A stretch of 64,000 nucleotides of DNA from Pseudomonadota bacterium (GTDB lineage: Bacteria > Pseudomonadota > Alphaproteobacteria > Puniceispirillales > Puniceispirillaceae): positions 62,001 to 126,000 of the forward strand of contig JAQCEA010000002.1 in assembly GCA_027620495.1 (NCBI GenBank), written 5' to 3'. The position numbers were made by a program, and so were the translations under genes. The notes below the pieces were generated by a model that did no database searches, had not been told where the DNA came from, and saw nothing but the letters and a program-made list of their open reading frames with translations. Shown here one piece after another: positions 1-64,000 of this stretch (its first letter is position 1; each line of letters starts with the position of its first letter).

Positions 1-672
1 ATGGCGGCAATTCCAATAGGCATCACGGCATTTGCCATGGCGGCGATGGTGATGGGGTGGCGCCGCTATTGGCGGCATACCGGCGCGGTATGGGGCGGCT
101 GGCGATCGCTGTTTGATGCGATATCTGCGGTGGTGGCGTTGCGGCATCTTGGCGGTGAAACGGCGGCAGGCTGGCGCGGTGGGGCGGGGTGTCATACATC
201 TGATGACCGGTCGAGTAACGCACGCCGCATCTATCATCAGCTCACAATGTATGGGTTTTTGCTGTGTTTTGCTTCAACCTCGGTTGGCACACTCTATCAT
301 TACGCCTTTGGGTGGGAAGCCCCTTATGGATTATTGTCATTGCCGGTCATTCTGGGGACGGTTGGTGGGGTGATTTTATGCGTGGGAACGGCGGGGTTAT
401 TTATCGAAAAGCGCCGCATGCATCCAGCGGTAAGTTATAACAATGCTGGCGGTATGGATTATGCATTTATCGCGATTTTATTTCTTGTCAGCTTTACCGG
501 TTTGGTGTTGCTGGCGCTACGAAGCACCAGCTTTATGGGGCTGACGCTGGCCATTCATCTTGGGTTTGTTTATAGCTTTTTCCTGATTATGCCCTATTCA
601 AAATTTGTGCATGGGCTCTATCGCTTTGCCGCATTGATTGCGAGTGGAAGCGAGACTAGACGGTCCCGATAG
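1..672 (+). CDS. TcuB/CitB-type membrane protein, C-terminal part (5' end probably outside window)
   Basis: Multi-TM segment with 'YHQLTMYGFLLCFASTSVGTLYHY...' typical of TcuB/CitB membrane domains; ORF is open at the window edge. Confidence 0.6.
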   Translation: MAAIPIGITAFAMAAMVMGWRRYWRHTGAVWGGWRSLFDAISAVVALRHLGGETAAGWRGGAGCHTSDDRSSNARRIYHQLTMYGFLLCFASTSVGTLYHYAFGWEAPYGLLSLPVILGTVGGVILCVGTAGLFIEKRRMHPAVSYNNAGGMDYAFIAILFLVSFTGLVLLALRSTSFMGLTLAIHLGFVYSFFLIMPYSKFVHGLYRFAALIASGSETRRSR

Positions 673-696
673 CATCATTAAAGTCACATCTGTGTT

Positions 697-1356
697 TTGA
701 GGATGGAAGGTATGCAGTTTGATTTGGCAACAATTGGCGATGTTCTGCAGATCGTTTTTGCTGACATAATTCTGTCGGGCGACAATGCCCTCGTGATTGG
801 CATGGCGGCAGCCGGGCTGGCGGCGAACCAACGCAAAAAAGCGATTGCAATTGGTATGGCGATGGCGGCTGGCATGCGGATATTGTTTGCCATTATCGCC
901 ACCTATTTGCTGGCGATTAAGGGCATTTTGCTGATTGGTGGGCTGTTGCTCAGCTGGGTATGCTGGCGGTTTTATCTTGATCTGAAGGCATTTAATCAAG
1001 TGTCAGTTGATACCATCCAGTCATCTGAAACCGGCGCCGAATCCGGCGGTGAAGAAAAATCGGAAAAAAGTTTTTGGCGGGCGCTGGTCACGATTTTGGT
1101 GGCTGATGTATCGATGTCGATTGATAACATTGTCGCTGTTGCCGCCATTGCGCGTGACAATACCGAATTGCTGATCTTCGGCTTGGCACTGGCCATTGCC
1201 TTTATGGCGTTTTTTGCCTCGCTGATTATGCGGGTGATGGTGCGCTATCGCTTGCTGTCATATTTTGGATTGTTGTTTCTGGTCTATCTAGCGGCGGCGA
1301 TGCTGTATGATGGCATGGTGGAAATGTCTTGGATTCCGCCTCTATTTGGTGTGTAA
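697..1356 (+). CDS. TerC family (YjbE-like) integral membrane protein; start may be 712
   Basis: 'ADIILSGDNALVIGMAAAGL' and 'VADVSMSIDNIVAVAAIA' TerC repeats with conserved acidic/Asn residues. Confidence 0.85.
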   Translation: MRMEGMQFDLATIGDVLQIVFADIILSGDNALVIGMAAAGLAANQRKKAIAIGMAMAAGMRILFAIIATYLLAIKGILLIGGLLLSWVCWRFYLDLKAFNQVSVDTIQSSETGAESGGEEKSEKSFWRALVTILVADVSMSIDNIVAVAAIARDNTELLIFGLALAIAFMAFFASLIMRVMVRYRLLSYFGLLFLVYLAAAMLYDGMVEMSWIPPLFGV

Positions 1357-1555
1357 ACAGGTACGGTCGGGATGACGTATCTAAAGATATTGATTTTGTC
1401 CTTGAGCAATCTATGTTGGTCCCGGTAGTGGGGTGAGCGCTTACGTGCTTGTACTCATTCATCGCATTGTGGCTTTCCACCAATATTTATGGTCAATAAG
1501 GGTTGAAAGTTGGCAATTACCTATCTGAAGAAGGAAGGCCATAGAACCACCGCAG

Positions 1556-2350
1556 ATGCGCGGTTGCGAGAATATTTTCTGGGAGAAAATCTTGGCTAAT
1601 GTGTCGAAAGCTCTATTTTCGGTAGCTGGTAAAACCGCGCTGATCACTGGTGGTGGCAGTGGTCTTGGCGCTTTTATCGCCACGGCATTATCTGATGCTG
1701 GTGCACGGGTGTTACTTGTTGGTCGGCGCTTGGAGCGGTTGCAGGAAACGCTGGGTAATCGTGATGGGGCTTGTTTTGCCCTTGATCTAACAACAGATCA
1801 AGCAAGCGTAAATTTGTATCATCAGGTGGCTACACAAAATGATATGCCCGACATTGTTATCAACGCCGCTGGCATCAACCCGCGGATACATGCGGATGAT
1901 ATTGATGAAGCCAGCTGGGTAGGTTCTGTCCATTTGAATTTGAATGTGCCTTTTTTGGTAGCTCAAAAATTTGTTCCGCACATGAAAGCGCAATCATGGG
2001 GGCGCATCATAAATATTGCATCACTTCAATCCAGCCGCGCGTTTGAAAATGGCATTTCTTATGGTGCGGCCAAGGGGGGCGTTTCGCAATTAACGCGTGC
2101 CATGGCCGAGGCGTGGTCAAAATATGGCATCACCGCGAATGCGCTCGCGCCCGGGTTTTTTCCAACCGAACTGACAGCGCCGTTGTTTGCGCAACCAGAC
2201 GTGGCCGCAAAACTTGCCGCGGCAACGGCGATTGGCCGCAATGGCATGATGGAAGATATGCGTGGCCCATTATTGTTTTTGGCATCAGATGCCAGTGCCT
2301 ATGTCACTGGACAATCCATTGCTGTTGATGGAGGGTTCACGGCAAAATGA
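1556..2350 (+). CDS. SDR family NAD(P)-dependent oxidoreductase
   Basis: GGGSGLG nucleotide-binding motif, 'NAAG', 'YGAAKGG' active site, C-terminal 'ASDASAYVTGQSIAVDGGFTAK'. Confidence 0.85.
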   Translation: MRGCENIFWEKILANVSKALFSVAGKTALITGGGSGLGAFIATALSDAGARVLLVGRRLERLQETLGNRDGACFALDLTTDQASVNLYHQVATQNDMPDIVINAAGINPRIHADDIDEASWVGSVHLNLNVPFLVAQKFVPHMKAQSWGRIINIASLQSSRAFENGISYGAAKGGVSQLTRAMAEAWSKYGITANALAPGFFPTELTAPLFAQPDVAAKLAAATAIGRNGMMEDMRGPLLFLASDASAYVTGQSIAVDGGFTAK

Positions 2351-2494
2351 ATTTGCCGGTTGTTGTGCCGCCCACGATGCTTCAAAGCGAATGACGCAAG
2401 GCGGTGCCAACAAGATTATGAAGGATCTGTTCCGTAGCCACCAGCATTTTAGCATGAGCTGTGTTACCAGCTGCCAAACGATGATGCTGAGAGT

Positions 2495-3262
2495 TTAAAA
2501 ATTATCTTTACGCCGCCGGATTTCGGCAAACACTTCGGCATCGGTGGCGTCTGTCATTGCCAGATGCGCCCGGATTGATGGATCGGACGCCCGCAAAAAC
2601 GGGTTGGTTGCCTTTTCCAAATCAATCCGTGTTGGCACTGTTGGCAGGCCATTTTCGCGCAAAGCTTCGAATGCGGCCTGACGTTCGACAAGGGCCGCAT
2701 TATCAGGGTCAACAGTCACTGCAAATTTGGCATTGGCAAGGGTGTATTCATGGCTGCAATAGACGACTGTATCATCTGGCAGTGCCATGAGTTTTTCAAG
2801 ACTTGACCACATCATTGACGCATCGCCTCCAAATATCCGCCCGCAGCCAACAACAAATAAGGTGTCGCCGGTACAGACAATCTGATCATCCGCGCTGTAG
2901 AAATTGATCATATCAAGCGTATGGCCGGGGGTGGCCAAAACATCAATACGCCGCCCGGCAAATTCAAAATGGTCCCCGTCACCAAGTTGCGTGTCATACA
3001 AATTGCTGACGGCACTATGAATTTTTGGGCCAAGGACTGTCGCATGATAGGCTGATTTTAGCGCGGCCAACCCATCTGTATGGTCGGCGTGATGATGGGT
3101 GATGAAAATATGTGTAAGCCCCCATCCGGTTTCGGCAAGTGCGGCCTGTGTAGCTTCTATATCGCCAGCATCAACACAGGCTGTCTGGCCGGTGTCGCGG
3201 CAATGTAGCAATAATCCGTAATTATCACTGCCATAGGGGAACTGATGCGTTTGAAGTTTCAT
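2495..3262 (-). CDS. gloB: Hydroxyacylglutathione hydrolase (glyoxalase II)
   Basis: THHHADH metallo-beta-lactamase motif, 'TPGHT', 'GDTLFVVGCGRIFGG', 'YCSHEYTLANAKFA'. Confidence 0.93.
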   Translation of the reverse strand: MKLQTHQFPYGSDNYGLLLHCRDTGQTACVDAGDIEATQAALAETGWGLTHIFITHHHADHTDGLAALKSAYHATVLGPKIHSAVSNLYDTQLGDGDHFEFAGRRIDVLATPGHTLDMINFYSADDQIVCTGDTLFVVGCGRIFGGDASMMWSSLEKLMALPDDTVVYCSHEYTLANAKFAVTVDPDNAALVERQAAFEALRENGLPTVPTRIDLEKATNPFLRASDPSIRAHLAMTDATDAEVFAEIRRRKDNF

Positions 3263-3278
3263 GATCTATGCCTTTGTC

Positions 3279-3719
3279 TTACCATGTACCGGTATTTTCC
3301 ATGGATAGCCATGGTTCTGCAGGGGCCAGCGCGTCGCCTTCCTGCAGCAGTTCAATCGAAATATTATCTGGTGATTTGATAAATGCCATGCGGCCATCAC
3401 GTGGGGGGCGGTTGATTGTTACCCCAGCATCGGCAAGCGCCTGACAGGTCTGGTAAATATTATCCACCTTATAGGCAAGATGCCCGAAATTGCGCCCATA
3501 ATCATAATCCTCTGGATCCCAGTTATAGGTCAGTTCCAATTCTGGGGCATTTTGTGCCGCGCTATTATTTTGATCTTTGGGCGCGGCAAGGAAAATCAGT
3601 GTAAATCGCCCCTCGGGTACATCTTTGCGGCGCATTTCAACAAGGCCAAGTTTGTTACAATAAAAGTCGAGTGATTCATCCACATCGCGCACCCGTACCA
3701 TTGTGTGTAAATATCTCAT
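3279..3719 (-). CDS. gloA: Lactoylglutathione lyase (glyoxalase I); longer ORF extends to 3887
   Basis: '[26 protein letters not shown]', 'ELTYNW', '[12 protein letters not shown]', 'IELLQEG'; adjacent to gloB. Confidence 0.9.
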
Positions 3720-3858
3720 GGTTTTATCGTCCTCGGCTATCGCGGCACAGCGCCATGTTTGCGATCTGTACATGCCATTATTGTCTTTAAGGCTAATGAT
3801 TGCAGTAAAGTTTTGGGCTGTCCAGAGTGATATCACGCCGCATTTTTTTGAAAGGCCG

Positions 3859-4536
3859 TTAAAGATCAATCCCCAGCAATGCGGCACCTTCAGATAGGCT
3901 CGATGCTAGATAAAAGGTTGGCGGTGCCAGCGCCCTTTCAGCCGCGATCAAATCGGGAATTTGAATCACCCGCATACCCGCGGCAAGTGCCGCCGTTATG
4001 CCGGTTTCCGAATCTTCAAATGCAATACAGCGCGGTGCATCAACACCAAGCTTTCTGGCCGCATCAAAATATACATCCGGCGCTGGTTTTCCCGCCTTAA
4101 CCTCGTCGCCGCCAGTCAAATGTGGGATATATTGCCACAACCCAACGCGATCAAGAATGGCCCTGGCCTTGGTGCCTGATGACGAGGTGGCAACAGCCCT
4201 AGGGATTTGCATTTTTTCCAAACAGGCCAGCAATTGATGCGCCCCCGGTTTCACCTCTATATGATGGTCAAGAAGCTGTCGATAGACATCTAGCCAATCA
4301 TCCTTAAATTTTGCCGCATCTATGGTGGCTGGCAGCATCTTTCGCAAAATATCAATACCTGTTTTTGCATTGCGGCCGATCAATTGTCGGTAATCGTCAA
4401 ATTGGAATCTTTGATCATAGCTAGCTGCCGTTGTCACAAAGGATTCATAGGATAATTTTTCTGTATCAAGAAGCAGCCCATCCATATCAAATATGATGGC
4501 ATCAAAATCTGTGATATCGCTGGGGTGGTGTGACAT
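3859..4536 (-). CDS. HAD family phosphatase (beta-phosphoglucomutase-like)
   Basis: '[14 protein letters not shown]', 'VATSSS', '[17 protein letters not shown]', '[19 protein letters not shown]'. Confidence 0.88.
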
Positions 4537-4694
4537 GTGAGGGATAGCGTAAGACTGGCAATGGCCAAAAGGAGAAGGGTGAGGGGGTAAGAATAAATTA
4601 TATTTTTTAGTATTGATAATGGGGCGAGTATGGCATGATTTTGCTGCAAGGGAAACAACCCGCTAGATTTAAACCCTGACTGATAGACATTTTC

Positions 4695-5099
4695 ATGCTC
4701 GACCCGCAAAAAATTGCCTATCTGGTTGTCCATTGTTCGGACACGGCTGATGATGAAGCGCTGACCGGGTGTGATATTCACCAGATGCATCTTGGCTTTG
4801 GCTGGGATGGTGTTGGCTATCACCGGATTATTGGCCGTGATGGGGTGATCGAACATGGCCGCCCTGATTATTGGATTGGCGCGCATGTCAAAGGGTTTAA
4901 CGATGTCAGCCTTGGTGTATGTCTGATCGGGCGGCATCGTTTTACCGATGCACAGATGCAGGCGCTGGAAACCGTATTGCGCGGCTGGAAGTCAACCTAT
5001 CCGGCAGCAAAAATTGTCGGGCATTGTGATTTTGACTATACCGACAAAACCTGTCCGAATTTTGATGTTGCGGTCTGGTGCCGCAAGTGGGGTCTTTAG
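4695..5099 (+). CDS. N-acetylmuramoyl-L-alanine amidase (Amidase_2, T7-lysozyme-like)
   Basis: 'VVHCSDT', 'GWDGVGYHRIIGRDG', 'GAHVKGFNDVSLGVCLIG', 'GHCDFDYTDKTCPNFD' zinc amidase motifs. Confidence 0.87.
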   Translation: MLDPQKIAYLVVHCSDTADDEALTGCDIHQMHLGFGWDGVGYHRIIGRDGVIEHGRPDYWIGAHVKGFNDVSLGVCLIGRHRFTDAQMQALETVLRGWKSTYPAAKIVGHCDFDYTDKTCPNFDVAVWCRKWGL

Positions 5100-5102
5100 C
5101 CA

Positions 5103-5870
5103 ATGGCGGCGGTGCAATCGGTTGTGACGCCACAAGCGCCAATCAGATGCGCGCCACATCCCACCGCCAGTCTCGATACCGAGGCCCTGTACGGCGAAAC
5201 GGTGACGGTTGATCAGTTTGAAAATGGATTTGCCCATGTGGTGCTTGGCACCGATGGCTATAAAGGCTGGATGCCATCTGCCTGTCTTGGAACAATGCCG
5301 GATGTCACCCATCAGGTCACAGTGCCGCATAGTTTCGTCACCGCTGGGGCGGATGTCAAAAGCGCCGGGATCAGCCATTTGTCACTTGGTGTGCGTCTTC
5401 ATCTGTACCCGCGCCAAGATGATGATGACAAAAGCCCGTTTGTTGAAATTGAATTTGCCGGTGCCAGTGGCTTTGTGCCGCGTTCTCATGTCAGCCCGTT
5501 GTCGGCAGTTTGTGATGATTGGGTTGTGGTGGCTGAATCGCTGATCGGCAGCCCCTATCGGTGGGGTGGGCGGGCGTCAACTGGACTTGATTGTTCGGCC
5601 TTGGTTCAGCTTTCCATGGCCGCGGCTGGCAAGGCTGTCCCGCGCGATTCAGGGCCGCAGCATGAGATTGGCCAAGCGCTGGATGAGTCTGAATCTCTCC
5701 AGCGCGGCGATCTGGTGTTTTGGGCGGGTCATGTTGGCATTATGCAAGATGGTGACCGATTGCTGCATGCCAACGCGCATCATATGGCGGTGGCAAGTGA
5801 ACCGCTTTTGGTTGCTATTCAGCGTGTTGCTGCGACCACTGGGCCTGTTACCGCGCGCCGCCGCCCGTAA
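5103..5870 (+). CDS. SH3-domain NlpC/P60 family peptidoglycan endopeptidase
   Basis: 'LIGSPYRWGGRASTGLDCSALVQ' catalytic Cys motif, 'GDLVFWAGHVGIM', 'LLHANAHHMAV'; N-terminal SH3-like region. Confidence 0.88.
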   Translation: MAAVQSVVTPQAPIRCAPHPTASLDTEALYGETVTVDQFENGFAHVVLGTDGYKGWMPSACLGTMPDVTHQVTVPHSFVTAGADVKSAGISHLSLGVRLHLYPRQDDDDKSPFVEIEFAGASGFVPRSHVSPLSAVCDDWVVVAESLIGSPYRWGGRASTGLDCSALVQLSMAAAGKAVPRDSGPQHEIGQALDESESLQRGDLVFWAGHVGIMQDGDRLLHANAHHMAVASEPLLVAIQRVAATTGPVTARRRP

Positions 5871-5894
5871 ACATAATGGCTTTATGCGCGCGGG

Positions 5895-7235
5895 CTAATT
5901 TGGAATATGCTTTTGGATAAACCAGAGCAATATCAGCGATGGGATAACCATCAACGCGGTGATGATAAAGAACAGCCCCCAGTCACCATGCAACCAATCG
6001 ACCAGCGCCCCTGATGATGAGGCCAATGTGGTGCGTCCCATCGTGCCGATTGACGCCAGCAAAGCATATTGTGTGGCCGTATAGGTGCGATCAACCAAAA
6101 GCGAAATAAAGGTCACAAAAGCAACGGTTGCAAAAGCGGCGGCAATATCATCAAGAAGAACGGCCAGTGCAAACAGCCATTCTGATTTGCCTGTCCAAGC
6201 CAAGATGCTGAACATGACATTGGTGGCGGCCATGGCAATGCCAGCGAATAAGAGCGCTTTTACCGTGCCGGAACGGATGGCTAAAAAGCTACCTAAAATG
6301 GTAAAGGCCACGGTGGTGATCCAGCCAAGCCCTTTTGAATAGAGCGCAATATCAGATTTTGAAAAGCCGATTTCCTTGTAAAAAATCAGCGACATCTTGC
6401 CCATAAAGGCCTCGCCAATTTTAAACAGAAAGATAAAGCCAAGCAGGGTGAGGGCCACCGATAGACCGTTTTTGCGAAAAAAACTACCAAGCGGTCCCCA
6501 GACGGTGTTGACCAGAAACCCGCCAACAGCGGCCAGACGGCTTGTGCCAAAATGCGCGGCTAAACCAGACGCGGCCAGTCTTTGCGCTTCGATGCGGCGA
6601 TCTGCGCTCGCCTCGGGGATCAGCATCAACCCAATATTGGCAAGACAAACAAACCCGCATAAAAATAAAAATGTCAGTTGCCAGTAATTTGCATGGCCAG
6701 CCTGTTCGAGCCAGTCAGCAATAAATAGCATTAACATGCCGCCAATTTTATAACCGCTCCACCATCCAACAACGGCGGTGGCGGCACCGGCCGCCATTGA
6801 TGATTTTTCGTTGGCGCCGATCTGCTCGATACGCAAAGCATCGATGGTAATATCTTGTGATGCGGATGCGGTGGCAATCACCAAGCCAAACCCCATCACC
6901 ATCCAAATATCGGTCGATGGGTACAGGCTGCTCCAGCCAATCAAACTGATCAATATGCACGCCTGAAAACTGACAATCCATGATTTGCGATGGCCAATCC
7001 GGTCAGCCAAAAATGGGATACGGATGTTATCGATTAATGGCGCCCACAAAAAATTGACAGCATAGACGCTGAAAATAAGCCCGGCCCAGCCAACAGCCGA
7101 ACGGCTAAGCCCATCTTCTTTTAACCATAAAGACAGCGCCGAACCGATCAGCACCCACGGAAACCCGCTCATCGCCCCAAGTAATAAAATGCGCCACATC
7201 CGGCGATCAAGATAGGTGGATAACCCTGTCATCAA
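5895..7235 (-). CDS. MFS transporter, AmpG-like muropeptide permease
   Basis: 12-TM MFS with 'LLLGAMSGFPWVLIGSALSLWLKEDGLSRSAVGWAGLIFSVYAVNFLWAPLID' and 'TATQYALLASIGTMGRT', typical of AmpG-type permeases. Confidence 0.8.
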   Translation of the reverse strand: MMTGLSTYLDRRMWRILLLGAMSGFPWVLIGSALSLWLKEDGLSRSAVGWAGLIFSVYAVNFLWAPLIDNIRIPFLADRIGHRKSWIVSFQACILISLIGWSSLYPSTDIWMVMGFGLVIATASASQDITIDALRIEQIGANEKSSMAAGAATAVVGWWSGYKIGGMLMLFIADWLEQAGHANYWQLTFLFLCGFVCLANIGLMLIPEASADRRIEAQRLAASGLAAHFGTSRLAAVGGFLVNTVWGPLGSFFRKNGLSVALTLLGFIFLFKIGEAFMGKMSLIFYKEIGFSKSDIALYSKGLGWITTVAFTILGSFLAIRSGTVKALLFAGIAMAATNVMFSILAWTGKSEWLFALAVLLDDIAAAFATVAFVTFISLLVDRTYTATQYALLASIGTMGRTTLASSSGALVDWLHGDWGLFFIITALMVIPSLILLWFIQKHIPN

Positions 7236-7247
7236 TTTGGCCTTTGG

Positions 7248-7311
7248 TTAAAGAACTCTGGTGGTTTAAGAACTCTGGTGATTTAAGAACTCTGGTGGTT
7301 TAAGAACTCTG
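7248..7311. repeat. Tandem repeat, 17-bp unit (TTTAAGAACTCTGGTGG), about 4 copies
   Basis: 'aagaactctg' recurs at 7251, 7268, 7285 and 7302, exact 17-bp period. Confidence 0.95.
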
Positions 7312-7438
7312 ACTTTATATCTTTTGGCACCGACAAGCGGATGGCCAGAGATCATATGCTAGCGTAGAGTGGTGATGATATGAAACAGATATTCAAAACA
7401 TCAGCACAAGCAGGCGTTTTAATGGCCGCAGATCGCAA

Positions 7439-7978
7439 ATGATGACAGATGATTGGGTTGTGACAGCAGATGATATCGGGGGCTATTGGCTAGAGGCTGG
7501 CAGATACCGGGTGGCGGCGCATATTGGCCGGGGCGGTGTGATCAGCGCAGGTGATAAACGCGAAGGAGACGGGGCTACACCTTGCGGGCGCTGGCCGGTG
7601 CGGGCGGTTTATTACAGACCAGACCGGGTGCAATGTCCAAAAACAACTCTTCCTTGTCATGCTCTGACGCCTGATTGTGGGTGGTGTGATGACGCGGCCA
7701 GCCCTGACTATAATCGCTATGTAAAACGGCCCTATCACTTTCGCCATGAACAGATGTGGCGCCAGGATGCTGCATATGATTTGGTGGTAGAGCTTGGCTA
7801 TAATGATGCCCCGGTGGTACTCGGCCATGGCAGTGCCATTTTCCTGCATTGTATCGCCGCTGGTAAAACCAGTACAGCTGGCTGTGTTGCGGTGGAGCGC
7901 GGCGATCTGTCATGGATCATTGAATCGGCATCATCCGACCAACATATCCTGATCCCTGATTTATTGCTGGCTAATTAA
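7439..7978 (+). CDS. L,D-transpeptidase family protein (YkuD domain)
   Basis: 'GHGSAIFLHCIAAGKTSTAGCVAVE' YkuD-type His/Cys catalytic signature; N-terminal 'GRGGVISAGDKREGDGATPCGRWPV'. Confidence 0.85.
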   Translation: MMTDDWVVTADDIGGYWLEAGRYRVAAHIGRGGVISAGDKREGDGATPCGRWPVRAVYYRPDRVQCPKTTLPCHALTPDCGWCDDAASPDYNRYVKRPYHFRHEQMWRQDAAYDLVVELGYNDAPVVLGHGSAIFLHCIAAGKTSTAGCVAVERGDLSWIIESASSDQHILIPDLLLAN

Positions 7979-8769
7979 GAGCGCGATAAATTAGCGTCAA
8001 TTTCGGCGCGGCGGCGGCGTAATTTGGCGTTGGTTGGCACCATTTCAGCCATCATCCCATCAACCACAAACCCCATCTTTACCATGATCATATTTGATAT
8101 CAGATTCAGGCATATTTTTTGGGCGGTGCCAGCCTGAAGCCGTGTTGACCCGGCGATAATTTCCGCGCCAGTTGCCAGCAAAATCGGATATTCGGCCATG
8201 GCGAGAAGGGCGGTTTCTGGGTTATTGGCAATGCCAATAGTGACCGCGCCAGCTTGTTTGGCAGATGCGATCGCGGCGGTGGTAAACACCGTACTGCCAC
8301 TAGCGGCAAGACCAATCACCACATCATCATGCCCGACGGCGATAGTGGCGATTTGCGCCGCGGCGGTTTCAGCATCATCTTCGGCATTTTCAACCGCCCG
8401 AAGCAGGGCAGAACTGCCGCCAGCAATCAAAAATTCCACCCGATGATCTGGCCAGTTAAAGGTTGGTAATAATTCGGCCCCATCCTGTACGCCAATCCGC
8501 GCAGATGTCCCGGCCCCCACATAAATCAACCGCCCGGTTTCAGATTGGCATAGACGCTGGTAAGCGGCAATGGCGGCGTGTTCGATGGCTGGCAATGCGG
8601 TTTTGAGCGCGGTTAGGGCATGTGCCTGATTATCAAGCATCGCCGCCAACGCCCGGGCCGGGGTCATGCGGTCAATATGCAGATCCGCCGGAAGCGTATC
8701 TTCGGTTGTGGCGGTTTTTGCACCGGCGGCATTGTTCGTTGCATTTCTGTCTGTATTTCTTGGCGTCAT
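7975..8769 (-). CDS. murQ: N-acetylmuramic acid 6-phosphate etherase (ORF extends to 8817)
   Basis: 'RLIYVGAGTSARIGVQDGAELLPTF', 'DDVVIGLAASGSTVF', 'EIIAGSTRLQAGTAQKICLNLISNMIMVKMG'. Confidence 0.93.
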   Translation of the reverse strand: MTPRNTDRNATNNAAGAKTATTEDTLPADLHIDRMTPARALAAMLDNQAHALTALKTALPAIEHAAIAAYQRLCQSETGRLIYVGAGTSARIGVQDGAELLPTFNWPDHRVEFLIAGGSSALLRAVENAEDDAETAAAQIATIAVGHDDVVIGLAASGSTVFTTAAIASAKQAGAVTIGIANNPETALLAMAEYPILLATGAEIIAGSTRLQAGTAQKICLNLISNMIMVKMGFVVDGMMAEMVPTNAKLRRRRAEIDANLSRS

Positions 8770-8811
8770 GCCGCCACTATAAAAGCCCGGCAGACGAAAG
8801 AGAAGATATAG

Positions 8812-9939
8812 ATGCACGAATTATCAATCATTGGCCTGATGTCTGGGACAAGTGCAGATGGCATTGACGCTGCGGTGTTGATCACCGATGGGGTGCGTGT
8901 AAGGCGCACTGGCATTTGTGGCCATTTTGAATATCGGCAGGACACGCGGCAGGCGATACGTGCCTGTTGTGCTGACCCGGCCATGTTTCTGGCTGATGCT
9001 GCCACCCGCACCAGCCTTGATACTGCCATTGCGGTTGATCATGCGGCGGCGGTGCAGGCGCTATGTGCCGCATTTGGCGATCGCATTGATCTGATTGGGT
9101 TTCATGGCCAAACCGTATATCACAATGCCCGGGCTGATACGGCGCATCCGCTTGGCCGACAGACCATACAGCTTGGCGATGCGCATTACCTTGCCACGGC
9201 CACGTCGATCAATGTGGTGCATAATGTAAGGCAGGCTGATATGGATGCAGGTGGTGAAGGCGCGCCGCTGGCCCCGATCTATCATGCAGCGGTGTTTGAC
9301 AGCATGCAGATTGATTTGCCAGTGGTTCTTGTCAATATCGGCGGTGTGGCCAATCTGACATATGTATCTGCTGGTGGCCCACATGGTTTGATCGGGTTTG
9401 ATACCGGGCCGGGCAACGCACTGATCGATGATTTTATGATGTCCAGATTACAAGCGGCCTGTGATCTTGATGGTGTGTTGGCGGCAACTGGCACGGTTAA
9501 TCATGGGCTGATATCGAGCTGGATGCACCACCCATATTTTGCGCAAAAATGGCCAAAATCATTGGACCGACAGAATTTTTCAAAGCTGCTATTAGATGCC
9601 GAATTTACCGGCTTATCTGATGGCGATGCGGCGGCGACGCTGACCTATTTTACCGCGCACACTATTGCCCATGCGATTGGCAAGCTGCCGGTGATGCCGC
9701 GGTCGGTGTTTGTGGCTGGTGGGGGGCGGCGCAATCTGTCGATGATGCGCGATTTGTCATCATGCCTGTCGATGCCGCTAGTGACCGAAAAGATCAACGC
9801 ATTTGACGCTGATATGCTGGAAGCTGAATTAATGGCATTTTTGGCTGCACGTTTTCATTATGGGTTGCCCACATCGTTTCCATCCACAACCGGATGCCGC
9901 ATCCCGGTCAGCGGGGGGCAATTGGCGCTGGCTAGATGA
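8812..9939 (+). CDS. anmK: Anhydro-N-acetylmuramic acid kinase
   Basis: 'GLMSGTSADGIDAAVL', 'GFHGQTVYH', 'NIGGVANLTYV', 'GFDTGPGNALIDDFM', 'FVAGGGRRNLSMM'. Confidence 0.95.
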   Translation: MHELSIIGLMSGTSADGIDAAVLITDGVRVRRTGICGHFEYRQDTRQAIRACCADPAMFLADAATRTSLDTAIAVDHAAAVQALCAAFGDRIDLIGFHGQTVYHNARADTAHPLGRQTIQLGDAHYLATATSINVVHNVRQADMDAGGEGAPLAPIYHAAVFDSMQIDLPVVLVNIGGVANLTYVSAGGPHGLIGFDTGPGNALIDDFMMSRLQAACDLDGVLAATGTVNHGLISSWMHHPYFAQKWPKSLDRQNFSKLLLDAEFTGLSDGDAAATLTYFTAHTIAHAIGKLPVMPRSVFVAGGGRRNLSMMRDLSSCLSMPLVTEKINAFDADMLEAELMAFLAARFHYGLPTSFPSTTGCRIPVSGGQLALAR

Positions 9940-10621
9940 GCGCGTCTGACCCCGGCACATAAAACGGGCGATAGGGCGGCGGCGATGGCAACAAGGCGCG
10001 TACATCACTAAATGGAAAGCGGCTATCGATCCGATAGGCCTCGGCATAATGTCCGTCTGGGGCATTGCATTGCGCCGCCCGAAACCGGTTCACAATCTGG
10101 GTGGCGGCGACAAAACGCTGAGGGTGCTGGCTGGTATGTGCCATGATGGCGTTTTGTTTCGCGGTAAAATAAGGAGTGATATCGACATAATAATCTGGGG
10201 TAAAGCTGACCCCCATTAAGGTGTCGCAAAACAGGACCGGGCAGATAAAGCCAGCGGCGTCGCTGACAAATCGTGACAAGGCACGGTGATCGGGGTGATA
10301 GTCTTCTGGTGCATGCGTGATCACCAAATCTGGTTTGGTTTCGCGGATCATGCTGGTGATGGTGTTGGCGGCGTCTGGGGCTGATGATAAATGCCCGTCT
10401 GGAAGATTAAGCAAATGCACATCACCAAGTTCCGCAAGCCCGGCGCGGGCCTCTACCGCCCGCTGTTTGGCCAATGCTGGGCCGGGGTCACTGCCGCCAG
10501 CGGCACCATCGGTGGCGACCACAAGATGCAAATTATCGCCGCGCGCCGCCGTCGCCGCTAGCAGACCATACATAAAAATTTCCAAATCATCAGGATGCGC
10601 CCCAATGGCCATAATCTGCAT
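9932..10621 (-). CDS. PIG-L (LmbE) family deacetylase
   Basis: 'IGAHPDDLEIFMYG', 'TDGAAGG', 'RAVEARAGLAELG', 'HAPEDYHPDHRALSRFV'. Confidence 0.9.
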   Translation of the reverse strand: MQIMAIGAHPDDLEIFMYGLLAATAARGDNLHLVVATDGAAGGSDPGPALAKQRAVEARAGLAELGDVHLLNLPDGHLSSAPDAANTITSMIRETKPDLVITHAPEDYHPDHRALSRFVSDAAGFICPVLFCDTLMGVSFTPDYYVDITPYFTAKQNAIMAHTSQHPQRFVAATQIVNRFRAAQCNAPDGHYAEAYRIDSRFPFSDVRALLPSPPPYRPFYVPGSDALI

Positions 10622-10712
10622 GTCAGAACCACCTTTTGAAAGCTGTGAAAGCCTTTTGATTTCACATTGAATCTAGGCTTTACTGGACCCCATGATAGCA
10701 AGAGGTTGAGAC

Positions 10713-11849
10713 GTGACAAATAACAATATTGCTGGGGCCCGGTTTGGGTATATTGAGGGGTATTATGGGCGGTTGTTTGACTGGCCCGCCCGGCATGAAG
10801 TATTGGCTATGATGGCAAGCCTTGGTATGAACAGCTATATCTATGCGCCAAAAGATGATACGGTGCATCGCTTTAGATGGCGCCAGCCCTATGACGCTGA
10901 TTGGCGCTGCGGATTTGCCGATTTTGCCGCCGCCGCGGCGCGCCAGAATATTGATGTGATGGCCGGTATTGCCCCCGGTCTTGATTTCAATTTTGCCGAT
11001 CTTGAAACCCGGCATGCTGGTGATTTTACCTGCTTGATCAAAAAGGCCGAGCAACTCTGCGCGGATGGGGCCAGCCATATTGTGCTTTTGATGGATGATA
11101 TTGCCGCAGATTTTGATGACCGGGCCGGGCCATTTAAAAGTGAAGGCACGGCCCATGCCGAACTTGCCAATCAATTGATGCGGGCTGTTGACCGCCCGGT
11201 TATCATCGTGCCGCGCATTTATGCTGATAGCCTCGTCGATTCCAGTGACCCACATTCACTGTCTTATTTGCAAGATTTAACAACAGCGCTGTCACCGGCC
11301 TCGCTGATTGTCTATTGCGGCAATGATATTGTTGCACAACAAATTGGCGGTGACGCATCTGGCCATATTGCGGATAGCCGTCTTGTGATATGGGATAATT
11401 TTTATGCCAATGATTATTGTCCACGCCGCCTGTTTATTGGGCCGTGGCGCCGCCCACCGGGTGCATCAAATATTTTGCTTAATCCAACCGGTATGGTTGA
11501 AACAGATAAATTGCTGCTGCAGGTGATGCAAATCGGTGATGATGTTGACAAATGGCGTGCGTTTTTGGAGCCGCATCTGCCACCAGCATTTTTCACTTTG
11601 GCTTATTATTTTGATGCGCCCTTTGGCTTTGCACCAAAATTTGCGCCGCCGCCTGCAGAGATGGCGCTTGACGCTGTTGATCAGCTATTATGGCAATGGA
11701 AATCGCCGTTACAGCGTGAATGGTACCCGGTGCTGATGGGATTAAAACAGGATTTATTGATCGCCGATCGGCAGATGCCTGATGAACGCATTGTCAAAAC
11801 ACAAACGGCGCCATTGTCTGGGGCGCTGGTACAGCCAAATGGCGATTAA
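10713..11849 (+). CDS. Glycoside hydrolase family 84-type beta-N-acetylglucosaminidase domain protein
   Basis: 'GYIEGYYGRLFDWPARHEVLAMMASLGMNSYIYAPKDDTVHRFRW' and Asp pair in 'VLLMDDIAADF', as in GH84 O-GlcNAcase/hexosaminidases. Confidence 0.85.
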   Translation: MTNNNIAGARFGYIEGYYGRLFDWPARHEVLAMMASLGMNSYIYAPKDDTVHRFRWRQPYDADWRCGFADFAAAAARQNIDVMAGIAPGLDFNFADLETRHAGDFTCLIKKAEQLCADGASHIVLLMDDIAADFDDRAGPFKSEGTAHAELANQLMRAVDRPVIIVPRIYADSLVDSSDPHSLSYLQDLTTALSPASLIVYCGNDIVAQQIGGDASGHIADSRLVIWDNFYANDYCPRRLFIGPWRRPPGASNILLNPTGMVETDKLLLQVMQIGDDVDKWRAFLEPHLPPAFFTLAYYFDAPFGFAPKFAPPPAEMALDAVDQLLWQWKSPLQREWYPVLMGLKQDLLIADRQMPDERIVKTQTAPLSGALVQPNGD

Positions 11850-11897
11850 GCCGGTTGGATACGTCCCGGGTATTGGTTATTGCCGGGGCGTTTCTGG

Positions 11898-13061
11898 TCA
11901 TAGTGTCAGCTGGTTCAGACGGTCTGGCAATTTGGCAATAACATCGCGTCCGGCATTGGCAAACGCAAAACGCAACATCGCGTCTTGACCATCGCCAAAA
12001 AATGCCCCGGGAATAACCAATACCCCGGCCTTTCGTGCCATGATTTGGGCCACTTCGACCGAATTCACCCCAGAAAATGGGTGGCGAACAAAGCCGAAAT
12101 AGGCACCGCTACTCATTAATTCCCAGCCATCGAGCTGGTCAAGTGCTTGACGAAACACCGTGACCCGCGCGGCGATGCGCTGGCGGTTTTGATGGCGCCA
12201 ATCTGCCAGTTTGTCGATCATCGGCGTGAGCGCATGCTGTACCGTGCGCGGTGCACAAATTTGAATATTGTCGATAATTTTGGCCAGTTGGAATACCAGA
12301 TCAGGGCCAGCGGTAATGGCACCCAAACGATGCCCCGGCAAACAATAAGATTTGGAAAAACTATAGAGCTGGATCAGCGTGTCTTGCCAATTGTCTTCGG
12401 CAAAAAGATGGTGCGGCGCGGCTTGATCAAGCGGCAAAAAATCGCGGTAAGTTTCATCAAGAATAAGCCAGATACCGCGTGCCTGACATAATTTGAAAAT
12501 TTCCAGCAATAAATCTGGCGGATAGATACTGCCCGCCGGATTGTTCGGGCTGACCAGTGACACAGCCCTGATTTTGTCGGTTATGGCACTGGCAATGGCG
12601 GCGCAATCTGGCAATAAGCCGTGATCAACATCACAATCAACGTAATCAATAGCTATGCCCAGCATGCCAAGCGTCGATTCATGGTTAAAATAACAAGGCC
12701 GCATCATCAACACCCGGTCACCCTGTCCAGCCACAGCTAGCGCGGTGGCGACGAACGCCTGATTACAGCCAGAGGTGATTTGAATATTTTTGGGGGCAAT
12801 CTGGGCCTGATAGATATCGCTAAGATGCCGTGCATAGGATTGGCGCAACGGCATGTCGCCTTCTACCGGGCCATAGCGTGCCAGTTCAGGATTCGCCGCT
12901 GCTTCGGCCAATGCCGCCAACATGTCATGATGGGCGGTATAGCCCGGTACGGCCTGACTCATATCAATCAGGTCGCCTTGGCTTTGGTCATAGGATTCCT
13001 TCCAATTGAGTACGACCGAAACAGGTGGGGCATTGAGTTTGGTAACGGCGCTATTGAACAT
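11898..13061 (-). CDS. PLP-dependent aminotransferase class I/II
   Basis: 'PNNPAGSIYPPDLL', 'LILDETYRDF', 'LYSFSKSYCLPGHRLGAI' PLP-lysine motif. Confidence 0.88.
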   Translation of the reverse strand: MFNSAVTKLNAPPVSVVLNWKESYDQSQGDLIDMSQAVPGYTAHHDMLAALAEAAANPELARYGPVEGDMPLRQSYARHLSDIYQAQIAPKNIQITSGCNQAFVATALAVAGQGDRVLMMRPCYFNHESTLGMLGIAIDYVDCDVDHGLLPDCAAIASAITDKIRAVSLVSPNNPAGSIYPPDLLLEIFKLCQARGIWLILDETYRDFLPLDQAAPHHLFAEDNWQDTLIQLYSFSKSYCLPGHRLGAITAGPDLVFQLAKIIDNIQICAPRTVQHALTPMIDKLADWRHQNRQRIAARVTVFRQALDQLDGWELMSSGAYFGFVRHPFSGVNSVEVAQIMARKAGVLVIPGAFFGDGQDAMLRFAFANAGRDVIAKLPDRLNQLTL

Positions 13062-13203
13062 CAGGCTTGCCTATGGCTAATAAAAAAAGTGAACATGTCT
13101 TGCTTGTGTAGCATCAGATGCCATCACCGCAAAAGGGTATATGTTGTGATGATGGCGACCGACACTGGCACAAAGCAGGGAATCATATGTGAGGTAAAAT
13201 AAA

Positions 13204-13827
13204 ATGGGTCGTTATCACATCGTTGGCCGGGCTGGTGCCGGTTCGCTAATTGTGGAATTTCTGTTTCGCGAGGTCGGGGTCGAATATGATATTTCATTTC
13301 CAGATCCAGCAGACGTCAAGCGCCCAGATTTTCATGCCCGCAACCCGCTAGGGCGCATTCCTGTTTTGATTTGTCCTGACGGCCATCAAATTTTTGAAAC
13401 GCTGGCCATCATCAACCATATCACCACGCATTTTGACGGGTTGGCACCGCCCGTTGGCAGCGCGATTCATGACCGCTATTGCCAGTTTATGGCATTGCTG
13501 GCGACATCACTCTATCCGGCCTATCACCGCCAGCACCATAGCCATTATTACGCCGAGGCGGCGGCTTTTGACGATATGCGGGCAAAAGCCGTGGCTGAAC
13601 AAGCGGTGCTTTATGACTATATAGAGGCGGAATTGGCCCCCTATATTTGCGGCGAGATGCTGACCGCCGCTGATTTCTATCTTTATATGCTCAGCCGCTG
13701 GGATTTCGATAAAGCGGGCATTCGCGCCAACCGGCCAAAACTAGACGCGTTGCTTACCGAGTTGCGCTCCCGTCCATCAGTCAGCGATAGTCTGGCGGCA
13801 CAGCCGCGGCGCCGGTCAACTGGCTGA
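13204..13827 (+). CDS. Glutathione S-transferase family protein
   Basis: Thioredoxin-fold N-terminus, 'NPLGRIPVLICPDGHQIFETLAIINHI', C-terminal 'GEMLTAADFYLYMLSRW'. Confidence 0.82.
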   Translation: MGRYHIVGRAGAGSLIVEFLFREVGVEYDISFPDPADVKRPDFHARNPLGRIPVLICPDGHQIFETLAIINHITTHFDGLAPPVGSAIHDRYCQFMALLATSLYPAYHRQHHSHYYAEAAAFDDMRAKAVAEQAVLYDYIEAELAPYICGEMLTAADFYLYMLSRWDFDKAGIRANRPKLDALLTELRSRPSVSDSLAAQPRRRSTG

Positions 13828-13896
13828 TGGCGGTGATAGCGGGCGGGCCGCCACAACCAGCTTTTTTTTACAGATGTTGCCGAGGTTTTTGAAAGA

Positions 13897-14685
13897 TCAA
13901 ATTTGCGCCATTAGGCCGCGAATAATTTTAATGACCGCGGCTGGCTGTTCGGCGCATGGGATATGACCAGCATTGGCAATCACCTCAAACCCGGCCCCCG
14001 GGATCAGATCGGCGGTTGATTTCACCAGGGCTGGGGGGGTGGCGCCATCCTGATCACCAACAACACAGATGGTTGGCACGGAAATTTTTGGGGCCTGATC
14101 CCGAAAATCAGCATCGCGGATGGCGGCACCGGTGCCTAAATACCCAGCTTCTGGTGTGCGGGTGAACATATTGCTATAGCCAGCCAGTTCTGTTGCCCGG
14201 TTTTGATGAAAGGCTGGGCTGAACCAGCGTTGCATATTGCCTTCAACAAGGGCGTTTAGTCCGCCCTCTTTGACAATGGCCATGCGATCATTCCACATTT
14301 GTGCGTCACCAATCTTGGCACCGGTATCACATAAAATCAGCCCATTCACCAGATCAGGCCGTTTATGATACAAGCCTTGCGCGATCAACCCGCCGACCGA
14401 TAGGCCGCAAATTGTCGCGCGGGTTATGCCAAGATGGTCGACCAACCCAGCAAGATCGCTGACATGGTCATCAATCACATAGGGCGGTGTGCCAAGGCTA
14501 GATAGACCATGACCACGCTTGTCATAAAGCAAAATAGCAAAATCAGCAGACAGGTCAGCAACGCAATCATCCCAAATCCGAAAATCGGTTCCCAGTGAAT
14601 TTGAAAAAACGATTACTGGCTTGCCGCTATCAGCATTGATCATTTTATAATGGAGGGTGATTCCGTTGATATCTACAAAATTCAT
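13897..14685 (-). CDS. Alpha/beta hydrolase, 3-oxoadipate enol-lactonase-like
   Basis: 'VIFSNSLGTDFRIWD', 'LLYDKRGHGLS', 'ICGLSVGGLIAQGL', 'VVGDQDGATPP', 'NAGHIPCAEQP'. Confidence 0.85.
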   Translation of the reverse strand: MNFVDINGITLHYKMINADSGKPVIVFSNSLGTDFRIWDDCVADLSADFAILLYDKRGHGLSSLGTPPYVIDDHVSDLAGLVDHLGITRATICGLSVGGLIAQGLYHKRPDLVNGLILCDTGAKIGDAQMWNDRMAIVKEGGLNALVEGNMQRWFSPAFHQNRATELAGYSNMFTRTPEAGYLGTGAAIRDADFRDQAPKISVPTICVVGDQDGATPPALVKSTADLIPGAGFEVIANAGHIPCAEQPAAVIKIIRGLMAQI

Positions 14686-14754
14686 GAAACTATCCTATCT
14701 GCATGATGGTGCCTGTATGGCGAGGCTATATCCCGCCGGGCTGTATATAAGCAT

Positions 14755-16548
14755 CTAAATCAGCGCCGCTTCAACCGCTTTGATCTGTAGCGCGAGATAT
14801 TTTGAATTGATCCGGCATTGTGCAAAGCTGCCAGCAATGATCCACAAGCCGGGTTGGCCGGTCGGCCGGTACATATTACGCAACTCCAAACCATCGCCAT
14901 AACCCCAAATCGGGCCAACGCGATCGGCAATATCTTGACCAAATAGCTTGGCCACAAGATGTTCTTGCGGTTTGTATCCGGTTGCCAAAATCACCACATC
15001 AGCCGGAATTTCCCGTCCGTCTTTCAGCGTCACCCCATTTGCGGTGAATCTGTCGATCGTGGCATTTTGAATTAGTTTAATTTTTTCGTCTGCAATCAAA
15101 TCGGATGCGCCCACATTGAAATAATAACCGCCGCCGCGTGTTAGATATTTAAACTGCCAACCGGTGTCATCCTCGCCAAAATCAAGCTGAAACCCAACGG
15201 CACGCAATTTGTCCAGAAGTGGTTTGTCAGCTTCTTTTGATTGTTTGGTAAAATGCTGATGCGCTTTTTTGACAAGCGGCAGGGGCATTGATGTGGTGAT
15301 AAAATCACATTCATCTGTTGTCCTGTCTTCATCATAAAGGCGATAAGGAAATTGTGCGCTTGGTTCGATATTCACCACCAGACTGGGGCTGCGTTGCACC
15401 ATGGTGACATTGGCACCGCTTGAATATAGATCCTGTGAAATGTCATGACCGCTATTGCCACAGCCAATCACGATGGCGTTTTTGCCAGCCCAGTCATCCC
15501 CATCATGATAGCGGCTGGAATGCAAAACTGGCCCGGCAAATGCGTCAAGTGTTGGAATTTCTGGCAGATTGGCAATACCGCTTACACCCGTGGCAAGAAT
15601 GACATGTCGCGGTGCCATATGGCGGGCACGACCATCTTTCATTGTCAGCGTGATGTCCCATAATTTACTGGCCTCATCATACTTTCCTGCGGTCACTTCG
15701 GTATCAGTCCAGAAATTTAGCTCCATCATCGCTGCATAGGATTCGAACCATAATGCTAGCATGTCTTTTGGGATATAGGTCGGCCATGTTGGTGGAAACG
15801 GCACATAGGGCAGATGATTGACATGAAGCTGATTATGCAGGGTTAAGGCATGATACCGGTTACGCCAATTATCGCCAACGCGGCTGTTCTTGTCGACGAT
15901 CAGCGTGTCGATACCAAGCTGGGTCAGACGGGCCGCAATTGATAGCCCGGCTTGCCCGCCGCCAACAACCAGAACCGCTGGGTCGCGGTCGTCATATTTT
16001 TCGGCCGCAATGCGCTTATCCAGCCAGTTTGGCCCGCGGAAATCGCGTGAATAGGAACTGCCAGATGGCCGGTTGCGATCAGTCTGTTCTTCATGACCTT
16101 TCAAAGAGTCGATGGCCGTAAAAAAAGTCCATGCGCGCCATGGCGGGCCAGCGGCATTCATATCGACCTGATCTTTTGCCTCGCATAATCTGATTATGCC
16201 GCGGCCATTGGCATCTTTGGTTTCAAATTTTATGAACGCTTCAATCGCATCAGTGCCAGCACGGTTCGCCCATTTCGGTGGGGTTGCGCTTTCATCAAGG
16301 CTGATGGCGGTGAGGCCGGTTTTTGCCGCGCAATCATGAAGTGTGGCGGCAATGTTATGTCCACCGATAATTGTGTCCAGTTGCCAAGTTAGTCCCAGTG
16401 CATCCCGCCAATAACTATCGGCAAGAAACAAGCTGGCGCTGTTGTCTTGATGTGAGCCGCCAGTTTTCAAACTTTGGTTGAATAATGCGATCCAGTGGGT
16501 TGCCTGTTGGTAACATTCTTGTGGATCAGGTGACATCGGAAACCTCAA
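14755..16548 (-). CDS. Flavin-containing monooxygenase-type NAD(P)/FAD oxidoreductase with N-terminal NTF2-like region
   Basis: 'VLVVGGGQAGLSIAARLTQLGIDTLIVDKNSRVGDNWRNRY', 'AIVIGCGNSGHDISQDL', 'DVVILATGYKPQE'. Confidence 0.88.
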   Translation of the reverse strand: MRFPMSPDPQECYQQATHWIALFNQSLKTGGSHQDNSASLFLADSYWRDALGLTWQLDTIIGGHNIAATLHDCAAKTGLTAISLDESATPPKWANRAGTDAIEAFIKFETKDANGRGIIRLCEAKDQVDMNAAGPPWRAWTFFTAIDSLKGHEEQTDRNRPSGSSYSRDFRGPNWLDKRIAAEKYDDRDPAVLVVGGGQAGLSIAARLTQLGIDTLIVDKNSRVGDNWRNRYHALTLHNQLHVNHLPYVPFPPTWPTYIPKDMLALWFESYAAMMELNFWTDTEVTAGKYDEASKLWDITLTMKDGRARHMAPRHVILATGVSGIANLPEIPTLDAFAGPVLHSSRYHDGDDWAGKNAIVIGCGNSGHDISQDLYSSGANVTMVQRSPSLVVNIEPSAQFPYRLYDEDRTTDECDFITTSMPLPLVKKAHQHFTKQSKEADKPLLDKLRAVGFQLDFGEDDTGWQFKYLTRGGGYYFNVGASDLIADEKIKLIQNATIDRFTANGVTLKDGREIPADVVILATGYKPQEHLVAKLFGQDIADRVGPIWGYGDGLELRNMYRPTGQPGLWIIAGSFAQCRINSKYLALQIKAVEAALI

Positions 16549-16683
16549 ACAGATGTGGATAAATTGACGCAGATATAGGTTGTGCTAGACCTGCACAAAG
16601 CGCGGTCAATCCTAGTGCATAGAGAAAGACTGGCAACCCAGATCGACAAAACTTTCAGTAAAAAAATAAATTTGGACAAATAG

Positions 16684-16715
16684 AAAACTTGACCACGAGA
16701 TTTTCCTCAAGTTTT
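16684..16715. promoter_or_regulatory. Inverted repeat AAAACTTGA-N14-TCAAGTTTT upstream of the ABC importer operon
   Basis: Perfect 9-bp arms read directly from sequence; 68 bp upstream of the likely SBP start. Confidence 0.55.
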
Positions 16716-16782
16716 ATTAATGCTCATTAAATAATAAACGGTGCCAACGCCGTATAAGCTAAGATCAAAACGGGAGATTCAG

Positions 16783-18075
16783 ATGACTAAATCAATAATA
16801 GCTGGGGCTGTCGGCCTTGCCGCCATCTCAGCCATAACTTTTGGTGCGGGTGTTGCGCAGGCAAAAGACAGCATCACAATCGCGGTGCCAAGCTTTTTAA
16901 CTGGTGGTGCGGCCGGGCCATTTGGCATTCCGGCAATGAATGGTGCCAAGATGGTTGCGGACGCTATAAACAAAGGCGCGTTGCCAGCCCCATATAACAC
17001 AAAAGGTTTCGGTGGAGCAGTTGCCAGTATAATTGAACTGGATGAAGGGGGCGGTGGAACCAAGCAGGTTGCAGAATACCGTAATCTAGTCGAAAAGAGG
17101 AACGTTGATGCCGTTGTTGGTTACATTTCATCGGGCAATTGCCAGGCTTTGGCGCCAGTTGTTGAAGAATTGAAACAATTTACGATTTTTGCGACATGTG
17201 GAACTCCACGAATATTTGAGGAAGCGCCACGAAAATACCTTTTCAGAACAATGGGACATGCGACAGCAGACAATGTTGCCGCGGCCATGTATGTTAAAGA
17301 AAAGTTCCCAAATCTCAGTAGTTACACTGGCATAAACCAAAATTATGCATGGGGGCAAGACTCCTGGAGAGATTTTGATTTGACTATGAAACAAATCATG
17401 CCGGGAGCTACAGCTTCAGATAAATTCCAATTCCCAAAAGTTTTTGTTGGTCAGTATGGATCGGAGATATCGGCTTTATCGCTGGACAAAGCAGAGCTGG
17501 TGCACTCTAGTTTTTGGGGTGGAGATTTAGAGTCATTTATATTCCAGAGTTCTGCAAGAGGTTTGTTCAAAAATAAAATTGGTGTGATGACCGTTGGTGG
17601 AACAGCAGCCTATCGTCTCGGCAAGAAACTACCTAATGGACTCATCATAGGAGCTCGTGGACCATATGGCATCCTTGTAAAAGACCGTGATACACCTCTG
17701 AATAAATGGTTTATAGAGACTTACAAAAATATTTATGGCATCTACCCATCCGGTCCAGCATACCAATATGGGCAAGCTATTTTGGCAGCAAAAATTGCTT
17801 ATGATAAAGCTGGCAGTGATGCAACAGATGAGCAATTGGCAGATGCCTTGCGTGGGATAACGTTTGAGTCCTTTTCAACAACTATTGAAATGAGCCTCGG
17901 TGGCGGTCATCAGGCTGTTACTGAAAACGGTTATGGTGTCACAAAATATGATGACGAAAACGGTGAGAATGTTGTGACCGATGTCAAGTTTTACCCAGGC
18001 TCTTGTGTTATGCCACCAGAGGGTGTTGAGAGCGTACAGTGGATCAATGGGGGTATGAAAGGCGCCAAGTGCTAA
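16783..18075 (+). CDS. ABC transporter substrate-binding protein (Liv/amide type)
   Basis: Signal peptide 'MTKSIIAGAVGLAAISAITFGAGVAQA', periplasmic-binding fold type I motifs 'VDAVVGYISSGNCQALAPVVEE'; followed by LivHMGF homologues. Confidence 0.88.
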   Translation: MTKSIIAGAVGLAAISAITFGAGVAQAKDSITIAVPSFLTGGAAGPFGIPAMNGAKMVADAINKGALPAPYNTKGFGGAVASIIELDEGGGGTKQVAEYRNLVEKRNVDAVVGYISSGNCQALAPVVEELKQFTIFATCGTPRIFEEAPRKYLFRTMGHATADNVAAAMYVKEKFPNLSSYTGINQNYAWGQDSWRDFDLTMKQIMPGATASDKFQFPKVFVGQYGSEISALSLDKAELVHSSFWGGDLESFIFQSSARGLFKNKIGVMTVGGTAAYRLGKKLPNGLIIGARGPYGILVKDRDTPLNKWFIETYKNIYGIYPSGPAYQYGQAILAAKIAYDKAGSDATDEQLADALRGITFESFSTTIEMSLGGGHQAVTENGYGVTKYDDENGENVVTDVKFYPGSCVMPPEGVESVQWINGGMKGAKC

Positions 18076-18085
18076 ATTGAATTGC

Positions 18086-18117
18086 CTTGCTAGCGGCCAT
18101 ATTTGGTCGCTAGCAAG
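18086..18117 (+). other. Hairpin between SBP and permease genes (10-bp perfect stem CTTGCTAGCG/CGCTAGCAAG)
   Basis: CTTGCTAGCG gccatatttggt CGCTAGCAAG, 11 bp after the SBP stop, no following U-tract. Confidence 0.8.
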
Positions 18118-18163
18118 AACCCCCTTTGGTATTTCATTTTTCATTTAATTTGAGGCAGTTGCC

Positions 18164-19060
18164 ATGGAAACCTTCCTGACGATCCTGTTGGATGGGCTTC
18201 AATTTTCTTCCTATCTGTTCATTGTGTCAGCTGGCCTGACGATCATTTTTGGGGTGATGAAAATCCTCAATGTTTGTCATGGTAGTTTTTATGCGTGGGG
18301 TGCCTACACAGCGGCTTTTTTCATTGGTAAATTTTCTGATATGGGTTTGCCAGATGCCCTTGGGTTTTTGATCATTATCGCTGCGGCTATTGTGGTAGGG
18401 GTGGTGCTCGGTTTGATTATTGAGCAAGGCATTCTCAAACATATGTATCACCGCGATGAGGTGTTGATCGTTCTGGCAACATTTGGGTTGTTTTTGGTTC
18501 TTGAGGATATCATTCTGATTGCCTTTGGCACTGACCCTTATTTTGCCTATCAACCCATGGCTCTGCTTGAGTCAGTTGAAATGGGTGGAGTGATACGGGA
18601 TGTGTATGGATTGACATTGATCGGTGTGGCCACATTTGTTGCCGTTGGATGCTGGCTGCTGCTAAATAAAACAAAATGGGGTGTGATTTTAAAGGCGGTC
18701 ATTTTTGACCGTGAAATGGGCATCTCTATGGGGATCAATGTGCCGTTTGTTTACACATTGACCTTTATTGGCGGAGCCATTTTGGGCGGCCTTGGAGGGG
18801 CGTATATCGCCCCAACAATTTCAGTTGCTCCTGGTCTTGGCACGGAGGTGATTGTCCTCTCATTTGCGGTTGTTGTTGTCGGGGGCATGGGTTCAATTGC
18901 TGGGGCGGCGATCGGTTCATTAATTATTGGTCTCTTGCGAGCCTTGGCGGTGCATGAATTGCCGCAGGTCGAATTATTTGTTGTGTTTGCCGTGATGGCA
19001 ATTGTTTTGGTGTTCCGCCCGGAAGGGTTGTTTGCGCCAGCCAAGCCAAGGAAGATTTAG
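18164..19060 (+). CDS. livH: Branched-chain amino acid-type ABC transporter permease LivH
   Basis: 'LFIVSAGLTIIFGVMKILNVCHGSFYAWGAY', 'VVVVGGMGSIAGAAIGSLIIGL'. Confidence 0.92.
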   Translation: METFLTILLDGLQFSSYLFIVSAGLTIIFGVMKILNVCHGSFYAWGAYTAAFFIGKFSDMGLPDALGFLIIIAAAIVVGVVLGLIIEQGILKHMYHRDEVLIVLATFGLFLVLEDIILIAFGTDPYFAYQPMALLESVEMGGVIRDVYGLTLIGVATFVAVGCWLLLNKTKWGVILKAVIFDREMGISMGINVPFVYTLTFIGGAILGGLGGAYIAPTISVAPGLGTEVIVLSFAVVVVGGMGSIAGAAIGSLIIGLLRALAVHELPQVELFVVFAVMAIVLVFRPEGLFAPAKPRKI

Positions 19061-19061
19061 C

Positions 19062-19997
19062 ATGCTGAGAGACACCACATCAAAAGTCGTTTTGTTTGGC
19101 GGCATCGCGATCATCTTGCTAGGGGCGATCATGCCAAACTGGATCGTCAACCAGTTAATGTTTGGATTTTCCCGGGCGCTGGCCATTCTTGGTCTGTTGG
19201 TTCTATGGCGGACTGGCCTTGTGTCATTTGGTCATGCTTTCTATTTCGGGCTGGGTGCCTACACCGTTGCAATTGTTGATATCCAGCTTGGCGTGACAGA
19301 TGTGTTTGTCAGGCTGTTTGGCGGGGCGATCATTGCTGGTATTGCTGGCTTTATCATTGGCTTTATTATGCGCAATTACCGCGACATTTTCTTTGCCATG
19401 CTGAATACCGCGATTTCGATGGTTCTTTACGGCATTATTGTGAAGACGGAATCGCTTGGCTCAACCGATGGCTTTGCAATCTCATTGCCGACAATATTTG
19501 GTATCGCACCAGAGACAAAATATCCGCTGTTCATCATCATAACGATGATTGCGATGATCAGCGCGCTGTTGATCAATTTCTATCTGAAAACAACAGTTGG
19601 CCGGTTAACAACGCCAATTCGCGACAATGAAATCCGGGTCGAATATCTCGGGTTTTCCGTGGCACATGCGATCCATCTTAAATATACAATTTCGGCTGTT
19701 CTTGCCGGTGGTGCTGGGGCGTTGATGGCAATGTCATTGGGGCAGGTTGACCCTGATTCAATGATTAACTGGACGGTGTCTGGTGAGCTTGTCTTTATTA
19801 CCATTCTATCTGGGCCGGGCAATGTCATTGCACCATTTATTGGGTCTTTGGTTTTCGAGGTATTGCGGACATACGCATTTGAATTGGCACCGCAAGCCTG
19901 GCAGTTGATTGTTGGGGCGACATTCCTGACAGTCATCTTCTTCTTGCCGGGCGGTATTTGGAGCTTGATTGCAAAGCTTGGAAGGAAAAAGTCATGA
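19062..19997 (+). CDS. livM: Branched-chain amino acid-type ABC transporter permease LivM
   Basis: 'GLVSFGHAFYFGLGAYTVAI', 'RLTTPIRDNEIRVEYLG', 'TISAVLAGGAGALMAM'. Confidence 0.92.
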   Translation: MLRDTTSKVVLFGGIAIILLGAIMPNWIVNQLMFGFSRALAILGLLVLWRTGLVSFGHAFYFGLGAYTVAIVDIQLGVTDVFVRLFGGAIIAGIAGFIIGFIMRNYRDIFFAMLNTAISMVLYGIIVKTESLGSTDGFAISLPTIFGIAPETKYPLFIIITMIAMISALLINFYLKTTVGRLTTPIRDNEIRVEYLGFSVAHAIHLKYTISAVLAGGAGALMAMSLGQVDPDSMINWTVSGELVFITILSGPGNVIAPFIGSLVFEVLRTYAFELAPQAWQLIVGATFLTVIFFLPGGIWSLIAKLGRKKS

Positions 19998-20752
19998 CTA
20001 GTGCGGCTCCGATTTTACAAGTCCGGGACCTGCTGAAAACCTTTGGCGCGGTGGTGGCGGCAAAAGACATCAATATTGATGTGTCAAAAGGTGAAATTGT
20101 CGGCATTATTGGTGCGAATGGCGCTGGCAAAACCTGTTTTGTGAATATGGTCACCGGGTATTTAGCCCCGACAGCGGGCAGCATCGTATTTGAAGGCACC
20201 GAGCTGGTTGGCAAGGGGCCGCGCGAGGTCACACATGCAGGCATTTCGCGCTCGTTTCAGGTATCACAGGTTTTCCACTCAATGACAGTTGAAGAAAATC
20301 TGCGTATCGCGCTGGCGATTGCGGAAAACCGTGGGGTGAATGCGTTGCGTCTGATGGAAAGTGACGCGCTAGAGGCAAAATGTTCAGATGTGTTGCGGCG
20401 CTATAAGCTGGAACCGCACAAACATATGACGGTCAGTGTTCTCTCGCAAGGTATCCGCAAATTGCTCGACATTGCCATGGCGGTGGTGAGTGAGCCACGA
20501 ATCCTGTTACTCGACGAACCCACAAGCGGCATCAGTGTCGAAGAAAAATTTGATTTTATGGATGTGGTGATGGGGGCGCTGAAAGAAGACAACGTCACCG
20601 TTCTGTTTGTTGAACATGATATGGAAATTGTCGAACGCTATGTCAGTCGGGTGTTGGCTTTCTATCAAGGTGAAATCATTGCAGATATGGCGCCTGACAA
20701 AGCTCTTGCCGATAATAAAGTGCGAGAATTTGTGATTGGCAAACGGCATTAA
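19994..20752 (+). CDS. livG: ABC transporter ATP-binding protein LivG
   Basis: Walker A 'GANGAGKT', 'SVLSQGIRKLLDIAMAV', Walker B 'ILLLDEPTSGI', 'VEHDMEIV'. Confidence 0.93.
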   Translation: MTSAAPILQVRDLLKTFGAVVAAKDINIDVSKGEIVGIIGANGAGKTCFVNMVTGYLAPTAGSIVFEGTELVGKGPREVTHAGISRSFQVSQVFHSMTVEENLRIALAIAENRGVNALRLMESDALEAKCSDVLRRYKLEPHKHMTVSVLSQGIRKLLDIAMAVVSEPRILLLDEPTSGISVEEKFDFMDVVMGALKEDNVTVLFVEHDMEIVERYVSRVLAFYQGEIIADMAPDKALADNKVREFVIGKRH

Positions 20753-20778
20753 AATTCAGAGATAGGACAGTAAATACT

Positions 20779-21423
20779 ATGTTGATTGTTGATGCGCTAG
20801 ATGTCGATATAAATGGCACCCCCATTCTGCGTGATATTGGGCTGGAAATTAAAACTGGCGAGATTATTGGCCTGATTGGTCGCAACGGTGCTGGCAAAAC
20901 AACCTTTTTGCGCTCGGTGATGGGGTTGTTGCCAATCAATAGTGGCAAGATTGATTTTGATGATCACGCGTTGCACAGCCTGCCGGGGCATCGCCGGGCA
21001 CATTTGCGCATCGGCTATATGCCAGAAGACCGGCGGTTGGTGCCGGAAATGACAGCTGAAGAAAATATTTTGCTGCCAGTCTGGTCGACCAATATTGACG
21101 GGTATGAAGACCGTTTGAACTGGATTTATAAAATTATCCCTGAATGTGAAAAATTCCGCACCATGGCGGCCAATTCGCTATCTGGTGGCCAGCAAAAGCT
21201 GGTGGCATTAGGGCGGGCTTTGATGGTGGGGCATAAATTATTGTTGCTTGACGAGCCAACCGAGGGCATTGCACCGGTGTTGGCACAGCGTATGGGTGAA
21301 ATTCTGGCATCTCTCAAAAAAGAAGGGGTGTCGATCATCATCGCTGAATCAAATGACGCGCATGTCGCAAATGTGATTGACCGCACCTATGTGATCGAGC
21401 GCGGATCGATCGTCAGCAACTAA
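20779..21423 (+). CDS. livF: ABC transporter ATP-binding protein LivF
   Basis: Walker A 'GRNGAGKTT', 'LSGGQQKLVALGRALMVGHKLLLLDEPTEGIAP'. Confidence 0.93.
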   Translation: MLIVDALDVDINGTPILRDIGLEIKTGEIIGLIGRNGAGKTTFLRSVMGLLPINSGKIDFDDHALHSLPGHRRAHLRIGYMPEDRRLVPEMTAEENILLPVWSTNIDGYEDRLNWIYKIIPECEKFRTMAANSLSGGQQKLVALGRALMVGHKLLLLDEPTEGIAPVLAQRMGEILASLKKEGVSIIIAESNDAHVANVIDRTYVIERGSIVSN

Positions 21424-21440
21424 ACAAAAAACAGGTCTGA

Positions 21441-22394
21441 TTGATGACGGCACCGGTGAAATTTGTTGCAAAGGGTGTTATTCCGGCAACCCTTATTGCG
21501 TTTGATCAGGATTTTGCGGTCGATCAGAAAAACTTGCTGAAGCATCTTCGCGATGTTGCCGCAACAGATGGGTTGAGCGCCATTACCGTCAATGGCCATG
21601 CCTCGGAAATCCACGCATGTAGCGTTGCTGAACAGCAAGAGCTTTTGGCCTTATCACTGGCTGAAGTCGGTGACAGGTTGCCTTTGGTAAATGGTGTATA
21701 TGCAGATGGTAGCCATGCGGCTGTTGAAATTGCGCGCATGGCAGCTGCCGAAGGGGCCAGCGCCTTGCTTGTCTTCCCGCCAAATAGCATGAGCATGGGG
21801 GGGCAACACCGCCCAGAGATGGCGGTGCGTCATTTTCAAATGATTGCCGAGGCAACTGATCTGCCGCTGATTTTGTTTCAATATCCACAGGCCACTGGGC
21901 TTGGTTATCCTTTTGCAACGATGGAAATAATTTTCGATGCGGTACCGTCAATCGTTGCGATTAAGGATTGGTGTAACGACCCGATGTTGCACGAAAAACA
22001 TATCCGTAATTTTCAATCGCGGCCGCGTCCGGTGAATGTGTTGACAACGCATTCATCTTGGTTGATGGCGTCGTTGTCGATGGGGCCAGCCGGATTGCTG
22101 TCTGGGGCCGGAAGCGTGATTGCAGATTTGCAGGTGGCGTTATTCAACGCCATAAAGGCAAATGATTTGCAGACGGCGCGGCAGGTCAATGACCAAATTT
22201 ATCCGCTTGCACAGGCGTTTTACCGGGCACCATTTCTAGATATGCATAACCGGATGAAAGTCTGTCTGGAATTGTTGGGGCGGATTGATCGTGCGATTGT
22301 AAGGCCGCCATTAATGCCGTTGTCATCTGCTGAAATAGACGAATTGAAAACCGCGCTTGTGGCGTCTGGGCTGATGACTGGGTCTGGGCGCTAG
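21441..22394 (+). CDS. Dihydrodipicolinate synthase (DapA) family protein
   Basis: 'GVIPATLIAFDQDFAVD', 'GLSAITVNGHASEIHACSVAEQQELL', 'LPLILFQYP', 'VAIKDW' Schiff-base lysine. Confidence 0.87.
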   Translation: MMTAPVKFVAKGVIPATLIAFDQDFAVDQKNLLKHLRDVAATDGLSAITVNGHASEIHACSVAEQQELLALSLAEVGDRLPLVNGVYADGSHAAVEIARMAAAEGASALLVFPPNSMSMGGQHRPEMAVRHFQMIAEATDLPLILFQYPQATGLGYPFATMEIIFDAVPSIVAIKDWCNDPMLHEKHIRNFQSRPRPVNVLTTHSSWLMASLSMGPAGLLSGAGSVIADLQVALFNAIKANDLQTARQVNDQIYPLAQAFYRAPFLDMHNRMKVCLELLGRIDRAIVRPPLMPLSSAEIDELKTALVASGLMTGSGR

Positions 22395-22415
22395 ATTATT
22401 ATTAGGGGGGAAAAT

Positions 22416-22739
22416 ATGGCTCTATACGAATTGCGCACCTATCAGGTGTATGTTGGCAAAATGAAAGACGCGGTCGCAGCCTATCAGGATTATGGCTGGC
22501 CAGCGATTAAAAATGGCGGGTTTGATAACAAGCTTGTTGGCTATTTCACTTCAGATACTGGTGGCTTGCATCAGATTGTCCATTTGTGGAAATTTGATGA
22601 TTATAATGACCGGCGCCAGCATTGGGACACCATGTTTCAGGATACGGCATTCATGGAATTTGCTGGCAAAATCAGACCATTATTGATGACCCAGAAAAAC
22701 CAGTTGTTGCATGCCTCGCCGTGGGGACCGCACCCATAG
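22416..22739 (+). CDS. NIPSNAP family protein
   Basis: 'MALYELRTYQVYVGKM', 'LVGYFTSDTGGLHQIVHLWKFDDYNDRRQHW'. Confidence 0.9.
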   Translation: MALYELRTYQVYVGKMKDAVAAYQDYGWPAIKNGGFDNKLVGYFTSDTGGLHQIVHLWKFDDYNDRRQHWDTMFQDTAFMEFAGKIRPLLMTQKNQLLHASPWGPHP

Positions 22740-22797
22740 AAAGCTGGTGCCATTGCGCTGGGCTGTCTGATCTTTCAAATCATCAGGGGTAAAGGCT

Positions 22798-23259
22798 ATG
22801 GTGAACATCAAATATATCATCTGGGCGTTGATAGCCGGGGCATTTATCCCGCTCATTGGCATTTTGAACGGGCGAGTGGGCCGGGCATTGGGCGAGCCGT
22901 TTTATGCAACGGTGATGCTGTTTGGTGTGGCTATTATATTGGCGCTGGTGGTTTCGGTTGTTTTTGGCAAAGACGCCCCTTCGTTCCAAAACCTGCAAAC
23001 CCTGCGGCCGATGGATTACACGGCTGGCTTTATCGTTGCTTTTTATGTGATCAGCGCAACCGTGCTGGCTGGCAAAATTGGTGTGGCCAATTTCATTGTT
23101 ATGGCGGTGTCAGGCCAGATCATGTTTTCGCTGATGATTGACCATTTTGGCCTGTTCGGCGCACCGGTAAAACCAATTAATATGACCCAGCTTGTTGGGG
23201 CTGTTTTGCTGTTAATCGGGCTGGCAACAACGCAGCTTGCTAGCAGTAAATTAGATTAA
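22798..23259 (+). CDS. DMT family transporter, YdcZ-like
   Basis: About 150-aa, 5-TM, 'GAFIPLIGILNGRVGRALGEPFYATVMLFGV', 'LVGAVLLLIGL'. Confidence 0.82.
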   Translation: MVNIKYIIWALIAGAFIPLIGILNGRVGRALGEPFYATVMLFGVAIILALVVSVVFGKDAPSFQNLQTLRPMDYTAGFIVAFYVISATVLAGKIGVANFIVMAVSGQIMFSLMIDHFGLFGAPVKPINMTQLVGAVLLLIGLATTQLASSKLD

Positions 23260-23843
23260 CGCAGGCCGTCTTTACCTTCGGCTTCATCATGTGTCAGCCC
23301 GCCAACGCGAGGTAACGGACGCCCGGAATCAGCAACCGCAACAGCCACTAAAATTTCATTTGCCCGCGGCGCGTCATTCACCCGCACTTCCATGCCATCA
23401 AAATGTGATCTGACATAAGCGGCGTCTTTATGCCCGAGCGGGACGTCAAGTGGCTGGCCCATACCGCCGCGTTTCTTGTTTGACGGCACCAGAGCCGCGC
23501 CTTTTTCAACTGCCGCACGCAAAGGTTTGCCAAGCCGTGGATGCAAAATGGCCGCGGCATGTTCCAATTCTCCATTTTCTCCAACCAATGCGGCCTTGCC
23601 ATAGCTTTGTGCGTCAGCGGGTGAGATGCCAAGCGCGGCAACGCACGCCTCTCCCAATTTTGCGCCTAGCTCTTCGCCAATCACCATGAGCGCCTCTAAA
23701 TTCTCTACATAACGCCCAGCAAAAGGGTTTTCGATAACTGCAACCGCCGCCGCACGGCGTGTGGCTGGATGAATGGGCTGTTCAGCTTCGCTGTGTGTTT
23801 CCTCAACAATGGTAACAATTTTGCGAATCTTGGCGGTTGTCAT
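23256..23843 (-). CDS. Amino acid synthesis family protein (DUF1185/PF06684)
   Basis: 'TRRAAAVAVIENPFAGRYVENLEALMVIGEELG', 'YGKAALVGENGELEHAAAILHPRLGKPLRAAVEKGAALVPSNKKRG'. Confidence 0.88.
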   Translation of the reverse strand: MTTAKIRKIVTIVEETHSEAEQPIHPATRRAAAVAVIENPFAGRYVENLEALMVIGEELGAKLGEACVAALGISPADAQSYGKAALVGENGELEHAAAILHPRLGKPLRAAVEKGAALVPSNKKRGGMGQPLDVPLGHKDAAYVRSHFDGMEVRVNDAPRANEILVAVAVADSGRPLPRVGGLTHDEAEGKDGLR

Positions 23844-23908
23844 GCTGAGGCCTCGTAACCAAATGGGTTTGACGTGTGCGAAAAATTAACGCTAAATTCA
23901 AGAATAAA

Positions 23909-23933
23909 ATTTGTTCGCTGTCAAACAATAATC
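23909..23933. promoter_or_regulatory. Operator candidate 1: ATTTGTTCGCTGTCAAACAATAATC
   Basis: TTGTT-N7-AACAA-like inverted repeat sharing 'AAACAATAATC' with the site at 25887; lies in the DUF1185/marR divergent region. Confidence 0.6.
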
Positions 23934-24097
23934 AGCCTGATTATCTGCCGGAACAGTGCGTCATTTAGAAGGTAAATTCATCATGTTAGTTACCGCTGTT
24001 GTAATGGAAAATATCTATCGCGGCGCAGTAAATATCCAGCAGATGCGGCTTGATTGCATCGCCAACAAGGTTCGGAATTAAAGGAACATTATTATCC

Positions 24098-24508
24098 ATG
24101 ACAGATGACTACAGACTTGATGATCAGGTAGGCTATAAATTGCGACTTGCTAGCCAGCGCCATTTGGAAATCTTTTCGCAACATCTCTCCGACATTACGC
24201 CCACCCAATTTTCAATTTTGGCGCGTCTTTATGAGGTTGGTGAGACATCACAAAATCAGCTTGGCAGGCTGGTGGCTATGGATGCGGCCACCACCAAAGG
24301 GGTAATCGCGCGGCTGCTGGAAAAAAATCTTGTCGAGGCGCGTGCCGATCCAAATGATGCACGGCGTCTGCAAATTTCATTGACCGAAACTGGCCGTGAA
24401 CTGACCATTGATGCGATTGAAAAGGCGCGCAAAATTACCGAAGATACGGTGGCGAATTTAAACGGCCATGATGTGAAGAGGCTGCTAGAATTGCTGGATA
24501 AGATCTAG
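24098..24508 (+). CDS. MarR family transcriptional regulator
   Basis: 'LDDQVGYKLRLASQRHLEIF...LTPTQFSILARLYEVGETSQNQLGRLVAMDAATTKGVIARLLEKNLVEARADPNDARRLQISLTETG' winged HTH. Confidence 0.92.
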   Translation: MTDDYRLDDQVGYKLRLASQRHLEIFSQHLSDITPTQFSILARLYEVGETSQNQLGRLVAMDAATTKGVIARLLEKNLVEARADPNDARRLQISLTETGRELTIDAIEKARKITEDTVANLNGHDVKRLLELLDKI

Positions 24509-24535
24509 GTTTTAAATCGTCTTGTGCGATAAATA

Positions 24536-24555
24536 AATGTTTGCATACTAATGAA
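24536..24555. promoter_or_regulatory. Operator candidate 2: AATGTTTGCATACTAATGAA
   Basis: 15/20 identity to the reverse complement of the site at 25887; upstream of the enamidase-like gene. Confidence 0.5.
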
Positions 24556-24617
24556 ATGCGCAGGGTATTTTTATTGTGGCAATCGCCCGGTGCGCCATCG
24601 GTGAAAAGGGGCAAATC

Positions 24618-25787
24618 ATGTCTACACAAAAGCTTGTGATCAAGAATATAGGCCAGATTTTGTCTGGCAAGCTGGAAGAACCACTGATTGATGGTGATTG
24701 TGTGATTGCCATTGATGGACATATCACCGCCATTGGCCGCTATCGTGAGTTAGATACCGATCAGGCAACGCAGATTGTTGACGCGCATGGCGTGACGCTG
24801 GCCCCGGGGTTGATTGACAGCCACGTACATCCGGTTATTGGCGATTATACGCCGCGCCAACAACAATTGAACTGGATTGATTCATGCTTGCATGGCGGCG
24901 TGACAACAATGATTTCAGCTGGTGAGGTGCACGCGCCCGGCCGTCCAAAGGATATTGTTGGATTGAAAGCGATGGCGATTGCCTCGCAACGTTGGTACGA
25001 AAATTTCCGGCCATCTGGCGTCAAAATGCTGGCTGGCGCACCGGTGATTGAAGAGGGCATGGTCGAGTCTGATTTTAAAGAGCTTGCTGATGCCGGGGTT
25101 AAATTGCTTGGCGAAGTTGGTTTAGGGTCGGTAAAGGCCGGTGAAACAGCCGCCCAAATGGTAAAATGGGCGCGCAAATATGGCATTCAGTCCACCATCC
25201 ATACAGGTGGCCCATCGATCCCGGGGTCAGGCTTGATCGACAAAGATGTCGTGCTAGAGGCAGATGCAGATATCATTGGCCATATCAATGGCGGGCATAC
25301 CGCGTTGCCTGATGACCAGATCACCTGTCTGTGCGAAAGCTGTACGCGCGGCATTGAAATTGTGCATAATGGCAATGAAAGGGCCGGTTTGCTTGCTATG
25401 CGCACGGCTTTTGAAATTGGTCAGGCAGAGCGTATTATTTTAGGCACTGATGCGCCAGCCGGATCAGGTGTGCAACCTCTTGGCATCTTGCGGATGATTG
25501 CCATGCTATCGAGCCTTGGTGATATTCCGCCAGAAATCGCCTTTTGTTTTGCCACCGGTAATACCGCCAGAATGCGTGAGCTTGACAGCGGCATCATTGA
25601 AATTGGTAAGTCGGCAGATTTTATCTTGATCGACAGTGCCCAGCATGCGCCCGGCAAGACCATGCTTGAAAGCATTCATCAAGGCAATCTTCCGGGTGTT
25701 GGCATGACGATTATTGACGGCATTGTCCGCACCCAGCGCAGCCGGAATACGCCGCCTGCTGAACGTTTACCAGAAGTGGTGCTGTAG
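24618..25787 (+). CDS. Amidohydrolase, enamidase-like (homologue of Eubacterium barkeri nicotinate-pathway enamidase)
   Basis: 'VTLAPGLIDSHVHPVIGDYTPRQQQLNWIDSCLHGGVTTMISAGEVHAPGRPKDIVGLKAMAIA', 'GEVGLGSVK', 'IHTGGPSIPGS', 'GHINGGHTALPD', 'RSRNTPPAERLPEVVL' resemble enamidase as I remember it. Confidence 0.8.
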   Translation: MSTQKLVIKNIGQILSGKLEEPLIDGDCVIAIDGHITAIGRYRELDTDQATQIVDAHGVTLAPGLIDSHVHPVIGDYTPRQQQLNWIDSCLHGGVTTMISAGEVHAPGRPKDIVGLKAMAIASQRWYENFRPSGVKMLAGAPVIEEGMVESDFKELADAGVKLLGEVGLGSVKAGETAAQMVKWARKYGIQSTIHTGGPSIPGSGLIDKDVVLEADADIIGHINGGHTALPDDQITCLCESCTRGIEIVHNGNERAGLLAMRTAFEIGQAERIILGTDAPAGSGVQPLGILRMIAMLSSLGDIPPEIAFCFATGNTARMRELDSGIIEIGKSADFILIDSAQHAPGKTMLESIHQGNLPGVGMTIIDGIVRTQRSRNTPPAERLPEVVL

Positions 25788-25796
25788 ACCGGGTGC

Positions 25797-25856
25797 TGGC
25801 ATGACTAGCTGTTGGCATGACTAGCTGTTGGCATGACTGGCTGTTAGAATGACCGG
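25797..25856. repeat. Tandem repeat, 16-bp unit (TGGCATGACTAGCTGT), 3 full copies plus a degenerate fourth
   Basis: Units start at 25797, 25813, 25829 and 25845. Confidence 0.93.
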
Positions 25857-25886
25857 GCAAGAGAAAGCCGATTTACAAAAATGTTA

Positions 25887-25906
25887 ATTGTTAGTATACA
25901 AACAAT
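25887..25906. promoter_or_regulatory. Operator candidate 3: ATTGTTAGTATACAAACAAT (18/20 palindromic)
   Basis: Near-perfect palindrome 37 bp upstream of the AOR start. Confidence 0.7.
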
Positions 25907-25942
25907 AATCGATTATGTGGGTTTGGCTAAAAGGGGCTGGCT

Positions 25943-27667
25943 ATGCGTAAATTCATAGAAATAGATTTGCATCACCAAAAAAAAACCGAGCGCCAGCTTA
26001 CTGGCCGTGAACTGGCCGAGGCTGGGCGGTATCTGATCGCGCGTATGCTGGTCGAACGTAATATCGCAGGCATTGATCCGTTGGCACCGGAAAATCCATT
26101 GATCTTTTCAGTCGGGCCATTTGCCGGGACGAATTTTTCCAATGCGAACCGTTTGTCTGTTGGTTGCAAAAGCCCGCTGACCGGCGGTGTGAAAGAGGCC
26201 AATAGCGGTGGCACATTTGGATTTGCCATGGGGCAATTACAGATCGCTGGGCTGACCTTTACCGGTGCCAGTGACAATTGGGTGGTGATCCGCATCACCA
26301 AAGATGGTGAAATTTCATTTGATGATGCCGCCCCCTATTTGGGGCTTGGCAATTTTGATTGTGCCAAAAAATTACATGCTGTTTATGGCGAAAAAACTTC
26401 GTTGGCTCTATGCGGCCCGGTTGGTGAATATTTGGGGTTAATGGCTGGTGTTGCCTTTTCTGATACCGACAACCGGCCGTCACGATTGGCGGCGCGCGGC
26501 GGTGTTGGTGCGGTGATGGGTGCCAAAAAAATAAAGGCGGTGGTGATTGATAAAGACCGTATGCCGCCGGTTCATGATCGCAAAAAGGTCATGGGCGCGA
26601 TTAAGGATTATGGCAAAAAGTTAGGTGAGTCCGTTGCCGTGCAAAGCCTGAAAACAACGGGTACAGCCATGGTGGCTGATCTGACCAATCATCTCGGTGC
26701 CTTGCCGGTGCGTAATTTTTCTGCCGGTCAATTAACTGGCACGAATGATGGCCCGCTGAAAATGGGTGGGGATTTTATCCGTGAGTTGAATAGTGGGCGT
26801 GGCGGCGAAACATCGCATGCATGTATGCCGGGCTGCCTGATTAAATGCAGCAATGTCTATGTTGACGATACTGGGCGCGAATTGGTCTCGCCGCTTGAAT
26901 ATGAAACCATTGGCTTGCTTGGGACAAATTGCGGGTTAACCGAGCCTGATGATGTGGCGCGCCTGAATGAAACAGCGAATGATCTTGGCGTTGATAGCAT
27001 AGAGCTTGGCGCCACCATCGCGGTTTTGATGGAAGCGGGTGAGGGGGCGTTTGGTGATTTGCCCTTTATGCAGGCCTGTCTTGAAGAAATCCGTTCCGGC
27101 AGTGAAAAAGGCCGACTTTATGCCTCTGGTACGGCGCGGGTTGGTGCGGCGCTGCAGGTGGCACGGGTGCCGGTCATCAAGAAACAGGCGATTAGTGCGT
27201 ATGACCCGCGGGTGATCGAGGTCACTGGTATTTCAATGATGCTGACAGCACAAGGCGCCGACCACACGGTTGGTAACGCGCCATCTTTTAAATGCGATGA
27301 CAAATCCATCGCCGAACTTGTGGCTGAAAGCTTGCGTATGCAGATCAATAGCGCGGTCGCCGACTCATTTGGTTTATGTGTGTTTGGCCGGTCAGTGACT
27401 GACGATAATCTGAAACTGATTGCTGATGCGATTAATGATGCGTTTGATGCAGGCGTTGACCCAGAATTTATCCGGCATATCGCGCTTGAAACCTTGCGGC
27501 TAGAGGCTGTTTTTAACAAAGCCGCCGGTTTCGATGAAGATGATGACGAATTGCCAGCATTTTTCACCGATGAACCTCTGCCGCCAACAAATAAGACCAA
27601 TCGATTGTTCAGCCGGGAAGTGAACCAGCAAATGCAGGTGCTTTTGGCGAATGCGGCGGTGCAGTGA
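25943..27667 (+). CDS. Aldehyde:ferredoxin oxidoreductase (AOR) family tungstopterin protein
   Basis: 'ENPLIFSVGPFAGTNFSNANRLSVGCKSPLTGGVKEANSGGTFG', 'AARGGVGAVMGAKKIKAVVI', Cys motif 'HACMPGCLIKCSN', 'DSFGLCVFG'. Confidence 0.92.
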   Translation: MRKFIEIDLHHQKKTERQLTGRELAEAGRYLIARMLVERNIAGIDPLAPENPLIFSVGPFAGTNFSNANRLSVGCKSPLTGGVKEANSGGTFGFAMGQLQIAGLTFTGASDNWVVIRITKDGEISFDDAAPYLGLGNFDCAKKLHAVYGEKTSLALCGPVGEYLGLMAGVAFSDTDNRPSRLAARGGVGAVMGAKKIKAVVIDKDRMPPVHDRKKVMGAIKDYGKKLGESVAVQSLKTTGTAMVADLTNHLGALPVRNFSAGQLTGTNDGPLKMGGDFIRELNSGRGGETSHACMPGCLIKCSNVYVDDTGRELVSPLEYETIGLLGTNCGLTEPDDVARLNETANDLGVDSIELGATIAVLMEAGEGAFGDLPFMQACLEEIRSGSEKGRLYASGTARVGAALQVARVPVIKKQAISAYDPRVIEVTGISMMLTAQGADHTVGNAPSFKCDDKSIAELVAESLRMQINSAVADSFGLCVFGRSVTDDNLKLIADAINDAFDAGVDPEFIRHIALETLRLEAVFNKAAGFDEDDDELPAFFTDEPLPPTNKTNRLFSREVNQQMQVLLANAAVQ

Positions 27668-27723
27668 TGCGCGCCGTACATGCGTTCTGAAGGGCTTGAC
27701 GGGCATGAAAAATTGCAGTCTCC

Positions 27724-27747
27724 TTTATTTGTGTACGAACAAATAAA
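27724..27747. promoter_or_regulatory. Operator candidate 4: TTTATTTGT-GTACGA-ACAAATAAA
   Basis: Perfect 9-bp arms with 6-bp spacer; 14/19 identity to candidate 3; upstream of the molybdenum hydroxylase operon. Confidence 0.62.
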
Positions 27748-27800
27748 TGCGGCCGCAATCAAGGCCTTGATGTGTTTTATGAGCCAATGTGAGAGGGTTT

Positions 27801-28679
27801 ATGCAAGGTGTGCTAGCCGCAGATCATCATGATGATTATGTAAGAGCGCCAGACCTAGACGCCGCCATAGCCACGTTGGCCGCGGGGCCGTGCCGCATTT
27901 TGGCTGGTGGTACAGATGTGTTCCCCTCATTACAGGATCGCCCGCTTGTCGGCCGGGTGCTGGATATTTCTGGTATCGCTGATTTGCGCCAGATTACACA
28001 AAGCGATGACCATTGGTCGATTGGCGCGGCGGTCAACTGGCGTGATGTCATTCGGGCGGCGCTTCCCGCGTCCTTTGATGGACTAAAAGCGGCGGCCCGC
28101 GAGGTCGGGTCATGGCAAATTCAAAACCGGGCAACTCTGGTTGGCAACATTTGTAATGCGTCACCGGCGGCAGATGGAGTGCCGGCCTTGCTGACGATGG
28201 ATGCCGCGGTACAATTGCAATCTTGCCGGGGTAGCCGAGTGATGCCATTGGCATCATTTATCACTGGCAATCGTAAAACCAAACGTGCCGAAGACGAGAT
28301 GGTCACCGCCATTCTGGTGCCAAAGACGGCCACCGCCGGGCAGGGATATTTCTATAAATTGGGTGCCCGCCGCTATTTGGTGATTTCGATTGGTATGGTG
28401 GCGATGCGGCTATTATGCGGCAAGCAACGCACCATTTCTGAAATAGCGATCGCTGTAGGTGCCTGTTCGGAAGTGGCCACCCGGCTGCATGATCTGGAAC
28501 AGCATTTATGCGGCCAGCCATTGGCGGGCGCGGCTGATATGGTGTCAGCGTCACATTTTGCGGGCCTATCCCCGATTGATGATGTGCGCGCACCGGCAAG
28601 CTATCGTATGGATGCGGTTGAAGAGTCGGTGCGGCGCCTTTTGGTACAGGCTGGTTCTGACATAGGACATGAAAAATAA
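27801..28679 (+). CDS. Molybdenum hydroxylase FAD-binding subunit (XdhB/CoxM type)
   Basis: 'YVRAPDLDAAIATLAAGPCRILAGGTDVFPSL', 'QIQNRATLVGNICNASPAADGVPALL', 'GQGYFYKLGARRYLVISI'. Confidence 0.92.
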   Translation: MQGVLAADHHDDYVRAPDLDAAIATLAAGPCRILAGGTDVFPSLQDRPLVGRVLDISGIADLRQITQSDDHWSIGAAVNWRDVIRAALPASFDGLKAAAREVGSWQIQNRATLVGNICNASPAADGVPALLTMDAAVQLQSCRGSRVMPLASFITGNRKTKRAEDEMVTAILVPKTATAGQGYFYKLGARRYLVISIGMVAMRLLCGKQRTISEIAIAVGACSEVATRLHDLEQHLCGQPLAGAADMVSASHFAGLSPIDDVRAPASYRMDAVEESVRRLLVQAGSDIGHEK

Positions 28680-31441
28680 TGGCGGGCATCAGCTTTTTAT
28701 TAAATGGAAAATCTGTGACCAGTATGGCGCGCCCGACAACCCGGGTCAGCGATGTATTGCGTGGCGATTTTGGCCTGAAAGGTACCAAGGTTGGCTGTAA
28801 CGCTGGCGATTGTGGGGCCTGCACCATTTTGCTTGATGATGAACCGGTTTGTAGCTGTCTGGTCGCGCTGGGACAGATTGACGGGCAATCAGTCACCAGT
28901 GTTGAAGGGTTGCATCAGTCGGGTGTCATTGAAAGATTGCAGCAAAGTTTTCTGGCGCATGGGGCGGCACAATGCGGGATTTGTACACCCGGCATGCTGG
29001 TATCTGCGGCACATTTGTTAGCGTCAACCCCCCAACCAAACCGCGCCGAGGTCGAAGATGCGCTTGGTGGTGTGTTATGCCGGTGTACCGGCTATAGTAA
29101 AATTATTGACGCGGTGATGCAGGCGCATTCGCACCTGCCGCAACCAATGAAACCGGGCGCTGGCAACAATGTCGGCAGTTCGATTCAGCATCTAGACGGC
29201 GTCGCAAAGGTGCAGGCGGGGCTTGCCTATGGCGCAGATAAGGTGCCTGCAAATGCGCTGTTATTGCGTGTTATTCGTAGCCCGCACCACTATGCTGATT
29301 TTGAAATTGGCGATAAATCGGCGTTTTTAGCGGCCCACCCCGGTATTGTTGCCGTGTTTGATGCCACAGATGTGCCGGGCCGGAATTGTTTTGGTGTCAT
29401 TCCTCTATTTGCTGACCAGCCGGTGTTTGCCGAAACCACAGCGCTATACCGCGGTGATGCAGTTGCCGCGATTGTTGGTGAAGCAGACGTGATTAATAGG
29501 TTTGACGAGGCGCAGTTTCCGATTAACTGGCAGCCGCATGAAACTATATTGACGCCGCAAGCCGCGCTTCATCCAGATGCCCGGCAGATGCATAAAGGCC
29601 GTGACGGCAATATTTTGGTCAAAGGCTTTGTGGCCCGCGGCGATGCTGATGCGGCTCTGGCACGGGCGGCGCACCGGGTCACCATACATTCAAGCACACC
29701 CTTTATCGAACATGCCTATATTGAACCTGAGGCTGGTTACGCGGTGCGCGAGGGTGACAGGCTGATGATTTATGGCTGTACGCAGGCCGCTCAAATGGAC
29801 CGTGATAGCCTTGCCGAAATTATGGCGATGGATGTTGATGCCATCCGGGTGATGCCAAGCGCGGTTGGCGGTGGCTTTGGATCAAAGCTTGATATCTCCT
29901 TTCAGCCCTTTGTGGCATTGGCGGCGTGGCGGTTAAACCGGCCCGTGGCGATTTGTTACACACGCGGTGAATCGATGCGATCCTCGACCAAACGTCACCC
30001 GTCGGATATCCGGCTTGAGGTGGGATGTGATGCCGATGGACGGATCAGCGGGTTTGTTTTTGATGGGGTGTTTAACACTGGTGCCTATGCCAGTTGGGGG
30101 CCAACGGTGGCGAACCGGGTACCGGTACATGCCAGCGGGCCTTATGTGACCCCAGATTACCGGGCATCAAGCGTTGCGGTTCACACCAATGCACCGCCGG
30201 CTGGTGCCTTTCGTGGATTTGGTGTGCCGCAATCAGCCGTTGCGCAGGAATGTGCCTATGATCTGTTGGCAGAAAAGCTGGATATGGACCGGTTGGCATT
30301 CCGGCGGATGAATGCGTTGCAAAATAATATGCCGACAGTCACCGGCCAGAGCTTTGCGACCGGGGTTGGCATTGCTGAGTGTTTGGCGGCTTTGCAAGCA
30401 GAATGGAACGCGGCAAATGCGCGGGCCGACAAATTTAACAAAGATGCCAAAAACAGCGGGTCAATGTTACGCAAAGGCATTGGCATTGCCAGTTGCTGGT
30501 ATGGTTGCGGCAATACATCTCTGCCAAACCCGTCAACCATGCGGATGGGGGTGACGGCTGATGGGGCCTGTGTTCTGCATCAAGGCGCGATGGATATTGG
30601 CCAAGGGGCAAATACGGTTATTTCGCAAATTGCCGCAGATGCGCTGGGGGTGCCGGTACATAGCCTATCGCTGATTGATGGCGATACTGATCTCACACCA
30701 GATTGCGGCAAGACGTCGGCGTCTCGACAGACATTTGTGTCGGGAAAAGCGGCATTGCTGGCTGGCCGCGCTTTGCGTGAGGTCATTTTGCGCCACGGTA
30801 ATGTGTCTGATGATGCCAGCCTGATGATTGATGCGGCGGAAATACGACTTGTTGACAATGTGACTGGCGGTACCGCCAATATTGATCTGTCATCTTTGCC
30901 AGTGAATGCGCATGGCTATGTGTTTATGGCAGAAGAAACGTATGACCCGCCAACCACGCCGCTTGATGAAAATGGTCAAGGCGCGCCTTATGCCGTTTAT
31001 GGCTATGGAGCGCAAATGATCGAATTGACCGTGGATATCGGGCTTGGTCAGGTTCGGTTGGAAAAAATGACGACAGCGCATGATGTGGGCCGCGCGATTA
31101 ACCCGTTGCTTGTCGAGGGCCAGATCGAAGGTGGGGCGGCACAAGGTATTGGATTGGCATTGATGGAAGATTATTTGCCCGGCCGCACCGAAAATTTACA
31201 TGATTATCTGATCCCGACCATTGGCGATGTCCCGCGCTTTGAACATATCATTGTCGAAGTGACAGATGCCGAGGGGCCTTATGGGGCCAAAGGGCTGGGT
31301 GAACATGTGTTGATTCCAACCGCGCCAGCGATTGTGAACGCTATTCGTCAGGCAACCGGTGTGTTGATCACGCATCTTCCGGCCACCGCTGATAAAATTC
31401 GTGCGGCATTACACCAGCAGGCACAAGAGTTAAAGTCATGA
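28679..31441 (+). CDS. Molybdenum hydroxylase, fused [2Fe-2S] and molybdopterin-binding subunit (920 aa)
   Basis: 'CNAGDCGACTILLDDEPVCSCL', 'CGICTPGM...CRCTGY', then Mo domain 'AFRGFGVPQS' and catalytic Glu motif 'GAKGLGEHVLIP'. Confidence 0.93.
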   Translation: MAGISFLLNGKSVTSMARPTTRVSDVLRGDFGLKGTKVGCNAGDCGACTILLDDEPVCSCLVALGQIDGQSVTSVEGLHQSGVIERLQQSFLAHGAAQCGICTPGMLVSAAHLLASTPQPNRAEVEDALGGVLCRCTGYSKIIDAVMQAHSHLPQPMKPGAGNNVGSSIQHLDGVAKVQAGLAYGADKVPANALLLRVIRSPHHYADFEIGDKSAFLAAHPGIVAVFDATDVPGRNCFGVIPLFADQPVFAETTALYRGDAVAAIVGEADVINRFDEAQFPINWQPHETILTPQAALHPDARQMHKGRDGNILVKGFVARGDADAALARAAHRVTIHSSTPFIEHAYIEPEAGYAVREGDRLMIYGCTQAAQMDRDSLAEIMAMDVDAIRVMPSAVGGGFGSKLDISFQPFVALAAWRLNRPVAICYTRGESMRSSTKRHPSDIRLEVGCDADGRISGFVFDGVFNTGAYASWGPTVANRVPVHASGPYVTPDYRASSVAVHTNAPPAGAFRGFGVPQSAVAQECAYDLLAEKLDMDRLAFRRMNALQNNMPTVTGQSFATGVGIAECLAALQAEWNAANARADKFNKDAKNSGSMLRKGIGIASCWYGCGNTSLPNPSTMRMGVTADGACVLHQGAMDIGQGANTVISQIAADALGVPVHSLSLIDGDTDLTPDCGKTSASRQTFVSGKAALLAGRALREVILRHGNVSDDASLMIDAAEIRLVDNVTGGTANIDLSSLPVNAHGYVFMAEETYDPPTTPLDENGQGAPYAVYGYGAQMIELTVDIGLGQVRLEKMTTAHDVGRAINPLLVEGQIEGGAAQGIGLALMEDYLPGRTENLHDYLIPTIGDVPRFEHIIVEVTDAEGPYGAKGLGEHVLIPTAPAIVNAIRQATGVLITHLPATADKIRAALHQQAQELKS

Positions 31442-32937
31442 CTGAACGCAAAAGCCGTGATGAACGGGTGGATGAAAAAATCCGTTGTGATGCCTGTCCG
31501 GTGATGTGTTACATCGCCAATGGTAAATCGGGCGCTTGTGACCGGTATGCCAATGACGCCGGACAATTGGTCCGATTGGACCCGCTGGTGATCATGCAGC
31601 GCCGGGTCGATGAGGGCGGCAATCTTGTGCCGTTTTTAGATACTGACAAACCATGGGACGGCAGCATTGTTACGCCAAATGACCATTTTGTGACGGCGAT
31701 TGGTGCTGGTACGACTTATCCAGATTACAAACCGGCCCCGTTTATCGTTGCCAGCCAGCAAGGCGGCGTTGACATGGTGACCGTTGTGACCGAGGGCATT
31801 TTTAGCTATTGCGGTGCCAAGGTAAAAATTGACACCGACCGCCATATCGGGCCGGAACGCAGTCTGGTACGCGTTGATGGCGAGGCGGTTGGGCATGTCA
31901 CAACAGGTGAATATGGATCGCAAATGCTGTCGCTGGGCGGGGTGAATCATTTGACCGGCGGCAGCAAAAAGGAAGGCCGGGTGACCTGTGCGACATTGCT
32001 GAGCCTGTGCAATGGTGAAGCCGTTGACATGCAGGTCGATGAGGGGTCGCAATTGGTAATTCAGGCGGGTCAACCGCCGATCATCAATGGGGTCACTGAA
32101 GACCGTATGCGGGTTGGGTGTGGATCAGCTACCATTGGTATGTTTGCCGCGCAATGGCAGGGGTTGGTCGATGAAGTGGTGATTGTTGATGATCATATCA
32201 CCGGAGTAATGTCGGAACATCAAGCTGGTAAAGTGCTAGGCTGGAAGCCGTCAGGAATCAAAATTCTGGGCCGCCGGTCAACCCCCGGGCGCTATTTTCA
32301 GGTGGCAGAACCAGGCACCGGATGGGGCGGTACCAAACTAACCGATCCGCTAGAGATCCTTGGCCCGTTTGATAGTAAAGTGGCACAACCCGGCCAATCA
32401 TTGTTGATGGTGTCAACGACGGGTGAACAATTTGCCTATTACGAACTGGATGCGGCGCTTAACCCGATTGCTATGGAGATGCCGGACAGGTTGCGTCCCT
32501 CAATTGCAAGGATTGAAGAAAATTGCGAACCGGCGTTGACATCGGTGGCGTTTATGGGGGGCGCTGGCGGGTCGTTGCGCGCCGGGGTGACGGAAAATCC
32601 GGTACAGTTAACCCGCGCGGTAAAACAGGCGCTGGTTCGGGTCAGCTGTGGCGGTGCCCCGGTCTATATCTGGCCGGGTGGCGGTATCACCATAATGGCT
32701 GACGTGATGCAAATACCGGAAAATGCATTTGGTTATGTGCCAACCCCGGCGTTGGTGGCACCGATTGAATTTACCATGCGGCAAAGTGACTATCAGGCAC
32801 TTGGCGGTCATATGGGCCATGTGATGTCAATTGAAGAGGCGCTAGCAGGCAAAGTCGGGCGGCAGAATGATCATCGTTTGCAGGGCATGAAAGCTGTTCA
32901 GCAACGCGCCGATATTCCGTGGCCGGGCAAAGGGTAA
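31438..32937 (+). CDS. 6-hydroxynicotinate reductase-like Fe-S protein
   Basis: N-terminal CX2CX3CX9C ('CDACPVMCYIANGKSGAC'), 'FIVASQQGGVDMVTVVTEGIFSYCGAKVKIDTDRHIGPE', 'LGGVNHLTGGSKKEGRVTCATLLSLCNGE'; recalled match to the family annotated as 6-hydroxynicotinate reductase. Confidence 0.78.
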   Translation: MTERKSRDERVDEKIRCDACPVMCYIANGKSGACDRYANDAGQLVRLDPLVIMQRRVDEGGNLVPFLDTDKPWDGSIVTPNDHFVTAIGAGTTYPDYKPAPFIVASQQGGVDMVTVVTEGIFSYCGAKVKIDTDRHIGPERSLVRVDGEAVGHVTTGEYGSQMLSLGGVNHLTGGSKKEGRVTCATLLSLCNGEAVDMQVDEGSQLVIQAGQPPIINGVTEDRMRVGCGSATIGMFAAQWQGLVDEVVIVDDHITGVMSEHQAGKVLGWKPSGIKILGRRSTPGRYFQVAEPGTGWGGTKLTDPLEILGPFDSKVAQPGQSLLMVSTTGEQFAYYELDAALNPIAMEMPDRLRPSIARIEENCEPALTSVAFMGGAGGSLRAGVTENPVQLTRAVKQALVRVSCGGAPVYIWPGGGITIMADVMQIPENAFGYVPTPALVAPIEFTMRQSDYQALGGHMGHVMSIEEALAGKVGRQNDHRLQGMKAVQQRADIPWPGKG

Positions 32938-33986
32938 TGGCCGCGGCGCCGCAAGCAATCATATATTCGGCCAGCCAAACGCGGCATCCTGCCGGGGCGC
33001 AGGCACAATGGCTTGATGATGGACGGCTGCATTTACATCATGGGCCAATTGACCTTGTGATTGGTGCAGATGGAACAAAGGCGGCTGTCGCTAAGGCGTG
33101 TTCTGCGGCTATTGATAGGTTTTCTACTGTCCTTGAAGAGCTGGTGAGCGAACTTGTGCTATTGCGAAAGCCGGCTCATCAAATAGCGCGCCGTCCAACA
33201 GGCTGTGTTGCCGCGCGGATGTGGGCGGCGACCATGCCGCATGCCGACATCTATAGGGATGCAAATTACGTGACGGCTATGGCGGCAGTGGCCGGGGCGG
33301 TGGCTGATGAAATTTTGTCAGTAATGCGTGATGCTGCTGATCTTGATCGTATCTATGTCAATAATGGCGGCGATATCGCGCTTTATTTGCACCCGGCGGC
33401 TGTCGCGGTACCGCATTATACGGTTGGCATCTGCGCTGACCCGGATGCGGTATTCTGGTCACATGTTGATCTTGGTGCTTCGGCGGGTGACCGGGCGGTA
33501 AGACCAGTTTCCAACGCCTTTGCCGGCACGATCACAATCACCGCGGCAGATCATGTTGGCGGTATCGCAACAAGTGGCTGGAAAGGCCGGAGCCATTCGC
33601 TGGGCGTGGCTGATCTGGTGACGGTGCTAGCACCAACAGCGGCGGCGGCTGATGTGGCGGCCACGTTGATTGCAAATGCGGTATGCCCGGATGATGAAAC
33701 AGAGTCAGACTGGCCCGGTGTGCACCGCCAACCCGCCAACGCATTAGCGCCCGATAGTGATTTGGGATCACGTCTTGTCACGGTTCATGTTGATCGGTTG
33801 CCAGATCATGTCATCACAAAAGCATTGCGGCGCGGTGCCAGCGTGGCCGAAGATATGCGTCAGTCTGGACACATATCAGCCGCTTATGGTGTGGTACAGG
33901 GTCAGGGGTTTTTGTGCGGCGCGTCAAAGCATGAGGCGGCGGCACCCGGCGCTGTTTTGTTAGATGAGACAAATGTTAAGGGGTGA
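32937..33986 (+). CDS. UPF0280 family protein (ApbE-related)
   Basis: 'YVTAMAAVAGAVADEIL', 'RIYVNNGGDIALYL', 'IATSGWKGRSHSLGVADLVTVLA'; start overlaps the previous stop (TAATG). Confidence 0.85.
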   Translation: MAAAPQAIIYSASQTRHPAGAQAQWLDDGRLHLHHGPIDLVIGADGTKAAVAKACSAAIDRFSTVLEELVSELVLLRKPAHQIARRPTGCVAARMWAATMPHADIYRDANYVTAMAAVAGAVADEILSVMRDAADLDRIYVNNGGDIALYLHPAAVAVPHYTVGICADPDAVFWSHVDLGASAGDRAVRPVSNAFAGTITITAADHVGGIATSGWKGRSHSLGVADLVTVLAPTAAAADVAATLIANAVCPDDETESDWPGVHRQPANALAPDSDLGSRLVTVHVDRLPDHVITKALRRGASVAEDMRQSGHISAAYGVVQGQGFLCGASKHEAAAPGAVLLDETNVKG

Positions 33987-34756
33987 TGGCAATGACGCGG
34001 CTGGTGATTTTTGACAAAGATGGGGTGATTCTTGACCTGCAGGCAACATGGTTGCCAGCCGCACGGGCGGTGGCGGCACATACGGTGACATTGATCCCTG
34101 CTGTTGAGGGTGTCATGCCAGCGATCACCGCGGCAGATTTATTGCATGCCATTGGTGTTGATGATCTGCGCGGTCATATTGATCCACAAGGCATTTTTGC
34201 GACTGGTTCATTCGCCGAAATACGCGCCAAATGGCAAGCCATGCTGCCGCCGCAGATGATCGCGCTTGAACATGACATGGCATATCGTGATGCGGTGCAA
34301 ACCATCGTTCACGAACAAACACGCCAGACAACCAAAGCCAAAGGTGATGTGGTCACCCCACTTCATGCGTTGCATAAAGACGGCTATCAGCTGGCGATGG
34401 TCACCAATGATAATGAACGAAGCGCCAGACAAAGTTTACATGATCTTGGTATTGCAGATTTATTCTGTGCAGTTATCGGGGCAGATAGCGGTTTTGGGTC
34501 AAAGCCAGATCCCGATGGATTGTTGCATTGTTGCGATATCGCCGGGGTGATGCCAGATGCAAGCATTATGGTAGGTGATACCATTGCCGATTATGGGGCG
34601 GCGATGGCGGCTGGGTGCAAGTCGTTTGTTTGCATTGCTGATGCGTTTGAATTTCGGCCGCATCACGATATTCAGCCAGAATTTGTGATTGCCGATTTGA
34701 TGGGGTTGCCCGGATTATTGGGAGTGGAATCATCACCGTCTAAGACCGCACGGTGA
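33986..34756 (+). CDS. HAD family hydrolase (phosphoglycolate phosphatase-like; alternative GTG start at 33983)
   Basis: 'LVIFDKDGVILDLQATW', 'LAMVTNDNERSARQSL', 'GSKPDPDGLLHCC', 'IMVGDTIADYGAAMAAGC'. Confidence 0.88.
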   Translation: MAMTRLVIFDKDGVILDLQATWLPAARAVAAHTVTLIPAVEGVMPAITAADLLHAIGVDDLRGHIDPQGIFATGSFAEIRAKWQAMLPPQMIALEHDMAYRDAVQTIVHEQTRQTTKAKGDVVTPLHALHKDGYQLAMVTNDNERSARQSLHDLGIADLFCAVIGADSGFGSKPDPDGLLHCCDIAGVMPDASIMVGDTIADYGAAMAAGCKSFVCIADAFEFRPHHDIQPEFVIADLMGLPGLLGVESSPSKTAR

Positions 34757-34795
34757 CTGGCAGGTGTTTTGCCTGAAAAATTAAACATCTGGCAC

Positions 34796-34859
34796 CAAGC
34801 CCCTAAAGGGACAAGCCCCTGAAGATACAAGCCCCTAAAGTTGCGAGTCCCGGGAAATA
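34796..34859. repeat. Tandem repeat, 16-bp unit (CAAGCCCCTAAAGATA-like), 4 copies, last degenerate
   Basis: Units begin at 34796, 34812, 34828 and 34844. Confidence 0.92.
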
Positions 34860-34950
34860 TATGGGTTGGCAAGCGATGTTAGATTCGCTTATCACTAGAA
34901 ACGGCAATATGGGCCAAATGCATTGGCCGCAGTGATGGATCAGAGATGTT

Positions 34951-36198
34951 ATGACGGGACAAATTGTAATTATTGGCGCGAGTCATGCCGGCATTTCATG
35001 CGCTGAACAATTGCGCACACTGGGATTTTCTGGTGGCATTACATTGGTCGACAGGCAGTCAGGTGCGCCGATAGAACGCCCACCCTTGTCAAAATCCTAT
35101 CTTGGTAGCGTGCCAGAAGATGATGATAAATTCTTGCTGCGCCGCCCGGAATGGTATGAAAAATTTCAAGTCACAATGATTGACGGTATCGCCGTTGATC
35201 GCATTGATCCGGTGCCGCACCAGATTTGGTTGGCTGACGGCCAGTCATTAAATTACGATAAACTTATCCTTGCCACTGGCGCGGTGCCGCGCACATTGCC
35301 GCAAGCGGATGGTCTTGGCAATGTGCATGTGTTGCGAAGCCCGGATGATGCCGCCGCCTTGCGCCGGGCCATGCAAACAGCCAATACAGCCGTGGTTATT
35401 GGTGGTGGCTATATCGGACTTGAAGCTGCGGCAAGCTTTCGCAAGGCTGGATTAAACGTGCATGTGGTTGAAGCCGCCGACAGATTGCTAGCACGTGTGG
35501 CAAGCCCAGAGATGTCAGCTTTTTTTCAAGATCTTCACCAACGCCACGGGGTGATGATACATACCGGCATGACCGGCACGAAAATCCATCAAAAAGACGG
35601 TTTGTTTACGGGCATAACCTTGGATACCGGCCAGCAGATTTCAGCCGAATTGCTGGTGGTTGGTATAGGTGTCGCACCTGACCGGGTGCTGGCAGATGCC
35701 ATCGGGGCGGCAACTGGCAATGGCATTCTTGTTGACCGCCATATGCGAACCACGATTGATGATGTCTATGCGATTGGTGATGTGGCGCTGGTAGACGGGG
35801 CCGCATTACGCATTGAATCGGTGCATAATGCCCAGGATACAGCGGCGCGCGCTGCCGCTGATATCACCAAAACGCCGTTGCCGGACATATCTGTGCCTTG
35901 GTTCTGGTCAGAACAATATGATATGAGACTGCAATCAGCAGGGATTGTTCCGGCTGGCAAAGATGGTACGCATTATGCGGTGCGTCCGTCAAAGCGCGAA
36001 GGCGGCATGTCGGTCTGGAGCTATGATGACCGCCGGTTGGTTGCGGTCGAGGCCGTGTATGACCCGGCGGCTTATATGCTTGGCAAAAAATGCCTTGAAA
36101 ATCATTTATCACCGCCGCGCTCAGATATCACTGACCCTGCCTTTGATTTAAAAACATTTGCAACCGCGACACCCGGTATGCAGCAAGACGGAGCCTAA
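34951..36198 (+). CDS. FAD-dependent oxidoreductase, ferredoxin reductase-like (BphA4/rhodocoxin reductase family)
   Basis: 'IVIIGASHAGISCAEQLRTLGFSGGITLVD', 'PLSKSYL', 'VIGGGYIGLEAAASFRKAGLNVHVVEAADRLLARV', 'VYAIGDVA', 'WFWSEQYDMRLQSAGI'. Confidence 0.9.
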   Translation: MTGQIVIIGASHAGISCAEQLRTLGFSGGITLVDRQSGAPIERPPLSKSYLGSVPEDDDKFLLRRPEWYEKFQVTMIDGIAVDRIDPVPHQIWLADGQSLNYDKLILATGAVPRTLPQADGLGNVHVLRSPDDAAALRRAMQTANTAVVIGGGYIGLEAAASFRKAGLNVHVVEAADRLLARVASPEMSAFFQDLHQRHGVMIHTGMTGTKIHQKDGLFTGITLDTGQQISAELLVVGIGVAPDRVLADAIGAATGNGILVDRHMRTTIDDVYAIGDVALVDGAALRIESVHNAQDTAARAAADITKTPLPDISVPWFWSEQYDMRLQSAGIVPAGKDGTHYAVRPSKREGGMSVWSYDDRRLVAVEAVYDPAAYMLGKKCLENHLSPPRSDITDPAFDLKTFATATPGMQQDGA

Positions 36199-36203
36199 CC
36201 ACC

Positions 36204-37253
36204 ATGATGTATGCTGGCGTTGCAAAAACAAATCGGCCGGTGCGTATGGATATGCGCAGTGACACTGTGACGCAACCAACCGCTGCGATGCGGCGCGCCA
36301 TGGCAGAGGCGGAAGTTGGTGATGATGTTTATGGGGATGATCCAACGGTGAACGCGCTGCAAGATAAAGCGGCAAAATTGCTTGGCAAGGAAGCCGGGTT
36401 GTTTGTGGCCACTGGCACCCAATCAAATTTATGCGCCACACTGGCCCATTGCCAACGTGGTGACGAAATTCTGGTTGGCGATAGCTATCATATTTTTCGG
36501 GATGAAGCTGGCGGCGCGGCGGTGCTTGGCGGGGTTATGATGGCACCGGTATTGACCGGCGCATCTGGTGCAATGCGGCCAGATGATATTGCCGCGACAG
36601 TCAAACCGGATGATGCCCATTGCGCGATATCACGTTTGTTATGTCTTGAAAATACGGTAGCTGGACATGTTCAGTCTGCCAAAACCATAAATGAAATGGC
36701 GGCGGTTGGACGCGCGCATGGGCTGGCTGTACATCTTGACGGGGCGCGGCTGATGAATGCGGTTGTCAAGCTTGGCATTTCTGCCGCCGAACTTGTTGCT
36801 GGTGTTGATACGGTATCTTTATGTTTGTCCAAGGGGCTGGGAACGCCAGCCGGGTCTGTCTTGGTTGGGCCAGCAGATTTTATTCGGCGGGCGCACCGTA
36901 TTCGCAAATTGGTTGGTGGCGGCATGCGCCAAATTGGTGTTTTGGCCGCCGCTGGCATCCATGCGCTTGACCATCATATTGACCGTCTTGCAGATGATCA
37001 TACACATGCCTTGCGGCTTGCTGAAGGCTTGTCAAAGGTCAAAGCCATTCAGGTAAACCCAGAAGCGGTAGAAACCAATATGGTGTTTATTGGATTGCCA
37101 GATGGAGCGGCTGATGGGTTGCGTGCACATCTTGCCGAACGAGGGATTTTGCTTGGTGGGGGCAAAAAACAGATCAGGCTGGTCACCCATCTGGACATCA
37201 CCGGTGACGATATAGATTTGCTGACCGAAGAAATTTCCCACTATTTTGCTTAA
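36204..37253 (+). CDS. Low-specificity threonine aldolase-like PLP protein (beta-eliminating lyase fold)
   Basis: 'MDMRSDTVTQPTAAMRRAMAEAEVGDDVYGDDPTVNALQDKAAKLLGKEAGLFVATGTQSN', 'VHLDGARLMNA', 'SLCLSKGLGTPAGSVLVG'. Confidence 0.92.
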   Translation: MMYAGVAKTNRPVRMDMRSDTVTQPTAAMRRAMAEAEVGDDVYGDDPTVNALQDKAAKLLGKEAGLFVATGTQSNLCATLAHCQRGDEILVGDSYHIFRDEAGGAAVLGGVMMAPVLTGASGAMRPDDIAATVKPDDAHCAISRLLCLENTVAGHVQSAKTINEMAAVGRAHGLAVHLDGARLMNAVVKLGISAAELVAGVDTVSLCLSKGLGTPAGSVLVGPADFIRRAHRIRKLVGGGMRQIGVLAAAGIHALDHHIDRLADDHTHALRLAEGLSKVKAIQVNPEAVETNMVFIGLPDGAADGLRAHLAERGILLGGGKKQIRLVTHLDITGDDIDLLTEEISHYFA

Positions 37254-37348
37254 AATCACCAGCTAATATGGCGATTTGGGAATATTAAACTGATTTTCTG
37301 ATGCCATTATGCGGCAGGAAATATGATCAGTAAAAGGTATGGTTTGCA

Positions 37349-38458
37349 ATGTCATTAATGCTTTCGGTTGGGGCGCGGGTGCGCAAAAGTCCATTTTTTG
37401 CGGCAACGCGCAAAGCCGGGTTAACGGCGGCCAGCGTTTATAACCACATGTTTATGCCAACCAGCTATGGCGACCCGGCCGCTGAATATGACCGTCTGGT
37501 CAATGGCGTGGCCATGTGGGATGTGGCGGTTGAAAGACAGGTGGCGTTAAAAGGGCCTGACGCGCTGAAACTGGCGCGATTGCTGACCCCGCGTAACCTT
37601 GATGGGTTGGTGATCGGGCAGGGCAAATATGTGCCGATTTGCAATTATGATGGGGTGATTATCAATGACCCAGTATTGTTGCAGGTGGATGAGGATGAAA
37701 TCTGGTTGTCAATTGCCGATAGCGATATCGTGCTGTGGGCCGCGGCGATTGCTGGTGCGCACCGGCTGGATGTGCGTGTGTTTGAACCTGATGTGTCGCC
37801 ATTAGCCATTCAGGGGCCAAAATCGACTGATGTTGTTGCCGATCTATTTGGCGATTGGGTCAGGGAATTAAAATACTTTGGATTTCTGATCACCGAACTG
37901 GCGGGCATACCGCTTGTTGTGGCGCGGTCTGGATGGTCAAAACAAGGCGGGTTTGAACTGTATTTGCGAGACGGCCAGCGCGGGCAAGAATTATGGGATC
38001 TTGTCGCCAAGGCGGGCGCGCCTTATGGCATTGGCCCGGGAACGCCAAATTATGTCGAACGGCTGGAAAGCGGTCTGATTTCTTATGGGGCAGATACTGA
38101 TGCTGAAACAAATCCATTTGAACTAGGTATGGATAATTTTATCAATCTTGATCAGCCGCATGAATTTATTGGAAAATCAGCCCTAAAGGCCATTAAAGCA
38201 GCGGGTGTAAAACGGCGCTTCATCGGATTGTTAATTGATGGCGCACCATTTAAGGGCGGGAATGAACATCGCTGGGATGTGACATTAAACGGGGCCTATG
38301 CTGGGTTTGCCAGTGCCTGCGCCTATTCACCACGGGTCGGGTCTAATATTGGTGTCGGGCTGATATCGACGGCCGCAATTGCAGCGCCAGATGGTGTCGC
38401 AGTGATCACAGATGATGGCATCTTGCCAGCACGTGCCGCACCATTTCCACTGGTATAG
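37349..38458 (+). CDS. GcvT-fold protein, dimethylsulfoniopropionate demethylase (DmdA)-like
   Basis: 'RVRKSPFFAATRKAGLTAASVYNHMFMP', 'MWDVAVERQVALKGPDALKLARLLTPRNL', 'WLSIADSDIVLWAAAIA', 'EPDVSPLAIQGPKSTDVVADLFGDWVRELKYFGF' follow the DmdA pattern I recall. Confidence 0.72.
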   Translation: MSLMLSVGARVRKSPFFAATRKAGLTAASVYNHMFMPTSYGDPAAEYDRLVNGVAMWDVAVERQVALKGPDALKLARLLTPRNLDGLVIGQGKYVPICNYDGVIINDPVLLQVDEDEIWLSIADSDIVLWAAAIAGAHRLDVRVFEPDVSPLAIQGPKSTDVVADLFGDWVRELKYFGFLITELAGIPLVVARSGWSKQGGFELYLRDGQRGQELWDLVAKAGAPYGIGPGTPNYVERLESGLISYGADTDAETNPFELGMDNFINLDQPHEFIGKSALKAIKAAGVKRRFIGLLIDGAPFKGGNEHRWDVTLNGAYAGFASACAYSPRVGSNIGVGLISTAAIAAPDGVAVITDDGILPARAAPFPLV

Positions 38459-38552
38459 ACAGTCGTTTTATTCTTTTAGAGCGACCTTTTGCCGGATGGT
38501 GCCGTCTTTAAAAACCATCGTACATTCTGATGTTTGGTGCTAGACTCAGCGC

Positions 38553-39761
38553 ATGCATGGACATGAAGCTGAATTGTTAAACACCACCTTTTTGATGCTC
38601 AGCGCCATCGGTTGCGGTCTGGTGTTAAAATTGGTCAAACAGCCACCGCTTGTTGGCTATATTTTGGCTGGTCTGTTTATTGGCCCGTCTGGTATGGGGT
38701 TGATTGATTATTCTGCGGAAATTTCTTCGCTGGCAGAACTTGGCATTATTTTATTGCTTTTCATCATTGGCATGGAACTGTCGGTCAAGGCGTTTTTGAC
38801 CGTGGTCCGGCCAGCCGTTATTGCCACCATGGCACAAATTATGTGCAGCATTTTGCTGGCTTTTTTGGTGAGTTTTTATTTTTCATGGTCGGGGCCTCAA
38901 ATTTTACTTGTCGGGTTTATTCTGACCTTATCTTCGACCGCGGTTGCGTTGATGGTGCTTGATCAGCTGGGGCTGTTGCGGGCACATGTCGGGCAGTTGA
39001 CCGTTGGTGTACTTGTCGCGCAGGATATTGCTGTTGTGCCGATGCTGGTCTTTGCCGGTGCGGGGGCAGGCATGCTGGCAGAATGGCCATTACTGGTGAC
39101 GCGGATTGGGCTGGCGGTGACCGTATTAGGGGTGCTGTTATTTTGGATTGCTCGCACCGCAAGATTGCGTCTGCCATTTGGGCAGGGGCTGGAAGACAAT
39201 ATAGAATTGTCGGTTTTGCTTGGGCTGGGGCTGTGTTTTATGGCGGCCAGCCTCACCGGGTTTATGGGACTATCGCCGGTATTTGGTGCCTTTTGTGCCG
39301 GGCTTGCTATCAGCCATACAAATTTGCGCAAACCCATATTGGAAGCAACCCATCCCTTGCAATCACTTCTTATTGTTATTTTCTTTGTGTCGATCGGTCT
39401 GTTGGTTGACCTGAATTATGTGTCGACACATTGGGGCGTGATTTTGCTGGTGACGGTGGCGGTGCTGTGTCTGAAAACCATTTTGGGTTGGGTGCTATTA
39501 TATGTGGGGGGCGAACCTGCCGGACGGGCGCTTGTCTCGTCACTGATCATACCGCAAATTGGCGAATTCAGTTTTGTGTTGACGACAACTGGCGTTTCGT
39601 CTGGCATTTTTATAAGCGAGGAAGCTGATTTCTTGCTGGCCGTGATTGCCGCTAGCTTGTTTGTCTCGCCGATTTGGACGACAGTTTTGCATTATCTTGT
39701 TGTGCGATCAAAAATCCACCTTGTTGGCGAACCACAAACGCCGTCAAACCTGCCCACTTAA
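38553..39761 (+). CDS. Cation:proton antiporter (CPA2/KefB-like membrane domain)
   Basis: 'GYILAGLFIGPSGMGLI', 'FIIGMELSVKAF', 'TLSSTAVALMVLDQLGLL', 'VAQDIAVVPMLV', 'FFVSIGLLVDL'. Confidence 0.9.
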   Translation: MHGHEAELLNTTFLMLSAIGCGLVLKLVKQPPLVGYILAGLFIGPSGMGLIDYSAEISSLAELGIILLLFIIGMELSVKAFLTVVRPAVIATMAQIMCSILLAFLVSFYFSWSGPQILLVGFILTLSSTAVALMVLDQLGLLRAHVGQLTVGVLVAQDIAVVPMLVFAGAGAGMLAEWPLLVTRIGLAVTVLGVLLFWIARTARLRLPFGQGLEDNIELSVLLGLGLCFMAASLTGFMGLSPVFGAFCAGLAISHTNLRKPILEATHPLQSLLIVIFFVSIGLLVDLNYVSTHWGVILLVTVAVLCLKTILGWVLLYVGGEPAGRALVSSLIIPQIGEFSFVLTTTGVSSGIFISEEADFLLAVIAASLFVSPIWTTVLHYLVVRSKIHLVGEPQTPSNLPT

Positions 39762-39779
39762 ATGTGAATTTGGTGCAAA

Positions 39780-39819
39780 GGCCATTAAAAATGGCCGCCC
39801 GTTTTATCTGGCGGCCATT
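39780..39819 (-). terminator. Overlapping alternative hairpins between convergent genes; likely cspA terminator on the minus strand
   Basis: GGCCATT-AAA-AATGGCC and AATGGCCGCC-N10-GGCGGCCATT share the middle arm; on the minus strand the larger stem ends in ATTTTT. Confidence 0.65.
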
Positions 39820-39872
39820 GTCTAAACATGGTGATTTAACCAACGTTCGTGTTTGTCTGGCAGTATCCGTAA

Positions 39873-40082
39873 TTAATCGACAAGACCGAGGCCAACTGCG
39901 GCCATTTTGCCATTACGCTGCTCTTCGAGTTCATAGGTCACTTTTTGACCTTCATTCAGGCCATTCAGGCCAGAATTTTGAACCGCGGTGATATGTACAA
40001 ACACATCATTGTCGCCTTCATCAGGATTGATAAAGCCGTAACCTTTTTGGGTGTTAAACCACTTGACAGTACCCTGTGCCAT
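39873..40082 (-). CDS. cspA: Cold-shock protein (CspA family)
   Basis: 'MAQGTVKWFNTQKGYGFINPDEGDNDVFVHITAVQNSGL'. Confidence 0.95.
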   Translation of the reverse strand: MAQGTVKWFNTQKGYGFINPDEGDNDVFVHITAVQNSGLNGLNEGQKVTYELEEQRNGKMAAVGLGLVD

Positions 40083-40381
40083 TTATTTAGTCTCCAACCT
40101 CAGCTTTGACCTGCCGTTAGTCTGCAAGCTGACTATTTCTGAACGCGACTTCTATGCGGCTGTGAATCTTTGGTTGGATCCTAGTCTCATAAAGCCCTTC
40201 GGCCCCTTCCATATGGGGACAGCAACAAATAAAGTCAAATATTAAATCAACAATATCTGATTTGCCGGGCAGCTACGACATCCGGTTTCTTGCTGAATAT
40301 CAAATTTGAATAGCGAATTTTTCCAATAGGTTTATATGTTTTGGTTTCTTACCGATAAATCTGCTTGATAAAGGATATAGC

Positions 40382-41284
40382 ATGGGCGGATCTGTGCAGA
40401 ACCGTGCAAGCGGTGTTTTATTTGCGTTAAGTGCCGGTATTTTATGGGGATTTGTGCCGGTTTACATCCATTTCCTTGGTGATGTTGACCCGCTGGAAAT
40501 TGTCGCACACCGATCTTTGTGGTCACTTGTGCTGCTGTTTGCTTTGGTTGCATGGCGGCGACATATCAGCCTCGCGTTGCAGATTTTCTTTAATAAGAAA
40601 TTACTGGTCAGCTTTATCATCACCACATGTTTTTTGTCGGCAAATTGGACCATTTATGTGTATGCGGTGCAATCTGGCCATGTTGTCAGCGCGGCGTTGG
40701 GCTATTTCGTCTATCCGATTTGTACGGTGTTACTTGGCATTGCTGTTTTGGGCGAACGCTTGGATCGCTGGGCGTGGCTAGCGGTTTGCTGTGTCACCTT
40801 TGGGGTGCTGGTAAAGGCCTTTCTCATTGCTGGTGTGCCATGGGTTGCCTTGTCGGTCGCGGTAACATTTTCGCTTTATGCTGTGGCACGGAAACGCCTT
40901 AAAATTGACCCGATTTTGGGGTTATTCGTCGAAACATTGATCTTGCTTCCGGTAACGCTTGGCTTTTTTGGCTGGTTGGCGTGGTCTGGCCAGCCTTTAT
41001 TTTTTGGTGGTGGCACGAAATTTGTTTTGTTGGCGATGTTCGTGGGTGTGTTAACGGTGGTGCCATTGATCCTGTTTCATGCTGGTAATCAATTGCTGAG
41101 CATGACAACGGCAAGCCTGCTTTTTTACAGCAATCCAACAACGCAGCTTTTGATCGCGACATTGCTGTTTGGTGAGGCATTTGCGGTGCAAGATTTGCTG
41201 GCGTTTGGGCCAATCTGGCTGGGCATTGCGGTGTATTTTGTCACACGGCCAAAGCCGGTTCGCCCGGCCTTGCCAACGGGATAA
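40382..41284 (+). CDS. rarD: EamA family transporter RarD
   Basis: 'GVLFALSAGILWGFVPVYIHFLGDVDPLEIVAHRSLWSL', 'SANWTIYVYAV', 'ALGYFVYPI'. Confidence 0.9.
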   Translation: MGGSVQNRASGVLFALSAGILWGFVPVYIHFLGDVDPLEIVAHRSLWSLVLLFALVAWRRHISLALQIFFNKKLLVSFIITTCFLSANWTIYVYAVQSGHVVSAALGYFVYPICTVLLGIAVLGERLDRWAWLAVCCVTFGVLVKAFLIAGVPWVALSVAVTFSLYAVARKRLKIDPILGLFVETLILLPVTLGFFGWLAWSGQPLFFGGGTKFVLLAMFVGVLTVVPLILFHAGNQLLSMTTASLLFYSNPTTQLLIATLLFGEAFAVQDLLAFGPIWLGIAVYFVTRPKPVRPALPTG

Positions 41285-41312
41285 AAAAATAGCCAGAGCC
41301 GGGCCCTGACTA
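41284..41312 (-). terminator. Intrinsic terminator for minus-strand PPIase/USP unit
   Basis: On the minus strand TAGTCAGGGCCCGGCTCTGGCTA imperfect hairpin followed by TTTTTTT; positioned after the PPIase stop at 41361. Confidence 0.7.
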
Positions 41313-41360
41313 TGATTTATTTGAAAGATGGCGTGCCATCAATGGGTTTATGTATTTGGC

Positions 41361-41906
41361 TTAATCAATAACCGAGGCAGAGATAATCTGGTCAGGTTCA
41401 GCAGGCGGTTGGCCAGCGGCAAGCTTTTCAACAGCTTCCATGCCGCGTTCTACCTGTCCCCATACAGTATATTGACCAGTAAGGTGTCCACACCCGTCAA
41501 AACAGATGAAAAACTGGCTATCGCCGCTGTTCGGGCTTGATGACCGGGCCATGCCAACCGTACCAACACGGTATTCATAATCGGTAAATTCGGCATCCAG
41601 ATTGGTGCCAGATCCGCCCATGCCAGTGCCTGTCGGGTCACCGGTTTGGGCCATAAAGCCTGGGATAACGCGGTGGAAAATAATGCCGTCGTAAAATCCA
41701 GACGATGCCAGTTCAGCGATGCGGTTGACATGGTTTGGCGCTAATTCGGGTAAAAATGCAATCTCCACCTGCCCTTGGGATGTTTCAAGAAGCAGCTTTT
41801 TGCCAGCGTTGGCAGATGATGTTTCGCTCATAAATAGTAATCCTATCGCTAAAAGACCCAGTCGTTTTAAGTGCATGTTTTGCCCCTTACCGTGTTTTGT
41901 GATCAA
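41361..41906 (-). CDS. Peptidyl-prolyl cis-trans isomerase, cyclophilin type, secreted (start possibly 41876)
   Basis: 'FYDGIIFHRVIPGFMAQTGDPTGTGMGGSG', 'MARSSSPNSGDSQFFICF'. Confidence 0.93.
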   Translation of the reverse strand: MITKHGKGQNMHLKRLGLLAIGLLFMSETSSANAGKKLLLETSQGQVEIAFLPELAPNHVNRIAELASSGFYDGIIFHRVIPGFMAQTGDPTGTGMGGSGTNLDAEFTDYEYRVGTVGMARSSSPNSGDSQFFICFDGCGHLTGQYTVWGQVERGMEAVEKLAAGQPPAEPDQIISASVID

Positions 41907-42382
41907 AACAGGGCGTCAAGTTGTTCATCAGTTAGATTGCCCGGCACAACGGTGATTGGCACCCGGCAACGTGACGCGCCTTTGGCCATCAAAAAGTTGA
42001 TAAGCGGGCCAGCATTTTCTGATTTTGTATCAGCGCCCAGAACCAGCAAGCTGATGTCAGGCTCTTCATCGATCAGCGCCAATAATTCATCTTTAATATC
42101 GCCCTCGCGCACATATAAGACGGGCGTGCCTTTGGTCAGATTTTTCGCATAATCAGCGTGAATGGCCATTTTTGCTTCGGCATTCTCGCGCGCTTCGGCA
42201 CGCATTAATTCTCCAACACCAGCCCAATATTCAAATTCGGCTGGGGCAATGCAATACATCAAGGCCACACGTCCACCAACGGTGCGGGCGCGCCCACAAG
42301 CAAATTGTAGCGCCTGATGCATTTCTTCACTGTCGTCAACGACAACGAGAAATACCGGTTCCTTTTTCTTTCCCTTCGTCAT
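41903..42382 (-). CDS. Universal stress protein family
   Basis: 'FLVVVDDSEEMHQALQFACGRAR', 'DISLLVLGADTKS...CRVPITVVPG'. Confidence 0.88.
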   Translation of the reverse strand: MTKGKKKEPVFLVVVDDSEEMHQALQFACGRARTVGGRVALMYCIAPAEFEYWAGVGELMRAEARENAEAKMAIHADYAKNLTKGTPVLYVREGDIKDELLALIDEEPDISLLVLGADTKSENAGPLINFLMAKGASRCRVPITVVPGNLTDEQLDALF

Positions 42383-42428
42383 GTTTTGTCCCCAATGAAT
42401 TTTTATCGGTGCAAGTAATTTTGCGTTG

Positions 42429-43199
42429 TTAGCCGCGCCGGAATGCTGCCGCGGCCAGCCAGCCCGCCGCTACGGCAAAGGCGATGGCGAATAAACCATA
42501 AAACAAAGAATAGTCATGTGCAAAATTATAGATCATCGCACTCAACCCGCCTTTTTTTATGTAAATATTAGTCTGGCTCTCGCTGAAGACAACGCCGTCA
42601 CGAAACTGCAAAATGCGCACATCATAAATGCCGGAAATGACATTTGCCGGCAGTTGCACATCGGCTCTGAATAACGCGCCATCTGTCAGCTTTACAGACC
42701 CGACTTCTGCTGGCCACAGCCCGGTTGATGCCATGTTGCGGGCAAAGGATTGTAAAAATTTACCAGCATCGGGTTTTTCGGTGCCGGGCCGTGGTTTTTC
42801 AGGCTGAAGTTGCAATTTTAATTTGTCAGCGCCGATTTGCAGTTGGCCCAATGTATCGACATTGGCAATGTCGGCAAGTGGCCGCGTGGCAAGGATTTGA
42901 TACAGGCTTGGTGCATCTTTCCAAATATTGGTTTCCACGTTGATCCAAATGCCGCCAACCTGGGCCTTGCGGCGCTGGGCGACATCGGTTGGTGGGCCGC
43001 TAACCACAACAATAATGTCATCGGTCTCACGGCCATCCACCGCGCCAAATAACAACAGCTCGGTACCATGAAACCCGCTGGTGATCGAAACATTAGACTG
43101 GGACAAATCAGCCACAACACGGCCAGCATGGGCTGGGACTAGGCTGGCGGCAAGCATGCCGCAGATGGTCAGCATGTAAATAGCAACGGCGCGGATCAT
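42429..43199 (-). CDS. TIGR02186 family protein (predicted transmembrane)
   Basis: 'VVADLSQSNVSITSGFHGTELLLFGAV', 'IVVVSGPPTDVAQRRKAQVGGIWIN', single C-terminal TM; next to TauE/SafE. Confidence 0.82.
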   Translation of the reverse strand: MIRAVAIYMLTICGMLAASLVPAHAGRVVADLSQSNVSITSGFHGTELLLFGAVDGRETDDIIVVVSGPPTDVAQRRKAQVGGIWINVETNIWKDAPSLYQILATRPLADIANVDTLGQLQIGADKLKLQLQPEKPRPGTEKPDAGKFLQSFARNMASTGLWPAEVGSVKLTDGALFRADVQLPANVISGIYDVRILQFRDGVVFSESQTNIYIKKGGLSAMIYNFAHDYSLFYGLFAIAFAVAAGWLAAAAFRRG

Positions 43200-44110
43200 T
43201 TTAACAGCTCCACGCTGAATAAATCACTTGGCTGCATCGCCAAATCAAATGCTAGTTTCAGGCATACCGTCAACACCATCAGCGCTAGCAAGCCCCGCAA
43301 TTGTTCGCCGCGCAACAACGCCCCGGCGCGGGTGCCAAATTGTGCACCAATGACGGCGCCAAACAACAACAAACCAGCCAACATAAAATCGACAGTTTGG
43401 GTTTGAACGGATTGCAACAGGGTTACGTTGGCTGTCACAAAAATAATTTGAAATAGTGACGTGCCAACCACAACCGAGGTCGGCATGCCAAGCAAATAAA
43501 TCATCGCTGGCACCATAATAAAGCCGCCGCCAACACCCATAATCGCCGCCAACAAGCCAACAAAGGCACCAATCGCCAGCGGCAAGAGCGCGCTGATATA
43601 GAGCTTGGAACGCCGAAAGCGCATTTTCAGCGGCAATCCATGAAGCCAGTTATGCTGGTGCAGTTTGCGCCGCGGTGCCCCGGGCCGACGTGACCGCAAA
43701 ATCGCACGGACACTTTCCAGCAGCATTAACCCGCCAATAATGCCAAGAAACACCACATAAGAAAGTTTAATGACCAGATCAATCTGTCCCATATCGCGCA
43801 GATATTTAAACAGCATCACGCCCAAGGATGATCCAACCACACCCCCGGCCAACAAAATGCCGCCCATTTTGAAATCTACATTGCCGCGCCGCATATGCGC
43901 CAATACCCCGGATACCGAGGAGGCAACGATTTGGTTGGCTTCAGTCGCCACAGCAACCGCCGGTGGCACACCAAAGAAAATCAATAGCGGTGTCATCAAA
44001 AAGCCGCCACCCACGCCAAACAGCCCAGATAAAAATCCAACACCGCCGCCAAGACCAAAGATGATGCCGATATGCATCGAAATTTCAGCGATGGGAAGAT
44101 AAATATACAT
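43196..44110 (-). CDS. Sulfite exporter TauE/SafE family protein
   Basis: 'VGFLSGLFGVGGGFLMTPLLIFFGVPPAVAVATEANQIVASSVSG', 'GVGGGFIMVPAMIYLLGMPTSVVVGTSLFQIIF'. Confidence 0.92.
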   Translation of the reverse strand: MYIYLPIAEISMHIGIIFGLGGGVGFLSGLFGVGGGFLMTPLLIFFGVPPAVAVATEANQIVASSVSGVLAHMRRGNVDFKMGGILLAGGVVGSSLGVMLFKYLRDMGQIDLVIKLSYVVFLGIIGGLMLLESVRAILRSRRPGAPRRKLHQHNWLHGLPLKMRFRRSKLYISALLPLAIGAFVGLLAAIMGVGGGFIMVPAMIYLLGMPTSVVVGTSLFQIIFVTANVTLLQSVQTQTVDFMLAGLLLFGAVIGAQFGTRAGALLRGEQLRGLLALMVLTVCLKLAFDLAMQPSDLFSVELLK

Positions 44111-44383
44111 TTATACCGTCAACAACGAAAACATCTGTGTTTGGGGCCATCAGCACACCGCGTTGGTTGCTAATGGCGTTGTGCTTCGCACAGTGATGCA
44201 CAAGTTTCAAGAATAATTCTGCATTTCGTTTGAATTTAACTGTTTTGGAGTCGCGGATATGTTCTGCGGCAACGAAAAAATGCCGCCTCAATGTTACCCT
44301 CAGCATAAATTGGACTCAACACTAGGCCCATTGGCATCATGTTAATCAGGCCAGAGTTTCTTTTTGCCGCATAAATTTTTGGC

Positions 44384-44713
44384 CTAATGTCGCCGTGGCC
44401 GCATGACCGGGTCGTGGTCATAAATGTGCGATAAGAGCCGCAAAATCCGCAATACGTCGGTATCGTCAATCGAATAATAAATTGTCTGCGACTCGCGCCT
44501 AGTGCGGACAATATTGGCCCGGCGCAACCGGCCAAGATGTTGGGATAGGGCCGATTGACTCAAATTGGCAATGATGGATTCAAGTTCAGACATCGACCGT
44601 TCTCTGCCATCGGCCAATTCATTGAGTATTCGAAGACGTTTTGAATTGCCAATCGCCCGCAAAACGTTTGTCACTTTGGATTGTTCGCTTTCTGTATCTG
44701 GCAATCTTGCCAT
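44384..44713 (-). CDS. ArsR family winged-helix transcriptional regulator (ORF extends to 44752)
   Basis: 'VLRAIGNSKRLRILNELADGRERSMSELESIIANLSQSALSQHLGRLRRANIVRTRRESQTIYYSI'. Confidence 0.88.
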   Translation of the reverse strand: MARLPDTESEQSKVTNVLRAIGNSKRLRILNELADGRERSMSELESIIANLSQSALSQHLGRLRRANIVRTRRESQTIYYSIDDTDVLRILRLLSHIYDHDPVMRPRRH

Positions 44714-44950
44714 GATGGTCTCTCCTGCGTGGACATGTCCAGCCCACAACATTAGAGGAAAAAGGTTATTAAACTTTTAACGGCGCACCAAAATACGCAC
44801 CTAACCGCAATTTTTTTGGGTAGGTGGTGACCTGTTTGACAAAGCCAAACCGCCGATGGCGTCATCTAATCGATCAATTTGATTAGCCCGCTTTGTTGGT
44901 TACGGCTAGATGATTTGCCGATTTGGTTCATTGGTAAGACATGCGACAGA

Positions 44951-45712
44951 TTACACCCGGTGGTTGGCTGAACGTTCATGCATCGGGGCCAGCGGATAAA
45001 TTAACCGCTGAAATGGCTGTCGTCCCAAAGAATCAATCTTCATCAAACCGTGATGGTACAGTGGTGATCTGATGGCGAGTGCGGCTTCAAACACGGTCGA
45101 GAGCCATTCCCCAGCGGCGCGTGGCAGGCATTCTTCAAAAGTTTCGCCAAGCTGTGGCGTCTGTGATGGCCAGATCAGGTTTTCCGGCCGTGCAATAAAG
45201 CTGAGCTTCATTGACATGGTCTGGCCAATCGATACCAAATTCTGAATATCGGCTTCACTGACCCGCAACAGGGCGGTTGGCGCATCAAGGCTGCCAAGTG
45301 ATAATTGCCCCAATCTAAGTAAATTTTGCGGCAATATATCAATGTCGAGCAACCCGCCGGTCAAAATTTCGATGCGACTGTTAAAATAGGGCGCAAATTC
45401 GCTTTCGCGTCTGTTCAGCGCCATTTGCGATAGCATGATACATAGTTGGGACCGTGTATAATTGCCGCGATTAAATGCACCTTTGCCATCCAGTTCCATG
45501 GTTGTTTCAACAACGCGCAAGCTGCGGATCAACACCGACAAGGCAAGGGCGGTGGGGTTTGCCGATAAGTTAACGACAAATGATTTATTGTCGCGTTTGA
45601 TATGCGCCCCGCCGTCAGGTGGGGTTGGTTCAACTGACGGTTGAGTGATGCCATCTGCATTGATGGTAATATGTGCACGCATCAGCCCGTAACTCTGTTT
45701 CGCGCCAGCCAT
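44951..45712 (-). CDS. Hypothetical protein, 253 aa
   Basis: Long ORF on the minus strand with no compelling overlapping alternative; no family recognised. Confidence 0.6.
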   Translation of the reverse strand: MAGAKQSYGLMRAHITINADGITQPSVEPTPPDGGAHIKRDNKSFVVNLSANPTALALSVLIRSLRVVETTMELDGKGAFNRGNYTRSQLCIMLSQMALNRRESEFAPYFNSRIEILTGGLLDIDILPQNLLRLGQLSLGSLDAPTALLRVSEADIQNLVSIGQTMSMKLSFIARPENLIWPSQTPQLGETFEECLPRAAGEWLSTVFEAALAIRSPLYHHGLMKIDSLGRQPFQRLIYPLAPMHERSANHRV

Positions 45713-45812
45713 AAACAGGCGCTGTCAGAATCAACATCGCACAGAAAAGTTTATAAAAAGTTTACAGAAAATAATGTCGTGATATGTCGGGTCAGTCTTG
45801 GTAGGATACGCC

Positions 45813-46337
45813 ATGCAAAAAGACACGCAAAAACAAAAAGAGTTTGACCATATTGGGCGCGCGGTCGAACAGCAATTTAATATCAAAATTGCTGGCGATG
45901 GGCGGTGGTTTCACGATGGTGGTGAAATTCACCGCAAAGCCTTGGTAAAGCTATTTTCAACCGTGTTAAAACGTGATTCTGACGGGGTATTTTGGCTTGA
46001 AACACCGGTCGAAAAAGGGCGCATTGAGGTTGAAGATGCCCCATTTATTGCAACCGCATTGACGGTCGATCAAACCGATGGCGCAACCCCGGACAGGCAG
46101 CCCGCACTGTATTTTACCACCAATGTTGATGATCATGTGCCGCTTGACACCGCGCATCCATTGCACATGCTGCCAAGCCCGGACGGGTCTGGTTTGCGGC
46201 CCTATATTGTGGTTCGTGATGGGTTGTTCGCCAAACTCAGCCGGCCTGTCTATTATGAACTTGCGGCCCGGGCCATAGCTGGCGATGATGGGCGTCTTGG
46301 CGTTTGGAGCCGTAATCATTTTTTTACCTTGGAATGA
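45813..46337 (+). CDS. DUF1285 domain-containing protein
   Basis: 'WFHDGGEIHRKALVKLFSTVLKRDSDGVFWLETPVEKGRIEVEDAPFIA', 'YELAARA...LGVWSRNHFFTLE'. Confidence 0.85.
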   Translation: MQKDTQKQKEFDHIGRAVEQQFNIKIAGDGRWFHDGGEIHRKALVKLFSTVLKRDSDGVFWLETPVEKGRIEVEDAPFIATALTVDQTDGATPDRQPALYFTTNVDDHVPLDTAHPLHMLPSPDGSGLRPYIVVRDGLFAKLSRPVYYELAARAIAGDDGRLGVWSRNHFFTLE

Positions 46338-46978
46338 TAATGCCGGTGACCGTTCCTGTATCTGACAAAACGCATTATGATGCCATTGCGCGGCAGTTAT
46401 TGGCCTGTCTTGATGCGCCCCCAGATGGGCTTGACCGGCCCCAGATGAAAAATGGCCGCGATGATGACCGGCTGGCGGCTATTCTGGTACCGCTGATCTG
46501 GCGCGATTCTGACTGGCAAATTTTGATGACCAAGCGTGCGGCACATTTATCGCATCATGCTGGGCAAATTAGTTTTCCCGGTGGGGCGCTTGATGCCAGT
46601 GATGAGGGGTTGATTGATACCGCGCTGCGTGAGGCGCATGAAGAAATCAGTCTGGCGCCACCATCGGTCAGGGTTATGGGCAGCTTGTTGCCAGTGCGAA
46701 GCCCGGCTGGGTTTATCGTACAGCCAATCGTTGGTATGATTGGCGGCGATATTTTCAATGAGCTGCGGCCTGACCCAGCTGAGGTGGACAGTATCTTTAC
46801 CTTGCCGCTGGCGCATATCGGCCAGCCTGATAATTTTTCACTGGTGCCGCGTCAAACCGAAGGGCGTGATAATAGTTACTGGGTGGTCTCGCATCCTGAA
46901 CATTATATCTGGGGATTATCAGCGCGGGTGTTAAATGATTTGCGTCAACGTCTTTATCACGGTCAAACTTTAGCTTGA
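46334..46978 (+). CDS. CoA pyrophosphatase (NUDIX hydrolase)
   Basis: 'LSHHAGQISFPGGALDASDEGLIDTALREAHEEISL' Nudix box. Confidence 0.9.
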   Translation: MIMPVTVPVSDKTHYDAIARQLLACLDAPPDGLDRPQMKNGRDDDRLAAILVPLIWRDSDWQILMTKRAAHLSHHAGQISFPGGALDASDEGLIDTALREAHEEISLAPPSVRVMGSLLPVRSPAGFIVQPIVGMIGGDIFNELRPDPAEVDSIFTLPLAHIGQPDNFSLVPRQTEGRDNSYWVVSHPEHYIWGLSARVLNDLRQRLYHGQTLA

Positions 46979-46995
46979 TGTGAGCGGAGCGATAC

Positions 46996-47274
46996 ATGCG
47001 AACCATTTTGATAATGCTATCGGCACTTGGGGCGACTATTTTGGTGCTCAACCTGCTAAAGAACTGGCAACGGCGGCGCGCTGAACAGCGCGGCGAGACT
47101 GTGTCTGACCGGGTATCTGTGATTCATCTGATCAGTGTTGTTGTGGGCTTGGCGGTGTTTTTCATTGGTGCGTTGTGGCTTGAATCGAGCTCGGCGCCTC
47201 CCGGGTCTGTTTATGCGCCAGCAACGATCGAAGATGGCACGGTGAAATCAGGCGGTTTTGATACGCAAAAATAA
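46996..47274 (+). CDS. Small membrane protein (two predicted TM segments)
   Basis: Short ORF between the NUDIX and CCA genes with hydrophobic segments; conserved-context guess only. Confidence 0.6.
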   Translation: MRTILIMLSALGATILVLNLLKNWQRRRAEQRGETVSDRVSVIHLISVVVGLAVFFIGALWLESSSAPPGSVYAPATIEDGTVKSGGFDTQK

Positions 47275-47288
47275 TGACCTAGCGGCTG

Positions 47289-48521
47289 TTGACGGCGGAG
47301 GTAGGAATGTGCGCATCCACAAAATTGCCGCCATGGGCGCGGCGTGATGCTGTCGGGTATATTTTTGATGCAGCCAAAAAACATGGCGGCGAAGCCCGCA
47401 TAGTTGGCGGGGCGGTGCGTGACTGGCTTGCCGGGCGGGATGTTGGCGAAATTGATATGGCGGCGAATCTGCCAATTCAGCTTATCGCCGATGAATTGCG
47501 CCAAAATCAGCGCATTAAAGTGATGAACACCGGGCTTAGCCACGGGACAGTGACCGTTGTGTGCGGCAACGATGCGATCGAATTAACCCAGACAAGATCA
47601 GACGATGAAACCGATGGCCGGCATGCGGTGGTGCGGTTTCAAGATGACTGGACACAAGACGCCGCCCGCCGGGATTTTACCATTAACGCGATATATCTTG
47701 ATGCAGAGGGGCAGGTTTTTGACCCGCTGAATGGGCAAGCTGATTTGGCGGCGCGGCGTTTGCGATTTGTTGGCACGGCGGCTGACCGGATGCAGGAAGA
47801 CGCCCTGCGCATGTTGCGCTATTGCCGGTTTTCTATCGAATATAGCGACGGTCAACATGACAGCGACACCATTGATGCGCTGACGTCATTTGCCCCTTTG
47901 GCAACGCGCCTGTCTGGTGAACGTGTGGCGCAGGAATTGCGTAAAATTTTGTCGCATGAAGGTTATGCCCCAGCGCTTGATTTGTTGCATCAAACCGGGC
48001 TCGATAAAACATCGCTAGGGTGTGATCTGGTGGTCACCGCAATGCCGTCAAACCCGCAAGATTTGCGATTGGTAACGGCGGATTTTGGCTGGCTAGTGGT
48101 GTTGGCGGCGATCATACCGCAGGCAGATGTGACCATGGTGCTAGCGCGTTTGCGGTTGAGCCGTGCAAACCAAAAATTTTGCGCAGAATTGGCGGGGTCT
48201 CACCCGGCGCAGATGTTTGCCGATTTATCAGCATCTAGCTGGCCGCAATCTGCTTATTTCATGGATGGCGGTGCGGCCGCCTTTTATGCCTGTGCGGCAT
48301 GGCGTATTGGTGCGGATTTAGACCGGCAGCATTACCGGGTATTACACCAATGGCAACCGCCGAAATTGCCAGTTTCTGGGGCTGACTTATTGTCGCACGG
48401 CGTTGACAATGGCCTGGCAGTCGGTCACATGTTAAAGAGCGCAGAAACGCTGTGGGTACAGTCTGATTTTACACTGACGAAACCGGCGCTTTTAGCGGCA
48501 GTGGTTAAGTTGAGTGAATAA
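47289..48521 (+). CDS. cca: CCA tRNA nucleotidyltransferase/poly(A) polymerase family (start possibly 47307)
   Basis: '[27 protein letters not shown]', '[12 protein letters not shown]...[38 protein letters not shown]'. Confidence 0.93.
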
Positions 48522-48529
48522 AGGCAGTC

Positions 48530-49396
48530 ATGGCGCCTGAAGCACATCAGATCGAATTGGCAATGGCCGAAAAAAAATCGCGTGCCAGTGAGTGGTTTCG
48601 GGCATTGCGTGATGACATTTGTGCCGCTTTTGAAGCCATTGAAGACCTTGCCGCAACGCCGCAAAAACCGGCAGGACGGTTCGAACGCAAAAGCTGGGAC
48701 CGGGAGGGCGGCGGCGGCGGCGAAATGAGCCTGATGCGCGGTCAGGTTTTTGAGAAGGTCGGGGTTAATATTTCGACAGTTTTCGGTGTATTTTCAGATG
48801 ATTTTAAGGCACAGGTGCGCGGCGCTGAAACCGATGGCAGCTTTTGGGCATCGGGCATATCGCTGGTGGCGCATATGCAAAATCCGCATGTGCCAGCCGC
48901 CCATATGAATACGCGCTTTATTTGCACATCGCAAAGCTGGTTTGGCGGTGGGGGTGATTTAACGCCGCTTTTGCCTGATGCAGAAGCTGGGCAAGCGTTT
49001 CATGCAGGGTTGAAATCACTTTGTGACAACCATAACCCGGACTATTACCCAAAATATAAAAAATGGTGTGACGAGTATTTTTATTTGCCGCATCGAAACG
49101 AGCCGCGCGGTGCTGGTGGTATTTTCTATGACAACCTTGATAGCGGTGACTGGCACGCTGATTTTGCCTTTACCCAAGATGTTGGCCGGGGATTTCGCGA
49201 TACCTATGTGGATATTGTCAAAAGCCGCATGAATAAGAGCTGGACCGACGAGGACCGTCACCAACAGCTGGTGCGTCGTGGACGCTATGTTGAATTTAAT
49301 CTATTGCATGACCGCGGCACTTTATTTGGCCTGAAAACCGGCGGTAATATCGAAGCCATCTTAATGAGTTTGCCGCCAGAAGTACGCTGGCCATGA
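48530..49396 (+). CDS. hemF: Oxygen-dependent coproporphyrinogen III oxidase
   Basis: '[14 protein letters not shown]', '[13 protein letters not shown]', '[22 protein letters not shown]', '[33 protein letters not shown]'. Confidence 0.97.
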
Positions 49397-49592
49397 GAGG
49401 CGAGGCTGCAAGTTTGACAAAAATAACAAGTTTTCGATGAAAACATGCAGATTTGGGGTAGGAAAATACTGGCGGAACATGCTAGGAAATCGGCACTGTC
49501 ACTTGCCTGCCGGTAGGTGATTATAGCCGTTATAAAAAAGTCAGACGCATGATGACGATCATGTAAAGGCGATAGTGTAAACAGAGGACAAA

Positions 49593-50153
49593 ATGGCGAA
49601 ATCGGATACAAAGAAAATGACAGCATCAAAGCGCCCGGAAGACCCCGGCCGCCGCGATTTTATTGTGATTGCAACAAATGCGATGGCAGGGCTTGGTGCC
49701 GTTGCCGTGGCCTGGCCGCTGATTGACCAGATGAACCCGGCCGCTGATACGCTGGCGCTGGCCAATATCGAGGTTGATGTCTCGAAAATTGCAGAAGGTC
49801 AGTCAATCACCGTGAAATGGCGGGGCAAGCCTGTTTTCATTCGGCATCGTACCGAAGATGAAATTGCGCGGGCTTCGGCAACTGATATGTCCGATTTGCG
49901 CGACCCGGAAAGCGATCAGGCGCGGGCGGAAAAGCCAGATTATCTGGTTCTTGTCGGGGTTTGCACGCATCTTGGCTGCGTGCCACTTGGCCAGAAAACT
50001 GGCGAAGTGCGCGGCGATTATGATGGTTGGTTCTGTCCATGCCATGGATCGCATTACGACACCTCTGGTCGTATTCGTAAAGGCCCGGCGCCAACAAACC
50101 TCGAAGTGCCGCCTTATACATTCCTGTCCGACTCGGTGATCCGTATCGGTTAA
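49593..50153 (+). CDS. petA: Ubiquinol-cytochrome c reductase iron-sulfur (Rieske) subunit
   Basis: 'CTHLGCVP' and 'CPCHGSHYD' Rieske motifs; twin-arginine-like N-terminus 'GRRDFIVIA'. Confidence 0.97.
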
Positions 50154-50185
50154 TCGATCAGTCTTTCTGGAGGTAATGAAAAGCT

Positions 50186-51412
50186 ATGTCTGCTGAAAAA
50201 TTTCAAAATCCGGTAGTGCGGTGGATTGACCATCGGTTGCCTGTTTTCTCGATGTTAGACCATGAGAAATATGATTATCCGGTTCCAAAAAACCTCAACT
50301 ACATGTGGAATTTTGGCGTGTTGGCTGGGTTGTCGCTCGCCATTATGATCATCACTGGCATTGTGCTGGCGATGAGCTATACCGCACATGTGGATTATGC
50401 CTTTGACGCGGTTGAGCGGATTATGCGTGATGTCAATCATGGCTGGATGATCCGGTATATTCACATGAATGCGGCGAGTTTCTTCTTTGTTGTCGTCTAT
50501 ATCCATATTTTCCGCGGCCTCTATTACGGGTCTTACAAAGCCCCGCGTGAGTTGCTGTGGATTCTAGGTGTGGTGATTTTTCTGCTGATGATGGCAACCG
50601 CTTTTATGGGCTATGTGTTGCCGTGGGGGCAGATGAGCTTTTGGGGCGCGACAGTGATCACCAATCTGTTCTCGGCCATTCCCGTTGTTGGCGATAGCAT
50701 CGTTACATTATTGTGGGGCGGGTTTTCGGTTGATAACCCAACATTGAACCGGTTCTTCTCGTTGCATTATTTGATGCCGTTTGTCATTGCTGGTGTGGTT
50801 GTGTTGCATATTATTGCGTTGCACCGTTTTGGATCAAACAACCCGATTGGTATTGATGCCAGCGGCCCGCAAGACACCATTTCATTCCATCCTTACTACA
50901 CAATGAAAGATATGGTGGGGATCGCTGTATTCTTATTGCTGTTGGCCATGGCGGTATTTTTCTTCCCGAATGCTATGGGGCATCCAGACAATTATATTCC
51001 AGCAAACCCGCTGCAAACACCGGCGCATATTGTGCCTGAATGGTACTTCCTGCCGTTCTACGCCATTTTGCGGGCGGTGCCAGATAAGCTTGGCGGCGTG
51101 TTGTTGATGTTTGGGGCGATTGCCGTGCTGTTTGTGTTGCCATGGTTGGACCGTTCGCCAGTACGTTCGGCACGTTTCCGTCCACTGTTCCGCATCTTCT
51201 TCTGGCTGCTGCTGATTGATGCCGTTGTGCTTGGCTATCTTGGCGGCAAACCAGCAGACGGTATTTATGTTGTATTGTCGCGCATTGCGACTGCATGGTA
51301 TTTCCTGCATTTCCTTGTGATTCTGCCGTTGCTGAGTGTCTTTGAAACGACCAAGCCGTTGCCAAAATCAATATCTGAACCGGTGCTTGGCGCATCGAAG
51401 GGGGCCGCGTAA
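50186..51412 (+). CDS. petB: Cytochrome b subunit of bc1 complex
   Basis: '[61 protein letters not shown]', '[16 protein letters not shown]'. Confidence 0.97.
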
Positions 51413-52167
51413 TGATGAAACGTGTTTTTGCAGCCTGTGTGGCACTGGTCTTGACAGGTCCAGCCTATGCGGCAGGGGGAGATGTCTCTCTGACCGAACG
51501 CGACTGGAGCTTTAATGGACCGTTTGGTACGTTTGACAAGGCCGCTATGCAGCGCGGATTTCAGGTTTACCGTGAAGTCTGTGCTGGCTGTCATTCAATG
51601 AAATATATCGCGTTTCGAAATTTTGCAGATCTTGGCTATAACGAAGCCGAAATCAAGGCAATTGCGGCGCAATATGAGGTCGAAGATGGCCCGAATGATG
51701 ATGGCGAAATGTTCATGCGTCCGGGCGTTGCAGCAGACCGTATGCCAAGTCCGTATCCGAACGATAATGCGGCACGGGCCGGTAATGGCGGTGCCTTGCC
51801 ACCAGATTTGTCATTGATCGCCAAAGCCCGTGCAAATGGCCCGGACTATCTCTATAGCTTGTTGATTGGCTATAAAGATGCGCCAGCGTCTCTCAAAGTG
51901 CCAGAGGGTATGTATTATAACGATGCCTATTCTGGGCATCTGATTGCCATGCCACAGCCGCTTTATGGTGATGATGTCACCTATGCTGATGGTGCAGATG
52001 CGTCAATCGAAGGGCTGTCTGCAGATGTCACACAATTCTTGATGTGGGCCGCAGAACCAAAAATGGAAGCGCGCAAACGTATCGGTGTTGCCGTGGTGTT
52101 TTTCCTCAGCATCTTTGTGATTTTGTCAATTCTGGCAAAACGCCGGGTGTGGGCTGACGTCCATTAA
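51412..52167 (+). CDS. petC: Cytochrome c1
   Basis: 'YREVCAGCHSM' heme motif, 'ANNG'-like 'RAGNGGALPPDLSLIAKAR', C-terminal TM anchor. Confidence 0.95.
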   Translation: MMKRVFAACVALVLTGPAYAAGGDVSLTERDWSFNGPFGTFDKAAMQRGFQVYREVCAGCHSMKYIAFRNFADLGYNEAEIKAIAAQYEVEDGPNDDGEMFMRPGVAADRMPSPYPNDNAARAGNGGALPPDLSLIAKARANGPDYLYSLLIGYKDAPASLKVPEGMYYNDAYSGHLIAMPQPLYGDDVTYADGADASIEGLSADVTQFLMWAAEPKMEARKRIGVAVVFFLSIFVILSILAKRRVWADVH

Positions 52168-52186
52168 TCCTGCCGAAAAATTCACA

Positions 52187-52224
52187 AAAAACCCTGCCAG
52201 CATCATCGTTGGCAGGGTTTTTTT
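52187..52224 (+). terminator. Intrinsic terminator of petABC
   Basis: aaaaccctgcca-gcatcatcgt-tggcagggtttttt: perfect stem with U-tract, 20 bp after the petC stop. Confidence 0.93.
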
Positions 52225-52257
52225 ATGCGTTCGGTTCAGCCGCACGGGGCGGCGTCA

Positions 52258-53358
52258 TCAAACATTAAACCGGAAGTGAAACACGTCCCCATCAATGACT
52301 TTATATTCGGCGCCCTCGACGCGGAATTTGCCGGCATCTTTGGCGCCTGCCTCACCTTTGCAGGCAATATAGTCATCATAGCTGATGGTTTCTGCCCGGA
52401 TAAATCCGCGCTGAAAGTCGGTATGAATGACCCCAGCAGCTTGCGGTGCGGTGGCACCATTTGCCACCGTCCAGGCGCGGGCTTCTTTTGGCCCGACAGT
52501 AAAAAATGTCAAAAGATTTAATAACCCATAGCCAGCCCGAATGAGCCGCGCCAAACCAGCCTCTTCAAGACCAAGTTCAGCCAAAAATTCGCCTTTATCG
52601 CTGGCATCAAGCTGGCTGATTTCCGCTTCAATCGCGGCAGATACGATCACATGGGCTGCCTGTTGTGTCGCCGCCATATCCGCCACTTGTTGGCTATAGC
52701 TATTGCCAGTGGCGGCGTCAGCTTCGGCCACATTACAAACATAAAGCACGGGTTTTGCGGTTAAGAGCTGGAGCTGTGGCAGGCGTTTTTGCTCGGCATC
52801 GGTCAAGCCATTTGTGCTGCGGGCCGGTTTGCCATCCGACAGATGCGCCAATAGCTTTTCAAAAAGCGCCAGATCAGCTTTTGATTCAGCGTCGCCGCCC
52901 CGTGATTTTTTTACCAAAGCGGTCATACGGCGCTCGATCGAATCAATATCGGCAAGCATTAATTCAGTTTCAACGGTTTGGGCATCACGCACCGGATCGA
53001 CATCGCCATCAACATGGGTGATATCGCTATCTTCAAAACAACGCAGCACATGGGCAATGGCATCGACTTCGCGAATATTGCCAAGAAACTGGTTGCCAAG
53101 CCCTTCACCTTTTGACGCCCCCCGTACAAGACCGGCAATATCAACAAATTCCAGCTGGGTAGGGATGATATTTTGCGATTTTGCCAAAGCCGCCAATGCA
53201 TCGAGCCGTGGGTCCGGCACCGCTACACGGCCAGTATTTGGTTCGATCGTGCAAAATGGATAATTGGCAGCTTCAGCCGCTGCGGTTTCGGTCAACGCGT
53301 TGAATAAGGTTGATTTGCCAACATTTGGCAAACCGACAATGCCACAATTAAATCCCAT
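52258..53358 (-). CDS. ychF: Redox-regulated ATPase/GTPase YchF
   Basis: 'MGFNCGIVGLPNVGKSTLFNALTETAAAEAANYPFCTIEPN', 'LEFVDIAGLVRGASKGEGLGNQFL', 'FRFNV' C-terminus. Confidence 0.97.
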   Translation of the reverse strand: MGFNCGIVGLPNVGKSTLFNALTETAAAEAANYPFCTIEPNTGRVAVPDPRLDALAALAKSQNIIPTQLEFVDIAGLVRGASKGEGLGNQFLGNIREVDAIAHVLRCFEDSDITHVDGDVDPVRDAQTVETELMLADIDSIERRMTALVKKSRGGDAESKADLALFEKLLAHLSDGKPARSTNGLTDAEQKRLPQLQLLTAKPVLYVCNVAEADAATGNSYSQQVADMAATQQAAHVIVSAAIEAEISQLDASDKGEFLAELGLEEAGLARLIRAGYGLLNLLTFFTVGPKEARAWTVANGATAPQAAGVIHTDFQRGFIRAETISYDDYIACKGEAGAKDAGKFRVEGAEYKVIDGDVFHFRFNV

Positions 53359-53969
53359 CAGATATCCTTGCTTGTTTCATTTTGCGGGGGCTTTGGCGGC
53401 GGTGCCAAAAAGGCAACGCGGCTCATGAATCCGCTATCATCATGTGTGGTGAGCCGCGGGGCTTCGTCACTGATCGCACGAAGCAAATCTGGCACCCAGC
53501 CACTTGTTTCCGTTTTGGTGAAATCGGCCAGCACCCATGATTTGACATCCATCGCCGGGTTGTCTGGGCGGCCGATGCCAATGCGTATCCGCCAGTAATC
53601 CTGACCAAGGTGCCGGTCAATATCGCGAAGCCCATTATGCCCGCCATGACCGCCACCTTGTTTCACGCGCACGCGCCCGGCAGCAAGATCAAGTTCATCA
53701 TGAAAGACATAAATATGGCTACTTGGAATTTTATGAAACCGCGCAACTTCGGCAACTGGCAGACCAGATTTGTTCATATAGCTTTGAGGCTTTAACAGGA
53801 TAATTTTACTGCGGTCAATCTGGCCAGTGGTTTGCAGGGATGCGGCCTTTTTTTGCCATGCCGGAAAATCATATAATTCGGCTAGCCGATCGATCGCCAT
53901 GAACCCAACATTATGTCGGTTCATGGCATAATTTTGTCCGGGATTTCCAAGTCCTGCAAAAAGAAACAT
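53358..53969 (-). CDS. pth: Peptidyl-tRNA hydrolase
   Basis: 'MFLFAGLGNPGQNYAMNRHNVGFMAIDRLA', 'LLKPQSYMNKSG', 'VFHDELDLAAGRVRVKQGGGHGGHNGLRDI'. Confidence 0.97.
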   Translation of the reverse strand: MFLFAGLGNPGQNYAMNRHNVGFMAIDRLAELYDFPAWQKKAASLQTTGQIDRSKIILLKPQSYMNKSGLPVAEVARFHKIPSSHIYVFHDELDLAAGRVRVKQGGGHGGHNGLRDIDRHLGQDYWRIRIGIGRPDNPAMDVKSWVLADFTKTETSGWVPDLLRAISDEAPRLTTHDDSGFMSRVAFLAPPPKPPQNETSKDI

Positions 53970-54005
53970 GACAGTCCCGTTCAGCTTGGTCAGATGGCCA
54001 CGCGC

Positions 54006-54653
54006 CTAGTCTTCAGACGAAGCGTCCTCGCTGGCGTCTTCATCACCCTCTGCATCTTCACCTTCTTCGTCTTCGTTCTTAACGCCGCCACCAGGTGAGG
54101 CAATGGTCGCAACGGTAAAGTCACGATCGGTGATTGTTGGCTCAACACCATCAGGCAATGGAATGGCACTGATATGAATTGAATCGCCAATTTTGATGCC
54201 ATCAAGGTCAACTGTGATTTTTTCCGGGATGGCTGTCGCCGGACACATCAATTCGACTTCGTAGCGCACAACGTTAAGAACGCCGCCAATCCGCAATCCG
54301 GGGCAGCTGTCTTCGTTGATAAATTCAACAGCCACCGCAACAGCGACTTTCGCCGATCCAGATACCCGCAGAAAATCCATATGAAGGATAACATCAGTCA
54401 CCGGATGGAACTGAATGTCACGGGTCAACACCGTATGTTTCTTGCCGCTTAGATCAATGTCCAAAAGCCGGCCATAAATACCGGGTTGATGAACGATCCG
54501 GGTGATGTCGCGGGCATTCAGATTGATACCAACGGGATCTTTTTTGTCGCCATAAATGACGGCAGGGACGAGGCCTGCGCGGCGTGCCGCACGGGCGGAC
54601 CCCTTACCGACCCGTTCGCGCTGTTCTGCGCTAATGGTTGTATTGTCAGACAT
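54006..54653 (-). CDS. rplY: 50S ribosomal protein L25/general stress protein Ctc
   Basis: 'GKGSARAARRAGLVPAVIYGDKKDPVGI', 'RDIQFHPVTDVILHMDFLRV', acidic C-terminal tail. Confidence 0.95.
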   Translation of the reverse strand: MSDNTTISAEQRERVGKGSARAARRAGLVPAVIYGDKKDPVGINLNARDITRIVHQPGIYGRLLDIDLSGKKHTVLTRDIQFHPVTDVILHMDFLRVSGSAKVAVAVAVEFINEDSCPGLRIGGVLNVVRYEVELMCPATAIPEKITVDLDGIKIGDSIHISAIPLPDGVEPTITDRDFTVATIASPGGGVKNEDEEGEDAEGDEDASEDASSED

Positions 54654-54801
54654 TGCTAACTCCTTTTGTAAAAACAATGTACCGCGCCTCCAGGGGTGCG
54701 CGGCGGTGCGAGATATAGGCTGATTACCAGCAAAATACAAGGATTTTCGGCATGTCGGTCAGGCCTAGGCTTTGGTCATCACAAAACCCTGCTGGCACGC
54801 A

Positions 54802-55731
54802 TCAGAACAATGTCGATACCGAGCGTTCCTGATTGATCCGAAGCATGGCCTCGCCAAGTAACGGGGCGATTGATAATTGTCTTATATTGCGCGCAACCCG
54901 TACAGCTTCGGTGGCCGGAATTGAATCGGTTGTTACCAGTGAATTAAGCGGTGATGCCGCCACGCGGCTGACCGCCCCGCCAGATAAAACACCATGTGTC
55001 ACATAGGCATCAACGGATAAAGCGCCATTATTCATCAATGCCACCGCGGCGTTGCATAAGGTGCCGCCCGAATCAACAATATCATCGACCATGATGCAAT
55101 GGCGGTCTTCGACATCGCCGATAATGTTCATCACTTCAGATACGCCAGCTTTTGGGCGGCGCTTGTCAATAATCGCTAAATCAGCTTCGAGGCGGCGCGC
55201 CAATGAACGGGCGCGCACAACGCCGCCAACATCCGGCGATACAATCATCAGTTTCGAGCCGTCATACCGTTCTTTGATATCGCTCACAAATACCGGTGCG
55301 GCAAACAGATTGTCTGTTGGTATATCAAAGAATCCCTGAATTTGTCCGGCATGCAAATCAATGGTCAGCACCCGGTCAGCACCAGCTGAGGTAATCAGAT
55401 TGGCAAGTAATTTGGCCGAAATAGGTGTGCGCGGCCCCGATTTCCGGTCTTGGCGGGCATAGCCATAATAGGGAATAACCGCGGTGATGCGGCGCGCCGA
55501 CCCACGGCGCAAGGCGTCCAATGCAACCAGCAGTTCCATCACATTGTCATTGGCCGGAAAACAGGTTGATTGCACCACAAACACGTCCTCACCGCGGACG
55601 TTTTCGCTGATCTCGACAAACACTTCCATATCAGCAAATCGTTTGACGTCAGCTTTTGTCAGGGGTACATTAAGATAGGTGGCGATAGCCTCGGCCAAGG
55701 GACGGTTACTATTGCACGATAAGATCTTCAT
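54802..55731 (-). CDS. prs: Ribose-phosphate pyrophosphokinase
   Basis: '[41 protein letters not shown]', '[29 protein letters not shown]', '[17 protein letters not shown]'. Confidence 0.97.
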
Positions 55732-55849
55732 ATATTTAACCTTAATTTGACGCGGTGCGGTCTGGCGCCTGACGCAGATGCTATAGCAATCGGCACCGGT
55801 GCGGGCAAGTGTTGACACCGAAATACCACAATAAAATTGATGTCGGCGG

Positions 55850-55918
55850 CTAGGTGATAAAACATGATCCGAGCAAAGCGACCAGCATTAACCCTAAAAA
55901 GATATACAGATGAGGCAT
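55850..55918 (-). CDS. Candidate 22-aa small hydrophobic/lipobox peptide ([22 protein letters not shown])
   Basis: Complete ATG...TAG frame with GGAG Shine-Dalgarno 6 nt upstream, 25 bp downstream of the pgeF stop on the same strand. Confidence 0.5.
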
Positions 55919-55943
55919 TAAAAACTCCGGTAATTGTTATGTT

Positions 55944-56774
55944 TTAACCGGTTTGTGTGGCCAGGCCAATCACCGCAATCTGGCGGCCAGTATCTGGCAA
56001 TTGTGCATGTGTTGCCCGGCGGTGCGAAAACAGATTATTCGCACTGTCATAAGTGTCTATCGCGAGATCGGTGATTTCTGTCAGCCCGATTCGACTGATT
56101 TGCCAGGCGGTAAAGGCAGGCAAGTCGAAACGATATTTTTGTGGGGCATCAGGATCAAGGGTAAAAAACTGGCTGGCATCGGGATGCGTGGTCACGACTG
56201 CATCGCGGCAATCATCACCCACCTGATAGCTGGATTTGGCGATTGCTGGGCCAATCACCGCCTCGATGCTGGAAAGTGCGGCGCCGTTTTCGCACATCAA
56301 TTTAACAGTCGATTCCAAAATGCCACCATTTGCCCCGCGCCAGCCAGCATGGGCCGCGCCAATAACGCCATGATCGCGATCGGCAAATAATACAGGCACG
56401 CAATCGGCCGTCAAAATGGCCAAGGCCACATCACGCCTTGTGGTGACATAGGCATCTGCATCAGGCCGCTGGTCGCGGGCAGAGTGGGCCGTGTCTGACA
56501 ATAAAATGGCTGTTGCTGAATGATATTGTTTCAGACCAAATAATTTATCTGGGGCAAATCCAAGCCCAGCCGCAACACGTCGGCGGTTTTCGTCAATACA
56601 AGCCGGATCATCCTTTGATCCATATCCACAATTTAAACTGTCGTAAACACCGGTACTGATGCCGCCATGAGCGGTAAAAAATCCATGCTTTAGCGTGGAT
56701 TTGGCAGGTGACGGGTGGCACCAGCCGTCATATTGATGGCATGGCAAGCTGGGGGTGAGCATGGTTAAGGTCAT
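55944..56774 (-). CDS. pgeF: Peptidoglycan editing factor PgeF (multicopper polyphenol oxidase family)
   Basis: 'HGFFTAHGGISTGVYDSLNCGYGSKDDPACIDENRRRVAAGLG', 'ILTADCVPVLFADRDHGVIGAAHAGWRGANGGILE'. Confidence 0.95.
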   Translation of the reverse strand: MTLTMLTPSLPCHQYDGWCHPSPAKSTLKHGFFTAHGGISTGVYDSLNCGYGSKDDPACIDENRRRVAAGLGFAPDKLFGLKQYHSATAILLSDTAHSARDQRPDADAYVTTRRDVALAILTADCVPVLFADRDHGVIGAAHAGWRGANGGILESTVKLMCENGAALSSIEAVIGPAIAKSSYQVGDDCRDAVVTTHPDASQFFTLDPDAPQKYRFDLPAFTAWQISRIGLTEITDLAIDTYDSANNLFSHRRATHAQLPDTGRQIAVIGLATQTG

Positions 56775-57910
56775 AATATGTCTTCCCGGCTAAAGCCAAC
56801 AGGTACACCATCGCCAGCTGGCACGATCAAACCCACCTTAAAGGCTGTACCCATGTGATGCGCCCCAACCAGGCGATCAACCGCAGCAAATAAGGCCTGT
56901 CGCCCATCAGCATCGCACCAACGCGCGGCATTTTCAGCACGTTCGCGCAAGCCAATCGCCATAAGAAAATCTGCCTGTGTGACCGGGCCAACAAACCGTG
57001 CGCCCGCATCAATAGCGGCGCGGCGTAATGCGGCAAAATCAACCCAATGGGAAATATCGGCATTGCCCGGTTGATAGAACAAATCAACAGGCTTGTGCGC
57101 CGCTACCGCTTGCAGGCTATCGGTTAAATTATCATTTTTGCCATAATCGATGATCAGACACGCCCCGCCATGGCGCGCGATGCGGCCAGCCATCTGCCGC
57201 ATAATTGGTTCAGCCGCCGGGCAATATTCAGCGATGCTGCCCTCGGTCAAATCTTGATGGTCATTGGTCATCTGCCAGCGTGCAAGTTCTGATGGGCTGA
57301 GTGCTGTTCCATCAACAAAGCCAAGCGCGCCATGCGTGACAGTAACAAGCCGGTGCCGCCATGCCGTTTGCCGCCAAATGGCTTGATCAATCGGCAAAGC
57401 ATCAAAAAATTCATTCGCCACGCCAAATAATGCGGTATCGGGCAGGCTGTGAACATCATCATGCCACGCAATCGCCGCCGCCTTGATGCGCTGTTTTTGA
57501 AGCATGCGGAGTTGCGGGCTAGTCTCGACAAGCTGGATTGGCAAATTTGTCATGGCTGGCATGGTGTGGACCCAGATATGACGCATATCGGCCATCAGAC
57601 TGCCACGACCGGGGCCGAGTTCGACAATTTGTGCGTTGTCTGGTTGCCCGGCAATTTCATACATATGTGCCAGATAAACGCCGCACATTTCGCCAAACAG
57701 ACCAGATATTTCGGCGGCTGTCGTGAAATCACCGGCGGCGCCGATGGGATTTTGCCGCCGATAATATCCATAATCAGGATGGCCAAGCACAATCTCGATA
57801 AATTGGCTGATTGGCAACGGGCCAGTTTGCGCAATCTGATTATAGAGCAAGGTTTGAATAGCGTCACTGGCTGTTGGCGGTGGTGGATGGGGGTGGGATT
57901 TGTCAGACAT
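56771..57910 (-). CDS. Class I SAM-dependent methyltransferase, MidA/NDUFAF7 family
   Basis: 'GPLPISQFIEIVLGHPDYGYYRRQNPIGAAGDFTTAAEISGLFGEMCGVYL', 'VELGPGRGSLMADM', 'ANEFFDALPIDQ'. Confidence 0.93.
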   Translation of the reverse strand: MSDKSHPHPPPPTASDAIQTLLYNQIAQTGPLPISQFIEIVLGHPDYGYYRRQNPIGAAGDFTTAAEISGLFGEMCGVYLAHMYEIAGQPDNAQIVELGPGRGSLMADMRHIWVHTMPAMTNLPIQLVETSPQLRMLQKQRIKAAAIAWHDDVHSLPDTALFGVANEFFDALPIDQAIWRQTAWRHRLVTVTHGALGFVDGTALSPSELARWQMTNDHQDLTEGSIAEYCPAAEPIMRQMAGRIARHGGACLIIDYGKNDNLTDSLQAVAAHKPVDLFYQPGNADISHWVDFAALRRAAIDAGARFVGPVTQADFLMAIGLRERAENAARWCDADGRQALFAAVDRLVGAHHMGTAFKVGLIVPAGDGVPVGFSREDIL

Positions 57911-57916
57911 GGCCTG

Positions 57917-58756
57917 TTACCGTGATGCCGGAGGGCGGCCGGACCATGCCGAATTTCGGATGATCAGAAAACCGCCAAAAACAATCATTGGCACCGACAG
58001 CACTTGCCCCATGCTGACACTGTCTAGCAGCAATCCAATTTGCGCGTCTGGTTCTCGGACAAATTCAATCAGACTGCGCGCCACCCCATAACCAGCCAAA
58101 AGCACACCGGTCACGCGGCCATGCTGTTGCAGCCATCCGCGGCGCCAAATCATGAGCATAACAACCCCAAGCAACAGCCCTTCGAGGCCGGCTTCATAAA
58201 GCTGGCTTGGATGGCGCGGTTGGCCATCGCTGTTTGGAAACACCATGGCCCATGGCAATGTGGTGACGCGGCCATATAATTCGCCATTAATGAAATTCGA
58301 CAGGCGGCCAAAAAACAGCCCGATCGGCACCACCAGCGCGATCCTGTCAGTCAACACAAAAAACGGCACATTATGGCGTTTGGCCATGATCAGGACAGCA
58401 ACCGCGATGCCAAGCAGGGCACCATGAAACGCCATGCCGCCTTCCCATATCCGTAACGTGGCCAGTGGATGCGCCAGATAATAGGCGCTATTATAGAACA
58501 GAATATAGCCAAGCCGCCCACCGATAATGATGCCGAACAACACGTAATTCAGCAAAATATCAACCGTTTCGTGGCGGAGCGGCGATTGGGTATGGCTAGC
58601 TTCCCGCCGCAGCAAATACCAACCAGCCAGCAACCCCACAAGATAGGCAATCGCGTACCAGCGAATACCAAACCCACCAAACTGAACCGCAAATTTGTTG
58701 AATTCAGGTAAGATGATGGCACCGCTGGTGCCAATGATGGTGCTGATGGTGAGCAT
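57917..58756 (-). CDS. lgt: Prolipoprotein diacylglyceryl transferase
   Basis: 'IRWYAIAYLVGLLAGWYLLRRE', 'GGRLGYILFYN', 'WEGGMAFHGALLGI', 'GRLSNFINGELYGR', 'RHPSQLYEAGLEGL'. Confidence 0.97.
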   Translation of the reverse strand: MLTISTIIGTSGAIILPEFNKFAVQFGGFGIRWYAIAYLVGLLAGWYLLRREASHTQSPLRHETVDILLNYVLFGIIIGGRLGYILFYNSAYYLAHPLATLRIWEGGMAFHGALLGIAVAVLIMAKRHNVPFFVLTDRIALVVPIGLFFGRLSNFINGELYGRVTTLPWAMVFPNSDGQPRHPSQLYEAGLEGLLLGVVMLMIWRRGWLQQHGRVTGVLLAGYGVARSLIEFVREPDAQIGLLLDSVSMGQVLSVPMIVFGGFLIIRNSAWSGRPPASR

Positions 58757-58956
58757 GTCTGACCTTTATCTTTTGCCCTGTTGTTAGTTTGCGATGGTTT
58801 CGCTGGTGATTATGTATTTGCGAATATTTCTGCACCAGTGATCGCGCCTTAACCTTGCCACCATACTCTAGCCTTATTATGTATGGTAAGTAACTAGCCG
58901 ATTGACAGAGTTTTTGCTGTTGCCAGCTGCATCTGGCACAAAATGAGGTATTTCAC

Positions 58957-59265
58957 ATGGCAATGCGTTCAAATTTTATGGCCGATTTGGCACAGATGGC
59001 GAATGGGGCGGCCTCGGCCTTTGGTGGGATGCGAGAAGAAATTGATAATATGATCCGCCAGCGCATGCAACGCAGCCTGAATGCGCGGGGGCTGGTCACG
59101 CGTGAAGAATTTGATGCGTTGCGCACCCGCCATGAAGCCGTTGCCGCGCGGCTGGCCGCCCTAGAGGCAAAGATGCCAGCCACAGCTGATTCGGCCACAA
59201 CCGCACAAGCGCGGCGCAAGACAGCAAAAGCCGCAACATCACGCACCAAAAAAGCCGCAAAATAA
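58957..59265 (+). CDS. ubiK: Accessory factor UbiK family protein
   Basis: 'MREEIDNMIRQRMQRSLNARGLVTREEFDALRTRHEAVAARLAALE', Ala/Lys-rich tail. Confidence 0.85.
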   Translation: MAMRSNFMADLAQMANGAASAFGGMREEIDNMIRQRMQRSLNARGLVTREEFDALRTRHEAVAARLAALEAKMPATADSATTAQARRKTAKAATSRTKKAAK

Positions 59266-59319
59266 CGGTTTTGGCTGGTCGCTGCGAATCAGCAGAAATC
59301 AGCCAAAAACCACAAATTC

Positions 59320-59949
59320 GTGTGGTTTTGTCTGCTGCAGGCACAAAATATTGTGTTGAATTTGGTTGAACAGACACACCAGTTTTGCCATTTTATGAGT
59401 GTGGCCATGCACCAATGCGCGGCCGTCCATAAGGGGCAAATTTTGATGGCACCCAGCCAGCAACAAACAGATATATTTCTCGATGATCCGATTGAGCTGG
59501 TCACCAGATTTGTGGTCACGCATGATTGGCTGTTGCAGAGCCGCGGCGAAAACGCGGTACTGGTCGAGGTCCCAGGCAAATGGTGTGATTATCAGCTGGC
59601 CGTTGTTTGGCGGCATGATGAGGCGGCCATGCAGGTTAGCTGCCGAATTGACGTGCAAACAGACCCGATGCGCTATGGTGAAATGGCATTGTTGGCAAGC
59701 TTGCTGAATAAACAGATTTTCATTGGCCATTTGGCGCTTGATGTCACCACGGGTGAACTCGAAATGCGATACACGCTGGCACTGCGCGGTGCCGGTGGGG
59801 CCACGCCTGAACAAATCGAAGATGTTGTCGATATTATGCTTGGCGAATGTGAGCATTGTTATCCGGCAATTTATCAGGTTGCCAATCATGGTGTGTTGGC
59901 TACCGATGCCGCAGATGTGGCGATGTTCACCACTGAAGGCGAGGCCTGA
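59320..59949 (+). CDS. YbjN domain-containing protein (true start may be 59398)
   Basis: 'VVTHDWLLQSRGENAVLVEVPGKWCDYQLAVVWR', 'NKQIFIGHLALDVTTGELEMRYTLALRG...EQIEDVVDIMLGECEHCYPA'. Confidence 0.85.
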   Translation: MWFCLLQAQNIVLNLVEQTHQFCHFMSVAMHQCAAVHKGQILMAPSQQQTDIFLDDPIELVTRFVVTHDWLLQSRGENAVLVEVPGKWCDYQLAVVWRHDEAAMQVSCRIDVQTDPMRYGEMALLASLLNKQIFIGHLALDVTTGELEMRYTLALRGAGGATPEQIEDVVDIMLGECEHCYPAIYQVANHGVLATDAADVAMFTTEGEA

Positions 59950-59956
59950 ACCGGCG

Positions 59957-60778
59957 ATGGCAACGGTGCAAATCACGCTTTTGGGATGTGGCAAAATGGG
60001 CAGTGCCATGCTCAAAGGCTGGTTGGCAGACCGCGATCTTGATGCCCAGTTCACCATCATTGAACCTTATGCCGATCATCTTGGCTGGGCCAGAGCGCAC
60101 AAACAGGTGGCAATTTATAAAGATTGCAACGCGGCCATCACGGCGGGGGCGCCGGTGAGTGCGGTGATTGTATTGGCGGTCAAGCCGCAGATGATGGACG
60201 AGGCGATTGCTGCATTTGGGCCGCTTCGTGACGACAACACAGCGTTTTTGACCATTGCCGCGGGTATTTCGACGTCGTGGCTAAAGACACGGCTTGGCGC
60301 GCATGCGCCAGTGTTGCGGGCCATGCCGAACACGCCAGCCGCCATTGGCAAGGGGGTCACCGCGCTTTATTGCGATGCTGCCGCAGCCGATTTAGCGGCG
60401 CTGGCAACGCAATTGTTGCGCACCATTGGTATCGTAGTACCGATCGATGACGAAGCGTTGATGGATGCGGTTACCGCGGTGTCTGGGTCTGGGCCAGCAT
60501 ATGTGTTTTTAATGGCCGAAGCCATGACAGAGGCTGGCGTTTCTGCCGGGTTGCCAGCGGCGCTTGCCAAGCAATTGGCAGAGGCCACCATTACCGGTGC
60601 GGGTGCTTTGATCGAAGCGGCAGTTGAACCCCCATCCATATTGCGCGAAAATGTGACCAGCAAAGGTGGCACCACCGCCGCCGCGCTTATGGTATTGATG
60701 GCTGATGATGGCCTGTCATCATTGATGGAGCGGGCCGTTCAGGCGGCAAAGAAACGATCTGTTGAGCTTGGTGCCTAG
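59957..60778 (+). CDS. proC: Pyrroline-5-carboxylate reductase
   Basis: 'ITLLGCGKMGSAMLKGWLA', 'RAMPNTPAAIGKGVTALY', 'VSGSGPAYVFLMAEAMTEAGVSAGL', 'VTSKGGTTAAAL'. Confidence 0.96.
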   Translation: MATVQITLLGCGKMGSAMLKGWLADRDLDAQFTIIEPYADHLGWARAHKQVAIYKDCNAAITAGAPVSAVIVLAVKPQMMDEAIAAFGPLRDDNTAFLTIAAGISTSWLKTRLGAHAPVLRAMPNTPAAIGKGVTALYCDAAAADLAALATQLLRTIGIVVPIDDEALMDAVTAVSGSGPAYVFLMAEAMTEAGVSAGLPAALAKQLAEATITGAGALIEAAVEPPSILRENVTSKGGTTAAALMVLMADDGLSSLMERAVQAAKKRSVELGA

Positions 60779-60861
60779 CCGAGACCTGCTAATTTCTGAT
60801 ATAATGATGGACACAAGGCGGCACTATGATTTTGCCGCTGATAGCCATAAGGGTATGTAGG

Positions 60862-61545
60862 ATGACGCACGCCACCAATGATGCTGGGCAAACCGCACAG
60901 ATGTTTGCCACGCTTGCCGATGAAGCATGGCAACAGCTTGGGTCTCGGCCTTTGGCTGACCTTACGCTGGCAGAGATTGCCGCGCATGCAGAAATAGATG
61001 CCGGCCTAGCGGTGGCAGTTGCAGGCGACCCGCAACAGCTTGTTTTGGGCAAAATGGCGGCGCTTGATGATCAGGCTGTGTTGGAAAGTTTTGCCGATAT
61101 TGAAGATGCTGGGGCGATTCCTATCCGTGAAAAAATCCTTGAAGCCCTGATGCATCGATTTGAGGTTTATGCGCCCTACCGGGTACAAATTCAGGCCTTG
61201 AACAGGGCCGCGCGTGGGCGCCCGGATCTGGCGCTGGCACTGGGGTTGGGGTTGCAATCTGTGACCCGCCGTATGTTGGCGATGGCAGGCGATCATTGTG
61301 ATGGCTGGCGCGGATTAATGCGGGTCAAAGGCGTGGTTGGTGTGGTGATGGTTGTGGCACGGGTCTGGATGAAAGATGACAGCCCTGATCTTGCCCCAAC
61401 AATGAAAGAGCTGGATCGGCGGTTGCAACAGGCTGAAGAATGGGCCGTCAGTTTGCGGCTGTTTCAGCAATCACATCGGCGAGCGAACCAATCGAGCGAG
61501 CAAGAAGACGTCACAGCCGGACGGTATTGGGTGGATAATGACTGA
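60862..61545 (+). CDS. TetR/COQ9-like helical protein
   Basis: TetR-like N-terminal HTH arrangement 'LADEAWQQLGSRPLADLTLAEIAAHAEI'; C-terminal helical domain. Confidence 0.55.
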   Translation: MTHATNDAGQTAQMFATLADEAWQQLGSRPLADLTLAEIAAHAEIDAGLAVAVAGDPQQLVLGKMAALDDQAVLESFADIEDAGAIPIREKILEALMHRFEVYAPYRVQIQALNRAARGRPDLALALGLGLQSVTRRMLAMAGDHCDGWRGLMRVKGVVGVVMVVARVWMKDDSPDLAPTMKELDRRLQQAEEWAVSLRLFQQSHRRANQSSEQEDVTAGRYWVDND

Positions 61546-61876
61546 GGTTCAATTTGCAGATTTTATGAAATTGGATATTCGGGTTGGCACCATTGTCACG
61601 GCGCAACCATTTCCCGAAGCCCGTAAACCCGCCTTTAAATTAGATATCGATTTTGGCGGTGACATTGGCATCCGCAAATCATCGGCCCAAATCACCGTTC
61701 ATTATGATTGCGATCAATTAATCGGCAGGCAGGTTCTGGCGGTGGTGAATTTTCCACCACGACAGATTGGCCCATTTATGTCCGAGGTATTGACGCTTGG
61801 TGTGCCAGATGCCAATGGCGAGGTGGTGTTGATACAGCCGTCTCTTGACGTGCCAAATGGCGGCAGGCTCTATTAA
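61538..61876 (+). CDS. csaA: tRNA-binding protein (CsaA family)
   Basis: 'FMKLDIRVGTIVTAQPFPEARKPAFKLDIDFGGDIGIRKSSAQITVHY', 'VVNFPPRQIGPFMSEVLTLGV'. Confidence 0.95.
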   Translation: MTEVQFADFMKLDIRVGTIVTAQPFPEARKPAFKLDIDFGGDIGIRKSSAQITVHYDCDQLIGRQVLAVVNFPPRQIGPFMSEVLTLGVPDANGEVVLIQPSLDVPNGGRLY

Positions 61877-61882
61877 AACAAT

Positions 61883-61914
61883 GCCTGTTTGAAACAGCGC
61901 CCGTTTGAAATTTT
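61883..61914. repeat. Two copies of a 16-bp unit (GCCYGTTTGAAA...)
   Basis: gcctgtttgaaacagc / gcccgtttgaaatttt, offset 16 bp. Confidence 0.7.
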
Positions 61915-61933
61915 ATGTTTTTGAGGCGTTTGG

Positions 61934-63253
61934 CTAGATTGGTAATTTGATTGTTACGCGCAGGCCACCAAGAGAAGATTCGCCTAATCCGAGTTCGCCG
62001 CCGTGGCTGAGCACAATATCACTGGTGATTGACAAGCCTAAACCGGCTCCGCCAGTGCGTCGGTTGCGCGATTCTTCCAGCCTGATAAATGGCCGGATTG
62101 CATCTTGGCGCCGTTCTTCAGGGATCCCGGCACCATTATCATCAAAGCTGAAAATCACTTCGTCATTATGAACCCGCAATGACACAATGGTTTTTGTTGA
62201 ATAGCGAATGGCATTTGAAATGATATTTGAAAAGGCACGCTGGATTGCGTTTTTCCGAACAGGAAATGCAGGAAGCGGGGCAGTGGGTGGTGTAAAGCTG
62301 ATGTCAAATTTATGTGTTTTTTGCGCCTGTTCCACAAGCCGCTCAAGCAAGGCCGCCACATCTGTTTCTTGCGGCTGTTCTTCGCCTTCGCCAGCGGCAA
62401 AGGCAAGATAGGCATCGATCATCTCTTCCATTTCATCAATGTCATTGCCAATGGCCTTGGCATCAGGGTGCGTATCCATCAACGCCAGTTGCAAACGCAT
62501 GCGTGTCAGCGGGGTGCGCAAATCATGGCTGACGCCAGCTAGCATTTCAGTCCGTTCATTTAGCTGGCGCATAATGCGATGGCGCATGGCCTGAAAGGCA
62601 CGGCCTGCCAGCCGCACTTCGCGTGCGCCCTCAAGCCGGTAATCTTGCGCAGGTCGGCCAAGCCCCAACTGTCTGGCGGCGTTGGCAAGGCGGTGTATCG
62701 GTCGGACTTGCCCACGCAAAAACACCAAGGCCAAGCCAAACATTAAAATCGAACTGCCAATGGTCCAGCCAAGAAACGTCCAGCTTGTTGAGCTGAAAAT
62801 ACGTTTGCGGCTGGCATAAATTCGAAGCAAACCCGTATCGAATTGAATATCAATGAAAATCAGATTTGGATCAGTATCAACATCAACCTGCCAAGCTTGT
62901 GAAATGCGCTTGTTCAGTTCGCGCTGCAGCATTTCTTCAGGATATGTTTTTGGCCGCGCTTTGTTCGTTTGATTCAAGCTGGCGGCGGGTTCAAAACTGA
63001 CTGGAAAATTGAAAAACTGCCAGCCTTTAACGATGATGGGGTCAATCTGTTTGGTATCTGGTGCCGTGCCAAGCCCGTCAATTAAAAAGGCAATTTCCGA
63101 TGCCAGATTCGCCGCCATATGACGGGTGACAGTGTCCCAGTGGCGTTCATAGAAAATAAATACTGTGATCACTTGCACAATGATCATTGGCACCAGAATG
63201 ATTGACAGCATCCGGCCAAAAAGTGTTTTGGGAAGAAATTCGCGCAACTGCAT
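61934..63253 (-). CDS. EnvZ-like HAMP sensor histidine kinase
   Basis: 'MLAGVSHDLRTPLTRMRLQLAL' H-box, 'AFSNIISNAIRYS' N-box, 'DDNGAGIP', 'GGAGLGLSI'. Confidence 0.94.
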   Translation of the reverse strand: MQLREFLPKTLFGRMLSIILVPMIIVQVITVFIFYERHWDTVTRHMAANLASEIAFLIDGLGTAPDTKQIDPIIVKGWQFFNFPVSFEPAASLNQTNKARPKTYPEEMLQRELNKRISQAWQVDVDTDPNLIFIDIQFDTGLLRIYASRKRIFSSTSWTFLGWTIGSSILMFGLALVFLRGQVRPIHRLANAARQLGLGRPAQDYRLEGAREVRLAGRAFQAMRHRIMRQLNERTEMLAGVSHDLRTPLTRMRLQLALMDTHPDAKAIGNDIDEMEEMIDAYLAFAAGEGEEQPQETDVAALLERLVEQAQKTHKFDISFTPPTAPLPAFPVRKNAIQRAFSNIISNAIRYSTKTIVSLRVHNDEVIFSFDDNGAGIPEERRQDAIRPFIRLEESRNRRTGGAGLGLSITSDIVLSHGGELGLGESSLGGLRVTIKLPI

Positions 63254-63259
63254 TTTCGG

Positions 63260-63967
63260 TTATGCCTGCTGGGGTGGATGCACGATATCTGTGCGCAGCG
63301 TCCAGCCGCGGTTTCGAACCGTTTGCAAATATACCGGGTGGCGCGGATTTGGCTCTAATTTCCGGCGTAGCCTTGCCACCGCAACGTCGATTGACCGGCC
63401 TTCCATACGGCCATCCATGATGTTTGACAGATCGTCACGCGACAACACCGCATTGGGGGCTTCGGCGAAACTTGAAAGCAATTGCTGTTCGGCGGTGGTG
63501 ATGTGCAAGCGCTTACCAGCTTTGGTAAGCAAGCCAGATGTCGTATCAAAATGAAACGGGCCGAAACTGACCCCATCAGTTGCTGTCTGGCTTTCCTTTT
63601 GTACGTTGCGTTGCAAAATACGTTTGATGCGCAGCACCAGTTCGCGGGGTTCGAATGGCTTTGACATATAGTCGTCAGCGCCAGCTTCCAAACCTTCAAT
63701 GCGGCTTTCAGTTTCAGATCTAGCTGTCAAAAACAACGCGGGAACCGGGTCTTCTTTTCGTAAATCTGCCAAAAATTCAATGCCGGTTTCACCCGGCATC
63801 ATCACATCAACCACCAGTATATCAAACGCCATGCCCTGTAAAATTTGCCGTGCTTCATTTGCGCTTGCCGCATCGGTTACGCGGAAACCGCTTTCTTCGA
63901 GAAAGCGCCGCAACAAAATACGAAGCCGTTCATCGTCATCAATCACCAAAATGTGATGTTCGGTCAT
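63260..63967 (-). CDS. OmpR-family response regulator
   Basis: 'HILVIDDDERLRILLRRFLEE', 'FDILVVDVMMPGETGIEFL', 'LTARSE', 'DDYMSKPFEPRELVLRI', winged-helix C-terminus. Confidence 0.95.
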   Translation of the reverse strand: MTEHHILVIDDDERLRILLRRFLEESGFRVTDAASANEARQILQGMAFDILVVDVMMPGETGIEFLADLRKEDPVPALFLTARSETESRIEGLEAGADDYMSKPFEPRELVLRIKRILQRNVQKESQTATDGVSFGPFHFDTTSGLLTKAGKRLHITTAEQQLLSSFAEAPNAVLSRDDLSNIMDGRMEGRSIDVAVARLRRKLEPNPRHPVYLQTVRNRGWTLRTDIVHPPQQA

Positions 63968-64000
63968 GGGCGCCTTTCACAAAAAAGGGTCGTCAGGCGT

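Follow-up and report, generated by a model that had tools for sequence, protein, structure and literature searches.

The window analysed here, a 64,000-nucleotide stretch of DNA from an alphaproteobacterium of the family Puniceispirillaceae with a genome of 2.4 Mb, contains an island that we read as a regulon for aerobic reductive nicotinate degradation. In this regulon, an aldehyde:ferredoxin oxidoreductase (AOR) would feed electrons back to 6-hydroxynicotinate reductase (Hnr), carbon would leave as glutarate, and a protein of the family UPF0280 (DUF375) would act as an Hnr maturase. Resting on gene content, conservation and neighbourhood, this explanation as a whole is moderately probable. 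The route itself is known; the AOR branch and the partnership of UPF0280 with Hnr are what is added. If the reading is correct, reductive nicotinate breakdown is a trait of an entire genus of SAR116-type marine bacteria, and a ferredoxin loop driven by the substrate would account for the way in which an aerobe affords low-potential ring reduction. UPF0280, an uncharacterized family, would gain a directly testable function from its flavin-transferase-like fold and a genomic distribution identical to that of Hnr.

Organization and conservation of the island

The observation recorded in the initial annotation was confirmed: each of the genes that it named is present at its position, all on the plus strand, and the start/stop overlaps that it gave (28679, 31438, 32937 and 33983) hold as well. 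Its gene list had overlooked the minus-strand DUF1185 gene. The features are as follows.

23256..23843, minus strand: DUF1185/AA_synth (PF06684) protein (Pfam, 241 bits; close to solved structure 2QTP)
24095..24508, plus strand: MarR-family regulator (Pfam MarR)
24540..24555, minus strand: operator-like site upstream of enamidase, TTCATTAGTATGCAAA
24618..25787, plus strand: enamidase (45% identical to 2VUN at E 2e-107, with the metal-ligand motifs retained)
25887..25906, plus strand: genus-conserved operator-like palindrome ahead of AOR, ATTGTTAGTATACAAACAAT
25943..27667, plus strand: AOR (domains AFOR_N and AFOR_C; 1AOR, E 5e-50)
27728..27743, minus strand: operator-like site upstream of the hydroxylase-Hnr operon, TTTGTTCGTACACAAA
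27801..28679, plus strand: Mo hydroxylase FAD subunit, with either 27789 or 27801 as its start (FAD_binding_5, matches to XDH and 3HRD_C)
28679..31441, plus strand: fused [2Fe-2S] and molybdopterin subunit of nicotinate dehydrogenase type (3HRD the best solved match for both Mo halves)
31438..32937, plus strand: Hnr, of the 6-hydroxynicotinate reductase family (61-73% identity to plasmid genes with that annotation)
32937..33986, plus strand: UPF0280 (DUF375) with ApbE-like fold (genome distribution that of Hnr; fold match to 2O34, then ApbE/FmnB/Ftp)
33983..34756, plus strand: HAD-family hydrolase, a genus-specific operon member (PF13419; conserved in the genus)
34951..36198, plus strand: ferredoxin-reductase-like flavoprotein, HcaD-like (missing in congener L038)

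The block is syntenic in genomes of the same genus wherever contigs cover the region, which is far from chance, in the order DUF1185, MarR, enamidase, AOR, FAD subunit, Mo subunit, Hnr, UPF0280, HAD, reductase, aldolase and DmdA-like gene. Conservation extends past the HAD gene to 38458 and takes in the ferredoxin-reductase-like, threonine-aldolase-like and DmdA-like genes. The congener L052 has the same island with an Hnr 94% identical, and L038 has the block without its ferredoxin-reductase-like gene. Hnr is present in 16/16 genomes of the genus and in 25/61 of the family. Conservation of the gene neighbourhood, named in the initial annotation as a check on its reading, was found in the genus synteny, among the Hnr loci and across the genomes of the class.

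Ring reduction and the identity of the substrate

In the proposed route, the Mo hydroxylase would convert nicotinate to 6-hydroxynicotinate, Hnr with ferredoxin would reduce this compound to 1,4,5,6-tetrahydro-6-oxonicotinate (THON), and enamidase would open THON by hydrolysis, giving 2-formylglutarate and ammonia. In the nicotinate fermentation of Eubacterium barkeri, nicotinate dehydrogenase, Hnr and enamidase follow one another in that order, and the hydroxylase and enamidase of the island are clearly homologous to its enzymes, as Hnr would be, going by its annotation; on this fermentation Alhapel and colleagues are said to have reported in 2006. The island differs in its Mo subunit, which is fused rather than split, in its aerobic host, and in its extra AOR and UPF0280 genes; the later B12-dependent steps of the E. 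barkeri route are probably replaced in the window organism.

The interpretation given in the initial annotation was borne out in part. Its core, reduction of a nicotinate-like ring by a Mo hydroxylase, Hnr and enamidase, has good support, and the ring can be specified as that of nicotinate; two points of its framing, on the aerobic host and on the absent methyleneglutarate genes, do not stand. As to the host, a nicotinate cluster has already been described in aerobes, namely in Azorhizobium and in Bradyrhizobiaceae, its bearers including Bradyrhizobium and strain SG-6C (PMC3511419), so that the setting is not new. That cluster has Hnr, enamidase, an ABC transporter, MarR and UPF0280 and DUF1185 neighbours in common with the island. 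The Bradyrhizobium loci differ from it in carrying a NicB-type nicotinate dehydrogenase with a cytochrome c domain, together with a ferredoxin-NADP reductase, and no AOR in the cluster. Judged from these loci, the two unknowns of the published cluster (PMC3511419) would be UPF0280 and DUF1185.

The narrowing to nicotinate begins with the Mo subunit, which was trimmed to correspond to the E. barkeri chains before its two Mo-domain halves were compared. These score 218 and 215 bits against E. barkeri nicotinate dehydrogenase (3HRD), and 147 and 150 bits against the next-best solved protein, 4-hydroxybenzoyl-CoA reductase. The positions aligned with Gln208L, Phe353L, Tyr13M and Glu289M of 3HRD, which we take to be the active-site residues of that enzyme, are all kept. 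Among relatives, a NicB-type nicotinate dehydrogenase replaces the Mo hydroxylase in 30 of the 80 named Hnr loci, and a nicotinate phosphoribosyltransferase gene adjoins five Hnr clusters, four of NicB type (L086, L093, L117 and L120) and one of hydroxylase type (L068, where the gene is partial and at the locus edge); the two such transferases that were scanned both pass the curated cut-off. Because of the active-site match and these neighbours, nicotinate is the likely substrate, and we regard it, with the first three steps predicted from it, as very probable. Another N-heterocycle, of picolinate or N-methylpyridinium type for example, degraded by unchanged chemistry, is quite improbable. Such a substrate would suit the VanA-like Rieske oxygenase found in clusters of marine relatives, and what is degraded may not be the same for clusters of hydroxylase type and of NicB type; against it count the retained active-site residues, the NicB and phosphoribosyltransferase neighbours and the window genome itself, in which no close relative of the oxygenase was found.

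The VanA-like Rieske oxygenase lies within several marine Hnr clusters (e.g. L024:18529-19599 and L027:19058-20125) and is possibly an N-demethylase for trigonelline that feeds nicotinate into the route. Homarine was also considered as a substrate; nothing in the analysis points there.

The reductase was assigned to its family by annotation, from 61-73% identity to plasmid genes annotated as 6-hydroxynicotinate reductase. Seven of its cysteines were invariant in the first alignment. Searches of Pfam, NCBIfam and PDB sequences returned no match for Hnr, and its predicted model, which is weak (pLDDT 66), has no structural neighbour in the PDB. An in-frame TGA in the Hnr genes of two genomes proved to be a normal stop near the C-terminus, through which the alignment had been read.

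Ring opening and the exit of carbon

The amidohydrolase had been likened to E. barkeri enamidase, and the likeness holds: that enzyme (2VUN) is its best solved match (45% identity, E 2e-107), and the metal-ligand motifs (HxH, Glu, His, His and Asp) are all kept. Outside the genus, enamidase is present at 50 Hnr loci, the hydantoinase/oxoprolinase pair HyuAB at 18 and both at none. HyuAB loci include L024, L025, L064, L066, L069, L078, L080, L088, L092 and L115. Since no locus has both and enamidase is absent genome-wide from 7/8 of the HyuAB genomes tested, HyuAB probably replaces enamidase as a non-homologous ring opener.

We suggest that carbon leaves as glutarate via glutaryl-CoA. In Azorhizobium, the route exits via glutarate (PMC3511419); with such an exit, the lack of methyleneglutarate genes that the initial annotation had remarked on is expected. 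Glutaryl-CoA-dehydrogenase-like genes occur near Hnr in L072, L092 and L226, and in L057 another, preceded by the palindrome motif described below, heads a series of genes in which AOR and the hydroxylase come next. The L057 gene was recognized from the motifs YRSMMSVQSSLVM and YEGTHD, which we presume to be those of such dehydrogenases. The probable HyuAB swap and these genes beside the clusters of some relatives point to a glutarate exit; on the 231 kb contig that holds the window, glutaryl-CoA dehydrogenase was not found.

The AOR branch and the supply of electrons

The island AOR shares with Pyrococcus furiosus AOR (1AOR), to which it is closest, the layout of the AFOR_N and AFOR_C domains, the Fe-S cysteines, and the positions of the catalytic Glu and His; cluster cysteines and both catalytic positions are invariant across its clade, defined at ≥ 61% identity. 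It differs from 1AOR in its distant sequence, shorter length, aerobic proteobacterial host and tie to Hnr. The clade occurs in 15 of 386 class genomes, of which 14 also carry Hnr against a base rate of 68/386 (Fisher 1e-10), and outside the genus Hnr accompanies it in 12/13 genomes (3e-9), both statistics ignoring phylogeny. Within the genus, 15/16 genomes have the AOR. Most Hnr genomes are without it, those of sister genera included, in whose Hnr-positive members none was found; one further genome of the family, without Hnr and 7% contaminated, has an AOR piece 58% identical. The gene has enamidase, Hnr, DUF1185 or the hydroxylase as a neighbour in two metagenome-assembled genomes (MAGs), one from Rhizobiaceae (L051) and one from Granulosicoccaceae (L057), as well as in the culturable Terasakiella pusilla (L090) and in L144, L153 and L155; it is unlinked in ten other genomes.

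The inclusion of the AOR in the island by the initial annotation is thus upheld by repeated adjacency, by co-occurrence across genomes and by a common operator-like palindrome. This palindrome, TTTGTTMGTAYACAAA, lies upstream of enamidase, of AOR and of the hydroxylase-Hnr operon in the window. A relaxed pattern, WTNRTTMGTAYRCAAA, built in part from these three sites, has exactly three perfect matches genome-wide, which are the same three. Allowing one mismatch yields four sites genome-wide, against nine for a reversed control, so only exact matches are informative. The palindrome also precedes AOR in the genus and in L051, L090 and L144; it was not found upstream of the unlinked AOR genes. 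A MarR gene recurs near Hnr across loci, and MarR is likely the local regulator of the island, which is probably a regulon under its control.

The AOR is found in genomes with either ring opener, enamidase or HyuAB, which fits an enzyme that acts after ring opening. It may oxidise 2-formylglutarate, or glutarate semialdehyde after a decarboxylation, and that it acts on an aldehyde of the pathway seems to us rather likely from its genomic associations. More tentatively, with a probability that we place below even, the two low-potential electrons would pass from AOR to ferredoxin and on to Hnr. No paper joining an AOR to a nicotinate ring-reduction route was found in a literature search.

Of comparable, and likewise less than even, probability is an aerobic nicotinate pathway of the ordinary kind known from Azorhizobium. 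On this account, the AOR would be dispensable, clearing an aldehyde or dumping reductant elsewhere, and a ferredoxin reductase, for instance the product of the 34951 gene, would supply Hnr with electrons from NAD(P)H. The absence of AOR from most Hnr clusters agrees with this account, as does a ferredoxin-NADP reductase that clusters with Hnr in 32/106 loci outside the genus, mostly of NicB type. The window, too, has a reductase-like gene downstream, the flavoprotein at 34951..36198, a possible alternative electron feed; that gene, however, is missing from L038, a congener that retains the AOR, and against this account also stands the AOR clade, which tracks Hnr and has the palindrome in common with it. 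The ferredoxin-NADP reductase is present in 23/31 NicB-type and 8/67 hydroxylase-type clusters (p 2e-9, the clusters not being phylogenetically independent), a pattern that suits an Hnr supplied by ferredoxin. AOR and this reductase were considered as mutually exclusive donors, an idea that is suggestive but confounded, the reductase tracking the NicB type. Aldehyde dehydrogenase motifs were also scanned for around the clusters; nothing was returned, and this outcome was given no weight.

UPF0280 as a partner of Hnr

UPF0280, which the initial annotation left uninterpreted, is the tightest partner of Hnr. Both are found in an identical set of 68/386 class genomes, a coincidence for which independent genomes would give a chance of ~1e-77; the genomes are not independent, and the statistic ignores phylogeny. 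At 78/80 named loci, UPF0280 goes with Hnr.

Its fold relates UPF0280 to the flavin transferases ApbE, FmnB and Ftp. In a profile comparison with ApbE (probability 93%, E 3e-7, the alignment still containing a few stray rows), the motifs NNGGD, IATSG and ADxxAT are paired. The first PDB match of the AlphaFold model (pLDDT 86) is 2O34 (DVU1097), the next 39 are all ApbE, FmnB or Ftp, and the first other protein follows at E 1.4. The GGD, TSG and ADxxxT motifs that it has in common with these enzymes are conserved; in ADxxxT, an Asp-x3-Thr metal-site motif, Asp is kept in 38/38 sequences and Thr in 36/38. At the position aligned with the ApbE catalytic histidine (HIIDP motif), His stands in only 14/38; for this reason UPF0280 is not filed as an ApbE but treated as a family of its own. 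It has no match to PF02424, and no canonical ApbE was found in the window genome. We know of no transferase activity for UPF0280, and the name was not found in any paper searched.

The Hnr of E. barkeri is reported to hold a covalent flavin. We propose that UPF0280 serves the maturation of Hnr specifically, most likely by inserting or attaching its flavin; from its distribution, its modelled fold and the lack of an ordinary ApbE in the genome, the role of maturase is fairly likely, and covalent flavinylation as its means has slightly less than an even chance. Less likely, UPF0280 is a structural component of Hnr or catalyses a different step of the pathway. A distribution identical to that of Hnr fits a subunit equally well, and the variable histidine position also speaks for these roles; the ApbE-like fold with conserved GGD, TSG and ADxxxT motifs speaks for a maturase, and the constancy with which UPF0280 keeps with Hnr, though hydroxylase type and ring opener vary, argues against another pathway step. 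That a closed loop from aldehyde through AOR to Hnr operates in an aerobe and that UPF0280, as a new ApbE-like branch, attaches flavin to Hnr are jointly rather improbable.

Other genes of the neighbourhood

Just upstream of the island (16741-23259) lie a LIV-type ABC transporter, a DHDPS-family aldolase, a NIPSNAP protein and a small DMT-like membrane protein. Inspection of these genes revealed no operator-like motif, and the aldolase end of the stretch is syntenic in congeners. The transporter (16741-21423) was considered for nicotinate uptake; identity between its binding protein and those of other Hnr clusters is only ~26%. Downstream, at 36204-38458, threonine-aldolase-like and DmdA-like genes are kept with the island across the genus, the latter scoring 381 bits, below the cut-off of 410 for DMSP demethylase. 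At least one DUF1185 copy is near Hnr in 106/122 loci; these DUF1185/AA_synth proteins, for which the solved structures are 2QTP and 3BYQ, often stand two in tandem alongside Hnr and UPF0280 (e.g. L024:17347-18506).

Follow-up and report, generated by a model that had tools for sequence, protein, structure and literature searches.

Four inverted repeats of 18 bp in a window of 64,000 nucleotides (the window is the whole stretch of DNA that was analysed) from a SAR116 alphaproteobacterium are predicted to be operators of the MarR-family regulator encoded at 24098-24508, a putative NicR/BpsR-like repressor of nicotinate degradation; we place the probability of this reading at about 0.86. Judged from sequence comparison, the system is very probably a genuine gene switch sensing a breakdown product of nicotinate, and membership of the predicted regulon is proposed with moderate confidence for site 1 and with high confidence for the other three. 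We infer the physical binding of MarR to these sites. The preliminary description had already named the MarR encoded in the island as the candidate binder, and this is supported in silico by the rarity of the motif, its conservation at orthologous loci and its co-occurrence with a MarR subtype.

The genes involved, with the role proposed for each, are the following:

23256 to 23843, minus strand: DUF1185 (AA_synth) gene (Pfam PF06684, 6e-72), proposed target of site 1
24098 to 24508, plus strand: MarR-family regulator, BpsR relative (Pfam MarR, E=1e-12; 2nnn, 1e-29; BpsR 6pcp, 1e-18), proposed binder
24618 to 25787, plus strand: enamidase (amidohydrolase; PDB 2vun, E=2e-107), proposed target of site 2
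25943 to 27667, plus strand: AFOR-family aldehyde oxidoreductase (AOR; Pfam AFOR_N, AFOR_C), proposed target of site 3
27801 to 31441, plus strand: molybdenum hydroxylase, FAD subunit and fused FeS-Mo subunit (Pfam), probable nicotinate hydroxylase, proposed target of site 4
31438 to 32937, plus strand: probable 6-hydroxynicotinate reductase (cluster conservation)

Because it encodes an enamidase, a molybdenum hydroxylase and a probable 6-hydroxynicotinate reductase, the cluster is a reductive pathway for the breakdown of nicotinate (vitamin B3). The probable reductase gave zero matches in the family library; it is conserved together with the cluster in 80 loci, and its name derives partly from homology to the Eubacterium barkeri enzyme. 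The name also rests on the conserved cluster reported in PMC3511419, where two conserved genes without an assigned function and a putative transporter accompany the 6-hydroxynicotinate reductase. MarR is encoded with nicotinate degradation genes in the congeners and in many other loci. No second regulator was seen in the island (ORF list from 16.7 to 36 kb, main products checked), and no site was found 5' of its ABC transporter operon.

The four sites share a common register and are located as follows:

23911 to 23928, no strand assigned: site 1, TTGTTCG-CTGT-CAAACAA, between DUF1185 and marR
24537 to 24554, no strand assigned: site 2, ATGTTTG-CATA-CTAATGA, 5' of the enamidase gene
25888 to 25905, no strand assigned: site 3, TTGTTAG-TATA-CAAACAA, 5' of the AOR gene
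27725 to 27742, no strand assigned: site 4, TTATTTG-TGTA-CGAACAA, 5' of the FAD subunit gene of the molybdenum hydroxylase

The four strings first reported, beginning at 23909, 24536, 25887 and 27724, were each found to be unique, with the palindromy then given to them (18/20 for site 3, perfect 9-bp arms for site 4), and an 18-bp repeat indeed precedes every transcription unit between 23.8 and 28 kb. The half-sites need correction: TTGTT and AACAA are separated by 8 bases in sites 1 and 3 rather than by N7, and both occur exactly in these two sites only, not in three. All four sites align without gaps to the inverted repeat TTGTTTG-N4-CAAACAA, composed of 7-bp arms and a 4-base centre; site 4 has an additional symmetry centred 2 bp off this register.

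The cluster is syntenic in 13 congeners. Site 1 is retained in all 13, in a conserved block that spans both arms, and site 3 is found in the same place in 12 of the 12 congeners whose sequence covers the gap, in degraded form in L061 and L063. Site 2 has diverged and is GCTGAC-centred in most congeners. Beyond the window genome, site 4 occurs in the nearest genome (L051) only; in the other congeners the AOR and hydroxylase genes are closely spaced and the site is absent. A profile built from the congener sequences of sites 1 and 3, with the window excluded, ranks the four reported sites first to fourth in the window, with scores of 16.4, 15.0, 10.3 and 8.2; the fifth match, at 56526, scores 7.9, barely below the fourth. 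The same profile gives 58 matches at 11 bits in 70 non-SAR116 loci, where column-permuted profiles give a mean of 1.2 (maximum 26).

A de novo search for palindromic motifs was carried out on 198 upstream regions of pathway genes from these 70 loci, a set that is partly non-independent because of the kinship among many of the loci and the upstream regions common to some adjacent genes. These regions were anchored by homology; a crude ORF caller had mislabelled many sites as coding, through spurious frames in GC-rich loci. The motif obtained, TCGTTwGTATACwAACGA, used no SAR116 data and has a gain of 1053, against 97-113 in four Markov shuffles. It recurs before non-homologous genes, being present 5' of the hydroxylase gene in 42/55 cases, of the reductase in 43/68, of the enamidase in 13/17, of marR in 14/51 and of AOR in 4/7. 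Many MarR-positive loci, mainly from Rhodobacterales, have no intergenic site at the threshold used, a count of sites that is too low because of the spurious ORFs.

In the window this cross-clade motif scores 26.2 bits at site 3, 22.0 at site 2 and 21.2 at site 4, and the next match, at 9.5, lies 12 bits lower; site 3 is the top match under both the congener profile and the cross-clade motif. Site 2, implied at first to be the weakest of the four, is thus the second-best cross-clade match in the window, and the outlier is site 1, because its centre is GCTGTC in place of GYATRC. Pattern searches of the 2.40-Mb genome also found the motif to be rare: the TTGTTTG-N4-CAAACAA arms occur with at most 1 mismatch in two places, sites 1 and 3, and the cross-clade pattern, when up to 2 mismatches are allowed, in six, including sites 2, 3 and 4. 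The loose pattern with 2 mismatches was uninformative, its matches being fewer than those of the reversed control. The motif is therefore not equally frequent elsewhere in the genome, and it is conserved in the 13 congeners and in many other bacteria, so that neither of the two sequence-based observations named beforehand as refuting the regulon was made.

The weak cross-clade score of site 1 (3.7 bits, rank 8 in the window) leaves room for a reading in which only sites 2, 3 and 4 are MarR operators, site 1 is a conserved -35 region of the DUF1185 gene, and marR and DUF1185 lie outside the regulon. Read by eye on the minus strand, site 1 holds a -35-like TTGACA, with TTGAAT 17 nt further on, and such a hexamer could alone explain the conservation. 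Nevertheless, both arms of site 1 fit the consensus and both are included in the conserved block, the site is one of the genome's two places with at most 1 arm mismatch, and the same GCTGWC centre is found at site 2 in most congeners; we consider the promoter-only explanation of site 1 possible but somewhat doubtful.

The MarR protein itself suggests what the switch would respond to. BpsR of Bordetella, a NicR homologue, loses DNA binding on 6-hydroxynicotinate, which is contacted by Tyr15, His23, Arg26 and His32 (PMC6837509). At these positions the window MarR has Tyr5, Tyr13, Arg16 and His22, three of the four being identical and His23 being replaced by Tyr13. Among 96 relatives the tyrosine is kept in 94 and the arginine in all 96; the second position is Phe, Tyr or His, and the last His, present in 55/96, is replaced by Asn in about one-third. 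The contact set is absent from four clear MarR paralogues (L044, L045, L046 and L050), a small and crude sample. By analogy with BpsR we infer that 6-hydroxynicotinate is the inducer and that the regulatory sign is repression.

In the mechanism we propose, a MarR dimer would, when nicotinate is lacking, occupy the 18-bp repeats over or beside the promoters of DUF1185/marR, of the enamidase, of AOR and of the molybdenum hydroxylase-reductase operon, blocking their transcription. Incoming nicotinate would be converted by basal hydroxylase to 6-hydroxynicotinate, which would bind at the subunit interface, open the dimer and release the DNA, so that the pathway would be induced by its own first intermediate. 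Repression by occlusion fits sites 3 and 1: site 3 overlaps a possible -10, TATACA (25895-25900), 17 nt past TTTACA (25872-25877). These promoters were assigned by eye, since a sigma-70 scan of the sequence gave a promoter count no higher than that of shuffles.

It could instead be supposed that MarR binds the sites as an activator or dual regulator, or that its ligand is nicotinate or a later intermediate: the sign is unreadable from sequence, the promoter positions rest on inspection by eye, and one pocket residue is unlike that of BpsR. We regard this as unlikely, as the characterised functional counterparts, BpsR and NicR of P. putida, are repressors (PMC6837509, PMC10269826), the possible -10 is overlapped by site 3, and 6-hydroxynicotinate is the intermediate common to both pathways at which this operator is found.

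The second of these pathways is the oxidative one. In two genomes, G151 and G649, a gene for NicC (6-hydroxynicotinate 3-monooxygenase; 5eow, E=2e-163 for the G151 protein) lies just downstream of a window-type site, 4-5 kb from a gene for a window-type MarR, and the 18-mer of site 3 is found identical 5' of nicC in another genome. Clusters with true BpsR relatives have no strong window-type site at nicC or bpsR; the palindrome found in them is another one, TTATAGyGTATACrCTATAA, with a gain of 113 where shuffles reached 47-56. The L259 stretch of G649 contains three window-type sites and zero BpsR-type sites; this genome additionally encodes a BpsR relative on another contig. The best BpsR-type match in the window scores 10.4 bits at 10304, and none lies at the pathway promoters. 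As far as these sequences indicate, the operator tracks the subtype of the regulator rather than the pathway, reductive or oxidative (nicC).

The link between motif and regulator was also surveyed class-wide in 289 genomes, taking exact matches to TYRTTWGYATRCWAAYRA and a MarR cut-off of E<=1e-12. The exact motif is present in 13/289 genomes and MarR in 52/289, with both in 10: the motif thus occurs in 10 of the 52 MarR genomes and in 3 of the 237 others (Fisher p=3e-6, uncorrected for kinship), and 42/52 MarR-positive genomes have no exact match to this strict pattern. The three motif-positive, MarR-negative genomes have sizes of 0.9-1.5 Mb, and their exact motif is probably due to chance. 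In five more genomes, from other families, the motif lies 4.6-7.6 kb from MarR.

These data bear on the idea that the sites are bound by a different, unlinked trans-acting regulator, for instance of the GntR/FCD type, the local MarR having another role. The core of the sites is GntR-like, palindromes with a TTGTATACAA-like core being typical also of GntR/FCD regulators; the three genomes with the motif and no MarR match are in its favour, as are L154, L156 and L164, all of one genus, where the exact motif lies between unrelated genes. Against it stand the co-occurrence of motif and MarR, the lack of another visible regulator in the island, and the fact that the motif accompanies one MarR subtype at two non-homologous pathways whereas BpsR clusters use another motif, which leaves an unlinked regulator a very unlikely binder. 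Chance palindromes in AT-rich intergenic DNA deserve practically no credence even though other short palindromes are present in the window, since independent motifs from other genomes pick the same sites by a wide gap and the motif is rare genome-wide, which rules chance out for sites 2, 3 and 4.

We think it fairly probable that the window MarR represents a separate group of nicotinate-sensing MarR repressors, common among Alphaproteobacteria and also present outside them. The group would have its own operator code (TYRTTwGYATRCwAAYRA), which tracks the subtype, and would control the enamidase (reductive) pathway in some genomes and the nicC (oxidative) pathway in others; its change of specificity may stem from a Lys/Arg exchange at the recognition-helix position of BpsR Arg79. 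Position 67 of the recognition helix is Lys or Gln in 47/48 window-type proteins and Arg in 16/18 BpsR-like ones. A cleaned regulator tree did not split the BpsR relatives off cleanly, and the claims are made independently of it.

The predicted regulator is set apart from the known nicotinate-responsive MarR repressors by its operator, its recognition-helix residues and the pathway controlled. BpsR (PDB 6pco, 6pcp; PMC6837509) is of the same MarR subfamily (E=1e-18); both regulators are encoded with nicotinate degradation genes, the contacts Tyr15, Arg26 and His32 are kept in the window MarR, and the predicted operators of both types have a GTATAC core. The window MarR differs in its recognition helix, with Lys67 at the position of BpsR Arg79, in having Tyr13 in place of His23, and in a Gln52-Asn53 pair that is invariant in its type; the outer arms of the operator are TTTG/CAAA rather than ATAG/CTAT, and it is found at a reductive enamidase pathway, whereas BpsR is found at nicC and nicE. 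In Pseudomonas putida the MarR protein NicR represses the nicC and nicX operons for nicotinate degradation (PMC10269826), the logic proposed for the window system, but the 6-hydroxynicotinate contacts of BpsR are reported to be non-conserved in it (PMC6837509).

No prior description of the regulon was found in the literature searched, which left most subscription journals outside its scope. A pattern read by eye becomes a testable vitamin B3 regulon for SAR116 and many other, largely marine, bacteria. Two distinct operators are predicted, one for BpsR proper and the other for a repressor group with a DNA recognition sequence that PMC6837509 calls unclear. The analysis also offers a natural comparison in which the operator specificity of a MarR protein shifts while the presumed effector stays constant.

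In Azorhizobium caulinodans and Bradyrhizobiaceae SG-6C the reductive nicotinate cluster likewise contains a 6-hydroxynicotinate reductase, and the consulted portion of that report describes no regulator or operator for it (PMC3511419). Nicotinate fermentation by Eubacterium barkeri uses an enamidase (PDB 2vun) and a reductive route, as in the window cluster; E. barkeri is an anaerobe, whereas the window host, a SAR116 alphaproteobacterium, encodes a molybdenum hydroxylase with a fused subunit and has an AFOR-family gene among the members of the cluster.

The probable 6-hydroxynicotinate reductase (31438-32937, + strand) finds no match among the Pfam or NCBIfam models; its relatives, at 64-94% identity, are present in many genomes, and at most loci the reductase gene is accompanied by DUF1185 and UPF0280 genes, which probably belong to the nicotinate pathway. 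The features considered here are:

16741-22739: branched-chain-type ABC transporter operon, in the same island as the nicotinate genes
23256-23843: DUF1185 gene
25797-25853: tandem repeat of a 16-bp unit, 3.6 copies, TGGCATGACTAGCTGT
25943-27667, + strand: aldehyde ferredoxin oxidoreductase family gene, within the nicotinate cluster of this marine alphaproteobacterium
32925-33986: UPF0280 gene

An aldehyde ferredoxin oxidoreductase family gene is also found in nicotinate clusters of other genomes (loci L082, L083, L094, L139, L142, L198 and L202). The tandem repeat lies directly 3' of the enamidase stop codon, a position where some congeners carry another short repeat, differing from that of the window.

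In the window, no operator was found upstream of the ABC transporter operon. De novo search of L217-L246, which are nicotinate clusters with true relatives of the Bordetella repressor BpsR, gave the palindrome TTATAGyGTATACrCTATAA, predicted from sequence to be a BpsR-type operator; it differs in sequence from the window-type motif, and the GTATAC core is common to both.

Among unrelated genes, an exact match to the window-type motif is located at 1501 in L154, L156 and L164 (three genomes of one genus), adjoining a cysteine desulfurase-like gene, and might represent either a wider regulon or the site of another regulator. In L154 and L164 a putrescine-type binding protein gene lies beside the cysteine desulfurase-like gene.
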